A stretch of 64,000 nt of DNA from Morinoia aosen (Eukaryota > Arthropoda > Malacostraca > Amphipoda > Talitridae). The stretch is taken from positions 52,916,859 to 52,980,858 of the forward strand of contig CM059575.1 of NCBI GenBank assembly GCA_030386875.1. The letters are read 5' to 3'. The first letter of the stretch is position 1, and each line of letters starts with the position of its first letter. Positions 1 through 64,000 of the stretch are shown one piece after another. Position numbers and translations under genes: made by a program. The notes below the pieces were generated by a model. That model made no database searches and was not told the origin of the DNA. It was given only the letters and a program-made list of their open reading frames with translations.

Positions 1-1434
1 GGGCGTGGTCTCCACTCGACATCAGTCCTCGAGGGTGCAGTGGGGCATGAATTTTCAATTGTCGTTTCATCTGGATTGGTACACACCTCACTGAAAACTT
101 GAGCCTTTACTTTTGAAAAGAATGTGTTGAAATCCGTGGCTGTTGCCAAGGGATTTTCAAAATTACTTATGCGATCTAAATTTTCATATGGGGCTACCTC
201 ACTAATGATTTCCCAAATTCGCTTCGGGTTATTTTTAGCCGTTATCGGTGCCTGGTGGAAGTGAGTTTGTTTCGCTTCAGTGATTTTCTTTTGAAGAATT
301 TTTTCATGTTCTTTATATCTCTTGTATAAGGTACTGTTTGATCTATTGTTTTTGTACTCTCGCAAGTTAGCTTTCTTTATTCTGCTCATCTCTTTAACTT
401 CGTCAGTAATCCAAACAGTCCGTTTTGGCTTGGTTTTTTTGGTGACGTAAGGTGCACATTCGTCGAGAGCTGGTGTGAAGTTCTCGTTGAAGATTGACAC
501 TTGTATGTCAACATCGTCAGATTGCATCATTTTCTGGAATTCGGTAGACCTATCGAGTAGTTTTTCTTGAAATAGTTCTGCTGAATAGTGCCTTTTCGAG
601 CGATAGGTCATTAAGCGGTATTTTTGTCTTTCCTTCGCAATATTAATTTCACATTCTATAGAGTGGTGATCGGAAATAGAAGGAGATATTACTGTACTAA
701 GTATTGCGGTGGGATTATTTGTGATTGCTAGATCGAGGAGAGTTGCAGAGACTTTAGTGATGCGAGTCGGTTCTTTGACCATTTGTGATAAGCTTAGTTT
801 ATACAATAGTTTGCTTAGCTGATTATTTTTGTCCGTTAGGTCAACATTGAAATCTCCGAAAGCAAAGAATGATTTTTTTGCCTGAAGGATTTCTTTGAAG
901 GTTTCCTCAATGAAATCTAGTGTTAGATTTAGGGGAGACGATGGGTGCCGGTAAAGGCTGCCAATGATTATTGATTTGTGTTTATTTATTTGCACTTCTA
1001 ACCAAACCATTTCAATGCCTTCGCAAACTTTATTAACTAGTAGTGAAGATGTTGAGTACATTTCTTTCACAAAAATATAAGATCCACTGCCTCTGCTGGT
1101 TTTAGCGCCATCGTAGCGGTACAACACGTAATCAGGAATGTTAAAAAATGAACTTTGGGTACGTGAATCAAACCATGTTTCTGAGACACAAAATGTCAAT
1201 TTTTTCAGTGACCAACATTACTCTGATTTCATCCAATTTACCATTCAGGCTTCGAGCATTTACATGCTTGATGTTGATTTTACCTATATTAGCACTCTTT
1301 TTAAAGGTAGTGAAGTTACTATCTCGATGGGATCGTTCAGGGGATTTATGGATTTTGTCTAAGTTGCCCAGGGTGTTTGGCCCAGCATCTGCTATGTAAG
1401 AAAGTCTACTATTTGGCTGGGCAGCGGCACTCTG
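1..1434 (-). pseudogene. AP endonuclease region of OTU-LINE copy 1, decayed
   Basis: Minus-strand translation in the OTU frame continues into N-A-R-S-L-N-G-K-L-D-E and D-I-L-C, the start of an apurinic-type endonuclease, and further left keeps recognisable blocks collinear with copy 2 (G-D-F-N-V-D-L region near 850, S-D-H-H-S near 675, W-R-P-R-P at the window edge). Several in-frame stops lie around 1010-1160, and frame changes are likely. The family role is nicking target DNA to prime reverse transcription. No full-length product is possible from this copy. Confidence 0.7.
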
Positions 1435-1914
1435 TCAAGATGAGGTAACCCCGGTCTGATTTTTGCCTTGTGTGACAAGAGCACTGTAGTGATCGTTTTT
1501 ACGATGGAGCAGTAGTGGAGGGTTATTATTTGATAATTCTGAATTGGGAACGACTGATATTTTCCAAACACAATGATCCTGTTCATCCAGGACGAGAAGT
1601 TTTTGGCCTGTCACATTTGAAATGATTAGTGGTATAAGGTCTACAGCAGCTTGGTCAAAATGTTTTTCGTCAATGTAATTATCTATTAGGTTTTGCATGT
1701 CGCCACTGTTCTTGTCAAAAAACTTAGCATATGTGCTGTTGTTTGCTTTACTCTCTGTTTTGATTGCAGCCTTTAGGGAATTGTAATTCCATTTTGATGC
1801 TGGTTGTTTTGTAAGTAGATGAGCTACTGCGTGAAGGAGGCAGTGTCCATCGGCTTTGGTGGGAATCAGTTTTATGTTCCATGATCGTTTCAATTCATCC
1901 ATTGTGGAATTCAT
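1435..1914 (-). CDS. OTU-like cysteine protease domain, N-terminus of LINE ORF2
   Basis: 159 codons. Residues 22-25 are D-G-H-C followed by L-L-H-A-V, the OTU catalytic cysteine motif; near residue 145 lies D-H-Y-S-A-L, the expected catalytic histidine motif. Spacing and surrounding text match copy 2 (DGHC at residues 15-18, DHYSAL about 130 residues later). OTU-family proteases are deubiquitinases or processing proteases; the substrate here is unknown. In copy 2 the domain is fused directly to the endonuclease. In this copy a TGA after V-T-S-S separates it from the endonuclease, which continues in the same frame downstream. The start ATG overlaps the ORF1 stop (ATGA, 1911-1914). Confidence 0.75.
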   Translation of the reverse strand: MNSTMDELKRSWNIKLIPTKADGHCLLHAVAHLLTKQPASKWNYNSLKAAIKTESKANNSTYAKFFDKNSGDMQNLIDNYIDEKHFDQAAVDLIPLIISNVTGQKLLVLDEQDHCVWKISVVPNSELSNNNPPLLLHRKNDHYSALVTQGKNQTGVTSS

Positions 1915-3974
1915 GCGTTCACAAATGCGGCTGGAGACGTTTTTTTCGCACTTTTTAAATCATTAAGAGGTTCTGAGAGGTGCGGGGAATTTACGTTTTT
2001 CTGGCTCTGAATTCCCGTTCTGTGGTGATTTCTTGTATGGGGATTTGCAGAGAACTGAGAAATGCTCGTGTCAATTATATTTTTCTGGTGATGATTGTGC
2101 ACACAGTTGGGTAGTGGATTTTCCATCGATTGTCGACTGCAATTTTGCAGCGATTTCTCTCTTCCTGTTGATTTCACTGCTTCCGAGTATGTGATTGGAT
2201 ATTGATTTATACTCGTGTCTGAGAGGGGCTTTTCATCCTCTTCATCAGCATTGGACAGCAATGAAAACCTATTTTTTGTAGGCACTCCGCAATTGTTTGT
2301 GGCGGATGCCGGAGAGTGCTTGTTACATGAGGGCAAACATCAGGAGGAGAGGGGAGGAGAGGGTTTGTTATATGAAGGCAAACATCGGTCTATGCTGCTG
2401 GAGGTTTCACGTGGATAGGCGGTCAACTTAGAACAATCATTCAACTCATTTTGCTGTTTTGCATAATCATTAGAGTATTCAATTTCTTCATTCAGATCAT
2501 GGGAGTTTCTGACACAGGAGATAAAATGTGAAGTTAGTCTCAAAGGTGATTTTAGAGCAATTTGTTGAAGAAAATGATGCGTGTCTTCTCGCGTAACGGG
2601 CCAAGTGCGGACATTGTTGTAAGCTTCATTAACAGGACCGGTTTTTACATTTGCTCGCAGCGGAATCAGTTTAAGACCAATTTTTCTGCACAGGCTCGAT
2701 GCCATGTACAATTGCTGCCCACTGCAGGCGCTCACCACATAAATACAAGAAAAAAGATTCTTTGTCATGATCAAATTTTTTAACTTGTTGAGATTATGGG
2801 ACGAGAGGCTCAAGCCTTTGAAACTAATTATATAGTTCCTGAAAGGAGGTGCGCGTTCAATCTCATCATAAAGATCATTAAGACGTTCCGAAGTTATGGT
2901 CTGAATCCTGCATGCGCTATCAATGTCATCTCCGTTGATTTTTGTGAGACTATTGTCTCCAACGAGAAAAGTGTCCAGAGGGGATTTCGCATAATGATGG
3001 TTACTCGCAGCTACCACCGGCGTAAAATCATGAGCGCTGATACAATAATTTAAAGCAAAAAGCTGTTCTGTAATCATTTGAATATTCGATATAGTGGAAA
3101 AAATCGGAGCTGGGCTTGGGGGACAATTTTGTCTCAAAGCTTTATTGAGAAATGCAGCTGTAAGAGACAGCATGTTATTTATTTCGTGAATAGTTTGGGA
3201 GCTGGTCATTTGGAGAGGATGTAAGTACCCATCAAAAGCTTTAGCAGGTCTGTTTGTATTGTTCTCCACTGAAAATTTTAAGTTATCCTCGCAGTTTACG
3301 CTCTGAGGTACTTTACTGCCAGTGTCAGCTGCCGCGCATGCATTTTCAAACCTAACTCCACCGCCTGAAAGGCCTGCACACAATTTATCATTAAAATTAA
3401 AATTAAAATTACCCATTTTAGTCTCTGAATGGTTCCTCACATCGAAAATTTTATCGCGTTCCAACGTTGATGTCGGTGTCGTCGTCGTTGGTGAACAATT
3501 TTGAGCTTTCTCAGTGACGCAGGACAGGGGAGATGCCGCCATGACGCAATCGTTGGGACGAGACGAAGGAGCTAGCGGTGGTGCTGTGGCAGCTGGCGCC
3601 AGTGATGAGGTACAAGCAGCGCTTGGAAGATTTTCGTCAAAGACGGGCGACTCTGCTGCTAGATTCTCTGTCGGGCACCTCTCCGTCGATTCTCTGTCGG
3701 TCGGCACTGGTGATGTTTTGGGAATTGCGGTGCTTTCGTCGACGTCATACCGTTTCTCTGTCGGAGTTTTTGTAGTCATTGTGAGCGGCTTAGGCTTTTG
3801 AACGAGCGATTTTACACGCGAGAATTTTGGTGGATTTTGCTTTCGTTTTCTGAACGGTTCAGATATATTCCGCTTTTTGGGGTTTGAGTTTTCATGCGGC
3901 GCTGTTGTGACGGATGTTATTTCTCCAGATAGAGCTGCTTTCCGAGTAGCTGAGCGAGTTTCGTAATGAGACAT
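1911..3974 (-). pseudogene. ORF1 of OTU-LINE copy 1
   Basis: About 687 codons starting at the ATG at 3974 (M-S-H-Y-E-T-R-S), preferred over the upstream near-cognate start at 4019. The N-terminal half is low complexity: basic at first, then rich in Pro, Ser, Thr and Ala. The C-terminal part (about residues 250-530) looks globular. I see no CCHC zinc knuckle and no L1-like coiled coil, so this is not a standard gag-like ORF1, and I do not recognise the fold. One in-frame TGA at 2340-2342 lies inside an imperfect tandem duplication of about 46 bp (near 2321-2341 and 2367-2387), which probably created it. The frame ends in TGA overlapping the ORF2 ATG as ATGA. Role inferred only from position: RNA-binding partner of ORF2. 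Confidence 0.6.
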
Positions 3975-4092
3975 TGTGAAGTTGTATTGGATGAGTGAAT
4001 AAAGGTGAAGATAATTCAAAATTTTGTTTACTCTGTAGCTGTTCCGGAGTGAATAACGATCGTCTTGGGTAGAAGGGTAATCGTTTACACAT

Positions 4093-6123
4093 GAGTGAGG
4101 GCTAGCTTCTCATTTAGAATTTGAAACACCCAAAAATATTGCCATAAAAACATCACCTAAAAAACATCACCAGAACATAAGAAGATAGAGTTGCACTTAA
4201 ATGCTGGAGAAAGGAGGCGAGAAACTGGGAGAGTGTTGGTCGGCCGTGAATAATGACGAAAATGACGTTCAGACCTTTGCAGGTTGACACATTTTACTCA
4301 TTCAGTTTCTCAACGTTTCATAATTAAAAAATTTGTAATCCCTCTTTCACTTTTTATGTCACTATTCACCAAAGTTAACTGGTGGGTCACTATTTCACCA
4401 AAAGAAAGTTAATTTTGTTTATTCAGAGGAGGTTGAAAATTGAGTGATTAACTTTCGACAAGAAAGATAGCCATCATTGAAATATTTGCGAATGAGGGAT
4501 TGCATTGCTTGTTCGCATTTGAAAACGAAAAAGACCGCCTTTTAATGCCAGACGAAGAGAAGCCGCCCGTAAGATAGAGGGGGAGGAGTAGAGGAAAAGA
4601 GAAGGTGGAGTAGACAGAGACGGGGGGGGGGGGGGGGGGGAGGGCGGGGAGCAGGATGCTTGCGGAGATCCAGCTTGGCGTTTTTCGCTCGTCTGCTTTT
4701 GAAGAAACCAATACTATTTTTTCCATGTAAAGATTGCTATGGTGAGCTATCCAAAAGACGTCATATTGCTGAAAATTCGCCTTACGTTGTGGAATTATGT
4801 TCTAGCAGTGAACACAGATTTAAGTTAGCCACTATTACAGCGTGGCAATTCTCACAATGAGAGGGTAGGCTGGGGGGAGGAAGGGGTGCGGGCGCAGACT
4901 TGGTGTAGCTGAGCCCTCATAGAGCTCTATTGTTTCAGGGTTTCACATTTTATTCACTCATTTTGCGACCTTCAACATTTACAGAAAATATTTTCTCTAA
5001 ATCACTTTTTACGTCACTGTTTTACCAAAAGTTCTCAATAAAAGGACAGAATTACTTACTGGTAAAGTAATTTGAACACAATTTTGAGGATTAAAGGTAA
5101 AAATTGAGCGTCATAGACACTCAACATAGTTTTTTTGCAATAACTGATAAAATAACAAAAAATGTCTCACTGTGTTTTATGTTTGTCTTCACAAAATTCA
5201 AAATTGCTAGTGCATCGGGCCTTTTTTTGTTTTCATGCTGGTATTCGTGGTACGTTTGTTCTATATGCGGAAGAGGGAGGAGCAGGTGTTGCGGTTGACC
5301 AGGGAGGGAGGCTACACCGAGGGTCGCTACACAGACTTCGAGTGGAGACAAAGTTTACAGAAAGCACCAGACTGTTTTTGCACGATTAAATTGGTCACAA
5401 ATGATTGTACTTGATTACTGTTTTTCACTTTTGCGATTCAATGAGGTAGAAAGCACATTCACAGATACTCAGTTCGAGTTTGGGGTTTTGGGAAAGTTTT
5501 GTTCCCTTACATTTTGAAATGTTTGACGCCGCGTTTACGAGGAGCGTCAGTTCACCTCCGCACTCTACGCACTCCAGTGCCCCACATTATACATTGCAAT
5601 ATATAAGTAAAAAATTTTAACAATATCTAATTAAAATTATATTTAATAACTAAAAAGTTGGGGTTGCGTCGCAACTTTTTTTGTGGTGTTGCAGTCGCGG
5701 TTGCACCGCAACATTTTAAAAGTTGCGTGCTCAACACTGACTATGACCACACATGCTCTCTATAGTCTCAAGTGCAACTGATATTGTTGACTGGCAGTGC
5801 ACGCCACCAATATTTAGCATGCTGAATGTTACCGCTTCTTACTGTGAGCGTGGCAATAAGGGTCATTTTGCATTGCTGTGGGCGGAGCTTATTCGACTGG
5901 CGGGATGGAGCGACGGTGTGGAGTGCGAAGACACCGTCAATGTAAAAGGGCCTAAGTTGTTGTTCACGTTCACATTCCTCAAATGGAATTTAATACACAA
6001 TATTATGATATCGATGTGATATTGTTGAATATCTGCTCGTAAAATCTTCTTTCATTACATGCAATCGAAAATTCAGCTGGATTTTATTTCTAAACTATAC
6101 TAACATACAGCAGCCATGATCAG
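4093..6123. other. Non-coding spacer with a diverged ~660-bp direct repeat
   Basis: No gene seen. Two blocks resemble each other about 660 bp apart: around 4260-4450 and 4920-5130, both with a 'cactttttaygtcact' stretch followed by 'accaaa', then AT-rich sequence, then a G/A-rich block. A run of 19 G lies at 4622-4640. Around 5660-5720 there are short GTTGC/GCAAC palindromes. An open frame at 5753-6019 has no recognisable motif. Confidence 0.5.
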
Positions 6124-7158
6124 TTAATTAATGATTTGAGAGAATTATATACAATTGCCTTGGCTGACACTGTATGTAAGTTATTTTGTGGTGTTTTGAA
6201 TGATAGAATAAAACATTTAGTAGAAGAACTAGGAGTCCTAGGTGAAGAACAGAATGGGTTTACGCAAGATAGACGTGGTGAGGATAATCTGTTTGTTGTG
6301 AGTGAAATAATTGAGCGAATGAGGAAGGATGATAAGAAGCTATATTTAGCATTCCTGGATATTGAGAAAGCGTATGACAGAATGGTTCGGGTTAGGCTGT
6401 TTGAAATTTTGAGAAAAGTTGGATTTAGCAGAAAAATAGTGAACATTGTGCAAAGTCTGTATGAGAACACAAGTGCTATCTACAGGTTAGGAAATTTGTA
6501 AACAGGGCAAGTGAGGAGTATTAGGGAAGTGAGACAGGGCTGTACTCTGTCTCCCCTGTTGTGTGGATTGTACACATAAGAATTAGCAGTTCGACTGAGA
6601 ATGAGTGGCTTAGGACTGAAAGATGGTAATGAAAGACTGAGTTGTTTGTTGTATGCTGATGATGTGGTTGTGGTTAGTGAATGTGGACATAAACTACAAA
6701 GGATGCTTGACATTGTGAATGGATATAGTACAGATTTCAAGATAAACTTTGGTGCTGATAAAAGTAAGGTTATGGTTATAAATAGCGATGAGACTGATAA
6801 AGACACTGTGGAATACTGGAGAAATCAGAATAGGTAGAACAAAAGAATACAAATATCTAGGTTGTATGATAAGTGAAGATGGATGCACTAGAACTAAGGG
6901 TGAGAAAGTGGCAAAAGCAATACAGTGGAGTGAACGGTTAAGTAGTGTGGCCAGATACAGAGCAAACAAGTATGAATGTGTGAGAGGAATGTGGAAGTAT
7001 GTTGCTGTACCTAGTGTCATGTATGGTATGAGTGTTCTTGCTTGGAATGGAAGTGTCCTTGAAAAGCTGGATGTGATACAAAATAAGGTAGGACGTTTAG
7101 CATTGGGTGTTTCAAAATGGACAGCCAATGAAGCCATTAGAGGTGACCTAGGGTGGAG
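6124..7158 (+). pseudogene. Reverse transcriptase (palm and thumb) of LINE E
   Basis: Encodes RNA-directed DNA polymerase motifs in order: fingers (about 6136-6300), motif A (L-D-I-E-K-A-Y-D), motif B (R-Q-G-C-T-L-S-P) and motif C (Y-A-D-D), then a thumb with K-Y-L-G-C near 6855. Catalytic aspartates are present. Two TAA codons and one frameshift disrupt it. The upstream endonuclease is missing, as expected of 5' truncation during target-primed reverse transcription. Confidence 0.75.
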
Positions 7159-7190
7159 TGTGGTGGTATGAACACACACCACCACAACCT

Positions 7191-7296
7191 TCGCACGCTT
7201 CAATACACCGCGCGGTCCGACGTGAAAGTAAACAGGCGTTCCCTCGCACGCTTCAATACACCGCGCGGTCCGACGTGAAAGTAAACAGGCGTTCCC
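7191..7296 (+). repeat. 53-bp unit, two perfect tandem copies, inside solo LTR
   Basis: Units at 7191-7243 and 7244-7296 are identical by eye ('tcgcacgcttcaatacaccg...'). They lie in the upstream part of the LTR, where enhancer or promoter elements would be expected. The identity suggests a recent duplication. Confidence 0.9.
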
Positions 7297-7544
7297 GCCA
7301 ATCAGAGACCCGGACGGGTAGAGTCAACCTCCAGCGAGGCCTATATAAACAGCCGCGCAGCCAGCGGAGCTCAGTACACTCGCAGCGTCCCTGGTGTTTA
7401 CAACAAAGTCTCGACGCTCAGCAAGCACCACCTCTGCTACCGTCACCGCCTCCTCGACAGCCAGCCGCCACGTCTGGTGGCTGGCTAGTCGCACCAGTTC
7501 CCCGCTACCTCCTCTGGTACTCCTTGGTCAAGACCCTCGGACAG

Positions 7545-7742
7545 CAGCAGCCTCACCGGTCTGCTCTCGCCCCTCAACCACGCAGCGTCTCCCCGACAAC
7601 CGTCGGTCCGCAGCAGCCTCACCGGTCTGCTCTCGCCCCTCAACCACGCAGCGTTTCCCCGACAACCGTCGGTCCGCAGCAGCCTCACCGGTCTGCTCTC
7701 GCCCCTCAACCACGCAGCGTCTCCCCGACAACCGTCGGTCCG
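7545..7742 (+). repeat. 66-bp unit, three tandem copies, inside solo LTR
   Basis: Units start at 7545, 7611 and 7677 and differ by about one base ('cagcagcctcaccggtctgc...'). The period is a multiple of three, which produces long meaningless open frames on both strands; I do not call these genes. Confidence 0.9.
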
Positions 7743-7968
7743 CCAAGACGTCATCTGTCACTGTATTACTCGACTGTAATATTCCCTTGTGCCATTATTG
7801 TCGGCGATCTTCATAATAATACGGCGTTTATTCCAGTTGTGTTTTCCTCACCTTGCCGGTTCGTTTGCATCTCAGGCACTCACTTCGGGCATAGATACCA
7901 CAAAGTCTAAAGATATTTACATAGTCTGCCCGGAGTGTAAAGCAGCCTGAGGGAGAACACCACAGGAG

Positions 7969-8504
7969 CTTATTTTCAGAAAGAGTGATGAAAGCTGTAC
8001 TGAATTACAAGGTAAGGATTGAGAGAATGCAGAATAGCAGGTGGGTCAAGCAAATTTTTGATTGGAATCTGAGTGTATGCTATTGGGAGAAAATATGTTG
8101 GGGGCATGCAAGGAAACTCGGTATGCAAAAAATTATTCATGTTAGAATTGGGAGACCTGTGAATGACTGGAGTTTAATAAATGCTAGTGGTGAAGGGTCT
8201 GAGTGGGACTGCAAGACGTGGAAAAAGAGATTGAGAGGTGAACAAAAGAGTATGGATTGAATAAGTGGAAGCTTAGCATGACGCGAAAGACTACACTTAA
8301 CTGGTATTTGCAAAAGAAAGTACCTAACTGTGAGATGTTCTATGATGGTTGTTATGGAAGTCAACTCTTGTTTGCTGTGAGTGTAAGTCATCGAGCGTGA
8401 ATAAGCGTACATGGAGGTGGAATGAGAATAATAATACGCTATGTCAGCAGTGTGATAGGGGGGTGGAGGAAACAATTGAGTATTTTGTGCTGGAGTGAAG
8501 TAAG

Positions 8505-8590
<86 letters not shown>

Positions 8591-8690
8591 ATGAATGTGT
8601 TTTTTGTGCAGTATGGAGAGAATGAGTGGTATGCCAGATGTGCTGAAGACGATTATGGTATGCGCTGTATATTGTTGGTCTAGATCCGGA
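7969..8690 (+). pseudogene. C-terminal region of LINE E, with embedded (GA)n
   Basis: Continues the frame left at 7158: conserved-looking LINE C-terminus (G-H-A-R-K-L-G near 8101-8121), ending its first open stretch at 8258-8260. A second stretch near 8418-8500 reads C-Q-Q-C...E-E-T-I-E-Y-F...E-C, a Cys-rich segment common at LINE C-termini. The (GA)n microsatellite sits inside this segment; downstream coding-like text resumes at about 8587-8690. Confidence 0.6.
8508..8586. repeat. (GA)n microsatellite, 79 bp
   Basis: Pure GA dinucleotide run. It replaces codons for alternating Arg and Glu in the LINE E C-terminus and is the source of the low-complexity frames in both directions here. Confidence 0.95.
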
Positions 8691-9159
8691 GTGTAATTTG
8701 AGTATCATTTAAGCTATGAAAGTTTTTCTTAGGCGTGCCTGGAGTGAAAGATAGTGACTGGAATGGGCCAGTCATGTAGAGTGGACTGTAATGACCCACC
8801 ATGCACTGAGATGGTGTCTTGACGTACTGGTTATCCCAGTGATGCCGTCTTATGGCTGTTTGTGACGAGGATAGGTGGATCCTGAGTAGTTTAGTGGACA
8901 AGTCTGGTACACAGGCGGTGAACTTTTTTGTGTGAGTATTGAGGAGGGAATTGTAGGCCGTTACAAAGGCTTCGACACTGTCGGCCCTCAATTTCAAGTT
9001 CAAGTTCAAGTTCAACACCCCTTAATGCACAAACGCAGTTGGACGTGAAAGTATTCCCCATTAAATATTTATTCGCAGTTTTCCTGTTACAATACACCTT
9101 TTTTGTTTGATCATTTAATTAATACGGCTGTAGCCCCTATAGAGGCCATCATAATTTCT
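8691..9159. other. Unassigned spacer
   Basis: No gene recognised. A short (ttcaag)n run lies at about 8991-9015. Open frames on the minus strand (8680-9018 and 8891-9097) are low complexity and show no known motif. Confidence 0.4.
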
Positions 9160-9300
9160 TGATTTGTGGAAAATTTCCATTATTAAAACCTTTCACAGGT
9201 CTGGTGATATCAATACAGCATCAACCTACAGACCAATAGTTTTTTACATGCTATGTCAAAAATGTTTGGAAAAAGCATTAGACTTATTTAATCGAAGGGC
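9160..9300 (+). pseudogene. Short LINE RT fragment
   Basis: Plus-strand translation near 9168-9290 gives K-I-S-I-I-K...S-G-D-I-N-T-A-S-T-Y-R-P-I, the conserved finger block of CR1/Jockey-group reverse transcriptases, then K-C-L-E-K-A-L. About 45 residues survive and the rest is absent. It lies just left of the Gypsy 5' LTR. 9300-9569 holds AT-rich sequence in which I see nothing. Confidence 0.65.
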
Positions 9301-9569
9301 CAAAAAATATTTCATGCTTCTATACTATAAGTTTTTTATAGTAATGAATTAATACTAAATTCTTTAGTTTAATAATCAATCTTTACGATTAATGTGATTA
9401 ACATAATTAGCTTATCATACATAGTCCTCTGACGAGCACGTTTTCCCATATCGGAAACACTAGCATAACAAATTATTCCTCAGTAAAGAGAATTGTTCTA
9501 CCGCGTCATACTTCGCGTTGTCCTAGTACTCCAGTAAAATTTAATTTTTGCCTAATAAAAAATGAAGTA

Positions 9570-10147
9570 TGTTGTTGTCTCAACAAACCGTTCGCTTGTG
9601 CACCCCCACACAAGCCTCAAGGCACCACATAATCATCAACAAATAGGGACCCGCACTCAGCGCGTTACCAGTTCAACAGGCACTAAATAAGAAGGTGTAG
9701 AACAAGCAGAGCCAGTCATCTCATCACGACTCCAATATTCACAACCTTCACCGAAGCCGCTCCGTCAGCAGCAGTCTCAACAGCCTCTACCAGTCTTCTA
9801 ACCGCAGCTCCAATCTTCCCACCACGCAGCACCATAGACGCACCGACAGCTACAGTCTCAACTGCCTCTACCGCCGCTTCGCACTCAATAGGCCCTCTAC
9901 CGCCATCCGTGCTGCCACTTCACATCGCCTGATGGTGGTCCAAGACGTATCTTGGTGCATTTTTGACTGTCAGAAATATTTTCCTCGTGTACCGTTATTG
10001 TCGGCGATATTCATAATAGCATGGCACTTACCGGTCGGATTCGTTAGTACCTCAGGCACTCGCTTCAGGCATTGAAATTCATAGTCCTTAGATATTCACA
10101 GTCGAGATCTGCCAGGAGCGTAAAGTAGCCTGAGGGAGAACACTACA
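9570..10147 (+). repeat. 5' LTR of the Gypsy fossil
   Basis: 578 bp, starting TGTTGTTGTCTCAAC and ending CACTACA. Start and end align with the 3' LTR start at 42101 and end at 49833, and the 3' third aligns with the solo LTR at 7159-7964. Confidence 0.85.
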
Positions 10148-11551
10148 CTGGTTGAACACAGAGTGACCCGGCAGGTGGAAGCATGGCTGGGAGAAATGTC
10201 CGATTACCCGCCTTCGCAGGTGATATCAAAGGATAGCTCCTCTACTGCGATGTTTTTCTCGCGCAAATCCCAAATTCGGATGACGCTTCGAAATTCGGGG
10301 CGCTCCTCGGAAGGCTACACACCCACATCATATCCGGAGTACAATAGCTAGGTATTAGTGAGCACCCACGGCGAACGGTAAATACGACACCCTAAAAGCT
10401 GCACTCACGAAACGTTTCTTTCGTCACGACGAAGGGAGAAACTACAACACTATTGTTAAAATAACGCTGGGAGATAGCACGTCATAAGAGTTACTCTCCC
10501 AAATGACGCGTCTCAACAACTGCAGATAAACTTCGCTACCAGCTTCAGTCATCCACTCTATGCATTTTTTCAAAATTGCCGACGGAAGTGTAGCCATTGA
10601 TTGAAGCCTTAAGAAAAGGAACGAAGAGTACAGGGAGATTGCAGACTAAGTCACGGTAAACGCGGTCAAGCCACCGCAGACCCCAACGGAATCAAGAGGC
10701 AAATTCAACGTAGCCATGATTAAATAGCTGACCTCAAAGACATGTTAGCAAGGATTTTACGTTCGCAAGAAATCGTCCTCAGAGCAGACAGCGGGCGGAA
10801 TCAAGTTCCGGCACCCAGAAACGTCCAGGATGCAAGCAAAGAAAACAGGCTTGACCAAGTATACTGCTATTACCACCGTACATTCGGTCACCGTGCAAGA
10901 AAGTGCACACCACCACGGCCGCGGAGGATGGTAAGTGCCCCATCCTCCGAGCGAGCATGTGCAAGCGACTTGTTGTACATCACCGACTCCAACAATGTTT
11001 TACAACAGACACCGGCTGCTCGGTATCTGGTCGATACCAGCTCTGCGGTTAGTCTAATTCTACCTGACGAAAAACATTCGACCAGACCCTTGTCCTACGA
11101 TCTACTAGCGGCTAACAACACTCCATTAGCCTCATACGGGACTGCGGAAAGGAACATTTGGCTAGCAGCTCAAATGCTCGTAAGTTGGGATTTTGTATTT
11201 GCAGATGTTGTTCAACCTATTATAGACATCGATTTCCTGCACGCGAGCAAAATAAATGTCGACGCAGCAAACGCAAAAACGAACAGCCAAACCTCGAAAA
11301 TTGAAATTCCTTGTGATCGAGCAACTCAAGTAGCGTGAAAACTCTCCGAATTAATCATCAAGCATCGCTGGAATTCAACGACATCTTCAATGAGTTCCCC
11401 GAGATACTAATTTGGCACAGACGCCATTCTCAACAAGCAAGAAAAGATTTAGAACATCACATCGAAGCTGTTGGCCCCTCGGTGTACGCGAGACCCAGGA
11501 GATTTTCTCCAGAAAACTGGAAGCACCTCGGGACGAGTTCAAAATGGTAAT
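10148..11551 (+). pseudogene. Gypsy fossil: gag C-terminus, protease, start of RT
   Basis: Recognisable parts of a Ty3/Gypsy polyprotein: the Y-H-R-T-F-G-H zinc-knuckle-like segment near 10870-10905 that ends many arthropod Gypsy gags, an aspartic-protease-like L-V-D-T block near 11027-11050, and the pre-RT block V-Y-A-R-P-R-R near 11480-11502. The family makes virus-like particles and processes its own polyprotein. The region is broken and stops where the first large insertion begins. Confidence 0.7.
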
Positions 11552-11780
11552 TAAGTAATAATTTACGTATTTCTCTTCATAAACTCTCTTAGTGTAATTT
11601 ATTAACCATAAATTCTTAAATATAATTACTAATCTTAATGTTTCATGTGACTCATATTAGCAATAATGAAATATATAAGTTTCTGTCATTTTCAGCCTGA
11701 GGATGGTGACAACACTGCTGATGGCATGAGCGTTTGGCGTCTATTTTATATTCCACCCACTCATTGACTTGCCACACCAA
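11552..11780. other. Left flank of the first insertion
   Basis: AT-rich sequence between the Gypsy pre-RT block and the first block I assign to LINE C. No coding signal seen; it may be 5' untranslated sequence of LINE C or part of another insertion. Confidence 0.35.
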
Positions 11781-11980
11781 CACCGAAATTTTACGTATTC
11801 CCTTTACCACGCTTAAGCAGCGGTCCTGAAGTGTAAACACGTCGTGGTGTTGTGATACGATTCAACTGTGTTGCCCAAAAAGTGCATTTGCGCAGTGTGT
11901 TATTTGTGAGTGATCTGTTATAAAAACCGGTCAAGTTAAGCACCAGTGCTTTCGTACCTGAAAGAGAAGCCGGGGATATC

Positions 11981-13668
11981 ATGGGCCCTGGCCCAGATGG
12001 TGACCGCAAAGGCGGTACCAGTGCAAAAGTTTAAGAGAAACTTAAAAACAGAACGAAACCTTACCTCGCAAAAGATACAACGAAGACTGAGAGTCATTTT
12101 CGCAAGCGGCAATCTACTTCTCCTCCTCCAACATCAGTGTCTTCAAAAAAACAAACTGTTGCTGAAGATAGCGACCGTTCAGTTATGAGCGGTATACTAT
12201 CAGACTCAAGCGAAAGCCTCACCTCGGGGCAACCAAACCCAGCCCCGGTATCAGTCAAGATTACCGTCCAAAACCCCAAAAGTGCTCGACTGAATTTGAA
12301 CGCCTAAGAAAATTCAGATAAAATCCCAAGCTCAACTCTAAATGTGTTAATAACAAGCATTGATCCCAAAATATGCCTTGCTAAAATAAATCCTTTTCAT
12401 CTGGCTAAATCCATCGATAAACTATGTGGCCCAGTAGAAAAAGTGACTCATCAAAAAACGGGAGTGCAACTATTTACAACCGAAACCCTAACCCAAGTCC
12501 AAATGCTCTTAGAAGCGACCACCATCACGATAAACGGCTCTACAACTCCAATCTCCACCACTATAGCTTGGTCAACGCACTTCTCATACGGCAAACTCTT
12601 TGCCCCAGGACTGCAACAAGAATCCCTATCATTCCTCCTAATCAAATTAAAGACAACAAAGTAGCCGGAATCCGAAAGCTTTTTGCAGATCTCAAGAGGG
12701 CCGCAGTTCCCCTGTACGTACTAACATTCCTAAGCCCAATTCCTCCGGACAAACTCCGAATAGGATATGTAGACTACGCAATCGACAAGTACTACCCCAG
12801 CCCCTTCCGCTGTGGACAATGCTGCCGTTATGGGCACTCCAAAGCGAGATGCTCACAAAAGGGTCCAAGCTGCAGTCATTGCAGTAAACGAGGTTATAGC
12901 TATGAAGAATGCCCATCATCAAATCAACTTACCTCCCCTCCAGATATAAATTCCATCCAAGCATTTCTCACACTCACTCAGCTCATGCAATGTAATGATG
13001 ATCTTCCCTCTTCCTCTGGAAATTGCTTCAACACCACAACGGCCTCCTTGTACAACATTAGAGAACCCACCAACTCTCCTTGGATAACTCAAGAGCAACA
13101 AAGCCCCCCAAACACGCGTTCTCCTCGCATATCCGAGGTAAATCTCAACTCGAGCCAGCCCCTACTCTTACCTAACCCCCATGCCACTAATCTCTCAGCC
13201 CATGCCCATCCACTCGTTTCTCAATCCAACGCAAATACTCAGCACACCTCATCGCAGCTCCACTCCTCCCAGCCCCATACATACCAAGCTCACTCATCCC
13301 CACCTGACTCATCCCTGCCTTTCCCACCCCATTCGCTCCCATCCCAACAGCACTCATCCCAGCCCCAATCATCCCAGCCACGCTCATCCCAGCTTCACTC
13401 ACCCCAGCCTCACTCGTCACAGCCTCACTCGTCCCCGCTCCACACGCACCCCCCCTCCCTCTTCCCCCAGTTCACCCAAGCTACACGCCTTCCATCAACC
13501 CTACTCATCATCCAACTTCTGCCAATCACCATACGTCTCTTCCTCTCCTCACAAATTCGCGAAAAAGTAGAATGCTTCAGGCAGATAGGCCAACTACTGA
13601 AAGCGGACTCAATCGTAAACGAATCCATAGCTCAACTGGGCCATTCATCTCTATTTCCAAGATGCTAA
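11981..13668 (+). pseudogene. Gag-like ORF1 of LINE C
   Basis: Starts M-G-P-G-P-D at 11981. In-frame stops occur near 12029 and 12305, and a frameshift near 12640 moves the reading from the frame of 12344-12664 to that of 12665-13668. The central domain is collinear with the other I-like gags here (V-A-G-I-R-K-L, Y-V-L-T-F-L). The first knuckle C-x2-C-x4-H-x4-C is intact near 12808-12852; in the second the His is replaced by Tyr (C-S-H-C...G-Y-S). A third knuckle is not visible. The tail is dominated by a Ser-Gln-Pro-His repeat (about 13240-13460). The product would bind element RNA. Confidence 0.75.
13240..13460 (+). repeat. Degenerate ~15-bp repeat in gag C tail (SSQPH-type)
   Basis: Repeats of 'cactcatcccagccc' and variants encode His-Ser-Ser-Gln-Pro repeats. 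The same stretch gives Ser/Thr/His/Pro-rich frames in another reading. The corresponding gag region of LINE D is Ser/Pro/Gln-rich but not this regular. Confidence 0.7.
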
Positions 13669-14823
13669 ACCTATTTTTTATGCAATGGCAAGTCAGGTCA
13701 TTCTGTGCAAGAGTGCCGCACCTCACGAAACTAAACTCAGAGCAGTACCCAGACATCAAATGCCTTCAAGAGACCCACTTCGCTCCTGGCGCTCGCTTCT
13801 CTCTTAATGAATACTCACAGCCCGCTGCTCGCTGTGAGTGGGTGTGTGGGGGAGGCGGTGGTGTGATGGTGCTCGTCAAAAACGAGCAGCCGCCTACTAT
13901 CCTCACCATGACCACATCTCTGGAGGCATGTGCCGCACGAGTCTTTCTTTCTAACTTTACGAACACTGTCTGTTTACTCTACCTCCCTCCCTCACTTCCT
14001 CTCACTGTCCTACAAGCTGAAATTCCCCTACTACTGCAATTGTTGCCCCGCCCATTTCTTAAATGTGTTGACGCAAACGCCCACCATCCATCATGGGGAT
14101 CCCCACAGGCTAACTCTAGGGGAGACTTCATTGATCAATGGCTAACCGACAACAACCTATATCTCTTGAATAACAGTGAACCTACGTACCAAAGCTCATC
14201 TGGCAAATATACCCACATTGACTCGTCTATTGCTACCCAAGAGGTGGCGCCTCTACTGACATGGCAACCCCATAGCAGCCTCAGTACGAGTGACCACATA
14301 CCCATAATAATAACAACTGCCCTCCCAGCTCCCCAAACGGAACTTCCGAGATGGCAGCTAAGGAGAGCCAACTGGGCAGCGTACCGATCGCCTCTCACTC
14401 TCCAGACCGAATTTCTCTCACCAACACAGGCTTGCGGTGCCATCACGACAGCCATAATGAAGTCTGCTCTGGAACTTGTCCCGACAACCCCCAGAACCAA
14501 ACCCCCTCAGCCAATTTTGGACTCTTCGACGCGCTGCAGCACGCCGAACCAAAAGCAGAGCACTCTCAAAATACAAAAGCAACTTAGGAAACATGTTACT
14601 CTGGATCGCATTCAAACGCACCAGAGCTGTTTTTCGATCCACAGTCCTCGAGGCGCGTAAAAGTAGCTGGAGCACTTTCCTGTCCACGATGAACAAGAGC
14701 GCAAACAGCACCACTGTATGGCGGGAAATTCGCACCTGGCCAACAATTGCTCCGGTGAAATCAATCTTGCTTCAAATAAATAACTCCATCACAGCTAACC
14801 CTAACCAGTCTCAAACGAACTAG
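13662..14823 (+). pseudogene. AP endonuclease region of LINE C ORF2
   Basis: ORF2 begins M-L-N-L-F-F-M-Q-W-Q at 13662; the Asn of the usual Q-W-N is replaced by Gln. Further endonuclease motifs: C-L-Q-E-T (Glu), G-G-G-V-M-V-L-V, D-A-N-A-H-H-P-S-W-G-S, T-H-I-D-S, T-S-D-H-I-P. A frameshift near 14510 moves the frame to the stretch ending in a stop at 14821. The family role is nicking the target DNA. From 14824 to 15160 the linker to the RT is disrupted. Confidence 0.75.
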
Positions 14824-16301
14824 CTACTCACTTCGCCGGACAAAGTAACGGTAGAACTCAAAATGCAGCATTCGAAGCACACCAAAACACAGTTGCAGCC
14901 TCACTCCCCGCTTTTACGCGCAGACCTACTTCCTGGTATAACTCCGGATTTGAAACACACGAACTAAGACGAGCAATTTCAACCTCCATATCCAAGGCTC
15001 CAGGCGCAGACAGAATCCCTTTCTCATTTCTACAGCATCTCAGTGACCACCAAACACAGGGTCTGCTTAATTTCTACAACTACCTCTACGACACTGGTTT
15101 CTCCTACCAATGGAGAGAGTCAATAATCATACCGATCCTCAAACCTGGCAAAGCAGCAACCTTGGCCACATCTTATCGCCCTATTGCCCTCACAAACTGT
15201 CTGTGCAAAGTGATGGAACAAATGATTAACTGGCGCCTGCAAGCACTCCTCGAAAAAACATCTTTCTACAACCCGTGCCAGAGTGGCTTCAGAGCCGAGT
15301 ACGGCACTGCAGATGCACTAGTAAGGCTAGAGACTTCAATTCACGAGTCCTTGTTCCGTGGGAGCTTTTGTGTGGCGGTCTTTCTCGATATATCCAAAGC
15401 CTTTGACTTTGTGTGGCATCTTTACATCTATCTGAAGCTTCATACAATAGGCCTCGATGGCAACATAACTTGTTTTATAGCCGACTTCCTGAAACTGAGA
15501 ACTCTGAGAGTCCACATAGGAGATAGGCTATCCTCGTCCCATCCGCTCTACGCTGGTGTTCCGCAGGGATCTGTGATAAGCCCAACACTTTTTCTAATGC
15601 TCATCAATAACCTTTTCTCAAATATTCCCCGAGGCATGGAGTACTCGCTGTTTGCAGATGATGGCGCTATGTGGGTGACCAGTCATTCTCTACCAAACGC
15701 AGATGCCCTAATGCAGCAGGCTCTGCATAAGATCGAAGAGTGGAGCAACAAGAGGGGACTTTCTATATCCCCTACCAAAACGACAGCCATCGTTTTCACT
15801 CTGAACTGTCCTAACGCTATACCCCAACTCTTGTTGAATAATACTCCTCTGTCGTATGTGAAAACAGTAAAATTTCTCGGAATGACCCTCGACTCCCACC
15901 TCACATGGGGCGAGCATATTTCTAGTCTCGTCTCGCGAACTCAAAGCGATCTCCGCCTTCTCTCCACCATTGCAGCCAGGAGGTGGGGCGCTGATTTTTT
16001 CACTCTCCGCCAACTTTACAACACACTGATCCACTCCAAACTTGATTATGGCTCTTTTCTTTTCTCCACTGCTGCGCCATCACACTCGGCACGCCTCGAT
16101 CGTGTGCAGTACGCCGCGGCTAGGGTGATGTTAGGAGCTCTGAGCTGTACTCCGACAATAAAACTCGAAGCTGAGGCAGATCTAACTCCTCTCCGTGTAC
16201 GACGTCGGCATCACTCTCTGGATACTGCTCGCGTATTCTTTCCCTCCCAGATACTTAACTTGCTTACTCCTTCTAAACTACTACCTGTTCCTGTTTTATA
16301 A
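14824..16301 (+). pseudogene. Reverse transcriptase of LINE C
   Basis: Open over 15162-16301. Motifs: S-Y-R-P-I-A-L-T-N near 15170, Q-S-G-F-R-A near 15280, F-L-D-I-S-K-A-F-D near 15384-15410, G-V-P-Q-G-S-V-I-S-P-T near 15556-15588, S-L-F-A-D-D-G-A near 15645-15669, F-L-G-M-T-L-D thumb near 15870. Both motif A and motif C aspartates are present. The frame stops at 16299-16301, ahead of the SINE. Confidence 0.8.
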
Positions 16302-16398
16302 CGTCATTCCACGCCCACTACCGTTCCCTTGCAGAGCCCTAAAAGAATTCGAGTCTCTAAGCATGGAATTTTCTGACATACATACAGGTCATACACTG

Positions 16399-16671
16399 TG
16401 CCGCCATAGCCATGTGGCTAGAGGGTTCTGCCTCCGTGCGGGAGACCCGGGATCGAATCTCGGCGCTGGCAGTGGTGATTTTCTCTGTTGGGTATAGGAG
16501 AAAAATTCCATGCACAATACCCCACTCTACCCAGGTGTCTGAAATGGGTACCGGTCTTGACCGGGGGAAAGTGTCATGGCGTCCTGGCGTTAGCTATTTA
16601 GGCATTTGAAAATCCAATGTACAAGGTGATATGTATCAGGCTTGATTGGAAATAAAGCATCCGTAGATGCC
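16399..16671 (+). mobile_element. tRNA-headed SINE, copy 1
   Basis: About 273 bp. The head carries a pol III A-box-like TGGCTAGAGGG and B-box-like GGGATCGAATCTC; the body contains GCACAATACCCCACTC, ACCCAGGTGTC and GGGTACCGG; the tail is 'ggcttgattggaaataaagcatcc'. All these blocks recur in the same order in the minus-strand copy at 49929-50200. It splits LINE C between the RT and RNase H regions. No clear target-site duplication seen. Confidence 0.8.
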
Positions 16672-16789
16672 TTCATTATTCATTATGTCTTGCAGATATA
16701 TCCGCCCAACTATCCCAGTGCATAAATCACTTGCCTTCCGAAATAAGAACTCTCTATCCAATGAACAGTAGAACCAGACATTCAACGAT

Positions 16790-17632
16790 CTGATAGAGCA
16801 CAACTACCCAAACCGCATCCTTATCTTTACTGATGGCTCCGTACAAGACAACTCTGCAGGCTGCGGTATTTACTCTAAAACATTCAACCTCAAAGCAAAA
16901 CTTCCCGATCACTCCTCTATCTTGACCGCCGAACTTTATGCCATCTACTCTGCAGTTAAGTTTATCACAAAGTCGAAAGAAAGAAACGTTATTATTTCCG
17001 ACTCCCTTAGTTCAATGTACGCTCTCCTAACCCATTCGCCACCAAATCACTACCTTATCCCATGGATTCTTAAGGAGATGGTCTCGATGCAACCTGACCA
17101 GGTCTACATTGAGTGGATTCCTGGTCACGTGGTTATCCGGGGCAATGAGCTCGCCGATCAACTAGCATAGGAATCCTTGACCCTGCCTCTTGTTGCTAAG
17201 CTGCCTCCCAGTGGAGGAGAGATTCGCAATAAACTCAAAGCACACTACCGCCAGGTGTGGCAGGTGGCTTGGCGCGGAGTTCCTCACAATGTTACTTGCA
17301 TGAACCACTCCCTAAATAACCCAGTTCCATCCTGCCTGCCCAGACACTTACAAGTCTCATATACTCGACTTAGACTGAACACTTGCCTCATCACTCATGC
17401 TCATTTCTTTACCAAATCCCCTCCTCGCTCGTGCCCTACCTGCCACGAGAATATCACTCTGAAGCACATATTCATCGAATGCTCTGCCTACGAACATCAC
17501 CGCGTTCATCTCCGTCAAGCATGCTTTGAGAATAATCTGCCATTATCATTGACCTCAGTGCTGACTAAGCCAATTTTACCCAAGCTGGTGGTCGACTATT
17601 TGAAGAAGACTAGTCTTCTTGGCACTACATGA
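16790..17632 (+). pseudogene. RNase H and C-terminal region of LINE C
   Basis: RNase H1-type domain with all four acidic positions visible: F-T-D-G-S near 16829, L-T-A-E-L-Y near 16921, I-S-D-S near 17000, G-N-E-L-A-D near 17140. In I-clade elements it removes RNA from the cDNA hybrid. A TAG at 17168-17170 interrupts the frame, which continues to 17632 with a C-terminal zinc-knuckle-like segment (C-P-T-C-H...H-I-F-I-E-C). Confidence 0.75.
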
Positions 17633-17689
17633 AGCAGTCCGCAAAGAGGCACCAAGCGCATTGTGGGTGCCAATACCAGCATCGGGTGA

Positions 17690-19640
17690 CGCGCCGTACC
17701 AAAAAAAATAAAAAAGTAAGTACACCAACACCGGCGTGCCTTGTGGCGACTGGTAAACCAGATAGTGATCTGTGAATCTTGTAACAAAATGACACCGGTA
17801 AAAAGAATTGTTTCTGAATTATTAAGTGAAAATTTTTGGTTAAAAATAAATAGTGTCAACGATTGTGGATGAAATACCCCTGTGCGAAAAGCACACAGTG
17901 GGGAAACCTGACGGCCTAAACCCAAAGGCCAGTCAGTCGGTTAAAGGCAAGAAGCCGTCAAGCACTCAAACTTCCTACAGTGTTCGCGCCTCACCCTCAC
18001 TGGCAAGCCGGAACAAAAGGCGTCAACGATCTCCTACTGTCTCAAGTGGTTCTACCAAAAAGATAGCTACGATGACAACTGTTCATGCAAATGAAATACC
18101 AGCAGAGGATTTTTGCGAATCTTCGGAAAAGAGCGGAATCATCTCCGATGAAGATCCCGAGACAAGAAAAAATATTTCCAGCACATCAACTGTTTGCACC
18201 AATAAACACTTAGAGAAACCAGCAACAAAGGAAGTAGCTCCAAAATCAGCTCGAGGTGATTTAAACACACCAGAGCACATCCGAAAACTGGCTCCAAACA
18301 TGCGCCAGGTTCTCATCACAGCTGTGGACAAAACGCGCAACATTGCAATAATGAACTCTATTCGTGCTGCACTAGCTCTGGACAAGCTGTGTGACTCAGT
18401 TAAAAAAGTCGAGCATCAACACTCTGGAGCCATTCATGTGTCTAAAAACACTTACGAGCGAGTAAAATCTCTGATGGCTGCCACTACAATGTTCGTATCT
18501 GGGAACACTATTAAAATCTTAATTTCTATTGCCTGGTCAACCCAGTTTTCTTATGGCAAAATCTATGCACCTGAGTTTGCTTCGGACACCCTTGAAGACC
18601 TTCTAACTATGCTGAAGCCCTATAATGTGGTAGGCATCCGCAAACTGCTGCTAGACCCCAACAAAGCGCCAGTTCCTCTGTCTGTGCTGACATTTCTTAA
18701 TCCTTCTCCTCCTGCTGAGTTGCTCCTTGGGTATTGTGTTTATAAAATAGATAAATACTACCCTATTCCTTTGAGATGTGGATTGTGCTGCCATTATGGC
18801 CATTCTCGAGCCCAGTGCACAAGTCGACTGCCAATTTGTAGCCATTGTGGTCACAAGGATTATTTTGTAGACCCGTGCCCAAACCTGTCTGCTCCTCCAT
18901 CCTGTTCGAACTGCAAAGAACCTCATCAGGCTACTTCACGTGAGTGTTCCCACTGCATGGCTGAAGTCAGAGCGTGCCATCTGACAGCAGATGAGGGTTT
19001 GAGCTTTGTGGAAGTTAGAGCCAGAGCAAGAGAAATGAGACCTTTGGAAGCAGTTCAATCCAACCCTCCAGTTCAGAACTTGGAAATGCCAAGAAGACCT
19101 ACAGTAAAGAAGCTGAAATCTCTGCAAGTTTTTCCTACGCTTACCCAACTTTGGCGCAAGAGGATGCAGCCTCTATTCTGCCCTCTCAACAAACTTTTTT
19201 GACAACCAACATACTTTTAACAGATCAAAATAGTACTAGAACCTTTGCAGCTTGTGCATCCATGCCAAGCACTCCATCTGCATTTTCTACTCAGCATGTC
19301 CTACAGCCTTCTACTCAGACACAGCCAGCATCTTCAGGCCAACAACCTAGCCATTCGAGTGCCATGAACCCTTTGCATCCAAGCAGCTAAGCCAATCAAT
19401 CATCCCTTCTTGCATCTCATCAAAATTTTCCTGATTTCACTCGACTAATTACTCAGGCTCTGCCAATGATTATCTGTCTCTTTCTCTCCACGCAACTAAC
19501 TGAAAAAAATAGAATGTTTCATTGAGTTAGGTCAGATGCTCTCCGTAAAATCAGTTGTCACTGAAACTCTAGCAAGTCTAGGGCTTTCCTCAAAAACAAC
19601 AAACAAAGAACCGTTTATTTCCAAGTTGCCACATGAGATA
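17690..19640 (+). pseudogene. Gag-like ORF1 of I-like LINE D
   Basis: A start-like M-T-P-V-K lies at 17782 but its frame ends near 17861; the gag frame is then open 17853-19202 (449 codons) and, after a frame change, 19151-19390, with related text to about 19620. The core matches other I-like gags here (V-G-I-R-K-L, S-V-L-T-F-L, Y-K-I-D-K-Y-Y). Knuckle 1 (C-G-L-C...H...C) is intact, knuckle 2 lacks its His, knuckle 3 (C-x2-C-x3-H-x6-C) is intact. Probably the first ORF of the element whose ORF2 begins at 25869, the two being separated by a repeat block and OTU-LINE copy 2. Confidence 0.7.
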
Positions 19641-19693
19641 CATGCCAACATATTGGCTTTTAAAAGTTTCTTAATATAAGACGTCCTGAAACA

Positions 19694-20047
19694 AAAGTTC
19701 CATACGAGGAGTATTAATTGACAAACCATCCGATGTGTACAAATAGATAGACCATACGAGGCATATTAATAGACATAATATACGAGGCGTACTAATAGAC
19801 AAACCATACGTGGTGTGCTAATGGTCTAACAAAGTTCCATACGAGGAGTACTAATTGACAAACCATCCGAGGTGCACAAATAGATAAGCCATAGGAGGCA
19901 TAATAATAGACAAACTATACGAGATGTACTATTAGACAATACGATCAGAGGTGTACAGATAGATAGACCATACGAGGCATATTAATAGAAAAAATATACG
20001 AGGCGTACTAATAGACAAACCATACGTGGCGTGCTAAGAGTCTAACT
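19694..20047 (+). repeat. Minisatellite, ~26-bp subunits with ~137-bp higher-order period
   Basis: Repeats of the type 'ccatacgaggcgtactaatagacaaa' with variation; the block beginning 'aaagttccatacgagg' recurs at 19694 and 19831. About 13 subunits in all. Confidence 0.8.
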
Positions 20048-20117
20048 CTGTCAAGGGTAGTTGAATGAGAAATGAGAAATATTATCTCTTGGATATTTTA
20101 TATTCCAAGAGATTCCG

Positions 20118-20260
20118 GTACAGCGCTTATTGCGTTTTTCCTACTTCGATAATTTCAACTAAGAACTTGGGAGTTTCGAAGAATTCTTTAGTAGTTTTCG
20201 AATTATTTATAAGATTATCGAAGTAGGAAAAATACAAAAAACGCTCCACCGTACTAGATT
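20118..20260. repeat. Imperfect inverted repeat (hairpin)
   Basis: 'gcgtttttcctacttcgataat' near 20137-20160 faces its complement 'attatcgaagtaggaaaaa' near 20213-20240; the arms extend outward to GTAC pairs (about 35-40 bp per arm with mismatches) around a loop of about 55 bp. Confidence 0.7.
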
Positions 20261-20339
20261 GAAACACCACCGTAAATGACAATCAAGTATTGAGAAAAAG
20301 ATAGTCTCGAAATTATTTGTAAAGAACATCGCGCAACAC

Positions 20340-22300
20340 AGCACGCACATCTAGAAATGCGTAAACAAACTTACACTCAAAAATGAAATGCCTGGCTTTT
20401 ACGGCATACAAATAAAGAGATAATGTTTGCACGAGCGCTTTATTTTATTTGTCTGTTTATACTTTTATTTTCTTCTGTTTATTACTATACTTTTATTTTC
20501 TTTCTGCGCAGAGCTTTAGGTAAAATGTAATGAGCCTTGAGGTTTTGCTTTTTAAGCAAAAAGTAGAAATAGAAACCGATATATGTACATGTGCGCATAT
20601 ATGTGTGCGAAACGTGTGCATGTTTACACTGATACATAGACATTTATGTTTGCGTGCGCACACACATACTCATGCACATACTAACACACATATTCACATA
20701 TATACGTACTGAAAATGAATATAAGAAAAATGCTAATAGACATGAAAAGTAATCTTGCTCTTTCAATATTTAAAATGACAGCCAAAGCTCTGATGAATCG
20801 TAAGAAATAACCTGAGGAAAGATAAGGAATAGAAAAAGGACTTCGAAAAACGTATAAATGGAATGGTTTTTTAATTTCCTAAAGGAAATTTTAAGAAAAA
20901 TCAAGTTACCGCCGAGGAACAACAACAAAAAAGAAAAAATAACATATCATATATTCAATATATCATATCTTCTCGATATTCTCTGCAACATCATGCGGAC
21001 ATGGGTACATGATATAAAATGGAGATACAGTGTAAGCCATGGCAGTTACCACTCATGATTGACAAATATCTACAAAATTTTGGCAGAAATGCGCAAACAA
21101 ACATATACTCAACATCATAATTTATAGCTTGTACAACATACGGACAGAAAGATAATTTTACCACGATTCATACGCTCAAATTGCGATTAATTTCATTAAT
21201 TGTATTTGTCATTAATCCGATACACAGATACGCCCTCTGGGGAAGTGAGAGATCTATTTTTGAATAATTTCGCTAGTGCAATAAAATTTATTAAACGGAT
21301 GGTTTTTGTGTAAAGAAATGAAATAGAAACATGTATATCTATTTATGTAGATATATATACCTACATGCGTACACACACATATTAATGTATATACTTATTG
21401 AGAATGAAATATAAGAAAAAAATACATATATAAAATAAAAAGATAGAAACAACCTACCATCTATTACACCGATAACGACAGTTGAGCTCAGTGTAATCCT
21501 AAGAAATTTTTCAAAAAAAAATAACTAAAAGGAAAAGAAGACTTCGAAAAACGTAAAATGGACTGGTTTTTAGTTTCTTCATAGAAATTTTTAAGAAAAC
21601 TCAGGTTACAGTCAAGAAACAGCACAACTCTTCAGCGTTATACGGACATGTGTTCATGGGATAAAATGGAGTAACATTGTAGCCGGATATCACATCTGAG
21701 TGGAGAATATTTACAAAATTTTGCACATATAGGTAGATTAAGCAATGGTCCAAAGTGATAATTTTGATTACAGAAATTAACAGTTTTTTCCGATTTTAAA
21801 GTTTAGTGCTAGTGTGCACTGAACGCACGGAAAGATATGAAAGGAATAAATGAAAATGCTTGAATTACCCCCTCCACCCAGCGCAGCCGAAATCGATTGA
21901 AAACGTCTTCGAGAATGATTTTGAAATAGCGAGACAACGTTAGCCAAAATTTAATTCATTATAAACTTTGCACAACCCTCAAATCTATAAACCTGTATAT
22001 TGGTGTACACACAAAATGTCTTTCAGAGTATGTTTTCCATACGGATGTTAAATATTAATACAGAAAAGAAAAAAAATAACAAAATAAAGATGAGGAAATA
22101 CTCCTAACTATGGAAAAAACGTTCTTTCTGGTGTATTGAAATCACGGCTGGGGTGCTCATTATTGTCGACAGAAATAGTTAAGATGATTATACGAATGGC
22201 TTAGCAAACGTAAAATGAAATACTTTCTAATTTTCTAACAGAAATTTCAGGAAAATTAAAATTTCTGGTAGATGGGAAATTCACACCGAAATGCTGCCGG
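20340..22300. repeat. AT-rich block of diverged ~700-750-bp tandem units
   Basis: No gene seen. Landmarks recur about 700-750 bp apart: 'gcgtaaacaaacttacactcaa' (20359) with 'gcgcaaacaaacatatactcaa' (21090), and 'gacttcgaaaaacgta' near 20840 with a copy near 21540. A weaker third copy of the second landmark lies near 22200. CA/TA-rich simple sequence lies near 20580-20710 and 21330-21400. Origin unknown; it lies between LINE D gag and OTU-LINE copy 2. Confidence 0.55.
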
Positions 22301-22319
22301 CCTATGACAGGGATGCAAA

Positions 22320-23404
22320 ATGACGTGACGCATTTACTCTAAATTCTTTTACAGTTTTAGAGTTTTTGATATGCTGGGGAAGCTTGTTCCACAAAAAAGC
22401 TCCAGAAACTGGGAGAGCTTTTTGTCCCACGTTAAATGAACGGGAACTGACTAAAACATCATTCCTCCGATTTGTTTTTTTGTTTGGGATATTAGATGGA
22501 AAAATTTTACCACCTCTGCATTACTTTGGGGGAGGTACAGAGAGGAGAACACTCGCCGAGCTTTTTGGATCATGAATCTGTTCGGTATTGGGATCCAGTC
22601 GAGTTTTCTTAAAAGAGGGGTGACATGATCGTATTTATTGAAATTTCCTTTGCATACTACTTTGGCGGCGAAGTTTAGACATTTTTGCAACTCTTCCTGA
22701 CGATATTGAGGTAAATTTCCCCACACAAGACTGCAGAAGTCCAGGCGCGATAAAACTTAAGACTGAATCACTAATAATCTAGATTTTTCGTCAAGTGTGT
22801 TCTTAATGCGATGAAAGAACATTAAGGTTCCGTTTATTTTGTTGCACTTTGTTTCGACGTGTGAATTGAAAGTCATATTTTTTAGAAACACCCAGATTTT
22901 TTACCTTCTCTACTAGTTCAATTTTATCGTCTCCAAATGTTAGCTTGAATGGGGGTGAATTTTTAGTCGCATTCTGTGACCCAAAAACAATGCATTGCGT
23001 TTACTTGCGTTAAGTTTGAGACCATTATGGTCATACCACAATTTCAGATTTCTCAGAAGGTTTTCAGCGTTGGCTTGTGTTTCTTTTAAATCCGCTGTTG
23101 AGCTTGTCATGGCAATTTGTACGTCATCAGCATACATTGAGATTTTTGTGTTTGCCGGCATGGTATGGAAATCATTGATGAAAATTGAAAATAGGAGCTG
23201 CCCGATGAATGAACCTTGAGGAACGCCAAAATTATTTGGTATGAATGATGACATTTTGTTATTCTAGCACACTGCATGAGGGCGGTTTAGTAGGTAGCTT
23301 TCAAACCACTGAGTGTCTATTCTGAGGTTTGAATTTTTTTTTTAGAAGCTTCCTATGCTCAGCACTGTCGAAAGCTTTGGAGATCACAAGCAATAGTAAG
23401 AGAG
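22320..23404 (-). pseudogene. RT palm, thumb and C-terminus of OTU-LINE copy 2
   Basis: After the frameshift the RT continues as S-K-A-F-D-S near 23360, but the catalytic motif A Asp is replaced by Val (L-L-V-I-S-K-A-F-D). Then G-V-P-Q-G-S near 23216-23230, M-Y-A-D-D-V near 23125-23140 and the thumb L-F-L-G-H. The C-terminal block (22451-22726) and the final F-R-V-N-A-S-R-H-F near 22330 resemble CR1/Jockey ends. At least one further frame change lies between 23360 and 23254, and another before 22726. Confidence 0.75.
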
Positions 23405-25723
23405 TTAATTTTTTTGGTCAATATCATTGTAAATTTTTTCTGTTATGTTTAACAGGGCGTCCTGAGTACTGCAATTCCTTCTGTAAGCATATTGATTGCG
23501 ATGCAGTAGATGTGACTCGTCTATGTAAGACGAGAGCTGGTTTGTTATTACTTTTTTTAATATTTTGGACATAACAGGCAGGAGACTGATTGGTCTGTAG
23601 TTTGACGCTATGTCGATATCATCAGATTTATGTAATGGCTTAATAATTGATAATTTCAATTGGTCGGGAAACTTGTTTGTGGCTATAGATGTATTTATTA
23701 TCAAGCGAATGAGGGGTGCTGTGACAGGGAAGCTGTCTTTTATATGTTGGAGGCTTATGCCATCATGTCCAGTCGCTTTGGTATTCTTTAGTGAGTATAA
23801 GATTTTTCGTATCTCTATGACGCTAACCGGCTTTGGTCTCCATTTGTTTCTACTATTTGGGGATGATACATCGCTCAGATTTGCCCCTGTAGATGTGTCT
23901 GAAACTGTTCCGGATACTTCATTGAAAACATTTTCGCCAACTTTTGAGAAGAAAGTATTAAAGTCATTAGCCATTTTTGAGGGGTTGTCAAAAGTGCTTT
24001 TGCACTCCGAATTTTTATACTGAGCAACTTCTCTAATGATTTCCCAAGTTCTTTTTGGGTTTTGTTTTGCCGCCAAGAGTTCTTTGTGGAAGTAGTCCCG
24101 TTTTGCTCCCTTAGCTTTTCTTCGTAGGATCTTCTCATGATCTTTATATAATTTTCGACGCATACTGTCTGATTTATTCAGTCTGTACTCACGCTGCAAA
24201 TTTCTTTTAGTTCTGCTCAACTGTTTTATCTCATCTGTTATCCATTTAGAAATTCTTGGCTTAGCTTTCTTCGTAGTGAAAGGTGCGCATTCTTTAAGAG
24301 CTGATACGAAATTTTCGTTGAAAAGCGAAACTTGTAGATTGACATCATCGGTGTTTTCCATGCCTTGAAATTCATTCCATCTGTCTAATAGCTTTTCTTG
24401 AAATATTTCAGGGGAGAAGTGGTTTTTCATGTGATATGTAATGTAACTAGATTTCTGTTTCTCTTTTGTAATATTTATTTGGCATTCTACCGGATGGTGA
24501 TCAGAAAAGGACGGTAAGATTTCTGTACCGAGTACTGCTTGGGGACTATTTGTAATTGCTGGGTCAAGAAGAGTTTTGAAAGCCTTGGTAATTCGCGTTG
24601 GTTCTTGGACCATTTGAGAAAGATTAAGTCTGTGCAGCATCTTGCTTAGCTCATTGTTTTTATTTGTCAGATCTACGTTAAAATCTCCGAAAACGTAGAA
24701 AGATTTTTTGGCTGCAGAGATTAATTTAAACGTATTTTCAATGAAATCTAATGTTGGACGTAGAGATGCTGACGGATGTCTGTAAAGACTGCCGATAATG
24801 AAAGACTTGTGTTTGTTTACTTGAACATTGAGCCAAACCATTTCTATGTCTTCGCATTTTTCTTTTATCGGAAATAAGGATGTAGAGTAGACATCTTTGA
24901 TGAAAATGCATGAACCAGTACCTCTATTACTCTTGACTACGTCATAACGGTACAATGTGTACCCGGCAATGCTGAGATATGAGCTTTCGACTCGTGAATC
25001 GAACCATGTTTCAGATACGCATAAAATATCGATATCGTTTGTGATCAACATTACTCGTACGTCATCCATTTTACCATTGAGACTGCGAGCATTTATGTGC
25101 AATATTTTGATATTATTTATCTCAATAGGCAGATCTTTAGTGGAGTTATTGCATTTTTTAGGTCTAGCAGGGCATTTAGTATTCGTCTCAAGGTCTTTAT
25201 TGCCGCGTTCATTGTTTGTGATTTCAGCTTCAAATTCAATTTGATCACTGTTATTTAGCCACAAAATGGGGGAGGGAGCAACACGATTTTCATCACGCAT
25301 TTTCAAGAGGGCGCTATAGTGGTCCTGTTTCCGGTGTATGTTTACCGGAGGACAGTTTATCAGAGCATTCAATATAGGGGAGATTGTCGTCTTCCAAATC
25401 CCATTGTCTCTTTCATCAAATATGTGAATTGATGTTCTCGTCACATTAGAAAGTATTTGGGGTGTGAGGTCTCCAACTGCGTGATCGAAGACTTTTCTAT
25501 CGATGTATTTATCGATGAGTTGTTTGAAACTGCCACTGTTCTTGTCAACGAATTTTGCATACTGGTCCTTGTTTCTGGAGCTCTCAGTTTTGATGGCTTT
25601 TTTCAGAGATGCATAATTCCATTTCGATATTTGTTGTGAAGCAAGCTGCGTCGTTACGGCGTGAAGGAGACAGTGTCCGTCACCTAAAGTGTAAGCAGGC
25701 TCCATGTTGAGCGATCGTTTCAA
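23405..25723 (-). CDS. OTU protease-AP endonuclease-RT fusion (ORF2, first 772 codons)
   Basis: One open frame. Residues 1-155 are OTU-like, with D-G-H-C at 15-18, then L-L-H-A-V, and D-H-Y-S-A-L near 147. About 205-430 is an AP-type endonuclease with H-I-N-A-R-S-L-N, C-V-S-E-T-W, G-S-L-Y-R-H-P, F-G-D-F-N-V-D-L and S-F-S-D-H-H-P-V. RT fingers follow from about 640 (K-A-T-G-H-D-G-I, K-P-L-H-K-S-D-D-I, S-N-Y-R-P-I-S-L-L-P). The start shown is the first ATG; the frame is open about 12 codons upstream without one. The frame ends at a TAA created by a shift in an A-rich run near 23411. An OTU domain is unusual for a LINE; a role in protein processing or deubiquitination is inference. Confidence 0.85.
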   Translation of the reverse strand: MKRSLNMEPAYTLGDGHCLLHAVTTQLASQQISKWNYASLKKAIKTESSRNKDQYAKFVDKNSGSFKQLIDKYIDRKVFDHAVGDLTPQILSNVTRTSIHIFDERDNGIWKTTISPILNALINCPPVNIHRKQDHYSALLKMRDENRVAPSPILWLNNSDQIEFEAEITNNERGNKDLETNTKCPARPKKCNNSTKDLPIEINNIKILHINARSLNGKMDDVRVMLITNDIDILCVSETWFDSRVESSYLSIAGYTLYRYDVVKSNRGTGSCIFIKDVYSTSLFPIKEKCEDIEMVWLNVQVNKHKSFIIGSLYRHPSASLRPTLDFIENTFKLISAAKKSFYVFGDFNVDLTNKNNELSKMLHRLNLSQMVQEPTRITKAFKTLLDPAITNSPQAVLGTEILPSFSDHHPVECQINITKEKQKSSYITYHMKNHFSPEIFQEKLLDRWNEFQGMENTDDVNLQVSLFNENFVSALKECAPFTTKKAKPRISKWITDEIKQLSRTKRNLQREYRLNKSDSMRRKLYKDHEKILRRKAKGAKRDYFHKELLAAKQNPKRTWEIIREVAQYKNSECKSTFDNPSKMANDFNTFFSKVGENVFNEVSGTVSDTSTGANLSDVSSPNSRNKWRPKPVSVIEIRKILYSLKNTKATGHDGISLQHIKDSFPVTAPLIRLIINTSIATNKFPDQLKLSIIKPLHKSDDIDIASNYRPISLLPVMSKILKKVITNQLSSYIDESHLLHRNQYAYRRNCSTQDALLNITEKIYNDIDQKN

Positions 25724-25868
25724 GTCGTCCAGTGTGTCTGCAACTCGTGTGCAAATTTGATTCCCTGTTTATTTTGCGGTAGCAGTGTCGGTTCGGTCGT
25801 TCGACATATGCCTGGAAAATACTGGACGGAGGCCTCACTGGACAGAGGCCTCAATGCATAAATCGCAA

Positions 25869-28800
25869 TGAAGCTAAAAATTTCACAGTAGAATGTCCGA
25901 TCCTTTTCTGCACGATATCCTTATTTGACCAAACTACTGGCAGACTCAACTCCGGATGTATTGTGTTTGCAGGAAACGTTTTTGTCTTTTGATAAAAATG
26001 TAAAACTGGCCGGTTATCGAAGTTTGGCCGCTCGTTGCGAGAGAGCTCTGGGAAGTGGAGGGGCGGTTCTTGTGGCCGTCAGTAACAGCATACCGCAAAC
26101 TATTATACAGCTGCCATCGTCGTTGGAAGCATGTGCCACACGCATACATCTTCCTCAAAATGAATTTACAATATGCTCTATGTACCTTCCACCATCGCTG
26201 CCAAACTCTGTATTAATCGCAAAGCTACCACTTTCACTCTTACTTCTACCCCCTCCTTTCATTATCTTAGTTGACTCTAATGCCCATCATCAATCATGGG
26301 GTTCCTGTTCCTCAGACAGCAAAGGAAATGCTATGAGTCATTGGGTAACAACAAACAACCTCGTACTGCTGAATACCACGGAACCAACTTTTTTGTCCTC
26401 AACAGGCACCTTGACTCATATAGACCTGACAATAGCAACCCCTGATATAGCACTTATGTTTACAGGGTCACCCTTATTAGACCCTTACAACAGTGAACAT
26501 TTTCCTTTGCTGATCTCATCAGAGTGTGCCACACTAGTCTGCCAACAACCAAGGTGGAACATCAAATCAACTGATTGGGTCAAATTTTAGGAAATCATCT
26601 GCCTTCCAAAGACCTACCTATCCCCTACGCAGGCATGTGGAGCTGTAACCACAAGCATCATAGATGCAGCTTCTAAATCCATCCCTTGCTCTATACCAGG
26701 AAAAAGAACACCAACAAATAATTGGTGGAACGAAGAATGCGCCGTAGCAAGGCGCCAAAAGCAGCGAGCGTTATCTCGTGATAAAAATCATTTAGGGGAC
26801 ATTGTCTTATGGATAGCCTTCAAAAACGCCAGAGCTATTTTTAGGCACTGTATAGCCAGAGCCAGGTCAAAGAGCTGGACAGACTATCTGTCTAGTATTA
26901 TACGTGCAGAGCCCACAGTTGACAAGTCTGGAACAAAGTCCAAACACTATCTGCAAAGTTCTCCTCCAAAGCTATAGTTTTAAAAAAATGGAATTGATAA
27001 TATAACAGACCTCAAGTTGATCTCAATCATTCTTGGCCGGCTATATTTTAGAGAAAATAACTCCACATCAAAAGACCCCATTTCATTGTTAGAAAGGAAA
27101 AAAATCACGTGAGCTGCCTTGCCCACAACATAACTCAAATGAATGGTACAATAAACCTTTCACAATGAGAGAACTAACTAGAGCACTAAGCAATTTCTCA
27201 TCTCGAGCCCCCCGGTGCTGATCACATTCCCTTCAGCTTTCTTCAACACCTCAGTGGAAATCACCTTGAGGAACTATTGAACTTCTTCAATTTCTTATTC
27301 ATGCATGGATTCCCACACCAGTGGCGGGCAGCCATAATACCCATGCTGAAACCTAGTAAACCATCCTCTTCTGATGCAGTATACCGCCCTATTGCACTCA
27401 CCAACTGCTTAGGCAAGGTCTTGGAAAAGATGGCAAATTGGCGCCTCCAGTCATTCTTAGAAAAAAACTCCTACTACGACCCAACTTAGAGTGGTTTTAG
27501 AGCAGGGCAAAGTACACTTGACGCACTGTTTTGCCTGGAGACTTCAATAAGGGAAGCTTTACTGACTCAAAATTACTGCCTAGCCATTTTCCTTGACATT
27601 GAGGGAGCTTTTGAGTCTGTTTGGCATGATGCTGTTTTATTCAAACTGCATGAACTTGGTCTCAATGGTAATATGGCCGTCTACATCAAAAATTTCCTAC
27701 AGCTCCGATCTATACGAGTGAGAGTTGCTGATAAGCTGTCAGACTCTTTTCCTTTTCTGTGTGGAGTGCCTCAGGGATCGGTCATAAGCCCCACACTTTT
27801 CACACTTATCGTAAACGATCTTTTTGTAGATGTACCTGCTCCTGTACAACACTCTCTGTATGCTGATGATAGAGTCACGTGGATTGTCACCCCAACTCTC
27901 ACTGAGGCAACCACAGCAATGCAAACTCCACTGAACACTATTGGAAAGTGGTCCCAAATGTGGGGTCTTCAAATCTGAGTAGCCAAAACTTCAGCTGTTT
28001 TGTTCACCCATAGGCATGACTCACCTCCCAACTAAAGTTGGAAAACGTTCTTCTAACCTTCAAAAATAACATAAGATTTTTAGGCATCACTTTTGATAGG
28101 CATTTAACATGGAGGCCCCACATAACTTTATTAATTGCACTCTTTATGGCAGTCAGATCTTAGACTTCTCTTAGTCATTGCAACCAAGAGGTGGGGTGCT
28201 GATGCCACATCCCTTCGTAGATTGTATATAGCTCTGGTTCGCTCTAAGCTCGATTATGCCTGCTTTCTATGTGCAACTGCTGCTCCCACTCATCTTCTAG
28301 TGTTGGACCGCATCCAATATGCAGCAGCACGCATTATCAGTGGCACCCTGAGGTGCACACCCACAGTTAAACTGGAAGCTGAGGCACAGCTTATGCCTCT
28401 TGCATATCGCCGCCGCCAATTGCTGTTGTCTTATTGTGTTCGAATTCTCACCATCTCTGAGCACCCGGTCCGACAACTGTTGTTGGCCTACTACCCTTAT
28501 GCTCTCTATGCTCACCTTAGGCGTCCAATCCCTATATCAGGCCGAGCCTACTAGGTCTAAATTTTTTCCAGAATCACACAATTCCCATTCACTTGAGATA
28601 TCATTCAGCCCAAAGCCCAGTCTTTCTGACATAAGCAGACGTTCAAAAACATTCAAGGAATCCCACCAATTAGCAACAAATGCTTAATGACCTCGTTATA
28701 ACTCATACAGTATGCACCAAATAGTCTACACAGATGGATCTGTCCAGAATGACAAGGCCGGATGTGGAGTGCATGGGAAAAATTTCCAACTCAAGGCCCA

Positions 28801-29528
28801 CCTCCCTCGTAAGACTTCTATTTTTACCGCTGAACTATATGCTATTTACATAGCATTCAAGTTTATAACCAACAAACCAGGGACCTTTGTAATCGTCTCA
28901 GACTCACTGAGTGCCTTGACTGCTCTGAAATCAAACAAAGCTCCCAAACACTACCTGCTATACTGGATAGCAAAAGCTATCAATCAACTTCCTAGAGACA
29001 AAATCTTTCTGGAATAGGCGCCTAGCCATGTGGGCATACCTGGAAATGAGGCTGCAGATAAGCTAGCACAGTCTGCTCTAAGCATCTCCCTGACAACTCA
29101 AATACCCAAACCCACATCAGAACTTAACTCTTTATTTGCGACCTCCATGCAACAAGAAAGGCTGAGGGCATAGAAGCAGCTCCCACTAATTATAAATGAA
29201 ATAAACCTTTCACTGATTTTTCTACCATCTTCACTCTCACGCAGCCGACAAGTCATTATTTCAAGACTAAGACTCGGTGTCTGTAAATTAACTCATGGGC
29301 ACTATTTAATTGGTTCCCCGCCTCTTTCCTGCCAAGGATGCAACTGCAAACTCACTTTGAGTAACCTACTGATAGACTGTCCTATGTATCAAAATCATCG
29401 TCTGGTCCTGATTACTGAGTGCAATACAAGATCAGCTTCTGAGACAATAAATGCCATTTTTGCTGTTGATTTCCCAGCCGAACTTGTGATGGATTTCCTG
29501 AGAAAGTCGGAGTTCCTGCATCTCATCT
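25869..29528 (+). pseudogene. ORF2 of I-like LINE D (EN-RT-RNase H), decayed
   Basis: Begins M-K-L-K-I-S-Q at 25869; the next codon is TAG where Trp of Q-W-N is expected. Endonuclease is open to 26588 (L-Q-E-T, D-S-N-A-H-H-Q-S-W-G-S, T-H-I-D-L). RT: Y-R-P-I-A-L-T-N near 27380, F-L-D-I-E-G-A-F-E near 27590, G-V-P-Q-G-S-V-I-S-P-T near 27763-27795, S-L-Y-A-D-D near 27855-27872. RNase H near 28725-29080: Y-T-D-G-S, F-T-A-E-L, V-S-D-S, G-N-E-A-A-D all visible. Multiple stops (for example 26588-26590, 27487-27489, the TAG after F-L-E near 29017) and frameshifts. Same plan as LINE C but a distinct subfamily. Confidence 0.75.
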
Positions 29529-29889
29529 GAGAAATAACTGGAGAGCAGAGTGAGGGTGCCATTTCCCATGAAGGAGACGTGCTTCATCTCTAACAAAGTA
29601 ACGAAGTAAGTATTGACTTGCCTTCGTGTGTCAAGGTTACTGGTTCTTTGCATCTTTTTCGCATCTGGGCCTGACTTGACCACTTGATTTGACTGAAGTT
29701 GGTTCTCAATGTCACCACCAAGTCGTGGTTATTGCCCAAAGTAACTTAGGGTTATTCAGCCCAAGGCACATCGTGGCAGTACACCATTCCAAAGATCACT
29801 GATACTTTCTCCGGATCCCGCTGGCTGTTTAATAAAACCTGAGCTGAGTTCACCACTGTTTAATTCCAACCGCGTACTCTCAAACAAAT
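29529..29889. other. Spacer, probable LINE D 3' UTR and junction
   Basis: No coding motif recognised between the LINE D stop and the next Gypsy block. A minus-strand open frame at 29432-29683 overlaps the LINE D 3' end and has no support. Confidence 0.4.
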
Positions 29890-30130
29890 CGCTATATGCC
29901 GTTGAAGCTGGGGTGATGATTCACACACTTAAAAGCTACCATCAACCTAGAAACTTCACAAGACCATCAAAGAGTGCCTGAGCGTTTCCCGTGCATGTGG
30001 TCCCTAAGTCATCCGTACCGGGGCTTGGAGAATATGCGGGGACTACAGGCGACTAAACGCAGTAATGAAGCCCGATCGATACCCAATTCCGCACTTCCAA
30101 GACTTCCGGTACAAGCTGCATAAAAAAATC
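29890..30130 (+). pseudogene. Gypsy fossil: short RT piece
   Basis: A short block of Ty3/Gypsy reverse transcriptase, recognisable from the R-P-S-K-S-A block and from C-G-D-Y-R-R-L-N-A-V followed by P-D-R-Y-P-I-P-H near 30040-30100. It sits between the first and second large insertions of the element and is broken. Confidence 0.65.
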
Positions 30131-30136
30131 TGTATT

Positions 30137-31255
30137 AAATGTACGAGGAGCTCACGAGATTCGAACTCAGGACTTAAATTCACCGTGCCAGAACGTTATC
30201 GATCGCGCTATCGACCACCCTAAAAAGGTGATCGAAGCCCAACGAAAGCAATGCTTGGCACAGTGAAAGCAGGCACGCACTTGGCCCGACAGATATATTT
30301 TTTACTTATGTATCGAGAGTTCAAAGTCAAGTCACCCCCAGAAACAGTTACGAATCTGGTACGGAAAGCTACTGCTTCCACAAAGTTTTTCAAATAAATA
30401 AATGTACGAGGAGCTCACGAGGTTCGAACTCAGGACTTAAATTCACCGTGCCAGAACGCTATCGATCGCTCTATCGACCACCCTAAAAAGGTGATCGAAG
30501 CCCAACGAAAGCAATGCTTGGCACAGTGAAAGCAGGCACGCACTTGGCCCGACAGATATATTTTTTACTTATGTATCGAGAGTTCAAAGTCAAGTCACCC
30601 CCAGAAACAGTTACGAATCTGGTACGGAAAGCTACTGCTTCCACAAGGTTTTTCAAATAAATAAATGTACGAGGAGCTCACGAGATTCGAACTCAGGACT
30701 TAAATTCACCGTGCCAGAACGCTATCGATCGCGCTATCGACCACCCTACCACCCCAAGTGCGTGCCTGCTTTCACTGTGCCAAGCATTGCTTTCGTTGGG
30801 CTTCGATCACCTTTTTAGGGTGGTCGATAGCGCGATCGATAGCGTTCTGGCACGGTGAATTTAAGTCCTGAGTTCGAATCTCTTGAGCTCCTCGTACATT
30901 TATTTATTTGAAAAACCTTGTGGAAGCAGTAGCTTTCCGTACCAGATTCGTAACTGTTTCTGGGGGTGACTTGACTTTGAACTCTCGATACATAAGTAAA
31001 AATATATCTGTCGGGCCGAGTGCGTGCCTGCTTTCACTGTGCCAAGCATTGCTTTCGTTGGGCTTCGATCACCTTTTTAGGGTGGTCGATAGCGCGATCG
31101 ATAGCGTTCTGGCACGGTGAATTTAAGTCCTGAGTTCGAATCTCGTGAGCTCCTCGTACATTTATTTATTTGAAAAACCTCGTGGAAGCAGTAGCTTTCC
31201 GTACCAGATTCGTAACTGTTTCTGGGGGTGACTTGACTTTGAACTCTCGATACAT
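30137..31255. repeat. Inverted array of ~263-bp tRNA-like repeat units
   Basis: Units in minus orientation begin near 30137, 30400 and 30663 (the last partial); past a centre near 30750-30765 units continue in plus orientation to 31255. Each unit contains, in its sense direction, GGTGGTCGATAGCG and the B-box-like GAGTTCGAATCTC, a tRNA-like T-arm. The array is flanked by a perfect 12-bp direct repeat AAAATCTGTATT (30125-30136 and 31256-31267), consistent with a single insertion event. Pol III SINE origin is inferred from the B box; the A box is poor. Confidence 0.75.
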
Positions 31256-31267
31256 AAAATCTGTATT

Positions 31268-31826
31268 GTTGTGCGCTAGCGGAATTTCTGTCTTCGCTTC
31301 GGCACACAATAGAACGGAAGGCGCAAGGATTCCAAAAGAATGCGAGGTTTCTTCGGTTTTATTTCTTATCCAGACGACTCCGTAAATCTGCCCAGACAGG
31401 TATGATTCAGACTCGGACGAGGAATTGCATGACAAGAAAATCCTAATTTAAGATCACAGTCGAATGATCAATTAATGTATATGGTGCTGCATAACGAGAA
31501 TGGAATCTCCTACTTCTTGAGCAAGACACAAAGAACGGCTAAATAATGTTAGAACTAGGTATGATATTCTAGTGACGGAATTTGTAACACAATATTCATT
31601 ATTACATAAGAAAGTTTTAGCCTCCCTTAACCACGACAAAGATGTTCCAAGAGAGGGAAGAGGAAGGCACCATTTATATAGCACCGCACAACAAGAAAGT
31701 AAATTCATACCTCGAAGGTACACGAGAGATAGCTGAGTGAGACATAAGAGGCCATAGAATAGTAGCACATAAAAAGGGGAATTCGCCGCCCTGCCAACGA
31801 CGTAGCACAACGACAATTCACAATAC

Positions 31827-31865
<39 letters not shown>

Positions 31866-33018
31866 AGAAAGTTTTAGCCTCCCTTAACCACGACAAAGTT
31901 GTCCCAAGAGAGGAAAGAGGAAGGCACCATCTAGCATGGAGTTGGGGGAACGCGGAATCTACGCACAAGGTGCACAGGAACAGTAAGCTAGGAAATAAGT
32001 TCACAAAACAAGAAAGGTTTCCGTTGCATTGACAGGGAAGAGAACAAGTCTCCACCTACGGAGCACATTGCTAGGAACACATTTCTAAAGACACATTTGC
32101 AATACCACTGGTTACCACCTTGATATAACAACCTGACAATACCTCTTAGAATACTTACAGACGGTGGGGGAAGGTCCCTCACGCTAGAAAATCTCGTAAA
32201 AGCCTATTTACATCTACAAGAGAAGTGGCTACTTATTTTTCTTTGCTCTACCTGTGGGAGGGGAAATGATTAAGATTAGGTCTCTGATGCAGGGATAAGC
32301 TACTTAGGTTACAGCAGATCAGTCAGGAATCCTATCATTAAAGATAACAACGGATATCTATTTGGCTAGCCTAATACTGAAAAGGTCTGACACGCCTCGC
32401 CAGTTTTTCTTTTTAACTGGCTTGATTTTAAATACAGGGCACAAGTACACGTTGACCAACATCGCCCTGAAACACAAATCACCTGGGCTAGTGGTCTCAT
32501 AAATTTCTGTGAGACAAATATTTTACTTTATTTTATATCTTTTTCTTAATGAATATTATAGAGATTGCAATACAAAGACAAGAAAAATCATGTTTCCAAG
32601 TTGGTAAAAGTTTAGCACGATGTGTCATTATGAATTTCTCAAAATCAACAACTGATGTCTAATCCATGGAAGAACCATAACATAGTTTGTATTTTTAGTA
32701 CACAAATCTTTCAATAGTGAAGCAGTGGTTGATTTGTATTCTTAATTAAATGTAAAATCGTGTTAGTTTTGTGTTAAACTATGAATGTAATAAACTTAAA
32801 ATAAAATCATCTGTGTCAATTCAAATGCATTGAAATGTCAGTCTTTCCATGTTACATTTACTGCCTATGACACTGTTTACAATGTTATATTTACTTTCTA
32901 TGACAACATGCTTACATAGCTTGACTATTTTGCAAATATTGCTGAGCAAAAAAAAACATTTAGACGTTAATACAGAATCACTTTGAACAATGAAAGAAAA
33001 ATAGGAATCAGTTTATCA
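31268..33018. other. Unassigned spacer with a direct repeat and (ATT)n
   Basis: No gene recognised. A ~70-bp block ('ataagaaagttttagcctcc...') occurs at about 31606-31674 and again at about 31862-31935, with (ATT)n at 31826-31861 just before the second copy. 32240-33010 is AT-rich; I see nothing in it. Confidence 0.5.
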
Positions 33019-33318
33019 GTGAAAACCACACACTCACTGAACCTGTCTGACACTCCAGCTTTCCCCATCTTGAGTTGTTAAAACTTAGCATGATAATGCA
33101 CATATTAAACCTAACCTCTGAGTTAAATTATTTAACAGGCAAATCTGTGAAAACCACACACTCACTGAACCTGTCTGACACTCCAGCTTTCCCCATCTTG
33201 AGTTGTTAAAACTTAGCATGAGAATGCACATATCAAACCTAACCTCAGAGTTAAATTATTTAACAGGCAAATCTGTGAAAACCACACACTCACTGAACCT
33301 GTCTGACATTCCAGCTTA
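33019..33318 (+). repeat. 128-bp tandem repeat, 2.3 copies
   Basis: Units start at 33019, 33147 and 33275 ('gtgaaaaccacacactcact...'); copies one and two differ at only a few bases. The open frame 33203-33487 starts inside it and extends into unique, more GC-rich sequence (33319-33487) whose product I do not recognise. Confidence 0.85.
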
Positions 33319-33693
33319 CACTGCTGGTGTGCTGGCCACAGAATGCACTAGGTTCCCAACATCACAACGGCTAGTCTGGCTCAATGTGGGTGGTTCGCCA
33401 GCCGCCAGAAACATCCTCGAATGCTCTAGCAGCCGGCTGTTCACCGCTATCAAACACGAGTTGTGCGAAGGCAATCGACAAATATAACCAGTAAAGGAAT
33501 ACGCCCAAGTTAAATAAGTTTCTTACACAAATTCACTTTTAAAAGACACAGAAACTCAAGGTTATCCGGGAACCTGTTCCTCCCACGCACTTCAAACAAA
33601 TACTTACTTGTGTGAATACTTGTGTGAATTCTGGCACATCACCAATTACAGGCAGGAGTGCCTGATAAATAAGCTTTTAGGACGTGGAGTATT

Positions 33694-36600
33694 TTATATT
33701 TGATTGATGATGTCAAGTTTGTCCAAAAAGTTCACTATCAGTTCATGATTAACGAAGCCACTCAGAATATTTTCCAAGTTGAATTGAAATTTATTTGCAC
33801 ATGCATAGTTCTTTAAATTAATTCTTTGTGCAGCGTATGCAGGGCAGTCAATCACAATGTGTCCAACACTGAGCACACATTGGCATTGATGACACAAGGG
33901 CTGTGGATCTCTTGTATAAAGATAATTATGAGTAAGTTTAGTGGTAAGTAGTGTGCATCGCGTCAAAACCACTTGCTTTTTGCGCGATACAGAGGAATTT
34001 ACCATTGGCTCCAGTTTAGATTTGATTGTATGGTATTGGCTAATGCTCGAGTCCCATGCATCTTGCCATTTTTCTCTGAAGTGTTGCCTGACATGAGGTA
34101 TGAGATCAAGGTGTGGAAGATGGGGTAAACAGATTGTTTCCAGGTTATATGCTGCTTTTGCCAGTTGATCTGCTTTTTCATTTCCCATGATACCCATGTG
34201 GCTGGGAACCCACTCAATGATTAATTTCATTGGGGGTAGACCTTCATACCTCCTCTTGATTTTAGGTATCAGGTAGTGGTTGGAGGGAAGTATTTGGTTG
34301 AGGGCCTGAATAGCACTGTATGAGTCAGTGAACAAGACAAAATTTTCTGGTATCTTTTCAATGTATTTTATGGCATATAAAATAGCCGTGAGTTCTGCTG
34401 TGAAAATGGAGGCCCTATCTGGAAGTCTTGCCATGATATTGGATTCACTCGACCAAATGCCAACTCCAACTCTGTGGTCGTGTTTAGAGCCATCTGTATA
34501 TATTTCCTGTCGTGTAGTATACTGTGCTTGAGTATGTTTAAATAGAGCTTTCCACTGATTTTCGCCTAGTGCATCCTTTGGGTATGTTTTTAGATGGGAA
34601 AAGCATTTCATATCAAAAGTTTCATATTTGTCAGAGGCCTGGGTAGGTCCAATGCAGTTTGATTTAATGCCCAATTCTTGTAGCAAGTGGAATATCCGGC
34701 CTGTTACTGGAAGAGGGTTTGGGTTATGTTCAAAGACATGGAAGGGGTAATAATCTTGGATTAGCAATGCAACTGGGTGACCAGGGACACTAAGTGCTCT
34801 GAGAGCATACTGACACAGCTGTTTTTTCCTTAAGTACATCAGTGGCATCAAGTTTGCCTCTATTTCTAGATGAGTTACCTTGGTACATCGCATTGCACCA
34901 AGAATAAAGCGCAGTGCTGCGTATTAGATTCTGTCTAAAGACAGCAAATGAGATTTACAAGCAGTGTCAAAGAGAAAACATCCATATGATAACTTTGGCA
35001 AAATTATGGAAGTGTAGGTTTTCATTAATATGTCAAAATTGGCTGACCATTTCATATTTGAAAGGATGCGAAGAAGTCTTAGGTCTTTATGACATTTCTG
35101 GGTTACATCTTTTATGTGTGGACCCCACCGAAGTTGGGCATCAAGAAGCAGACCAAGAAATTTATACTTGGGGACAAATTCCAAGTTTACATTCTGATAT
35201 TTCAAGTGGAAAGGGGGCTTAGTTTTTTTGTGAGTGAAAATCATACATTTGGTTTTCTCTGGAGAGATTTGAAACCCCCAGGTTTGGGACCAAACAAGAA
35301 TAGCATCTAAGGCATCTTGCAGCATGCAAAGTGCTTCAGTCAAGTTAGAGCAAGTAACCCAAACAGCACCATCGTCAGCATAGAGGGATGTCTGTAGTAG
35401 TGGGTTACAGTCTTGGAAAATATCATTTATCATGATGTTGAACAATGTTGGGCTATTCACCGATCCCTGTGGAACACCCGACCTTAGGAAACACTGCTTG
35501 GATAGGGTGTCATTGATTCTGACTCTTATTCTTCGCTCCTTGATGAAAGACATTATGGTTTGAGGTAGGTTACCTTCAAGTCCTAAAATCTGTAGCTTTT
35601 GCAATAGACCATAATGCCAAACAGTGTCGAAGGCCTGTTTTATATCAACAAATATTACAACACAAAAGTCCTGCAGGGTTATTGCTCTCCGAATGGAGTT
35701 TTCAATACTCGTGAGTCCATCCAGAGTGCAACGCCCCGCTCTGAATCCACTCTGATTCTCGTTCAAGCATTTGTTTTGTTCTATATATTTTAGAAGTCTC
35801 CAGTTTATTATTTTCTCATAAAGCTTGCACAGTACATTTGTGAGTGCTACTGGTCGGTATGCTCTTGGGTCTGTTGGCACTTTTCCTGGTTTAAGGATCG
35901 GACATATTATGGCCTCCTTCCACTGCTCTGGGATTTCTGAGACCCAAACTCTATTAAAGTAATTTAGTATGTATTTTGTCTGGTCTTCATTCATATGTCT
36001 AATGAATTCTAGAGATATTGTATCTGGTCCGGGTGCTTTAGTTTTAGAGCTGATTATTGCTCTTTTGAGCTCTACCATAGTGAGAGGACGATTGTAATCA
36101 TGCTCTGTATTAAATGAAAATGAGATAGGAATTTGTTCACAGATGTTTCTATGTTCATCAAATATTGGATCATGAGACTCTAAGTTGTTATTCGAGGCAT
36201 ATTGGTCCACCAATATGTCAGAAATTTCCTTTAGGCAAGTAATTATTTCGTTGCTTGAGTTTTTGAGCACAATTTGTCCCCGGCTTTGTTTTCCCTTTAT
36301 GGCTTTAATTTTGTGCCAAACCTCCGCTGGAGAAGAGGTACTGAGGCCTGACACAAATGCCTTCCAGCCGTTGGCTTTAGCCTCTTGTACTGTTTTTCGG
36401 AAAATTGCTCTTGCTTTTTTGAATGCAATCCATTTCTCAATGTTCCCTTGGTGATTTTTGTAATGGTTGTATGCCTTATGATATTTCCTATGGGCTATCT
36501 TGCAATCTTTAATCCACCAGCAATTAGTCCTTTGTAGTGGTGAACGGCTTTGACTAGCCCTGATGTTACCTTCAGTTGCTGCCAGTATAGCTTTGGCTAA

Positions 36601-37380
36601 GGATTGATAAGCATCAGATATTGACCTATCTGAGCAGTTCGTAAACACTAGAGCTTTTTCGAATTTCGGCCAATCTGCACTGCGCAGGTGCCATTTTCTT
36701 GGTAGTTGTGCCGTGGGAAATGCTAAAGTGGATTCAATTATCAGTGGAAAGTGATCACTTGTAAAAGTATCGCTACAAGTGTTCCATGTAAACTTAGAAT
36801 GCAGGTCCTCAGTGACTATTGTTAGATCTATATGAGTATAAGTACCTCTGGAGGACAAGAAGGTTGGGGCAGTGTTATTCAGTAATAATAAATTGTTTTC
36901 TGTCATCCAGTTCTCTATTATTTTACCCCTTGTATCACTGAAGTCAGATCCCCAGCTATAGCTGTGAGCATTTGAGTCCATCATAATAATGCTGGATCCT
37001 GTAATCTGATTGCTGATGTCCTGTAACTTCTGCATTAACCCATTACTTTCCAAATGGGGAGGCAAATACATATTTATTATATTGATAGGCTTTTTGTTGA
37101 TAAATATTTTGCAGAGCACGAGTTCTAATGGTGTAGTCAATTGTGTTGTTATGTTTGGTATACTGGAGTGAATAAAGGTAATCACCCCACCTCCTCTACC
37201 TTCCCTTCTTTCATGTCGGGAAGGACTGCAGTAATTTTTCAATTTTATGTTGTGGCCTCCTTGTAACAATGATTCTTGAATACATATGATTCCTGGATGA
37301 TGTTCATCAATAAGCAAGTGAAGGTATGGTAGTTTTTCAAAGTAGCCTCTAAGATTCCACTGTAGGATTGTTAAATTCAT
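33694..37380 (-). pseudogene. ORF2 of LINE A: endonuclease, RT, RNase H
   Basis: 1228 codons with one in-frame TAG (34924-34926) where L-D-R-I is followed by a stop; LINE B has Gln there, so it looks like a single C-to-T change. Endonuclease (residues 1-225): L-Q-W-N, C-I-Q-E-S, D-S-N-A-H-S-Y-S-W-G-S, T-H-I-D-L, T-S-D-H-F-P. RT (about 480-760): Y-R-P-V-A-L-T-N, Q-S-G-F-R-A-G, F-V-D-I-K-Q-A-F-D, G-V-P-Q-G-S-V, S-L-Y-A-D-D-G-A. RNase H (about 960-1090): Y-T-D-G-S, F-T-A-E-L, F-T-D-S, G-N-E-K-A-D. C-terminal C-x2-C...H...C near residue 1160. All expected catalytic residues are present. Confidence 0.9.
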
Positions 37381-39234
37381 GCTTGACTGATGAGGGAGGT
37401 GACATTTAATTTTGTGAGTAACTCAGAAATTAGTTCTCCAGCTTCTAGTAGGCTTCCTATTTCTGTCAGACTTTCTATTTTTTCAGTTATAGTGTTAGCT
37501 AGTAAGATTTTGATAATATCAGGAAGAAGTTTGATAATTAGATTTTTAAAGTAGCCCATCATTTGTTTTTCCTGGGAGATCTTTAGCAATTGCTCTGTTC
37601 CATTTGAGTTGTCCGCACCTCTTTTTTTGAGGTTGTCTTTCTATCATGATGCTGTGTTCCAGAGGATATGCAGGGACTACATCAGCCTCAGACAATGTAC
37701 TCTGGCCCAACGTTGGGTACTGACTCCTTGTAGTGGTTTGTGTTGGCATGGATTGATTCCTGTAGCTTTGGCTGTTTACCACCTGCCTATATTTCTTATT
37801 TGCTGTTGTCTTCTGAGAGTTGGTTCTGTTGACAAGTGGGTGCAAACCATGTGATTGGCTTATTGCTGCATATGTATTCTGAGAGAAATTTTGTTGTTGT
37901 GGCAGAGTCAGAGCAGGGAATGTGTGCTGTGATTCAAGGTCAATAAACTCTTCAGAGTTTATCTCTGATTGAGTTTTCTGCCGTTGAGAGTAGATGGCTC
38001 GTGCTTCATTGAAAGAAATATTTTCGCTGGCCTTGATTTTGCAAATTTCGTGTTCTTGAATATATTTTGGACAGTCTTTGGAGTTAGCAGAATGATTCCC
38101 TTTGCAATTAGGGCAGTGGTAGTTCTCTGATTTGCAGGTTGCTTCGTCATGTTCTGCTGATGAACAGTTTCTACAAGTTTTTTTGTTCCGGCAGATGGAA
38201 GCAGTATGCCCCCACCTCCAACATTTTGTGCATCGGATTGGGTTTGGATAGAAAGGATCTACCTTGTAATTACAATATCCTGCCTTGATCTCCTTGGGGC
38301 ATTCTGTTCCTAGAAAAGTCAAAACAAACATAGGAGAGTCAGCTCGTTTTGGGTCCATGTACATTTTCCTAATACCTACTATTCCTGATGGGGCAAGGTG
38401 CAGCAGCAGTTCATCCAGGGACTCCCCGAGAAATTCTGGTGCATATATCTTGCCACATACAGTAGAGGCTCCCCAGGCTATTTGAGTAGTTACAGTAATT
38501 TTGTCCAAAGATTTGGCAGCAAGTAGTATTTTTGTTTGTTCAAAGGTTTTCACTTTTATAATTAAGCTTCCTGTTTTTTTATATTCCACTTTTTCCACTG
38601 GGCCACAGATTTGATTGATGAGGGTCTGTACTCTGAAGGGACTCAGTTTGGTTAATTTGATCTGTTCATCACTGGCAGAGATTATGACATGTCGGGATGA
38701 ATCAGGTATTTTATCTATATTTTCAGGCAGGTTCAAATCAATTTTAGCCGATCTGGGTTGTGAGAAAGTTGCACGATTGTTTTTGTATTGCTCTTGGTTG
38801 TTAGGAATGGCATCTATGGTTGTATTTGGAGACCTATCCCTAGATATCACTCCAGATGGGTTGCTTTCAAAGGACAAGTCAGTAGTACAAAATTCCAAGT
38901 TGTTGCATGAGTTTCTTTTCTTTTTAACATAAGCTTCTTTTCCAACAGTCTCCGGGCTTTGGTCAAGCGTTCGTTTTTGTGGATTATTGGGCTTTTCGGT
39001 TTCATTTGTAACTGCAAATATTGCATTGCTGTCAAGACTATGCATTTCTGATACAGTTGGTTGAGTTAGGGCAGAACTTTTGGGGGTTGAACTCCTGGCT
39101 TTAGGTTGAATTTTTTTGGAAGATTTGATATTTCCATTTTTTCCTGGCATAGGTTGAGAGTATGAGTGCACTCCTCTTTTACCCTTGGTGTTGCTATTCC
39201 CAGGGCCTCCAGGGGGGTTTTCTTTAGAGGCCAT
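37377..39234 (-). pseudogene. Gag-like ORF1 of LINE A
   Basis: About 619 codons from ATG 39234 (M-A-S-K-E-N), one frameshift near 37560 before the last 60 residues. Basic, Pro/Ser-rich N-terminus; central fold with I-V-G-I-R-K-M-Y-M-D and F-V-L-T-F-L; three CCHC-type knuckles near 38240-38080 (C-T-K-C...H...C, C-R-N-C...H...C, C-P-N-C...H...C), all with ligands present; helical C-terminus (I-K-L-L-P-D-I-I-K-I-L-L). Role in the family: RNA binding and RNP formation. Its TGA overlaps the ORF2 ATG as ATGA (37377-37380). Confidence 0.85.
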
Positions 39235-39450
39235 TGGGTAGGTCAATCTTTCAAGGACTTTCAGCAGTTCATTTCTGATAGGATCCAAAGTTACCAACGT
39301 AAAATAGGCAAAAAAGGAATTTCAAATATTGGGGTTTTTAGGCTCACTTGGGAAAATTATCTGAGGGCTGAAACAAAAACAACATAAGTTGGTAAATGCC
39401 GAGGGCCCAAGGCCCCAGCGGTTTCAACGCCGGTAATATTACCTTAAAGA

Positions 39451-39651
39451 TTGAGATGATAATTATTTTAACTTAATTTCAAGTTACAAAACTATTGGTA
39501 CTTGCCACAAAACGTTAGAGTTCTTTTAGCCACCACGTCCTTCCAGCTCGCCTCGTGTTCCCTCAAACAAATAGAACGCTGGCGTCATTCTTGCGGACCA
39601 GCGCGGATCCGCAGAATGTTGCCGAAATAAAATTGTCAAAATTCTTTTAAT
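39451..39651. other. Short spacer at right edge of the second insertion
   Basis: No coding signal. Just before the Gypsy sequence resumes lies a short palindrome CACGTCTTGTAAGACGTG (about 39657-39674). Confidence 0.4.
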
Positions 39652-42100
39652 TTTTTCACGTCTTGTAAGACGTGACAAAATCGTATTTTCAAAAATTGAT
39701 CTAGTCAGGGTATACCATCAGGTACTGGTGAAAGCCGAAGATACTCGAGAAACGGCCATCACCACTCCGTTCAATTCGTACGAGTACACCGTTATATCCT
39801 TTGGTCTCCGGAATGAGCCTCAAACACTCCAGTGTTGCATCGACGCAATCCCCATAGACATGGACTCCGTCACTGCATATATAGACGACATACTAATAGC
39901 ATCTACGTTCGCATAAGAGCATAAGGAACACTTAAGACGACTTTTCCGTCATCTGAAAGAAGGACTGCAAGTGCCCCCAGCAAAATGCATTTTCCTAGTG
40001 GGTGAACTGGACTTCCTCGGGAGTAGAGCATCAGCTCGAGGATCTCGCTGCTTTCAAAGAAAATCAAAAACATCTGCATTTTCCCACGACCGTTGACGAA
40101 CAAAAATTGCGACCGTTTCTGGGAATAGTCATTTAATACCATCGATTCCTTTCAGCTGCGGCAAAAAAAAATGCAATCCCTCACTGAACTAACAAAAGGC
40201 TATTCACAGAACTAAAAATAATCATCAATTGGACCCATGAGCACGACACAGCTATCGGAAGATTGAAAAATGAGGTCTCCCATCTCATAATGTTGGCGCA
40301 TCCAGCCCCAGAAGGAAAGGCGATCCTAGTTACGGACGCATCGGCCAACACGGTGGGGGCTGTTTTAGAACAGGATATAGAAGGAGAGCAACTACCAGTA
40401 GCCTTCTTTTAAAAAAAGTTGGATGACACGCAACGCAACTATAGCACGTACAACCGAGAGTTAATTGATATATTTTTGGCAGTTCAATACTATGAGCATT
40501 TTTTGGGGGGTCGGAGTTTTGAAATCAGGGTGAATCATAGACCACTCTGCGTCGCTCTTCAAAAATCTACAGAGGGCAGCAGCCCCCGCGTGACCAGACA
40601 GCTGTCACATTTCACAGATTGACTGTGAGATCACCCATATCAGTTCCGCCACCAGCACGGTAACGGATGCACTGTCTCTTATGGTATCTCCAATTCACTC
40701 AAAAGAACCTTGAATTAACTACGAAAAGATAATAAAGGACCAGAATGAAGATCAAGAATGGGAAGAGCTCCTGCACCCAGCATCGAAGAGTGCCTTAAAG
40801 ATTCTACCTATCGATACCCACATCAGCGATGTGTTCACTGGCCATAAAAGGCCACACATCCCCCAAAATTGCCGAAAAATAATTTTCACGTATTTTCATG
40901 GAGCGGTCATCCAGGCACTCAAGCGTCGCGAGACCTTTTGAGACAACGAGAACAAGCCGTCAGAAAGGGTACACGAGAGTGTATTCTGTATCAATTGAGC
41001 AAGGTTACGACGCACGTCAAAAGTTCGCTTGGAAAAATGCCAGTTCTAAATAGATGATTCCAAATCACACATAAAACATCGTCGGGCCCCGCCCGTATCG
41101 CAGAATTTTCGGTATTTGTTTACGTCCATTGATCATTTCCCAAGGTGGTGCACGGCTACACCGATGACAGATTGTACGGCAGAAACATCAGCCTACGCTT
41201 TTCTACAGAAATGGGTGACTTCGTTTGGAATCCCGACAAGGATCATTATGGATCAAGGTGTACAATTCGAGTCAACGCTTTGAAAGAATCTCATGACAGC
41301 TTTGGGCACGTTGCGACACCGGACAACAGCCTATTATACGCAAAGCAACGGCTTGTGGAAAGGCTACATCGGTGACTGAAGGAAGAATGGAGAGCCACTG
41401 CAACGGACGTGAACTTGGGGAACGCCTTGCCCCTCGATCATACTTCTAAACATCAGAGCAGCACCGCACTCAGATTCCAACATTTCACCGGCTGAAATCG
41501 TGTGCGGGCAAACGTTACATCTCCCCGGAGAACTACATGCAGCAAAGAACGAAACATAACCAGCAGACAAATTTCTGAAAATGTTACAAGAGACAATGGT
41601 GCGGTTGCAGCCAGTACTTCCAAGACAGCGGGCTCTCACAGATGTCCGCGTCCAAAGCGCTCTGTAAACGGCAACCAACGCTTTCGTTAGACATGGGAGG
41701 GGGATAAGAAATCCAATGCATAGACATTACAACGGCCCTTTCGTGGACTACAAAGGACTCCGAAGTACATCTATTATAGACATACGAGGAAAACCGATCA
41801 ATATAGCAATTGACACGGTAAAAGCAGCGCACCTTCCCGAGACCAGCGAAACAAAAACGGAGCAGGTTGAATGAACAAGCGCGAGGGTAAATGATGACTA
41901 AAAAGGAGTCCTCTTTCTTGCAGAAGAAACACAACAGACGAAACAGACCAACCCCAACACAACAGCCCACGACAACATGGCGGAAAACACCTGTGTTCCA
42001 GCCCTGGCTGCTCCTAGACGAGGAACCATAACAAAATATGGTAAAAAAATCAAGTCCTCACTGAGATACTCGGAAACTTGAGAACAACGGGGGGGTCACC
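39652..42100 (+). pseudogene. Gypsy fossil: RT, RNase H and integrase region
   Basis: Broken remains of the 3' part of Ty3/Gypsy pol. RT motifs near 39695-39905 (A-Y-I-D-D-I-L-I block), RNase H-like V-T-D-A-S near 40330-40350, H-R-P-L near 40540, then integrase-like and C-terminal sequence to about 42000. A purine-rich tract lies just before the 3' LTR. In the intact family these make cDNA and integrate it. Confidence 0.7.
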
Positions 42101-42354
42101 CGTGGTAGTCTCAACAAGTTGTTCGCTTGTACACCACCACACAATTTTCGAGCGACCAGCCGCCACCTTAGGCAATGGCGGGCTTCGAGGTGGCGCCCAA
42201 CTCAACGGCAGGTTTAGAGGCGCCAATAAAAAAAAGCGACACAATAGTCATTCTACCGCCATCCGTGCTGCCACTTCACATCACCTGACGGTCCTCCAGG
42301 ACGTATCTGGGTGCATTACTACCTGACAACAATTTTTTCATCGTGTGCCATTAT
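42101..42354 (+). repeat. 3' LTR of the Gypsy fossil, first part
   Basis: Starts 'cgtggtagtctcaaca', aligning with the 5' LTR start at 9570; shares 'ccatccgtgctgccacttcacat' blocks with it. Interrupted after CATTAT (42349-42354) by LINE F. Confidence 0.85.
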
Positions 42355-42748
42355 TTAAACAATTTAAACAATTTTAAACAATTTATTTACCACAGGAGAT
42401 AAAATGTTTCTTAAGTCTAGTACAATGGTCAAATTTGAGTATAGCTACCTGTGGGCCCGAATAAGTTCAGTGACTTCTAGGGCATCCTACCATCAAGGTT
42501 AGTCTTAGGAGTACAATAATGTTTAACCTAATTCACTTAAACTAGAGACGCATTAGACTGATCAATGAGATAAGTAACTCGAAATTAGATACTTCATTTC
42601 ACAATATAGTTCATATGGACTAGATTTAACAGTATATTCGACAAACGATTCAAGAACAGACTGAAGATCGGCGAAATTAATCAGGGCGAATTACATTATT
42701 AGGACCAGTTATGTAGGGGACAAGGTTTGACTCTGTGATCTTACACGA

Positions 42749-45369
42749 CTAGTAATCTGATAGGAAGTGAGACTCAAGACTTTTTTTGAATACCTTATAA
42801 GAATTACTTTCACGGATCTCCGCAGGTATTGAGTTCCAAGTTTTAGTTCCAACGAAGAGGATACTGTGTTGTGACCGAGCCTTTGAGTAATAAGGAAGCA
42901 TGAATTTACTTCTATTTCGGGTTAAATGGTCGTGATGACCAGTTTGCGTAGTTAATAGTTGTTTTAGGCTATTGTCGCCATCATTTGTTAATGTTTTGTA
43001 AATGAAATTGCAAATGGAGATTTTGTAGAGATCCGAGAGCTTAAGTATTCGTAAATTTTTGAGTGAGTCATTTGTGTGAGCATTATATTCTAGATTCTTT
43101 ACCGCTCTTATGGCTCTTTTTTGCAGGGTAAAAATTTTGTTGGTTTTATTTTTATCAGTTCCGTGCCATGCTTCTATTCCGTATTGCAAGTATGGTGAAA
43201 TGAGCGTTCGGTGGAGCATTTGTAAGGCTGTTTCAGGCAGGAAATTCTTAAATTTATTCAGGATTCCGATAGATTTTGATAATTTAGAACTAATATGAGC
43301 GATGTGCTCTTTAAAGGTTAGATGTTTGTCTATTATGATGCCGAGGAATTTACTTGAGTTGGTTTCTTCGATTTCACCTTCGCCAATTTGAATGCGTGGG
43401 AGAGATATATTTTTCTTGTATGAGAATGTAATATATTTTATTTTATCGATATTAAGGCTTATTTTATTAGCTTTAAGCCACAATGAAACCTTATGAAGTT
43501 CATTATTTATACGCTCCGCCATCCTAGCAGGATTTTGGTCTGGAAGGACCGCAGAAAGGGTACTGTCAAGAATGATGTAGATTTAATGATATCATTGATA
43601 AAAATTAGAAATAGGAGAGGCCCAAGGACAGATCCTTGTGGAACCACATGGCTAATTGTCTGTGGGTCTGATTTTGCGTTGTCAATGACAACGTATTGTT
43701 TCCGATTTGCTAAGATGATCTAAACCAATCATGGGCAGCCCCTCGAATGCCATAACAATGTAGTTTCGAGAGTAATACGTTATGGTCCACACAATCGAAT
43801 GCTTTTTGAAAGTCAAGAAATACGGAGAAAACAAGCTTTCCTTCATCTATATTAGAATAAAGGTATTGCAAATGATTTAATACAGCTTGTGTCGTAGATT
43901 TCTTAGAACGAAAACCGTATTGTTTGTCGTAGAAGAAAGATTTTTGTTCAAAATACGATACACTTTTTTATACACAATTTTCTCGAATATTTTGCTAATA
44001 ATTGGTAGTACAGAGATAGGTCTATAATTGTTAACGCAGTTTTTAACACCATTTTCAAAAATAGGGGTGACTCTCGCAATTTTGAAAGAGTTGGGGAAGA
44101 TACCTTGAGAAAGGGATTGGTTGATAATATAAGATATGCACGGTGCTATTATATCAGCTATAGCCTTAAGAACTTTAGCCGAAAAATTTTTCAATCCACT
44201 TGATTTATTTTTCAAGTTGTTTATGCACGTAATTACATCGGAGGGATTAGTTGGTGTGAAAAAGAAAGAGTTAGGTTCACGGACATGGTCCATGTATTGC
44301 AAGTGGTCTCTGGGTTCACTGAAGACACTATCGGCTATATTTTTTCCTATGTTTACAAAAAAGTTGTTAAACACAGTTGCAATATCTTTTTTCTCGTGGT
44401 ATTTTACATTTTCGTGAACGACGGACTCAATTGTTTTCGTAGTATTATCATTCGGTTTATAGCATGAATTAAGCAGGCGCCAAGTTTTTTTAATATCAGT
44501 TTTGTATTCAGTAAATTTGCGCGTGAAGTAGTCTCGTTTTGAGGTTCGTATTTGATTTGTCACATGATTCCTGAATCTGTTATACGTTACTTTAGATATT
44601 CACCCTTCGTATAGTAAGGCTAGGTACGCTTGACGTTTCTTTATACTGATCACGATATCTTCAGTAATCCAGGGCTTTTGTCTATTTTTCGGCGTAATTG
44701 TGCGGGTGATTATTGGACAGCACTGGTTATATGCGGTCGTTATAATTTCAGTTAAATTTAGTATTGCTTCATCAATGTTAATCGCATTATTGTCCCGTTC
44801 ATAGACGTCTAATGATGGCATTAATTCTTCTAGAACAGTTCGCATTGTTCCCAAGTTGTATTCGTTTACACAACGAAATGAATAGGTATCAGCCTGTGGG
44901 CTGGAACAAGGATTATAGACATTTTTCTTGATGAGAAACACCGGGAAATGGTCAGATAAGTCAGAAATTATTATTCCGGTAAGAAAATCAGTCGGATCTA
45001 ACATAAAAATATTATCGAGTAACGTAGCCGACTCAGAAGCAACACGTGTAGGTTTCGTGATGATTGGAAGGAAGGAGCTAGACTGAAAAACATTTATGAA
45101 GTTTGAGATTTGCTCACAGCTATCATATTCTAGAAGATCGTAGTTGAAATCCCCGCATATTATTATGTCATTATATAGAGACTTGTTGAACTGAGATATA
45201 ATGCTTTGAAGCTCGTTCAGGAAAGAGACGTTACAAGCTGTTGGGGGTCTATATACTGTCCCAAGCATAATCCGTTTACCATTTTTCGTTAGTTCTATAA
45301 ATAAGGTCTCAATATGTTCACGATTCATAGTTGCACTTAAAATGACTTTCGAAGATATATGTTTAGATA
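42749..45369 (-). pseudogene. LINE F ORF2: endonuclease C-half, RT and C-terminus
   Basis: Endonuclease C-half (45369-44600): G-T-V-Y-R-P-P, I-C-G-D-F-N-Y-D-L, L-S-D-H-F-P. An in-frame TGA at 44600-44602 precedes the RT frame 44563-43877 (N-Y-R-P-I-S-V-L-P). A frameshift near 43905 leads into F-L-D-F-Q-K-A-F-D near 43800. V-P-Q-G-S-V-L-G-P follows near 43635, but the stretch that should hold Y-A-D-D is missing: about 20 residues are gone between I-N-D-I-I and P-D-Q-N near 43540-43590. The C-terminal domain (43522-42749, 257 codons) is intact, with F-L-G-I-I-I-D and the CR1/Jockey-type tail. Motif C loss makes it polymerase-dead. Confidence 0.8.
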
Positions 45370-45373
45370 TGTA

Positions 45374-47685
45374 TGTAGCATTCGCTACAAAAGCGTAAAA
45401 TTATAAACTTTCCCATTCGCACTTAAATAAAATAATTATTAGCATTAAAAATCTTACTCTAAATTATTATTAATAATTTTCTACTCATAATAAGTAATCC
45501 TTAAAGTTTTTGTGCAAAAAGCATAAAATTAAAAGTCACGATTGACATGTTCGTGTTTTAAGCCTCTGAATTTGGCATCACTGCGCGGTGGCGTCTCCTT
45601 TTGAACCACACATTCTCTCGTGCATCGCTAGCTCGTGCATACAGCGTTCTCGTAAGTGAACGAAATTAAGTGTGAGAATAGAGAAACCCGGTAAAGTATA
45701 CAGTGTAAATTCTCCGTGTGCATTGTGATAATGTTAGGATCTGTTTATCGTAGTGATGTAGGGATAAACTCTAAAATAGTGTTAAAATTCTTAGACAGGC
45801 ATGTTCATTTTCGAGTGCTCCCTCGACGTGACAAAACGTATAATTTTGCGTGTCACGATTCATTTCCTGTGTCGAATCATTATATTAAACCAACTACGTT
45901 GTGCCTTACTAACAAAGTTAGACATTTTGCAGCTATCATATTAATCCAAGATCCGTTCACGAATACGGTCGATAGAGCGCGGTTAAAACCGCCGGCGTCT
46001 TTGTTGATAGTCTTTGTCGCCGGCGTCTTTGTTTCCCAAATTCGCGGAGATTAAAACTGCCGTCTTGTGTCATTACTCTGTGATTTGAAATCGTACTTTT
46101 TGTACGTGGAACAGTATTTCTTTTTCACAACATACTTGCAGCAGTTTTCTGAAGTGTGTTTAACGTGAAATAATAATTGGAAATGTCTTTTAATAACTTC
46201 GTACGGTTTATAGATTACGAAGATTATTCATGTATATGCCTGCTAAAGTTTTAGTTTTTCTTCATCTTTTATTACTCCTTAAATCTTGCGTTTAATCGCA
46301 TTTATTTCAATATAAATCACTATCAACCAATTAAATCAATTTTTCCTTATTCTTGCGGCAGAAATACATACTAGCATCTGCCATCGTAAACGCGTACTTC
46401 GCGCGTACAAAATACTTCGTGAACGCTCAAGATGTTATACCGGCGGTTTATTGCAAATGGCGTAACGTAAAAACCGCCGGGTCATTGTCACCTTGATTTT
46501 CATATTTCGTCTTGCGAAATATTTTCTTTCTGTGCAAGCAACACGTTTAGTGTTTCTTTTCTCAGGTAGATATTCTTCCTTATTTTCTTATCAATGATGC
46601 TTTGCCAGGGTTTTTCAGAGGATTGATCTTAAATGAAAGTTAGGATTTTTTCCTTGTAATTCTCGTACGGATATAGAGATGTTCTAGATTACACAAAAAA
46701 GCTAGTAATTCTCATCCTATGTATTTTAGCTATTGTCTTATATATTCCTCCCTGCTGCATAAATCACGTGTTATTCAGTCTCACGAAATTGCTATAATTC
46801 CACTAATGGAATCACTGATTGTTGCTCTAAAAGAATCACCAGTGGTTCTTTACAAAAAGTCTCCTTTTAAAATTTCATGCCCTTGCATTTAAAGCAAGAG
46901 CAGTTGCACAAGAGTTTCTAAATTGATTCTATCCTACTTTGAGCTTGACAAAAGCGGGAACAATTAAATTAGCTCGTGTTGGATCTGTAGGATTTCTCAG
47001 AGAAATCTACTTTGTGGGAGTTTATCATTTACGATGTTGGGGACTGTCAGTGGTGGAATTTTTCCTTGATGTCTCCTGGGACTGCTCATCCAGCGTTTCG
47101 ACTTTTTGCAGGACCTCAACGACATCAACAAACACCACAAAACATCCATCCCTGGGCCTTTAGTTTTTGGAATTTAGCTTTGCCTTTAACTTGCCTTTAG
47201 CCTTGTATATTATCTAATTACTGGCTAAATTGTAAGCTGCTTCCAACCACGGACATTTTTCTTCAGTGTACAATGATCTTAAGTTAATAACCAATTAAGA
47301 TCTATTATCACCTTCAATCACGGCTCAAATTGATATCATTCGCCTGCTCAAATTACGCAGGTTTTGAGCTTACCCCGGAAATCGCATTGATTTCTCTTGC
47401 CTACTAAATTGCCCCCACTCCTTAAGTGAATCCCATAAGTCGCCACACACACACACACACACCGTCGATTTCGTCACTCGCCGGAGCCTTTCGCCTGCAC
47501 GGACTGCGAACCATCTTCAGCCAAGTTCTTCAGTAAAGCAAGACTCGGCGGTCCTTTCCGGCTCCTTCATATAAACCAGAGACAAACAAGCTGAGTTCCC
47601 TTGCCTTATTACCCTTCTCTCATGGTTAACAAATACTTATCGAGACACGTTTAGCGTTTGGCCATACCCCCGGCTAAACCAAACA
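45374..47685. mobile_element. LTR-like 2.3-kb insert, possible solo LTR
   Basis: Insert in the LINE F endonuclease, starting TGTAGC and ending CCAAACA, flanked by TGTA (45370-45373 and 47686-47689). TG...CA ends plus a 4-bp duplication suggest a long solo LTR, treated as a fossil. Alternatively a DNA element with an imperfect 9-bp duplication ATGTAYGTA. No recognisable gene within; the open frame at 45716-46054 has no known motif. It has two 'gccggcgtctttgtt' blocks near 45990-46030, a (CA)n run at about 47443-47462, and a TATA-like 'catataaa' near 47568. Confidence 0.5.
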
Positions 47686-48049
47686 TGTACGTACTGATGC
47701 CACCACCACGTTTGTTACTACGGAGTGAATGATGGCTATAATAGTTTTGAATTTGAATCAGGTCTTTAGATGAGTCGTCTAGCCAACTTTCGGTGAAACT
47801 GAGAACATCAAAATTGCTGTTCAGCTCAGTGACAGTACAAGATATTTCATCTATTTTCGGATAAATGGATATACAGTTCCAACATAATAGAGAAAAATCG
47901 TTACAGGTCTTCCTCATCGATTCATTGAATTTTTTAATATTTAGGTATTTACAGTTTCCAGTTTCATTTAGGTTTGGGTGCAGTCTATTCAAATGATTGA
48001 GATCTGGATCAATATTGTCGAATATGTCAACATGGTCAGTCATTAGCAT
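47686..48049 (-). pseudogene. LINE F ORF2: endonuclease N-terminal half
   Basis: Begins M-L-M-T-D-H-V-D at 48049. Endonuclease signs: L-L-C-W-N-C-I-S (Asn), S-F-T-E-S-W-L (Glu), N-K-R-G-G-G-I-S. Interrupted at the G-G-G-I-S-T-Y block by the insert at 45374-47685 and continues on its other side. Confidence 0.75.
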
Positions 48050-48643
48050 TAAGAGACAGTAAGTAAAATGTAACGTAAAAATAAAAATGATAAAAACTAC
48101 AGGATCAAGGTAAAAATAAGGACATTCCTACTTAGAATTAAACTAAAAAAAAGAGAAACTAAAAACACACAGATTATTAGTCTAAATTGTTTAAAACCTA
48201 GTATGATTTCATAAGGAGAGCGCAAATTCAGTCCATGAGCAGGAACATTAGGGATCATAAATGGCAAATAATGTAGTTACAAGGCTGTCGTGCCAGTGGT
48301 TTCCGCATATAACACTTATAAGATGTAGCAAGGACGAAATGGATTTAAAAACGAAGTGACAGTGAAGTTATTTATGGAATTTAAAAAATCTTGACTATCT
48401 AAATTGTTTCCAGATTCAGAAACACATACACGAGTTAAGTCTGAACAGCAAGTTCGGTATGAGCATTCGATAAAAAAGAGAAAGAAAAAAATTGAAAAAC
48501 AATTTAGTAAGCAGCAAAACAAGGCTGTAAGGTCGACGTGGATGCCTTGAAGAGGTGAAGGTAATTCAATCAAAAATCAAGAAGAAAACATGTGGACAGA
48601 TATCAAAATAATATTAAACTCAATACGTCAGTCTAAAAAAATA
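48050..48643. other. Inter-ORF region of LINE F
   Basis: About 600 bp between ORF1 and the ORF2 start. The open frame 48316-48573 on the minus strand is hydrophobic and low complexity with no known motif; not called. Confidence 0.4.
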
Positions 48644-49444
48644 CTAATCACGAATAATTTCCTCTGAGGACTTGCCGACATGTTGCAGCAAGTACTTGTC
48701 TAGTTCTTCAGGTGTATTGATGGTTAGAGATCTCTGAGTTACTTGGCCAGGTATCTTTGGAGAGAAGACGTTGATATTGCCATCAAAACTTCTTGCGGGT
48801 CCTATTTGTTCCGAAAATTTTCGTTTGGCCAATCTCAGAGTGTACATTATACTTGCTCGCGAAGGTACTAAGTATTCATTCACGTAGAGTTGTTCCGGTT
48901 TTGTAACACGGCAGGCTGTCAGAATTTCTTGCTTCTTTTCGTATTTTCGTAGCTCAAAAGAAATGTTTCTCCTATCGACGTTTCCGGGTGGAGGTTTTTT
49001 CCCCAATCTACTCGCTGTGGTGATGTCAGAGTTACTCAGGTTGATTTTGAGTTGGTCCTTCAGGATCTGGCACACAGTTTCTATGCAATTTTTTTCAGGA
49101 CGTGATTGCGGCAGTTCCCCTGATATAACCAAAGTGCGTTTTTTGTTCTCCAATTCTTCACGTTCTTCTTTCCGTTCGAGTCGCTCTAGACGAGAGACTA
49201 TGGTATTTATTTTCTTATCTTGTTCTTCAATCCTTGCATTTTGATTTGATTCTTTCTTCGTTAGTGTTTCAATCATCGTTTTCAAGTCACTAATTTCGCT
49301 TTGAAATTTCTTCATTACTGATTTGAAGAGATCAATTAGGATGGAAACTACTTGCTTAGTCTGTTTTGGCAGGCTTTGTACGTCTGGATAGTCAAGCTCC
49401 AGCATACCCTCGCTGTTGTTGTCCTTGGTTGGGCTTGTCGCCAT
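48644..49444 (-). CDS. ORF1 protein of LINE F (coiled coil plus RRM-like domain)
   Basis: 266 codons, intact from ATG 49444. Residues about 35-100 are heptad-rich and highly charged, a probable coiled coil (I-E-E-Q-D-K-K-I-N-T-I-V...L-E-R-L-E-R-K). Residues about 105-200 resemble the RNA-recognition fold of L1-type ORF1 proteins (T-L-V-I-S-G-E-L-P, A-S-R-L-G-K-K, I-S-F-E-L-R-K-Y, Y-V-N-E-Y-L-V-P). The family protein trimerises and binds element RNA. It is followed by about 600 bp without a clear gene before ORF2. Confidence 0.8.
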   Translation of the reverse strand: MATSPTKDNNSEGMLELDYPDVQSLPKQTKQVVSILIDLFKSVMKKFQSEISDLKTMIETLTKKESNQNARIEEQDKKINTIVSRLERLERKEEREELENKKRTLVISGELPQSRPEKNCIETVCQILKDQLKINLSNSDITTASRLGKKPPPGNVDRRNISFELRKYEKKQEILTACRVTKPEQLYVNEYLVPSRASIMYTLRLAKRKFSEQIGPARSFDGNINVFSPKIPGQVTQRSLTINTPEELDKYLLQHVGKSSEEIIRD

Positions 49445-49664
49445 CTTGTGAGAAGGGAGACACTCTCAAAAAGAAGCAAGGGTTGAGTGCTTCTTCTGAT
49501 GGAATATCACACTTTTTGTTCGATTTTTTTTTTAATTTGGTTAGATAAAATTTATTCTTGGATTCTCATGATCTGAGTGGGCACTCTTTTTTGGTTATAA
49601 ATGCATGATCATTAACCAGTTGGGCACTTTGTTTCGGAGCAAAGACACCTGCACTCACTGCACT

Positions 49665-49833
49665 CATTATTGTCGGCGATATTCACATTAGCACGGTATT
49701 TATTCCAGTTGTGTTTTCTTACCCTGTTGGGTCCGTTAGTACATGAGGCACGCGCTTTGAGCATTGGTATTCATAATCCTTAGATATTCATAGTATACCT
49801 GGAGCGTAAAGTAGCCTGAAGGAGAGCGCTACA
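49665..49833 (+). repeat. 3' LTR of the Gypsy fossil, second part
   Basis: Resumes with CATTAT then 'tgtcggcgatattca' and ends at GCTACA, matching the 3' third of the 5' LTR and of the solo LTR. CATTAT occurs on both sides of LINE F, a 6-bp target duplication. Confidence 0.85.
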
Positions 49834-50410
49834 GACTTTTTGGCTGCAGAGGGTAGTTTAAGCGTATTTTTATTGAAATCTAGTGATGGACGTAGAGCTG
49901 CTGAGGAGTGTCTGTAAAGGTTACCATCGGCATCTTTGGGATGCTTTATTTCCAATCAAGCCTGATACATATGATCTTAGCATTGGTTTTTCAAATGTCT
50001 TATAACTAACCCTATATATAGGACACCATGACGGTTCCCTCGTTAAGCCGGTACCCGTTTCCGACACCTGGGTTGAGTGGGGTATTGTGCTTGAGCTTTC
50101 CCTCATACCCAACGGGGAAAATCTCCGCGCCAGCGCCGGGATACGAACCCGCGACTCCAAGATACGAGCCCGATCCCTTAACCACTGTACCACGGAGAGC
50201 AAAGACTGCCAAAGACTGTAAAGACTGCCGATAATAATAAAATTATGTTTGTTTACTTGAGCAGTGAGCCAAATCATTTCTATGATTTGGTATTTTTCAC
50301 TGATTCGAAATAAAGAAATTGAGTTGACGTCCTTAATGAAAATGCATGAACTGTTGCAGCTCTAATTCTTGACTCCGTCATAACGGAACAATGTGCAGCT
50401 CGGGATGTAG
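49834..50410 (-). mobile_element. OTU-LINE copy 3, endonuclease fragment
   Basis: Aligns base by base with copy 2 around 24700-24960 (shared 'tttttggctgcagag', 'catgaaactg'-like and 'cgtcataacgg' blocks) in the same minus orientation. It lies immediately right of the Gypsy 3' LTR end and is split by a SINE at 49929-50200. Only about 290 bp of endonuclease sequence remains; the frame is broken. Confidence 0.75.
49929..50200 (-). mobile_element. tRNA-headed SINE, copy 2
   Basis: On the minus strand the head reads GCTCTCCGTGGTACAGTGG (A box TGGTACAGTGG) and GGGTTCGTATCCC (B box), close to a genuine tRNA. Body and tail follow as in copy 1. Flanks 'ctgtaaaggttacc' and 'ctgtaaagactgcc' look like an imperfect target-site duplication. 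Better preserved in the head than copy 1. Confidence 0.85.
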
Positions 50411-50690
50411 AATTATATGGCAAAGTAGCCGAAAAAAATTCCCTAATGTTGAGGAAGTTAATATCGTAGTCAATGTAGATCACGGTATACCGTGATGTAG
50501 ATGGTGTGGAGATCCATGAAAGCCGCTTATCGCTGAAGATCACTGCGGATCGGATCATAGGAGTGTTGATGAGGATGCGCTGGAGTGCGGATGTTGTGGC
50601 GTTAGAACGTGGTGGCATATAAAACGGAACTTCCTGAAAAATTTACCTATTATTGGCAAGTGTTTCAGTTTAAAACGTGGGTATAAGTCG
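50411..50690. other. Unassigned spacer left of LINE B
   Basis: Contains a short palindrome 'gatcacggtataccgtgat' near 50478-50496. No gene recognised. Confidence 0.4.
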
Positions 50691-50962
50691 GTAAACGATT
50701 CAAATCAAATTGGTTTGCCTTCTTTTTAGGTAAACTTCTACTGGGGCCTTAGGCCCCCAGTAACCCTAAATTAGTATTTTGTTTTGCCGGAAATTTGATA
50801 ACACTGATAATTAAAAGGATACTGACCTACAAATAAAAAAAAAGAACAATATTTGGTAATTTTTTTTTTTATAAGGGTTATAAATAAGGACTAAATTAAA
50901 ATCAAGCAATAGATACCATCAAGGATAAACTCCTGAACATTATCAACAGACTTGACAGAACA

Positions 50963-52832
50963 ATGCCTCCCAAAAGCAAAGTTCCTGATGACCCCTGGGG
51001 AAGTAAAAGCGGTGTCAAGGGAAAAGTTACTTGCACCTACACTCAACCTATCTCAGAGTCAGAAAAATCTGAATTCAATAATGCAAGGAAACTTAACAAA
51101 AATTGCTCCGTGACAACCTCTACTCCTAAGAGTAAATCACAACCAGCTCTAAGACAAGAAACCCCAAGGGCAAACCCTAAAAATGGAAGCCCAAAGCCAA
51201 AGAACAAAGAATTTCATAATAATACTTCTAAAAGAACATTAGAGAGTAGCCAAGAATTTTTGGATCTGCAAAGCAAAAAAAAAGAGGGAAACCCATAATG
51301 TCTCTGACTCAGAAATGTCTCAGCACAATATGTCATTGCTCAGTGAGTCAGATCCCTCAGGAGTTCTTTCTAGCAATGACTCTCTCTCTGAATCAACTTT
51401 GGTAATTCCAAACAATCAAGAAGAACTAAAACAAAATCGGAAATACCCTGCAGGGGTAAAATCCGCTAAAATAGACCTCAATTTGACAGAAAATGCAGAT
51501 AAAATCCCAAATACAGTTAGGCTTGTGCAAATAACTGCACAAGATGATCACCAAAATTTGACAAAACTAAATCCATTTAAAGTACAAGCTACAACAAACC
51601 AAATTTGTGGTGAAGTGGAAAAAGTAGAGTATAAAAGATCAGGCAATCTTATTATTAAAGCTAAAACAGAAAGCCACGTAAAAACCTTGATGAACCTAAA
51701 AATGTTCAGTGAAATTCCAGTCAAAACTCAAATAGTCTGGGGGGCTTACACCTCCTATGGAAAGATTTATGCCCCAGAATTCTTGTCAGACTCATTAGAA
51801 GATTTGTTGCAGCAACTTGCCTTCTCTGGTGTAGTAGGCATTCGCAAAATGTATATGGATCCAAACCGTGCCAATTCACCCTTGTTTGTACTTACCTTCC
51901 TTGGAACTTGCCCTACAGAGCTGAAAGCAGGCTATTCAAATTACAAAGTGGACCCTTTCTACAACAATCCCATTCGATGTACCAAATGCTGGCGATGGGG
52001 ACACACTACCTCGGTCTGCCGAAACAGGAAAGTTTGTAAGAATTGCTCATCTCGAGAACATGATGAAAGCAACTGCACCGCTGAAAACTTAGTGTGCACA
52101 ATATGCAAGGGAAACCATACAGCTGCCTCAAAAGAGTGTCCCATTTATATTCAAGAACACAATGTTAGTAAACTCCAAACAAGACAAAATATCTCATTTG
52201 TAGATGCAAGAAAAATAGTTCAAAACCAAACCCAAGTCCACCAGCAGCAAGAAACTCTTCCAGAATTAGAATCAAGACACTCCTTCCCCCCACTTGTACT
52301 ATCTAGAAACCAAACAGAATCTCAAAATTTGATCCAAAAAACATACGCAAATGCAATCAACTCAGATAGCTCACATCGCAGGCATGGTACACTAATACAG
52401 AATATTGGCAACCCTATTCATGCTCATAAGAGGGTAGAACTGCAGAAGCAGCCTACTCAAGACAAAGCAATGGAAAATAAAGCCATAGAACACAGTCAAA
52501 TTATGAACCAGAATACACCAACCCTACTGAACACAGAAGGAACTTACAACTTAATGACTGCTAATTGTGACACAACAAATGCTCCATTGAAAGAAAGGAA
52601 CCCTCCTGCCTCTAAAAACCAAAACCATAAAAGTATCTCTGAAACAGACATTGAAATATCACTCAAGACCATAATATTTAAACTTCTTCCTACAATTGTC
52701 AAAATGCTTATCTCCAATTCAATCACTGAGCGCATTGAACTACTAACAGAACTTGGTAACATCCTGAATGCAGAAGATCTTATAACAGAAGTGCTAACTA
52801 AACTAAATGTCACCTCTTTAATAAGCCCATAA
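50963..52832 (+). pseudogene. Gag-like ORF1 of LINE B
   Basis: Starts M-P-P-K-S-K at 50963. A frameshift in the A-run near 51275-51285 joins the N-terminal 111 codons to the frame ending at 52832. Core: V-V-G-I-R-K-M-Y-M-D, F-V-L-T-F-L-G-T. Three intact CCHC knuckles near 51977-52140 (C-T-K-C-W-R-W-G-H, C-K-N-C...H...C, C-T-I-C...H...C). Helical C-terminus as in LINE A (I-F-K-L-L-P-T-I-V-K-M-L). Confidence 0.85.
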
Positions 52833-52833
52833 T

Positions 52834-55800
52834 AAATCTATCAATATTGCAATGGAATATGAGAGGATACTTCTCTAAACTTCCCTTCCTGCAGTTGCTC
52901 ATTAATCAATATGAACCAAAAATTATTTGCCTACAAGAAACCCACTTACAAAATCACAACCAAACTAAGCTAAATAACTATGTTTCACCCTACAGAAAAG
53001 ATAGAGATAATAGAGGAGGTGGGGTAATGACCTATGTCCATAATACTATACCTTGTATACCCATCCAAATCAACACTCCTTTTGAAGTTGTAGTTTGTAG
53101 AGTATTCATTAACAAGAAACCTATCAACATTATTAATATGTATCTGCCACCAACACTTGATAATGACCTGGTAGGTCAAAACCTACTAGAGATTAGCAAT
53201 TTGAACAGGGGATCCAGCATCATTGTGATGGATTCAAATGCCCACAGCTATTCCTGGGGCTCAGACTTTACAGATAGAAGAGGCAGAATTATAGAGAATT
53301 GGATTACAGACAACAATCTTATTTTATTAAACAACACAGCCCCAACGTTTTTATCACCAAATGGAAACTATACTCACATTGATTTGGCATTAGTGACAGA
53401 AGATTTGCACGCTCTCCTAACATGGGAAACGCACCCAGACACCATGATGTCGGACCACTTCCCAGTGTACATGGACTCCAACATAGAAATATTGCAGGTT
53501 GATCGTCCAGATAGATGGCTCTTGAAATCAGCCAACTGGTCCAAGTTTAGAGAAAACATGGTCTGCCCCATTCTTAGGAACCTAACATCCAATGAAGCTT
53601 GCAGAGAGGTCACACAGTCAATTATTAGTGCAACAGAGGGCAGTGTAAAAAAGAGTAGCATGGGCCCAACTAGACGGAGAATGAACTGTTGGTGGAATGA
53701 AAAATGTAAAGAAAGTCACAGGGAATATTGTAGGGCATACAATCAATATAAAAATCACCGTGGAAACCTGCAAAAATGGATTGCATTTAAAAGGGCTCGA
53801 GCCATTTTCAGAAAAACTGTCATTGAAGCAAAAACGGAAAGCTGGAAAAACTATGTAGCCAGTCTAAATGATAAAAGCTCGTCAGCAGAAGTATGGAGAA
53901 AAATCAGAGCAATAAATGGAAAACAAAACCGAAGTCAAATAACATTGAAAATCCGCAACGAGGTGGTCACATGTCCTAAAGATGTGGCTGACATTCTAGT
54001 AGAACAATACAAATCGTTTAGCTCTAGTGAGACTCAGGATCCTTTATTTTCTGAACATAAGGTTACCAGCAAACTGTCGCCTATACAATTCACTCCTGCT
54101 CCTCATCATCAATATAACCATCCAATCACCTATGCTGAACTTGAAAGGGCACTAAAAAGCTCCAAGACCAAAACACCAGGCCCTGATACAATCCCAATAG
54201 AATTCATTAAAAATATGAATGAAAGCCAAAAAAGCACAGTTTTACACCTATTCAACATAGTATGGAACACAGAAATTCCCATGCCTTGGAAAGAAGCAGT
54301 AATTTGCCCAATTTTAAAACCGGGTAAAGACCCTACAGACCCAAAGTCCTACAGGCCAGTTGCCCTCACAAATACATTGTGCAAATTATTTGAAAAAATC
54401 ATTAATTGGAGACTCCTCTTTTATCTGGAGGATAAAAATTTAATTGATAGAAACCAAAGTGGCTTTAGAGCCAGTCACTCCACTCTAGATGGAATGTCTT
54501 GGCTAGAAAACTCAATTCGTAAAGCCCTCATACTTCAGGACTTTTGCATTGTTATATTTATCGATATCAAGCGTGCATTTGATATGGTGTGGCATCATGG
54601 ACTGATAAAAAAATTAGAAATTATGGGTCTTCAGGGGAATCTACCAAAAATGATTGCATCCTTTATAAAAAATCGCAACATCAGGGTGAGGATAAATAAT
54701 GCTTTATCTAAGATATGCACATTGAACACTGGTGTTCCTCAAGGATCAGTCATAAGCCCTACACTTTTCAATGTAATGATAAATGATATATTTCATGACT
54801 TTCCCCCAATGCTGGAAACATCTCTTTATGCAGATGATGGAGCCTTTTGGATTATACACCCAAACTTAACTCAGGCTCTCAGTATCTTACAGGAAGCTTT
54901 GGACATTCTTTTAAGTTGGTCACAATGCTGGGGCTTTCAAATATCTGCTGAAAAAACCAAGTGCATGGTGTTTACTCATAAACATACAAAACCTTCCTTC
55001 CAGCTAAAATATAACAACACAAATATAGAATATGTAAAGAAGTTCAAGTTCTTAGGACTTACTCTTGACTCGCAACTGAGATGGGGTTTACACATCAAAG
55101 AAGTAACACAAAAGTGCCAAAAAGATCTAAGGCTTCTGCGCATTTTATCCAATCTGAAATGGTCAGCAGAATATAACATACTGAAAACTATTTACTATAC
55201 CATTATATTGCCAAAACTAGAATATGGAAGTTTTCTTTTTGACACTGCCTGTGCAACTCGCCTGTTGTCCTTGGACAGAGTCCAGTATGCTGCTGCTCGC
55301 CTGATGCTGGGTGCACTGAGGTGTACAAAAGTTAGTAACGTGGAAGCAGAAGCAAATATACTACCACTTAAACATGCAAGGAAAATCCAACTGTCAATAT
55401 GCATTGAGAGTACTTAGTGTTCCAAACCATCCAGTCCGATCAATATGTTTGGACTACTACCCATACCAGCTGTTCCAAAACAGTAACAAGCCTCTCCCAG
55501 TTACTGGTCGAATATATAACTTCTTTCAAGAGATACGGGTTAAAATGGAAGACATTGGCCTCATCCCAAACAAATGTAAATACCAAACTATCAGCGGAAA
55601 TTGTAAAGTCAATCTGGGGTGCTATCAAAAAACTTGCATATCAGAAAACCATTGGAAACAGCTATACAACCAACTCCACGAAGAATACAAAGATAGAAGG
55701 GCATTGTACACAGATGGTTCAGTTCAGGGTCCTAAAGCTGGAGCAGGAATTTGGTCCCAACATGTTAGCATGCTGGCTAGAATTCCTGATAGGTCAACAA

Positions 55801-56513
55801 TCCTCACAGCAGAGCTTACCGCTATTTACTACGCATTGAAGTTTGCAGAAACCCAAATAGAAGACTTGATTTTGTACACAGATTCATTCAGCGCTATTCA
55901 GGCTATACATCAACTGCTTCCATCTAAACACCATCTAGTTTCCAAAATTAAACATATACTTCAAAGCCTTCCTCCCAGAAAACTAGTTATTGAATGGATA
56001 CCAAGCCATGTAGGAATTATGGGAAATGACAAAGCAGATCAGCTGGCAAAAACAGCTTGTCTTCTAAACACAAATAGTTCTAACCTAATACAATACACAG
56101 ATCTGAGAGGATACATAAACTTGCACTGTAGAAGGCAATGGCAAAAAGAATGGGATAGGGAACAATCCCTGTACCACAAAATAAAACCCATACTAAAACC
56201 TACCGTGAACACTGAGGTCTCAAGGGGAAAGCAGGTCATTCTGACCAGGTTAAGGCTACTTACCACTGAATTAACACATAAACACTTATTTACCAAAGCA
56301 ACAAAACCTAAATGTAGCAACTGTAGGTGTGATTTGAATATTTGTCATATATTGATTGATTGCCCCGCGTTTGAACTTCAGCGGAAGGCAATGAGAGACC
56401 TTGCCAGGGACCAAAGAGTGACTTTTGATGCAAGTAGTGTGCTTGGTGAGGGATTCAGTGCTGAGCTGGTCCTTGAATTCATTACCAATACTGGGATGAT
56501 GAATCAAATCTAA
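52834..56513 (+). pseudogene. ORF2 of LINE B: endonuclease, RT, RNase H
   Basis: Homologous to LINE A ORF2 from I-N-L-S-I-L-Q-W-N; the codon matching LINE A's start ATG is ATA. Endonuclease: L-Q-E-T, D-S-N-A-H-S-Y-S-W-G-S, T-H-I-D-L, M-S-D-H-F-P. RT: Y-R-P-V-A-L-T-N, F-I-D-I-K-R-A-F-D, G-V-P-Q-G-S-V-I-S-P-T, S-L-Y-A-D-D-G-A. A frameshift near 55390 moves to the frame holding RNase H (Y-T-D-G-S, L-T-A-E-L, Y-T-D-S, G-N-D-K-A-D) and the C-terminal C-x2-C...H...C segment. All catalytic positions I can check are present. Confidence 0.9.
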
Positions 56514-56590
56514 ATGCCTCACGTTCTAGTTGCTATGACATCTGGCACTCTTACCTGCGACTGGTGATGTGCCTAATTGGACCAAAGTAA

Positions 56591-57159
56591 CCAAAGTAGT
56601 AGGATGCGCTGAGATACCTCTCAACTCGTAAATTACATTTTCTTGCGTAATATCGCCACTAAACTCAATACTAAATTTTGCATTCTTACCTTCTCTCTTT
56701 CGAACACTCTTTGTTTTGGTTAAGGAGCAAAATTAACTCATATCTAATCTTTATGCTTGAGAACTATTGTTTTCAAGAAGAAATTTTGCGATCTTAATAA
56801 TCTAAAGTTAAGTAAACCTTGTTTGCTGAACAAGAGGCAGTTAGTTTTGTTGATGACCATTGTTTTTTGGTTTACTGCTGTCCTTGTTTTAGCTACGTTT
56901 CACTCTCTTTATTTAATTGTCCATGTTGAACAAGACACAAATTAAGGAGAGTCTGTACGAACAGCAGGACACAATTGTGCGTATGAAGAGCAACTTAAGG
57001 AGATCATCCGGGGGCCCTTGGGGGCCCTTGCGATGTCATGGTCATTTTGCATGTTTTTGTTGTAGAAGGATCCTTAGTTGGTGGACTATTCGTTTCTAAA
57101 ATTTTATGGCGCTACGACAATAATTCCCCCCCTCCCGGGGGGGTGAAGGGACCAAAATA
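56591..57159. other. Unassigned spacer
   Basis: No gene supported; open frames at 56757-56945 and 56917-57099 lack motifs. GC-rich curiosities: 'gggggcccttgggggccctt' near 57009-57028 and a C-run/G-run palindrome at about 57126-57143. Confidence 0.4.
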
Positions 57160-57700
57160 TTTCAATTTTCCCGATTTTGACCCTATATAAAAAGAGAACA
57201 AATGGAAAATGGAAAAAAAGCCAAGTGTGAGTGTGTTAGAAATGTTTCAAGAATTCTAAAACTGCATTTGTTTTTGTTCTAGCATCCAAACTGAAGGTGG
57301 AATCCCATTTTGAAATATTGATATCAATGAGAAGCATCCAAAATCTTTCAATTTTCCCGATTTTGACCCCATATAAAAAGAGAACAAATGGGAAATGGAA
57401 AAAAAAGCCAAATGTGAGTGTGTTAGAAATGTTTGAAGGATTTTAAAACTGCATTTGTTTTTGTTCTAGCATCAAAACCGAAAGAGGAGTCCCATTTTGA
57501 AATATCAATATTAGTAAAATATCAATACCTAAAAACCAACATGTCAAATTTTTGCAAAATCTAAGGCCTGAATCAAAAAAATGAATAGAATCAATTGTGT
57601 TTCTTTACAAAGGTTACATATCATAGTCAAATTTCATAAGAATCAGACTGAAAAAAGAAAAAAAAAAATTTTTCAATTTTTTTGATAAAAAAGGAAAAAT
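57160..57700 (+). repeat. Repeat family R: two tandem ~186-bp units plus A-rich tail
   Basis: Units start at 57160 and 57346 ('tttcaattttcccgattttg...'), followed by a tail with 'ctaaggcctgaatc' and 'atcagactgaaaaaag'. Related text occurs inverted at about 57880-57960 and direct at about 58100-58195 plus 60376-60500. Non-coding; origin unknown. Confidence 0.75.
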
Positions 57701-58195
57701 TTTTATAATTTTTTTTTTAAATCACAATTCACAGTTTGAATATGAAGTTATGTATGGAAAGTATCAAAATAAACATTTAAACTGCATTCAATTACATCAA
57801 TTGTTCATTATATTACACTTCAACACAAAATTTTTCTTTTTGCTTATAGCTACCCAACACTTTGACTTTTCAACAATCATCCTGGGACTAGTTCTTGAGT
57901 TTTGATGCTAGAACCAATCCAAAGACAGTTATAGAATCCTTGGAACATTTCTAACAAACGTTCGTTCTGTTCATTTTCAGATTCAAATTCTTTGAAAAAA
58001 TATATAGCTCTAAACCCAAAAAATTATAGCTGATTTTGGAAATTTCCAAAAATTTTGAAAAAATAGAAAAAATTTGAATTTAAAAATAAACACAACAAAT
58101 GTTAGTTAGAAATGTTCCAAGAGTTCTAAAACTGTCTTTCTTTTTGTTCTAGCATCAAAACTGAAGGAGGAGTCCCAACTTGAAAAATATACCTA
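57701..58195. repeat. Inverted and direct partial copies of repeat family R
   Basis: About 57880-57960 is the reverse complement of the 'gaaatgttccaag...gttctagcatcaaaactgaag' block; the direct copy is at about 58105-58180. AT-rich text lies between. No coding signal. Confidence 0.65.
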
Positions 58196-58755
58196 TAGGG
58201 TAAGTTGCAAAAATTCGTCCACTTCGAATTTCCGTACACACCAAGTATATTTTACTTTAACAAGCTAATATGGAGTTGAAGTTCATCGAAAAGTGGTTCA
58301 CGTGGTAACTGCTGGTTTATAATATTGTATAATTTCCACACACTGCAAATAAATATCACTGTTTGAACAAAGATGACAGCCCAAGTGAATGACCTGCGTT
58401 TCAGTTGTTTATGAAGTTGTCACACCTTAATTGACTACCATTTTGCATCGCCGACTAAAAAGTTTTCCGTTGACAAAGTTGTTGTGTTAGGCAAGGTCGT
58501 ACCTGTGTGAGTGTTGACAGCTGTAGTGCTGCTATTTTACAGAGTTTTATTTCTCCCTTTGTTTGTTTCTGAGGTGTACTAAATTTCGAATCTTTTAACA
58601 GCTTGTTTTATTACTTCGTCCACATGTACGGAGTTTTGAAGAAATCATTTATATGAATTCGTTTGTTCGTACAACGTTTTTTCTTTAAGTTTCTCCTCAT
58701 TGTTTATGATCCTTAATACCTTTTCAGGTATAGATTTTATAGTTTATGAATTGGA

Positions 58756-59280
58756 CCGGCAGGCCGCAGCCGAGACGGTTCAAGAAACGGTTTGTGAAAA
58801 GTACAGAAATTTTTTGAGAATTTCTTGAGTCCTACATCAAACTTTAGTCCACCGCTCGTAACTTTTGAAAGAATGCACCTATCGACTTCAAATTACTCTC
58901 AAACGAAAGAACAAAACATTTTCTACAAAGGTGTTATAAACACATTAAAAAAATTTTCCTGAGAAGTACAGAAATTCTTCGATAAAAATGTTTGATTCGC
59001 GTGCCATCGCGAGCGCGAAAGGGTCAACTAAAGTCTTTCGTCGGCGCGTGAGTCGTACAGGTTCATCGCAGAATTTCTGTACTTTTCAGAAACAATTTTG
59101 AATGTTTTTATAACACCTTTGTAGAAAATGTTTTGTTCTTTCGTTTGAAAGTAATTTCAAGTCCATAGGTGCATTTTTTCAAAAGTTACGAGTGGTGGAC
59201 TGAAGTTTAAAGTAGGACTCAAGAAATTTCTGTACTTTTCACAAACCGTTTCTTGAACCTTCTTGGCTGCGGCCTGCCGG
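58756..59280. mobile_element. Palindromic MITE, copy 1
   Basis: 525 bp, ends CCGGCAGGCCGCAGCCGAGA; the two halves are near-complete inverted repeats around an asymmetric centre with 'gcgtgccatcgcgagcgcg'. It interrupts the HTH_psq frame. Flanks do not show a clean TA duplication. Confidence 0.85.
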
Positions 59281-59425
59281 TGCTTTGCACACGCTCTTGA
59301 AGCGTTGTTTTTGGAACACCATATTTGTCACTTGCGTTGCGTATACTCAAACTTCCATTTTTTATCTCTGCTAATGCGTGAACGAGATCGTCATTGCAGT
59401 AGTGTTGTGTTTTACGAGGAGCCAT
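59281..59425 (-). pseudogene. HTH_psq N-terminus of a pogo-like transposase
   Basis: From ATG 59425: M-A-P-R-K then D-D-L-V-H-A-L-A-E-I, S-I-R-N-A-S-D-K-Y-G-V-P-K-T-T-L-Q-E-R-V, a clear pipsqueak-type helix-turn-helix as found in pogo/Tigger transposases and related DNA-binding proteins. It binds terminal repeats in the intact family. The frame runs into a MITE after about 48 residues and no DDE catalytic domain is visible, so it is a remnant. Confidence 0.75.
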
Positions 59426-59456
59426 AATTTAAGGTGAACATTCGTCCTAATTCATA

Positions 59457-59974
59457 CCGGCAGGCTGCAGCCGAGACGGTTCAAAAAACGGTTTGTAAAA
59501 AGTACAGAAATTTCTTGAGTCGTACTTGAAACTTCAGTCCACCACTCGTAACTTTTGAAAAAATGCACCTATCGACTTGAAATTACTCTCAAACGAAAGA
59601 ACAAAACCTTTCCTACATAGGTGTTATAAACACATCCAAAAAAATTTTCTGAAAAGTACAGAAATTCCTCAAAATAAACCTGTATGACTCACGCGCCGTC
59701 GAAAAACTTTAGTTGACCCCTTTCGCGCTCGCGATGGCACGCGAATCAAACATTTCTATTGAATAATTTCTGTACTTCTCAGGAAAATTTTTTGGATGTG
59801 TTTATAACACCTTTGTAGAAAATGTTTTGTTCTTTTGTTTGAGAGTAATTTGAAGTTGATAGGTGCATTCTTTCAAAAGTTACGAGTGGTGGACTAAAGT
59901 TTGAAGTAGGACTCAAGAAATTTCTGTACTTTTCACAAACCGTTTCTTAAACCGTCTCGGCTGCGGCCTGCCGG
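59457..59974. mobile_element. Palindromic MITE, copy 2 (opposite orientation)
   Basis: 518 bp, same ends, flanked by TA on both sides (59455-59456 and 59975-59976). Its asymmetric centre is the reverse complement of that in copy 1, so the two lie head to head 176 bp apart. TA target suggests a Tc1/mariner/pogo-driven MITE. Confidence 0.85.
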
Positions 59975-60375
59975 TATCAAAACGTACGTATCAAATCCAT
60001 TAAAAATGAACACGCTATTATATTACAAAAAATTTGAACGCTCACAGGTAACTCTAGCGCTAAACAAAAATATAAATTTCAATTTAGAGGGTGTACGAAC
60101 TTTTGTGATGAGATTCGAAACGTGGTCGAAATTTTAAATTAATTTCGAATTTGGTACGAACTTTCGAAAATTTCAGTTGGACAAAGTGTTCGCAAAGCAA
60201 GTTGTTTTTTTCATATCAAGATTTGAAAGATCCTTTTTAGAGCAATGCACGATGAACCCAATGCATTTGCGCTTTTTTGACAATATTTGCTGCAGCAATA
60301 GCGATCTCGAGAACCGTTTGAGAGGGTTTGAAGTTTGAACCGTTTAAATTGGACGAACATTCGGACTTTACCCTA

Positions 60376-60802
60376 ACACATTTTTTGTCAAAAAAAAAAA
60401 ACTAAGGCCTAAATTAAAAAAATGACAGTAAAAAAAATTGACTTTCACAAAAGACATATACTGGCCAATTTTCAAACGAATCGGATGAAAAAAAGTCTCA
60501 AACCCGGATGATTCCTTAAAGAGCATGTTTCTTGCAAACAGTGATATACAAGCTAAGGGTACTAGGGCTAGTAGTTAAGCTATGACAAGGGCATACATAG
60601 TTCATTGAAGAGACATCATCCAGAAAGAGTGAAAAAAATTCAACACTGTAGTTTGTCATAGAATACACAACTAGATCATAAGTTGAATGGAATGAGCTTA
60701 CTAAAATAATTAAATAGCTATTTATGAGTCTCCTCTGCACAAATAATATATGGTTTAATACAGGATACTGCAAGTATTTTTTAAAGACAACACACTAGGC
60801 CT
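60376..60802. other. Repeat R remnant and spacer
   Basis: 60376-60500 continues the repeat R copy cut by the pogo-like element ('ctaaggcctaaatt', 'cggatgaaaaaaag'). 60500-60802: no gene; the minus frame 60516-60773 has no motif. Confidence 0.5.
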
Positions 60803-60862
60803 AATTGATTTTCAAATTTTTGTTGCTCGTATAATGTTAATTACATCAACATAAGCAACTTT

Positions 60863-61409
60863 GGTAAATCTGAAGGAGATGACAGTTATCGATTTTGTAA
60901 ATTTCGATGCCTTAGCATAGTTAATTAGATCGAAATAAACAAGTTTTCTTCTATGCACTTTCCGTCTCAAATGAGTATTTTATTAGTTATAGCGGTAAAT
61001 GACTTACCGCAACTCCAGTCTTTGAAGCGGAAAGAAATTCTTTGATCGAGTTGTATGGCAATACTGCAATGGCGTCTCGCTTCCAGCGCTCTGTCTTGAA
61101 AGACGAAACCAAACCTACCACTATACCTCGTTAAATACTCATTTGACGAAAAAAGTGTATAGAATAAAAGTTGTTTATTTCGATGTTATTACCATGTTTC
61201 AAGCAACAAAAATTCGAAAATCGATGAGTAGCTGTTTATTCGAGCGCATTCGTCATCAATGACGAAACTAAACTTACCGCTATAAATCGTAAAATACTCA
61301 TTTGAGACGAAAAAAGAATAGAAGAAAACTTGTTCATTTTGATTCAATTAATTAGGTTCAGGCACCAAAAAGTGGAAAATCGACAACTGTCATCTCCTTC
61401 AGATTTACC
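60863..61409. mobile_element. Foldback MITE, 547 bp, 8-bp TSD
   Basis: Ends GGTAAATCTGAAGGAGATGA; arms of at least 135 bp are inverted repeats with few mismatches. Flanked by a perfect 8-bp duplication GCAACTTT (60855-60862 and 61410-61417). GG termini with 8-bp duplication fit Merlin-type elements better than hAT. No coding capacity. Confidence 0.9.
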
Positions 61410-61736
61410 GCAACTTTTCTTTTATGCACTTTCTGTTGCAAATTAGTATATAAGGAGTTTTAGCCGTAGGTTAATTACTGCAATTCTAGTCTTTGAAGCG
61501 GGTAAAATTGTAGCGTTTCATTGAATTTCTGTTCCACCGGCTCTAATGCTTGCAAATGATTGTTAGGATGCGTCAAGTTAGGTTGGGTTATATTAGGTTA
61601 TGTTGGATTATCTTAAGTTAGATTAGTCTAGTTACGTTGCATCATTGCTATAACTTAAATAATCATCTGCATCGGAAAGTGCATAGAAGAAAAGTTGTTT
61701 ATTTTGATCTTATCACCATTGTACAATCAACAAAAA

Positions 61737-62377
61737 GGTCAATATTGAGCTTAGGTGATGTGAGGAAATTAAGCATTCCATTTCTAACAATCACTTAAGA
61801 AGCCCATTTAAAAACGTTTACCATGAATGACATTTTTTCCGCTGATGCTTAGTTTTCGAGTTAGAGTGGTAAATTAGCGCGCCAAAAGAAGCGGGCGCAC
61901 CAAGCAGAATTTAATTAATAACGGAAGCTAACCCCCTATTTCAAACGTAATGAGGTTGGGTTGTTAGGGGGAGGCACAGTTCTTTTAGTGAAAAATATAA
62001 ATAAAACTTCTAACCAACCCATTAGAGTGACGACCGCAATCTTGGAGCCGGCCGATGTAAACAAGATTGCGGTCGTCACCCTAATGAGTCGGTTAGAAGC
62101 TTTATTTATATTTTTCACTAAAAGAACTGTGCCTCCCCCTCACGACCCAACCTCTTTACGTTTGTAATAGGGGGTTAGCTTCTGTTATTAATTAAATTCC
62201 GCATGGCGCGCTCGCTTTCTTGGCGCCCGAAAGCCAACTTCAAAGTTTAATAATTCAAAAATAATGCATCAGCGAAAAAAATGTCATTCCTGTAAAACGT
62301 TCTTAAATGGGCTTCTTAGGTGATTATGTGAAACGGAATGCTTAATTTCCCCACATCACCTAAACTCAATATTGACC
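61737..62377. mobile_element. Foldback MITE, 641 bp, 8-bp TSD
   Basis: Ends GGTCAATATTGAG; a nearly full palindrome centred near 62050 ('gcggtcgtcac' facing 'gtgacgaccgc'). Flanks AACAAAAA (61729-61736) and AACAAAAG (62378-62385) form a 7/8 duplication. The ORFs at 61936-62118 and 61961-62167 are shadows of the palindrome. Confidence 0.85.
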
Positions 62378-62530
62378 AACAAAAGTTTAAAAATTGATTC
62401 ATATATTGTCCTCAATATTTACCATATATCAGAAAAAGTACAAAATTGCCAAATAAAGATTTCTTTTCCCAGGAAATTTTCTAAAAAGAATTCAGATTTT
62501 TGAGATATTAGCTGTTCATTGTTTTACTGT

Positions 62531-62851
62531 ATGAAATTTAATTATATAATTTCTTGCAATATTTATTTTAAAATATCACAAGCCTATGGATTCTATGACT
62601 TAACGATAATTAAATTGAGTTTGCGTGATCTTTGGTAACAAAGTTTTAGCTAGAAGGTTGTAGAATGGTCCAGGTTGTGCTACCAGGTTAATTCTCGTTT
62701 GTCTTGTTGGTACTGTTCTAAAACCGTGCTAAAACTTTGTTACCAAATATGACTCAAAGCTCATTTTTATTGTTGAATATTCAAAGAATAAAAGTGTTTG
62801 TAACGTGAATTAAAAATAAATATTGCAAGAAATTTTGTAATTAAATTTCAT
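62531..62851. repeat. Foldback, 321 bp, inside the Merlin-like relic
   Basis: 'atgaaatttaattatataatttcttgcaatattta' type left arm faces its complement ending at 62851; inner arms 'ggtaacaaagttttagc' (62634) and 'gctaaaactttgttacc' (62726) continue the pairing. No clear target duplication; may be an insertion or part of the host element. Confidence 0.75.
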
Positions 62852-62964
62852 GGGATTTCTAAAGTTAAACTATCCAATAATTTTCTCAAAAAATATCAGA
62901 AAAATTTGAAAAAACCAAGAGTGAAATGTGTTCTAATTTTAATTTTATATAAAGTTTGCATGTT

Positions 62965-63463
62965 TCATAAAAATTGGACCATAATTGAATAAACCTTACC
63001 TAACCTAACAAAATTAACAATGAAAACCTCTGTAATGTAATTAGGCCAATCAACAACTGTATGATTACCTAAATCCAATTGTTCACAGATCATAGTCATA
63101 GAAAGTTTTAAGCTCAAATAAAAATAAACAAGTTTCAAAATTTGCAGGATCAAAAGATGGCTTCCATCTAAAAAGCTCTTCATCCTTGTGGAAACAAAAG
63201 TATTACACTTCCTTCTAAAAAAACATTTGGAACACCGAAATGTAAGCTGGAGCATTTAATTGCATGGGAGAGCCACATTTTACACAATTCACATTAGTCA
63301 GAATCAAATTATAATACTGGAAATATGCTAATAGTGACACTTTACATTTCAATAAATGCTCAAAATCTTCTAACAATGTACTAACAAATTTGATGTTTTT
63401 TTCTGAAAAAATGTAGAAATTCAGAAAATTATAAATAATAAAATGTTTTAAATTTAAATTCAA
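62965..63463 (-). pseudogene. Merlin/ISXO2-type transposase N-terminus, frameshifted
   Basis: Upstream frame (63463-63215) has N-V-N-C-V-K-C-G-S-P-M; the next frame (63255-62965) has F-R-C-S-K-C-F-F-R-R-K-C-N-T, S-F-L-D-G-S-H-L, I-L-K-L-V-Y-F, then L-G-N-H-T-V-V-D-W-P-N-Y. Together these match the zinc ribbon and the following helical block of IS1595/ISXO2-like transposases, to which eukaryotic Merlin belongs. One frameshift near 63245. The DDE catalytic core is absent. Confidence 0.7.
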
Positions 63464-63660
63464 ATATACTATGCTAGTTTAATAAAAATTGCACTATAAT
63501 TAGAAAAATTACACGTGGTAAAGATAAATTTCAGAAATGCCAATTTTACACCATTGAAGTATGAACAGTTAATATCTCATAAACCTTAATTCTTTTTAAA
63601 AAATTTCATTGAAGAAAATGTTTATTTTTCATTTTTCTATATAGCATAAAATTTTATAAC

Positions 63661-64000
63661 TCTTGTTCTGAAAACAACCTGTTTATTTCAGTAATAAAAA
63701 ATTATAGAAAAATTAGTTCCATCATCACAAACATTAACTTCATCTCAGATGATGAGCTGGCAGACTTTCCCTAATCCTTTGCTCTCTTACTGGCACATGT
63801 AAATGTATTGAAGCCATTAAAGTTTTGCTAATGTGAAGGGCATAAATCAGCCCTCATGCAACCAAAATATTTTAAAAACTTTGATTTTCCAGATGGAGTA
63901 AAACATACGGCTGTAGTCAGTGAACTTTGCAAACATATAAGAAAATTTAAATATGAGAAATAAAACCACTTTGATGAAATTTCTTATTAAATGATGATTC
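63661..64000. other. AT-rich end of window
   Basis: No open frame or repeat I can support. Confidence 0.4.

Follow-up and report, generated by a model that had tools for sequence, protein, structure and literature searches.

Two copies of an OTU-bearing LINE

The analysed window, a 64,000-nt stretch of Morinoia aosen DNA, contains two copies of a LINE with an OTU cysteine-protease domain, copy 1 belonging to family B and copy 2 to family A; many further copies of this LINE exist besides these two. Searches for host markers gave 115 matches to cuticle proteins (PF00379) and none to coagulogen or insect odorant receptors, the controls for the latter two being uninformative, which indicates a probable arthropod host, perhaps other than an insect. 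The features of the two copies are arranged as follows.

3..1434, minus strand: copy 1, first part of ORF2, from the endonuclease on (tblastn; Pfam Exo_endo_phos_2, 34.2 bits)
1435..1437, minus strand: copy 1, in-frame stop TGA, with CAG as the next codon, separating the OTU from ORF2 (sequence, translation)
1438..1947, minus strand: copy 1, OTU domain, the C-terminal end of ORF1 (54% identity to the family A OTU)
1948..3974, minus strand: copy 1, remainder of ORF1, starting at its ATG (MSHYETR...) and interrupted by an internal stop (tblastn, sequence)
19630..22304, minus strand: copy 2, 3' untranslated region with 3' tandem repeats (blastn to locus L012, repeats in L012); outer limits approximate, match gap at 20082-20958
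22305..25258, minus strand: copy 2, ORF2 (endonuclease and RT), with frame breaks within the RT and beyond (tblastn, Pfam)
25259..25261, minus strand: copy 2, TGG at the position of the ORF1 stop, followed by CTA at 25256-25258 (sequence)
25262..25768, minus strand: copy 2, OTU and flanking sequence, forming the ORF1 C-terminus (Pfam OTU, 28.1 bits)
25769..25805, minus strand: copy 2, last stretch of ORF1 still matched ahead of the OTU, containing an in-frame stop

Copy 2 is 5'-truncated, its blastn and tblastn matches stopping at 25804-25805. Its OTU region aligns with residues 627-807 of the L012 ORF1 frame at 91% identity, and its ORF2 matches residues 1-922 at 87% identity (tblastn), the rest continuing in another frame to 22305. 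The ORF2 of copy 1 is truncated by the window edge and changes frame near 1183-1217, with 62% identity over residues 79-476 and 43% over 6-81 (tblastn). A run of 7 A at 1940-1946 shifts the frame where the copy 1 OTU begins. The earlier note had described a related OTU in copy 1 between decayed neighbouring parts. Indeed, this domain (about 1438-1947, minus strand) keeps DGHC and DHYSAL, while the ORF1 ahead of it is interrupted by a stop and, just before the OTU, by a frameshift (7 A instead of 8).

Organization of the reading frames in families A and B

Comparison of the two families revealed the same order in both, namely the OTU, an in-frame TGA followed by C, and ORF2 in the same frame. 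In a set of 20 family A loci, the ORF1 frames span 806-864 codons from stop to stop, mostly 807 and sometimes 864, with the OTU at their end, and 11 of these loci carry an unbroken 987-codon ORF2 frame directly past a single in-frame TGA. The ORF1 frames of family B have 891 codons, and the ORF2 of its locus L049 has 988. ORF2 encodes an APE-type endonuclease and an RT in both families (Pfam on L012, L016 and L049), with RVT_1 scores of 130.3 and 132.4 bits and Exo_endo_phos scores of 38.8 and 28.6 bits in L012 and L049, respectively. The broken frame of copy 2 gives 26.7 bits for Exo_endo_phos and 29.2 bits for RVT_1, just below the cut-off of 29.6, its frame breaks falling within the RT. No RNase H family was found up to an E of 1 in the profile search of L012 and L049. 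From this domain layout, we take the element to be a probable CR1/Jockey-type LINE.

The ORF2 products of A and B are 67% identical, and in neither family does an in-frame ATG precede the first motif of the endonuclease. The first in-frame Met is residue 64 in A and 73 in B, whereas the NARS motif lies earlier, at 56 and 59. As read from these sequences, neither family has an AUG able to give an intact endonuclease.

The OTU domain and its constraint

The profile search supported the OTU assignment of the earlier note, copy 2 matching Pfam PF02338 with 28.1 bits (E 3.2e-6, cut-off 23.3). Family A sequences score 28.1-31.3 bits; family B alone scores 21.3 bits, under the cut-off, yet it shares 54% identity with A over 158 codons. 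All 13 aligned OTU sequences keep Asp30 and Cys33 of DGHC as well as His150 unchanged. For the His, the motif was the basis of assignment, most Pfam matches ending near profile position 100 of 128. The third catalytic residue of OTU enzymes, which we take to be an Asp or Asn two positions past the His, is absent at that place after the presumed catalytic His, and a Ser (HYS) is present in all 13 aligned sequences. An AlphaFold2 model of the OTU, built from the two window sequences only, reached a mean pLDDT of 45. Judged by its sequence, the domain is a real member of the OTU family. Relatives were sought in viral and prokaryotic contigs and none were found; PHROGs gave weak matches only, with a best E of 0.0069, to two families whose function is unknown.

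Between A and B, the OTU has 54% identity with a dN of 0.39, a dS of 2.6 and a ratio of 0.15, while the ratios for the endonuclease and the RT are 0.08 and 0.07, all estimated by NG86 only and with dS near saturation. These separate estimates bear out the earlier claim of a LINE with a constrained OTU. On the other hand, the linker ahead of the OTU is only 31% identical (dN 0.81), and the flanks of the stop are 17% (tail past the OTU) and 24% (stretch before the endonuclease) identical, though both are open and in phase. Thus, by sequence comparison, the OTU, the endonuclease and the RT are under constraint, whereas the linker across the stop is open and unconserved. Within family A, the OTU difference between L012 and L016 is too small to be useful (dN 0.003, dS 0.010); the ratio for the ORF1 N-terminus is 0.67 in this pair.

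The stop codon at the junction

The earlier note had read copy 2 as a single OTU-endonuclease-RT frame and placed the OTU at the N-terminus of ORF2. Such a frame is indeed present on the minus strand at 23405-25768 (787 codons from stop to stop), including the start of the RT only. The placement was wrong: the OTU is the C-terminus of ORF1, and in other copies a TGA lies between it and the endonuclease. At the position of the copy 2 TGG, all 28 family A loci (L001-L028) have TGA, and with the copy 2 junction as query TGA was present in 149 of the 150 best matches scored out of 5487 candidates, the sole stop-free one being the window copy. The expectation that other copies would hold the OTU in frame with the endonuclease and RT was therefore borne out for the phase, which is kept, but not for continuity, as none of the 149 other scored matches is uninterrupted. 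From these comparisons, the OTU-ORF2 fusion of copy 2 is a private TGA-to-TGG change, and its single frame exists because TGG replaces TGA at 25259-25261. That the OTU nevertheless belongs to ORF2 as its N-terminal domain is suggested by the window copy, open from the OTU through into the RT, and is extremely improbable given the stop in these matches, in the 28 A loci and in all 20 B loci.

The family A junction has exactly one stop, TGA, in 150 of the 150 best scored matches, and the family B junction has at least one TGA in 150 of 150. Of the 150 best scored family A matches, 50 have a frame that reads through for 1785 codons or more. Conservation of the stop is backed by two lineages only, A and B; the hundreds of copies stem from few masters. 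A decayed endonuclease fragment at 49833-50406 was considered as a third family and rejected: its first match is the fragment itself, and the rest of the 150 scored matches are 65-68% identical and were taken as family A because some of their places are shared with the family A lists, so that no third independent junction is available. A reassigned genetic code was also discarded, with four long LINE frames found at other places in the window having a final stop only, and the 1795-codon read-through frames having a single TGA in the matched stretch.

The stop is followed by CTA in 28 of 28 family A loci and by CAG in 20 of 20 family B loci (L029-L048, of which L036 is copy 1 itself). As described in PMC4973966, C at +4 gives the leakiest stop context, and UGA CUA (G), the human high-readthrough consensus, has its UGA CUA in use in Sindbis virus too. 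Both families deviate from UGA CUA G, B by the CAG after UGA and A by an A rather than a G after CUA. Predicted RNA folding was no better than that of shuffled sequences in five stretches at or just after the stop (z -0.09 to -0.75) and in two stretches straddling it (z +0.36 and -0.43); the former include a 7-bp GCCCAGC/GCUGGGC stem in family B, 12 bases from the stop (z -0.75). An RNA structure as stimulator of readthrough is thus unsupported in these predictions. By base shuffling, the chance that the stretches before the endonuclease are open in this frame is 0.030 and 0.041.

The run of A residues before the family B OTU was considered as a programmed frameshift site and rejected, being read as slippage. 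It has 8 A in L046-L048, the upstream frame being open across 531 codons in L046 and L048, 7 A in 16 of 20 loci (L029-L044) and 6 A in L045, the loci having been selected by a 7-A query.

Probable expression of ORF2 by stop codon readthrough

Taken together, the junction and the frames on both sides of it suggest that ORF2 is probably made by readthrough of a leaky UGA, as an ORF1-OTU-endonuclease-RT fusion, in two families of APE-endonuclease LINEs. Most ribosomes would halt at the UGA and give the bulk of ORF1p-OTU, and a minority would pass it and produce the fusion, which carries the gag/gag-pol logic of retroviruses over to a LINE. The occurrence of readthrough and its rate are both what we infer from this arrangement. 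With less assurance, we regard deubiquitination, one of the two roles suggested in the earlier note, as the likeliest for the OTU, which may strip ubiquitin off ORF1p and off the RT fusion (or off host factors), protecting them and stabilising the RNP.

Two separate proteins could also be made, with no fusion: once ORF1 has terminated, ORF2 would start at a non-AUG codon, through either reinitiation or internal initiation. For LINEs, termination-reinitiation has been either documented or proposed, namely at the UAAUG of SART1 and in L1 (PMC5972666), and three near-cognate codons of family B ahead of NARS (CTG 22, ATC 28 and ATA 50 in ORF2 codons) combine a purine at -3 with G at +4. We nonetheless regard this route as unlikely: in A as in B the endonuclease's first motif has no in-frame AUG upstream, none of the nine near-cognate codons of family A in this region has both the purine and the G, and reinitiation needs no shared frame, whereas in both families ORF2 shares the frame of ORF1 and is open immediately past the stop. 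It seems still less likely that the OTU is a captured passenger, enzymatically inert and retained as a structural part of ORF1. Its unusual third catalytic residue and the sub-threshold family B score (21.3 versus 23.3 bits) would fit such a role; the invariant His and the Cys and Asp of DGHC (13 of 13), together with a ratio of 0.15 beside unconserved flanks, argue against it.

Readthrough would also provide a setting for self-cleavage, the other role suggested in the earlier note. In a self-processing polyprotein, the OTU would cut the readthrough fusion to release endonuclease-RT, as happens to the polyproteins of tymoviruses and arteriviruses through their OTU proteases, and its position beside the junction is consistent with this. 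In tymovirus PRO, a processing OTU, Ser stands in place of the catalytic Asp of nairovirus OTUs (PMC3744425), and the LINE OTU likewise has Ser two residues past the His (HYS, 13 of 13), the third catalytic residue being replaced by Ser in both. Furthermore, EAV PLP2 and TYMV PRO combine polyprotein processing with action on ubiquitin (PMC3968130). However, the linker between OTU and endonuclease, with 17% and 24% identity in the comparison of the two families, is unconserved and yielded no conserved cleavage site, no ubiquitin-like cleavage motif is present, as GG dipeptides are missing from the L012 frames and from L049, and the His/Ser alignment is motif-based only, the model (pLDDT 45) being too poor a check. 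We therefore consider self-processing doubtful as the main reading, while self-cleavage freeing endonuclease-RT is possible as an added role of the OTU beside the readthrough proposed above. A slightly more doubtful version would have the polyprotein made at a set ratio through UGA-C, with an OTU at the hinge that both trims the fusion and deubiquitinates the RNP.

Comparison with known systems

The proposed layout resembles that of gammaretroviruses. In MuLV the protease is located after the stop, unlike in the LINE, where the protease-like domain precedes it. MuLV gag-pol likewise has an in-frame stop that separates the first protein from the polymerase and is read through to give the fusion (PMC5009743, PMC4973966), though it is described with UAG and a downstream pseudoknot, whereas the LINE has UGA-C and no significant RNA structure.

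The control of the ORF1p to ORF2p ratio in LINEs is an old question. Described routes include coupling or reinitiation in SART1 and L1 and StopGo 2A in trypanosome and sea-urchin LINEs (PMC5972666), as well as frameshifting in the HeT-A gag. An in-frame UGA-C followed by an AUG-less ORF2, present in two families of which many copies have open frames, would constitute another route, the retrovirus-style readthrough. LINEs of the CR1/L2/Jockey group (ORF1 types I-V) likewise have two ORFs, an ORF2 with APE endonuclease followed by RT, and a variable, modular ORF1, as here, where RNase H was not found; the text of that account makes no mention of OTU, protease, stop codon or readthrough (PMC4120745). 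Among the titles and abstract starts listed for open-licence papers, none reports an OTU LINE or a LINE ORF2 expressed via stop readthrough, which is weak evidence.

In tymoviruses, an unrelated type of element, the OTU of PRO/DUB lies upstream of the polymerase in the replication polyprotein, an order similar to that of the LINE, and stabilises the polymerase through deubiquitination (PMC5967125, PMC3744425); in the LINE, processing is putative. An OTU at the junction would, as in tymoviruses, tie LINE RNPs to the ubiquitin system. Among solved structures, the best match is the OTU deubiquitinase VCPIP1 (E 0.0015, profile positions 11-76), a weak similarity of the N-terminal part only that includes DTL(D/E)D(L/I)KR and GDGHCL. 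NeSL/Utopia LINEs also carry a cysteine protease (PMC4640811), but it is Ulp1-like and N-terminal, and their endonuclease is restriction-like while that of the OTU LINE is of the APE type. OTU domains are likewise carried by Ginger1 and Helitron/Helentron elements (PMC2836005, PMC4067079), both DNA transposons, where the OTU is C-terminal in the Ginger1 transposase and forms an additional ORF in Helentron.

The OTU domain closes ORF1

Two LINE copies in the window carry an OTU domain:

23405-25768, minus strand: copy 2 (family A), a 787-codon open frame
about 1438-1947, minus strand: OTU of copy 1 (family B), 54% identical to that of copy 2

The copy 2 frame matches the Pfam profiles OTU (28.1 bits, cut-off 23.3), Exo_endo_phos (26.7 bits) and the start of RVT_1 (29.2 bits, slightly below the RVT_1 cut-off), and it is broken within the reverse transcriptase (RT). 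In copy 1, a TGA stands directly 3' of the OTU and is followed by the endonuclease (EN), all in the same frame. No OTU beyond these two was found in the window by a six-frame profile search (stretches of at least 30 residues, E up to 1). Since the Pfam match exceeds its cut-off and a second OTU occurs in copy 1, the OTU that an earlier note had recognised in copy 2 is real. The same note placed it at the start of ORF2, which is wrong: the OTU is the end of ORF1, and elsewhere a TGA separates it from the EN.

The genome (2.0 Gb, 29 contigs) was searched for the OTU and the best 150 of 1842 candidates were scored. In the 20 fetched loci, the OTU comes last among the ORF1 domains, and the ORF1 frame, counted from stop to stop, measures 807 (n=10), 806 (n=4), 864 (n=2), 825 (n=2), 837 (n=1) or 851 (n=1) codons. 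This frame ends with the OTU tail ...DHYSALLKMRDENRVAPSPIL or a close variant, followed by one TGA and then, still in frame, by another ORF, unbroken over 987 codons in 11 of the 20. Pfam assigns 31.3 bits to the OTU in each of two loci, L012 (residues 667-766) and L016 (residues 724-823), and detects both EN and RT in ORF2 of L012. The junction reads TGA CTA in all 28 family-A loci (L001-L028) and TGG CTA in copy 2. When the junction of copy 2 itself, with the stop-position codon entered as X, was used as query, 149 of the best 150 matches scored carried TGA, the sole stop-free match being the window copy. The single OTU-EN-RT frame described earlier thus exists in the window but is not the usual layout of the element; these counts identify it as a point change in one 5'-truncated, otherwise broken copy.

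Family B shows the same arrangement, with ORF1 frames of 891 codons and an ORF2 of 988 codons in L049, whose identity to family A is 66.9% over 981 aligned positions. An in-frame TGA CAG occupies the junction in 20/20 loci (L029-L048, of which L036 is the window copy). Junction searches returned exactly one stop, TGA, in all the best 150 of 4667 candidates for family A, and at least one TGA, with an additional stop in a few, in all the best 150 of 5254 for family B. Among the 150 best A matches, the read-through frame reaches at least 1785 codons in 50 (exactly 1795 in 31, exactly 1852 in 10). Because the lists are biased towards the best-preserved copies, share some entries (A junction and copy 2 junction) and hold copies of a few masters, the independent evidence amounts to two lineages, not hundreds. 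Judged from sequence, the corrected finding is an OTU-bearing LINE with an AUG-less ORF2, in which both families keep the UGA-C junction in frame. This layout holds more interest than a simple fusion of domains would, and it can be tested directly.

Evidence for and against UGA readthrough

Several features support production of ORF2 by UGA readthrough, as an ORF1-OTU-EN-RT fusion. ORF1 and ORF2 share one frame in both families. The first in-frame ATG of ORF2 (residue 64 in A, 73 in B) lies beyond the NARS motif (residue 56 and 59, respectively), in which APE-type endonucleases have their first catalytic Asn, so that a protein started at this AUG would be without the motif. The OTU-EN stretch is barely conserved between A and B (identity 17% over the 12-codon tail, 24% over the 46 codons before the EN) yet open in the ORF frame, with stops in both remaining frames; base shuffling gives chance openness of 0.030 and 0.041 for the two pre-EN stretches. 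Finally, both families use UGA as the stop and have C at position +4. UGA CUA (G) is described as the human high-readthrough consensus, and UGA CUA also occurs in Sindbis virus (PMC4973966; PMC12233894); family A has the UGA CUA core.

Against readthrough, the nucleotide 3' of CUA in family A is A, not G, family B has CAG after UGA, and no downstream RNA structure at the junction was better than shuffles. In addition, three near-cognate codons of B stand in a good start context upstream of the NARS motif.

LINEs are reported to use coupling or reinitiation, and StopGo (PMC5972666), and HeT-A gag frameshifting (PMC5009743). Candida Zorro3 was ruled out as an in-frame precedent, its ORFs being described as non-overlapping and the first ORF2 ATG as required (PMC1965478). 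Among the titles and abstract openings listed by the literature searches, none describes an OTU LINE or a readthrough LINE.

Constraint on the OTU and its possible role

The dN/dS of the OTU was computed apart from EN and RT (A vs B, NG86, segment limits set by us). The ratios, rough because dS is near saturation, are 0.15 for the OTU (dN 0.39, 158 codons), 0.08 for the EN (232 codons) and 0.07 for the RT (320 codons). The linker upstream of the OTU has a dN of 0.81 over 113 codons, with dS undefined, so the OTU forms an island of constraint. Within the active-site motifs, the residues Asp, Cys and His are invariant in 13/13 sequences representing both families.

By sequence, the nearest solved relative is VCPIP1 (E 0.0015, profile positions 11-76), with weaker matches to EschOTU and OTUD7B; a structure model from two sequences was too poor for judging the fold. 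A Ser lies two residues past the His in all 13 OTU sequences, and the catalytic Asp153 of the nairovirus OTU sits two after its His. Tymoviridae are described as having Ser in place of this Asp153 (PMC3744425), and tymovirus PRO as both cleaving its own polyprotein and shielding the polymerase from ubiquitin-dependent decay (PMC5967125; PMC3968130). A deubiquitinase role protecting the RNP fits a domain present on each ORF1p molecule. Self-cleavage of the fusion by the OTU is possible; no cleavage site conserved between A and B was seen in the OTU-EN linker, and no GG dipeptide was found in the L012 frames. The ORF1 of Jockey-group LINEs is described as modular (PMC4120745). Ginger1 and Helitron-type DNA transposons reportedly also carry OTU, and NeSL and Utopia LINEs Ulp1-like proteases.

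Other features of the two families

The 5' UTR of family A spans 1.5 kb with 29 ATGs (UTRs of L012: 1053-2575 and 7964-9901), and its start matches a second 5' UTR stretch of sister copies at about 79%, in a monomer-like manner. The 3' UTR holds tandem repeats of 26 and 78-81 bp, and AATAAACATTT lies close to the 3' end in L016, L020 and L027. Around frame residues 335-440, ORF1 of L012 contains LLLGDN (LVGDN in B), which resembles the GDS block that some CR1/L2 ORF1s have in their esterase but lacks the Ser; since no esterase is among the Pfam matches of this ORF1, the likeness is a lead only. At the OTU start of family B, among loci chosen with a 7-A query, 16/20 have 7 A (L029-L044), which takes the OTU out of the ORF1 frame, L045 has 6 A and L046-L048 have 8 A; the run of copy 1 lies at 1940-1946 of the window, minus strand. 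Along a single contig (G000:C24:79690906-80089152), four family-A junctions with an identical 1317-codon frame recur at intervals of about 130 kb, a spacing that suggests a repeated large segment.

Other elements in the window are the following:

49833-50406, minus strand: old decayed endonuclease fragment from a third relative, with 50-60% identity to A
42749-45400, minus strand: another decayed EN-RT element, whose first matched stretch shares about 27% identity with family A
34924-39321 (minus), 51243-56513 (plus), 12421-16301 (plus), 25892-28133 (plus): other LINE copies with EN-RT frames (at least four)
7152-7910, plus strand: 252-codon open frame

The genome search recovered no near match to the 49833-50406 fragment except itself, and the OTU profile found nothing near the 42749-45400 element. 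Some of the other LINE copies have a cysteine/histidine-rich ORF1, and one of their frames starts on the strand opposite to copy 2, at a distance of about 90 bases from its 5' end. The translation of the 252-codon frame contains QQPHRSALAPQPRSVSPTTVGP repeated three times.
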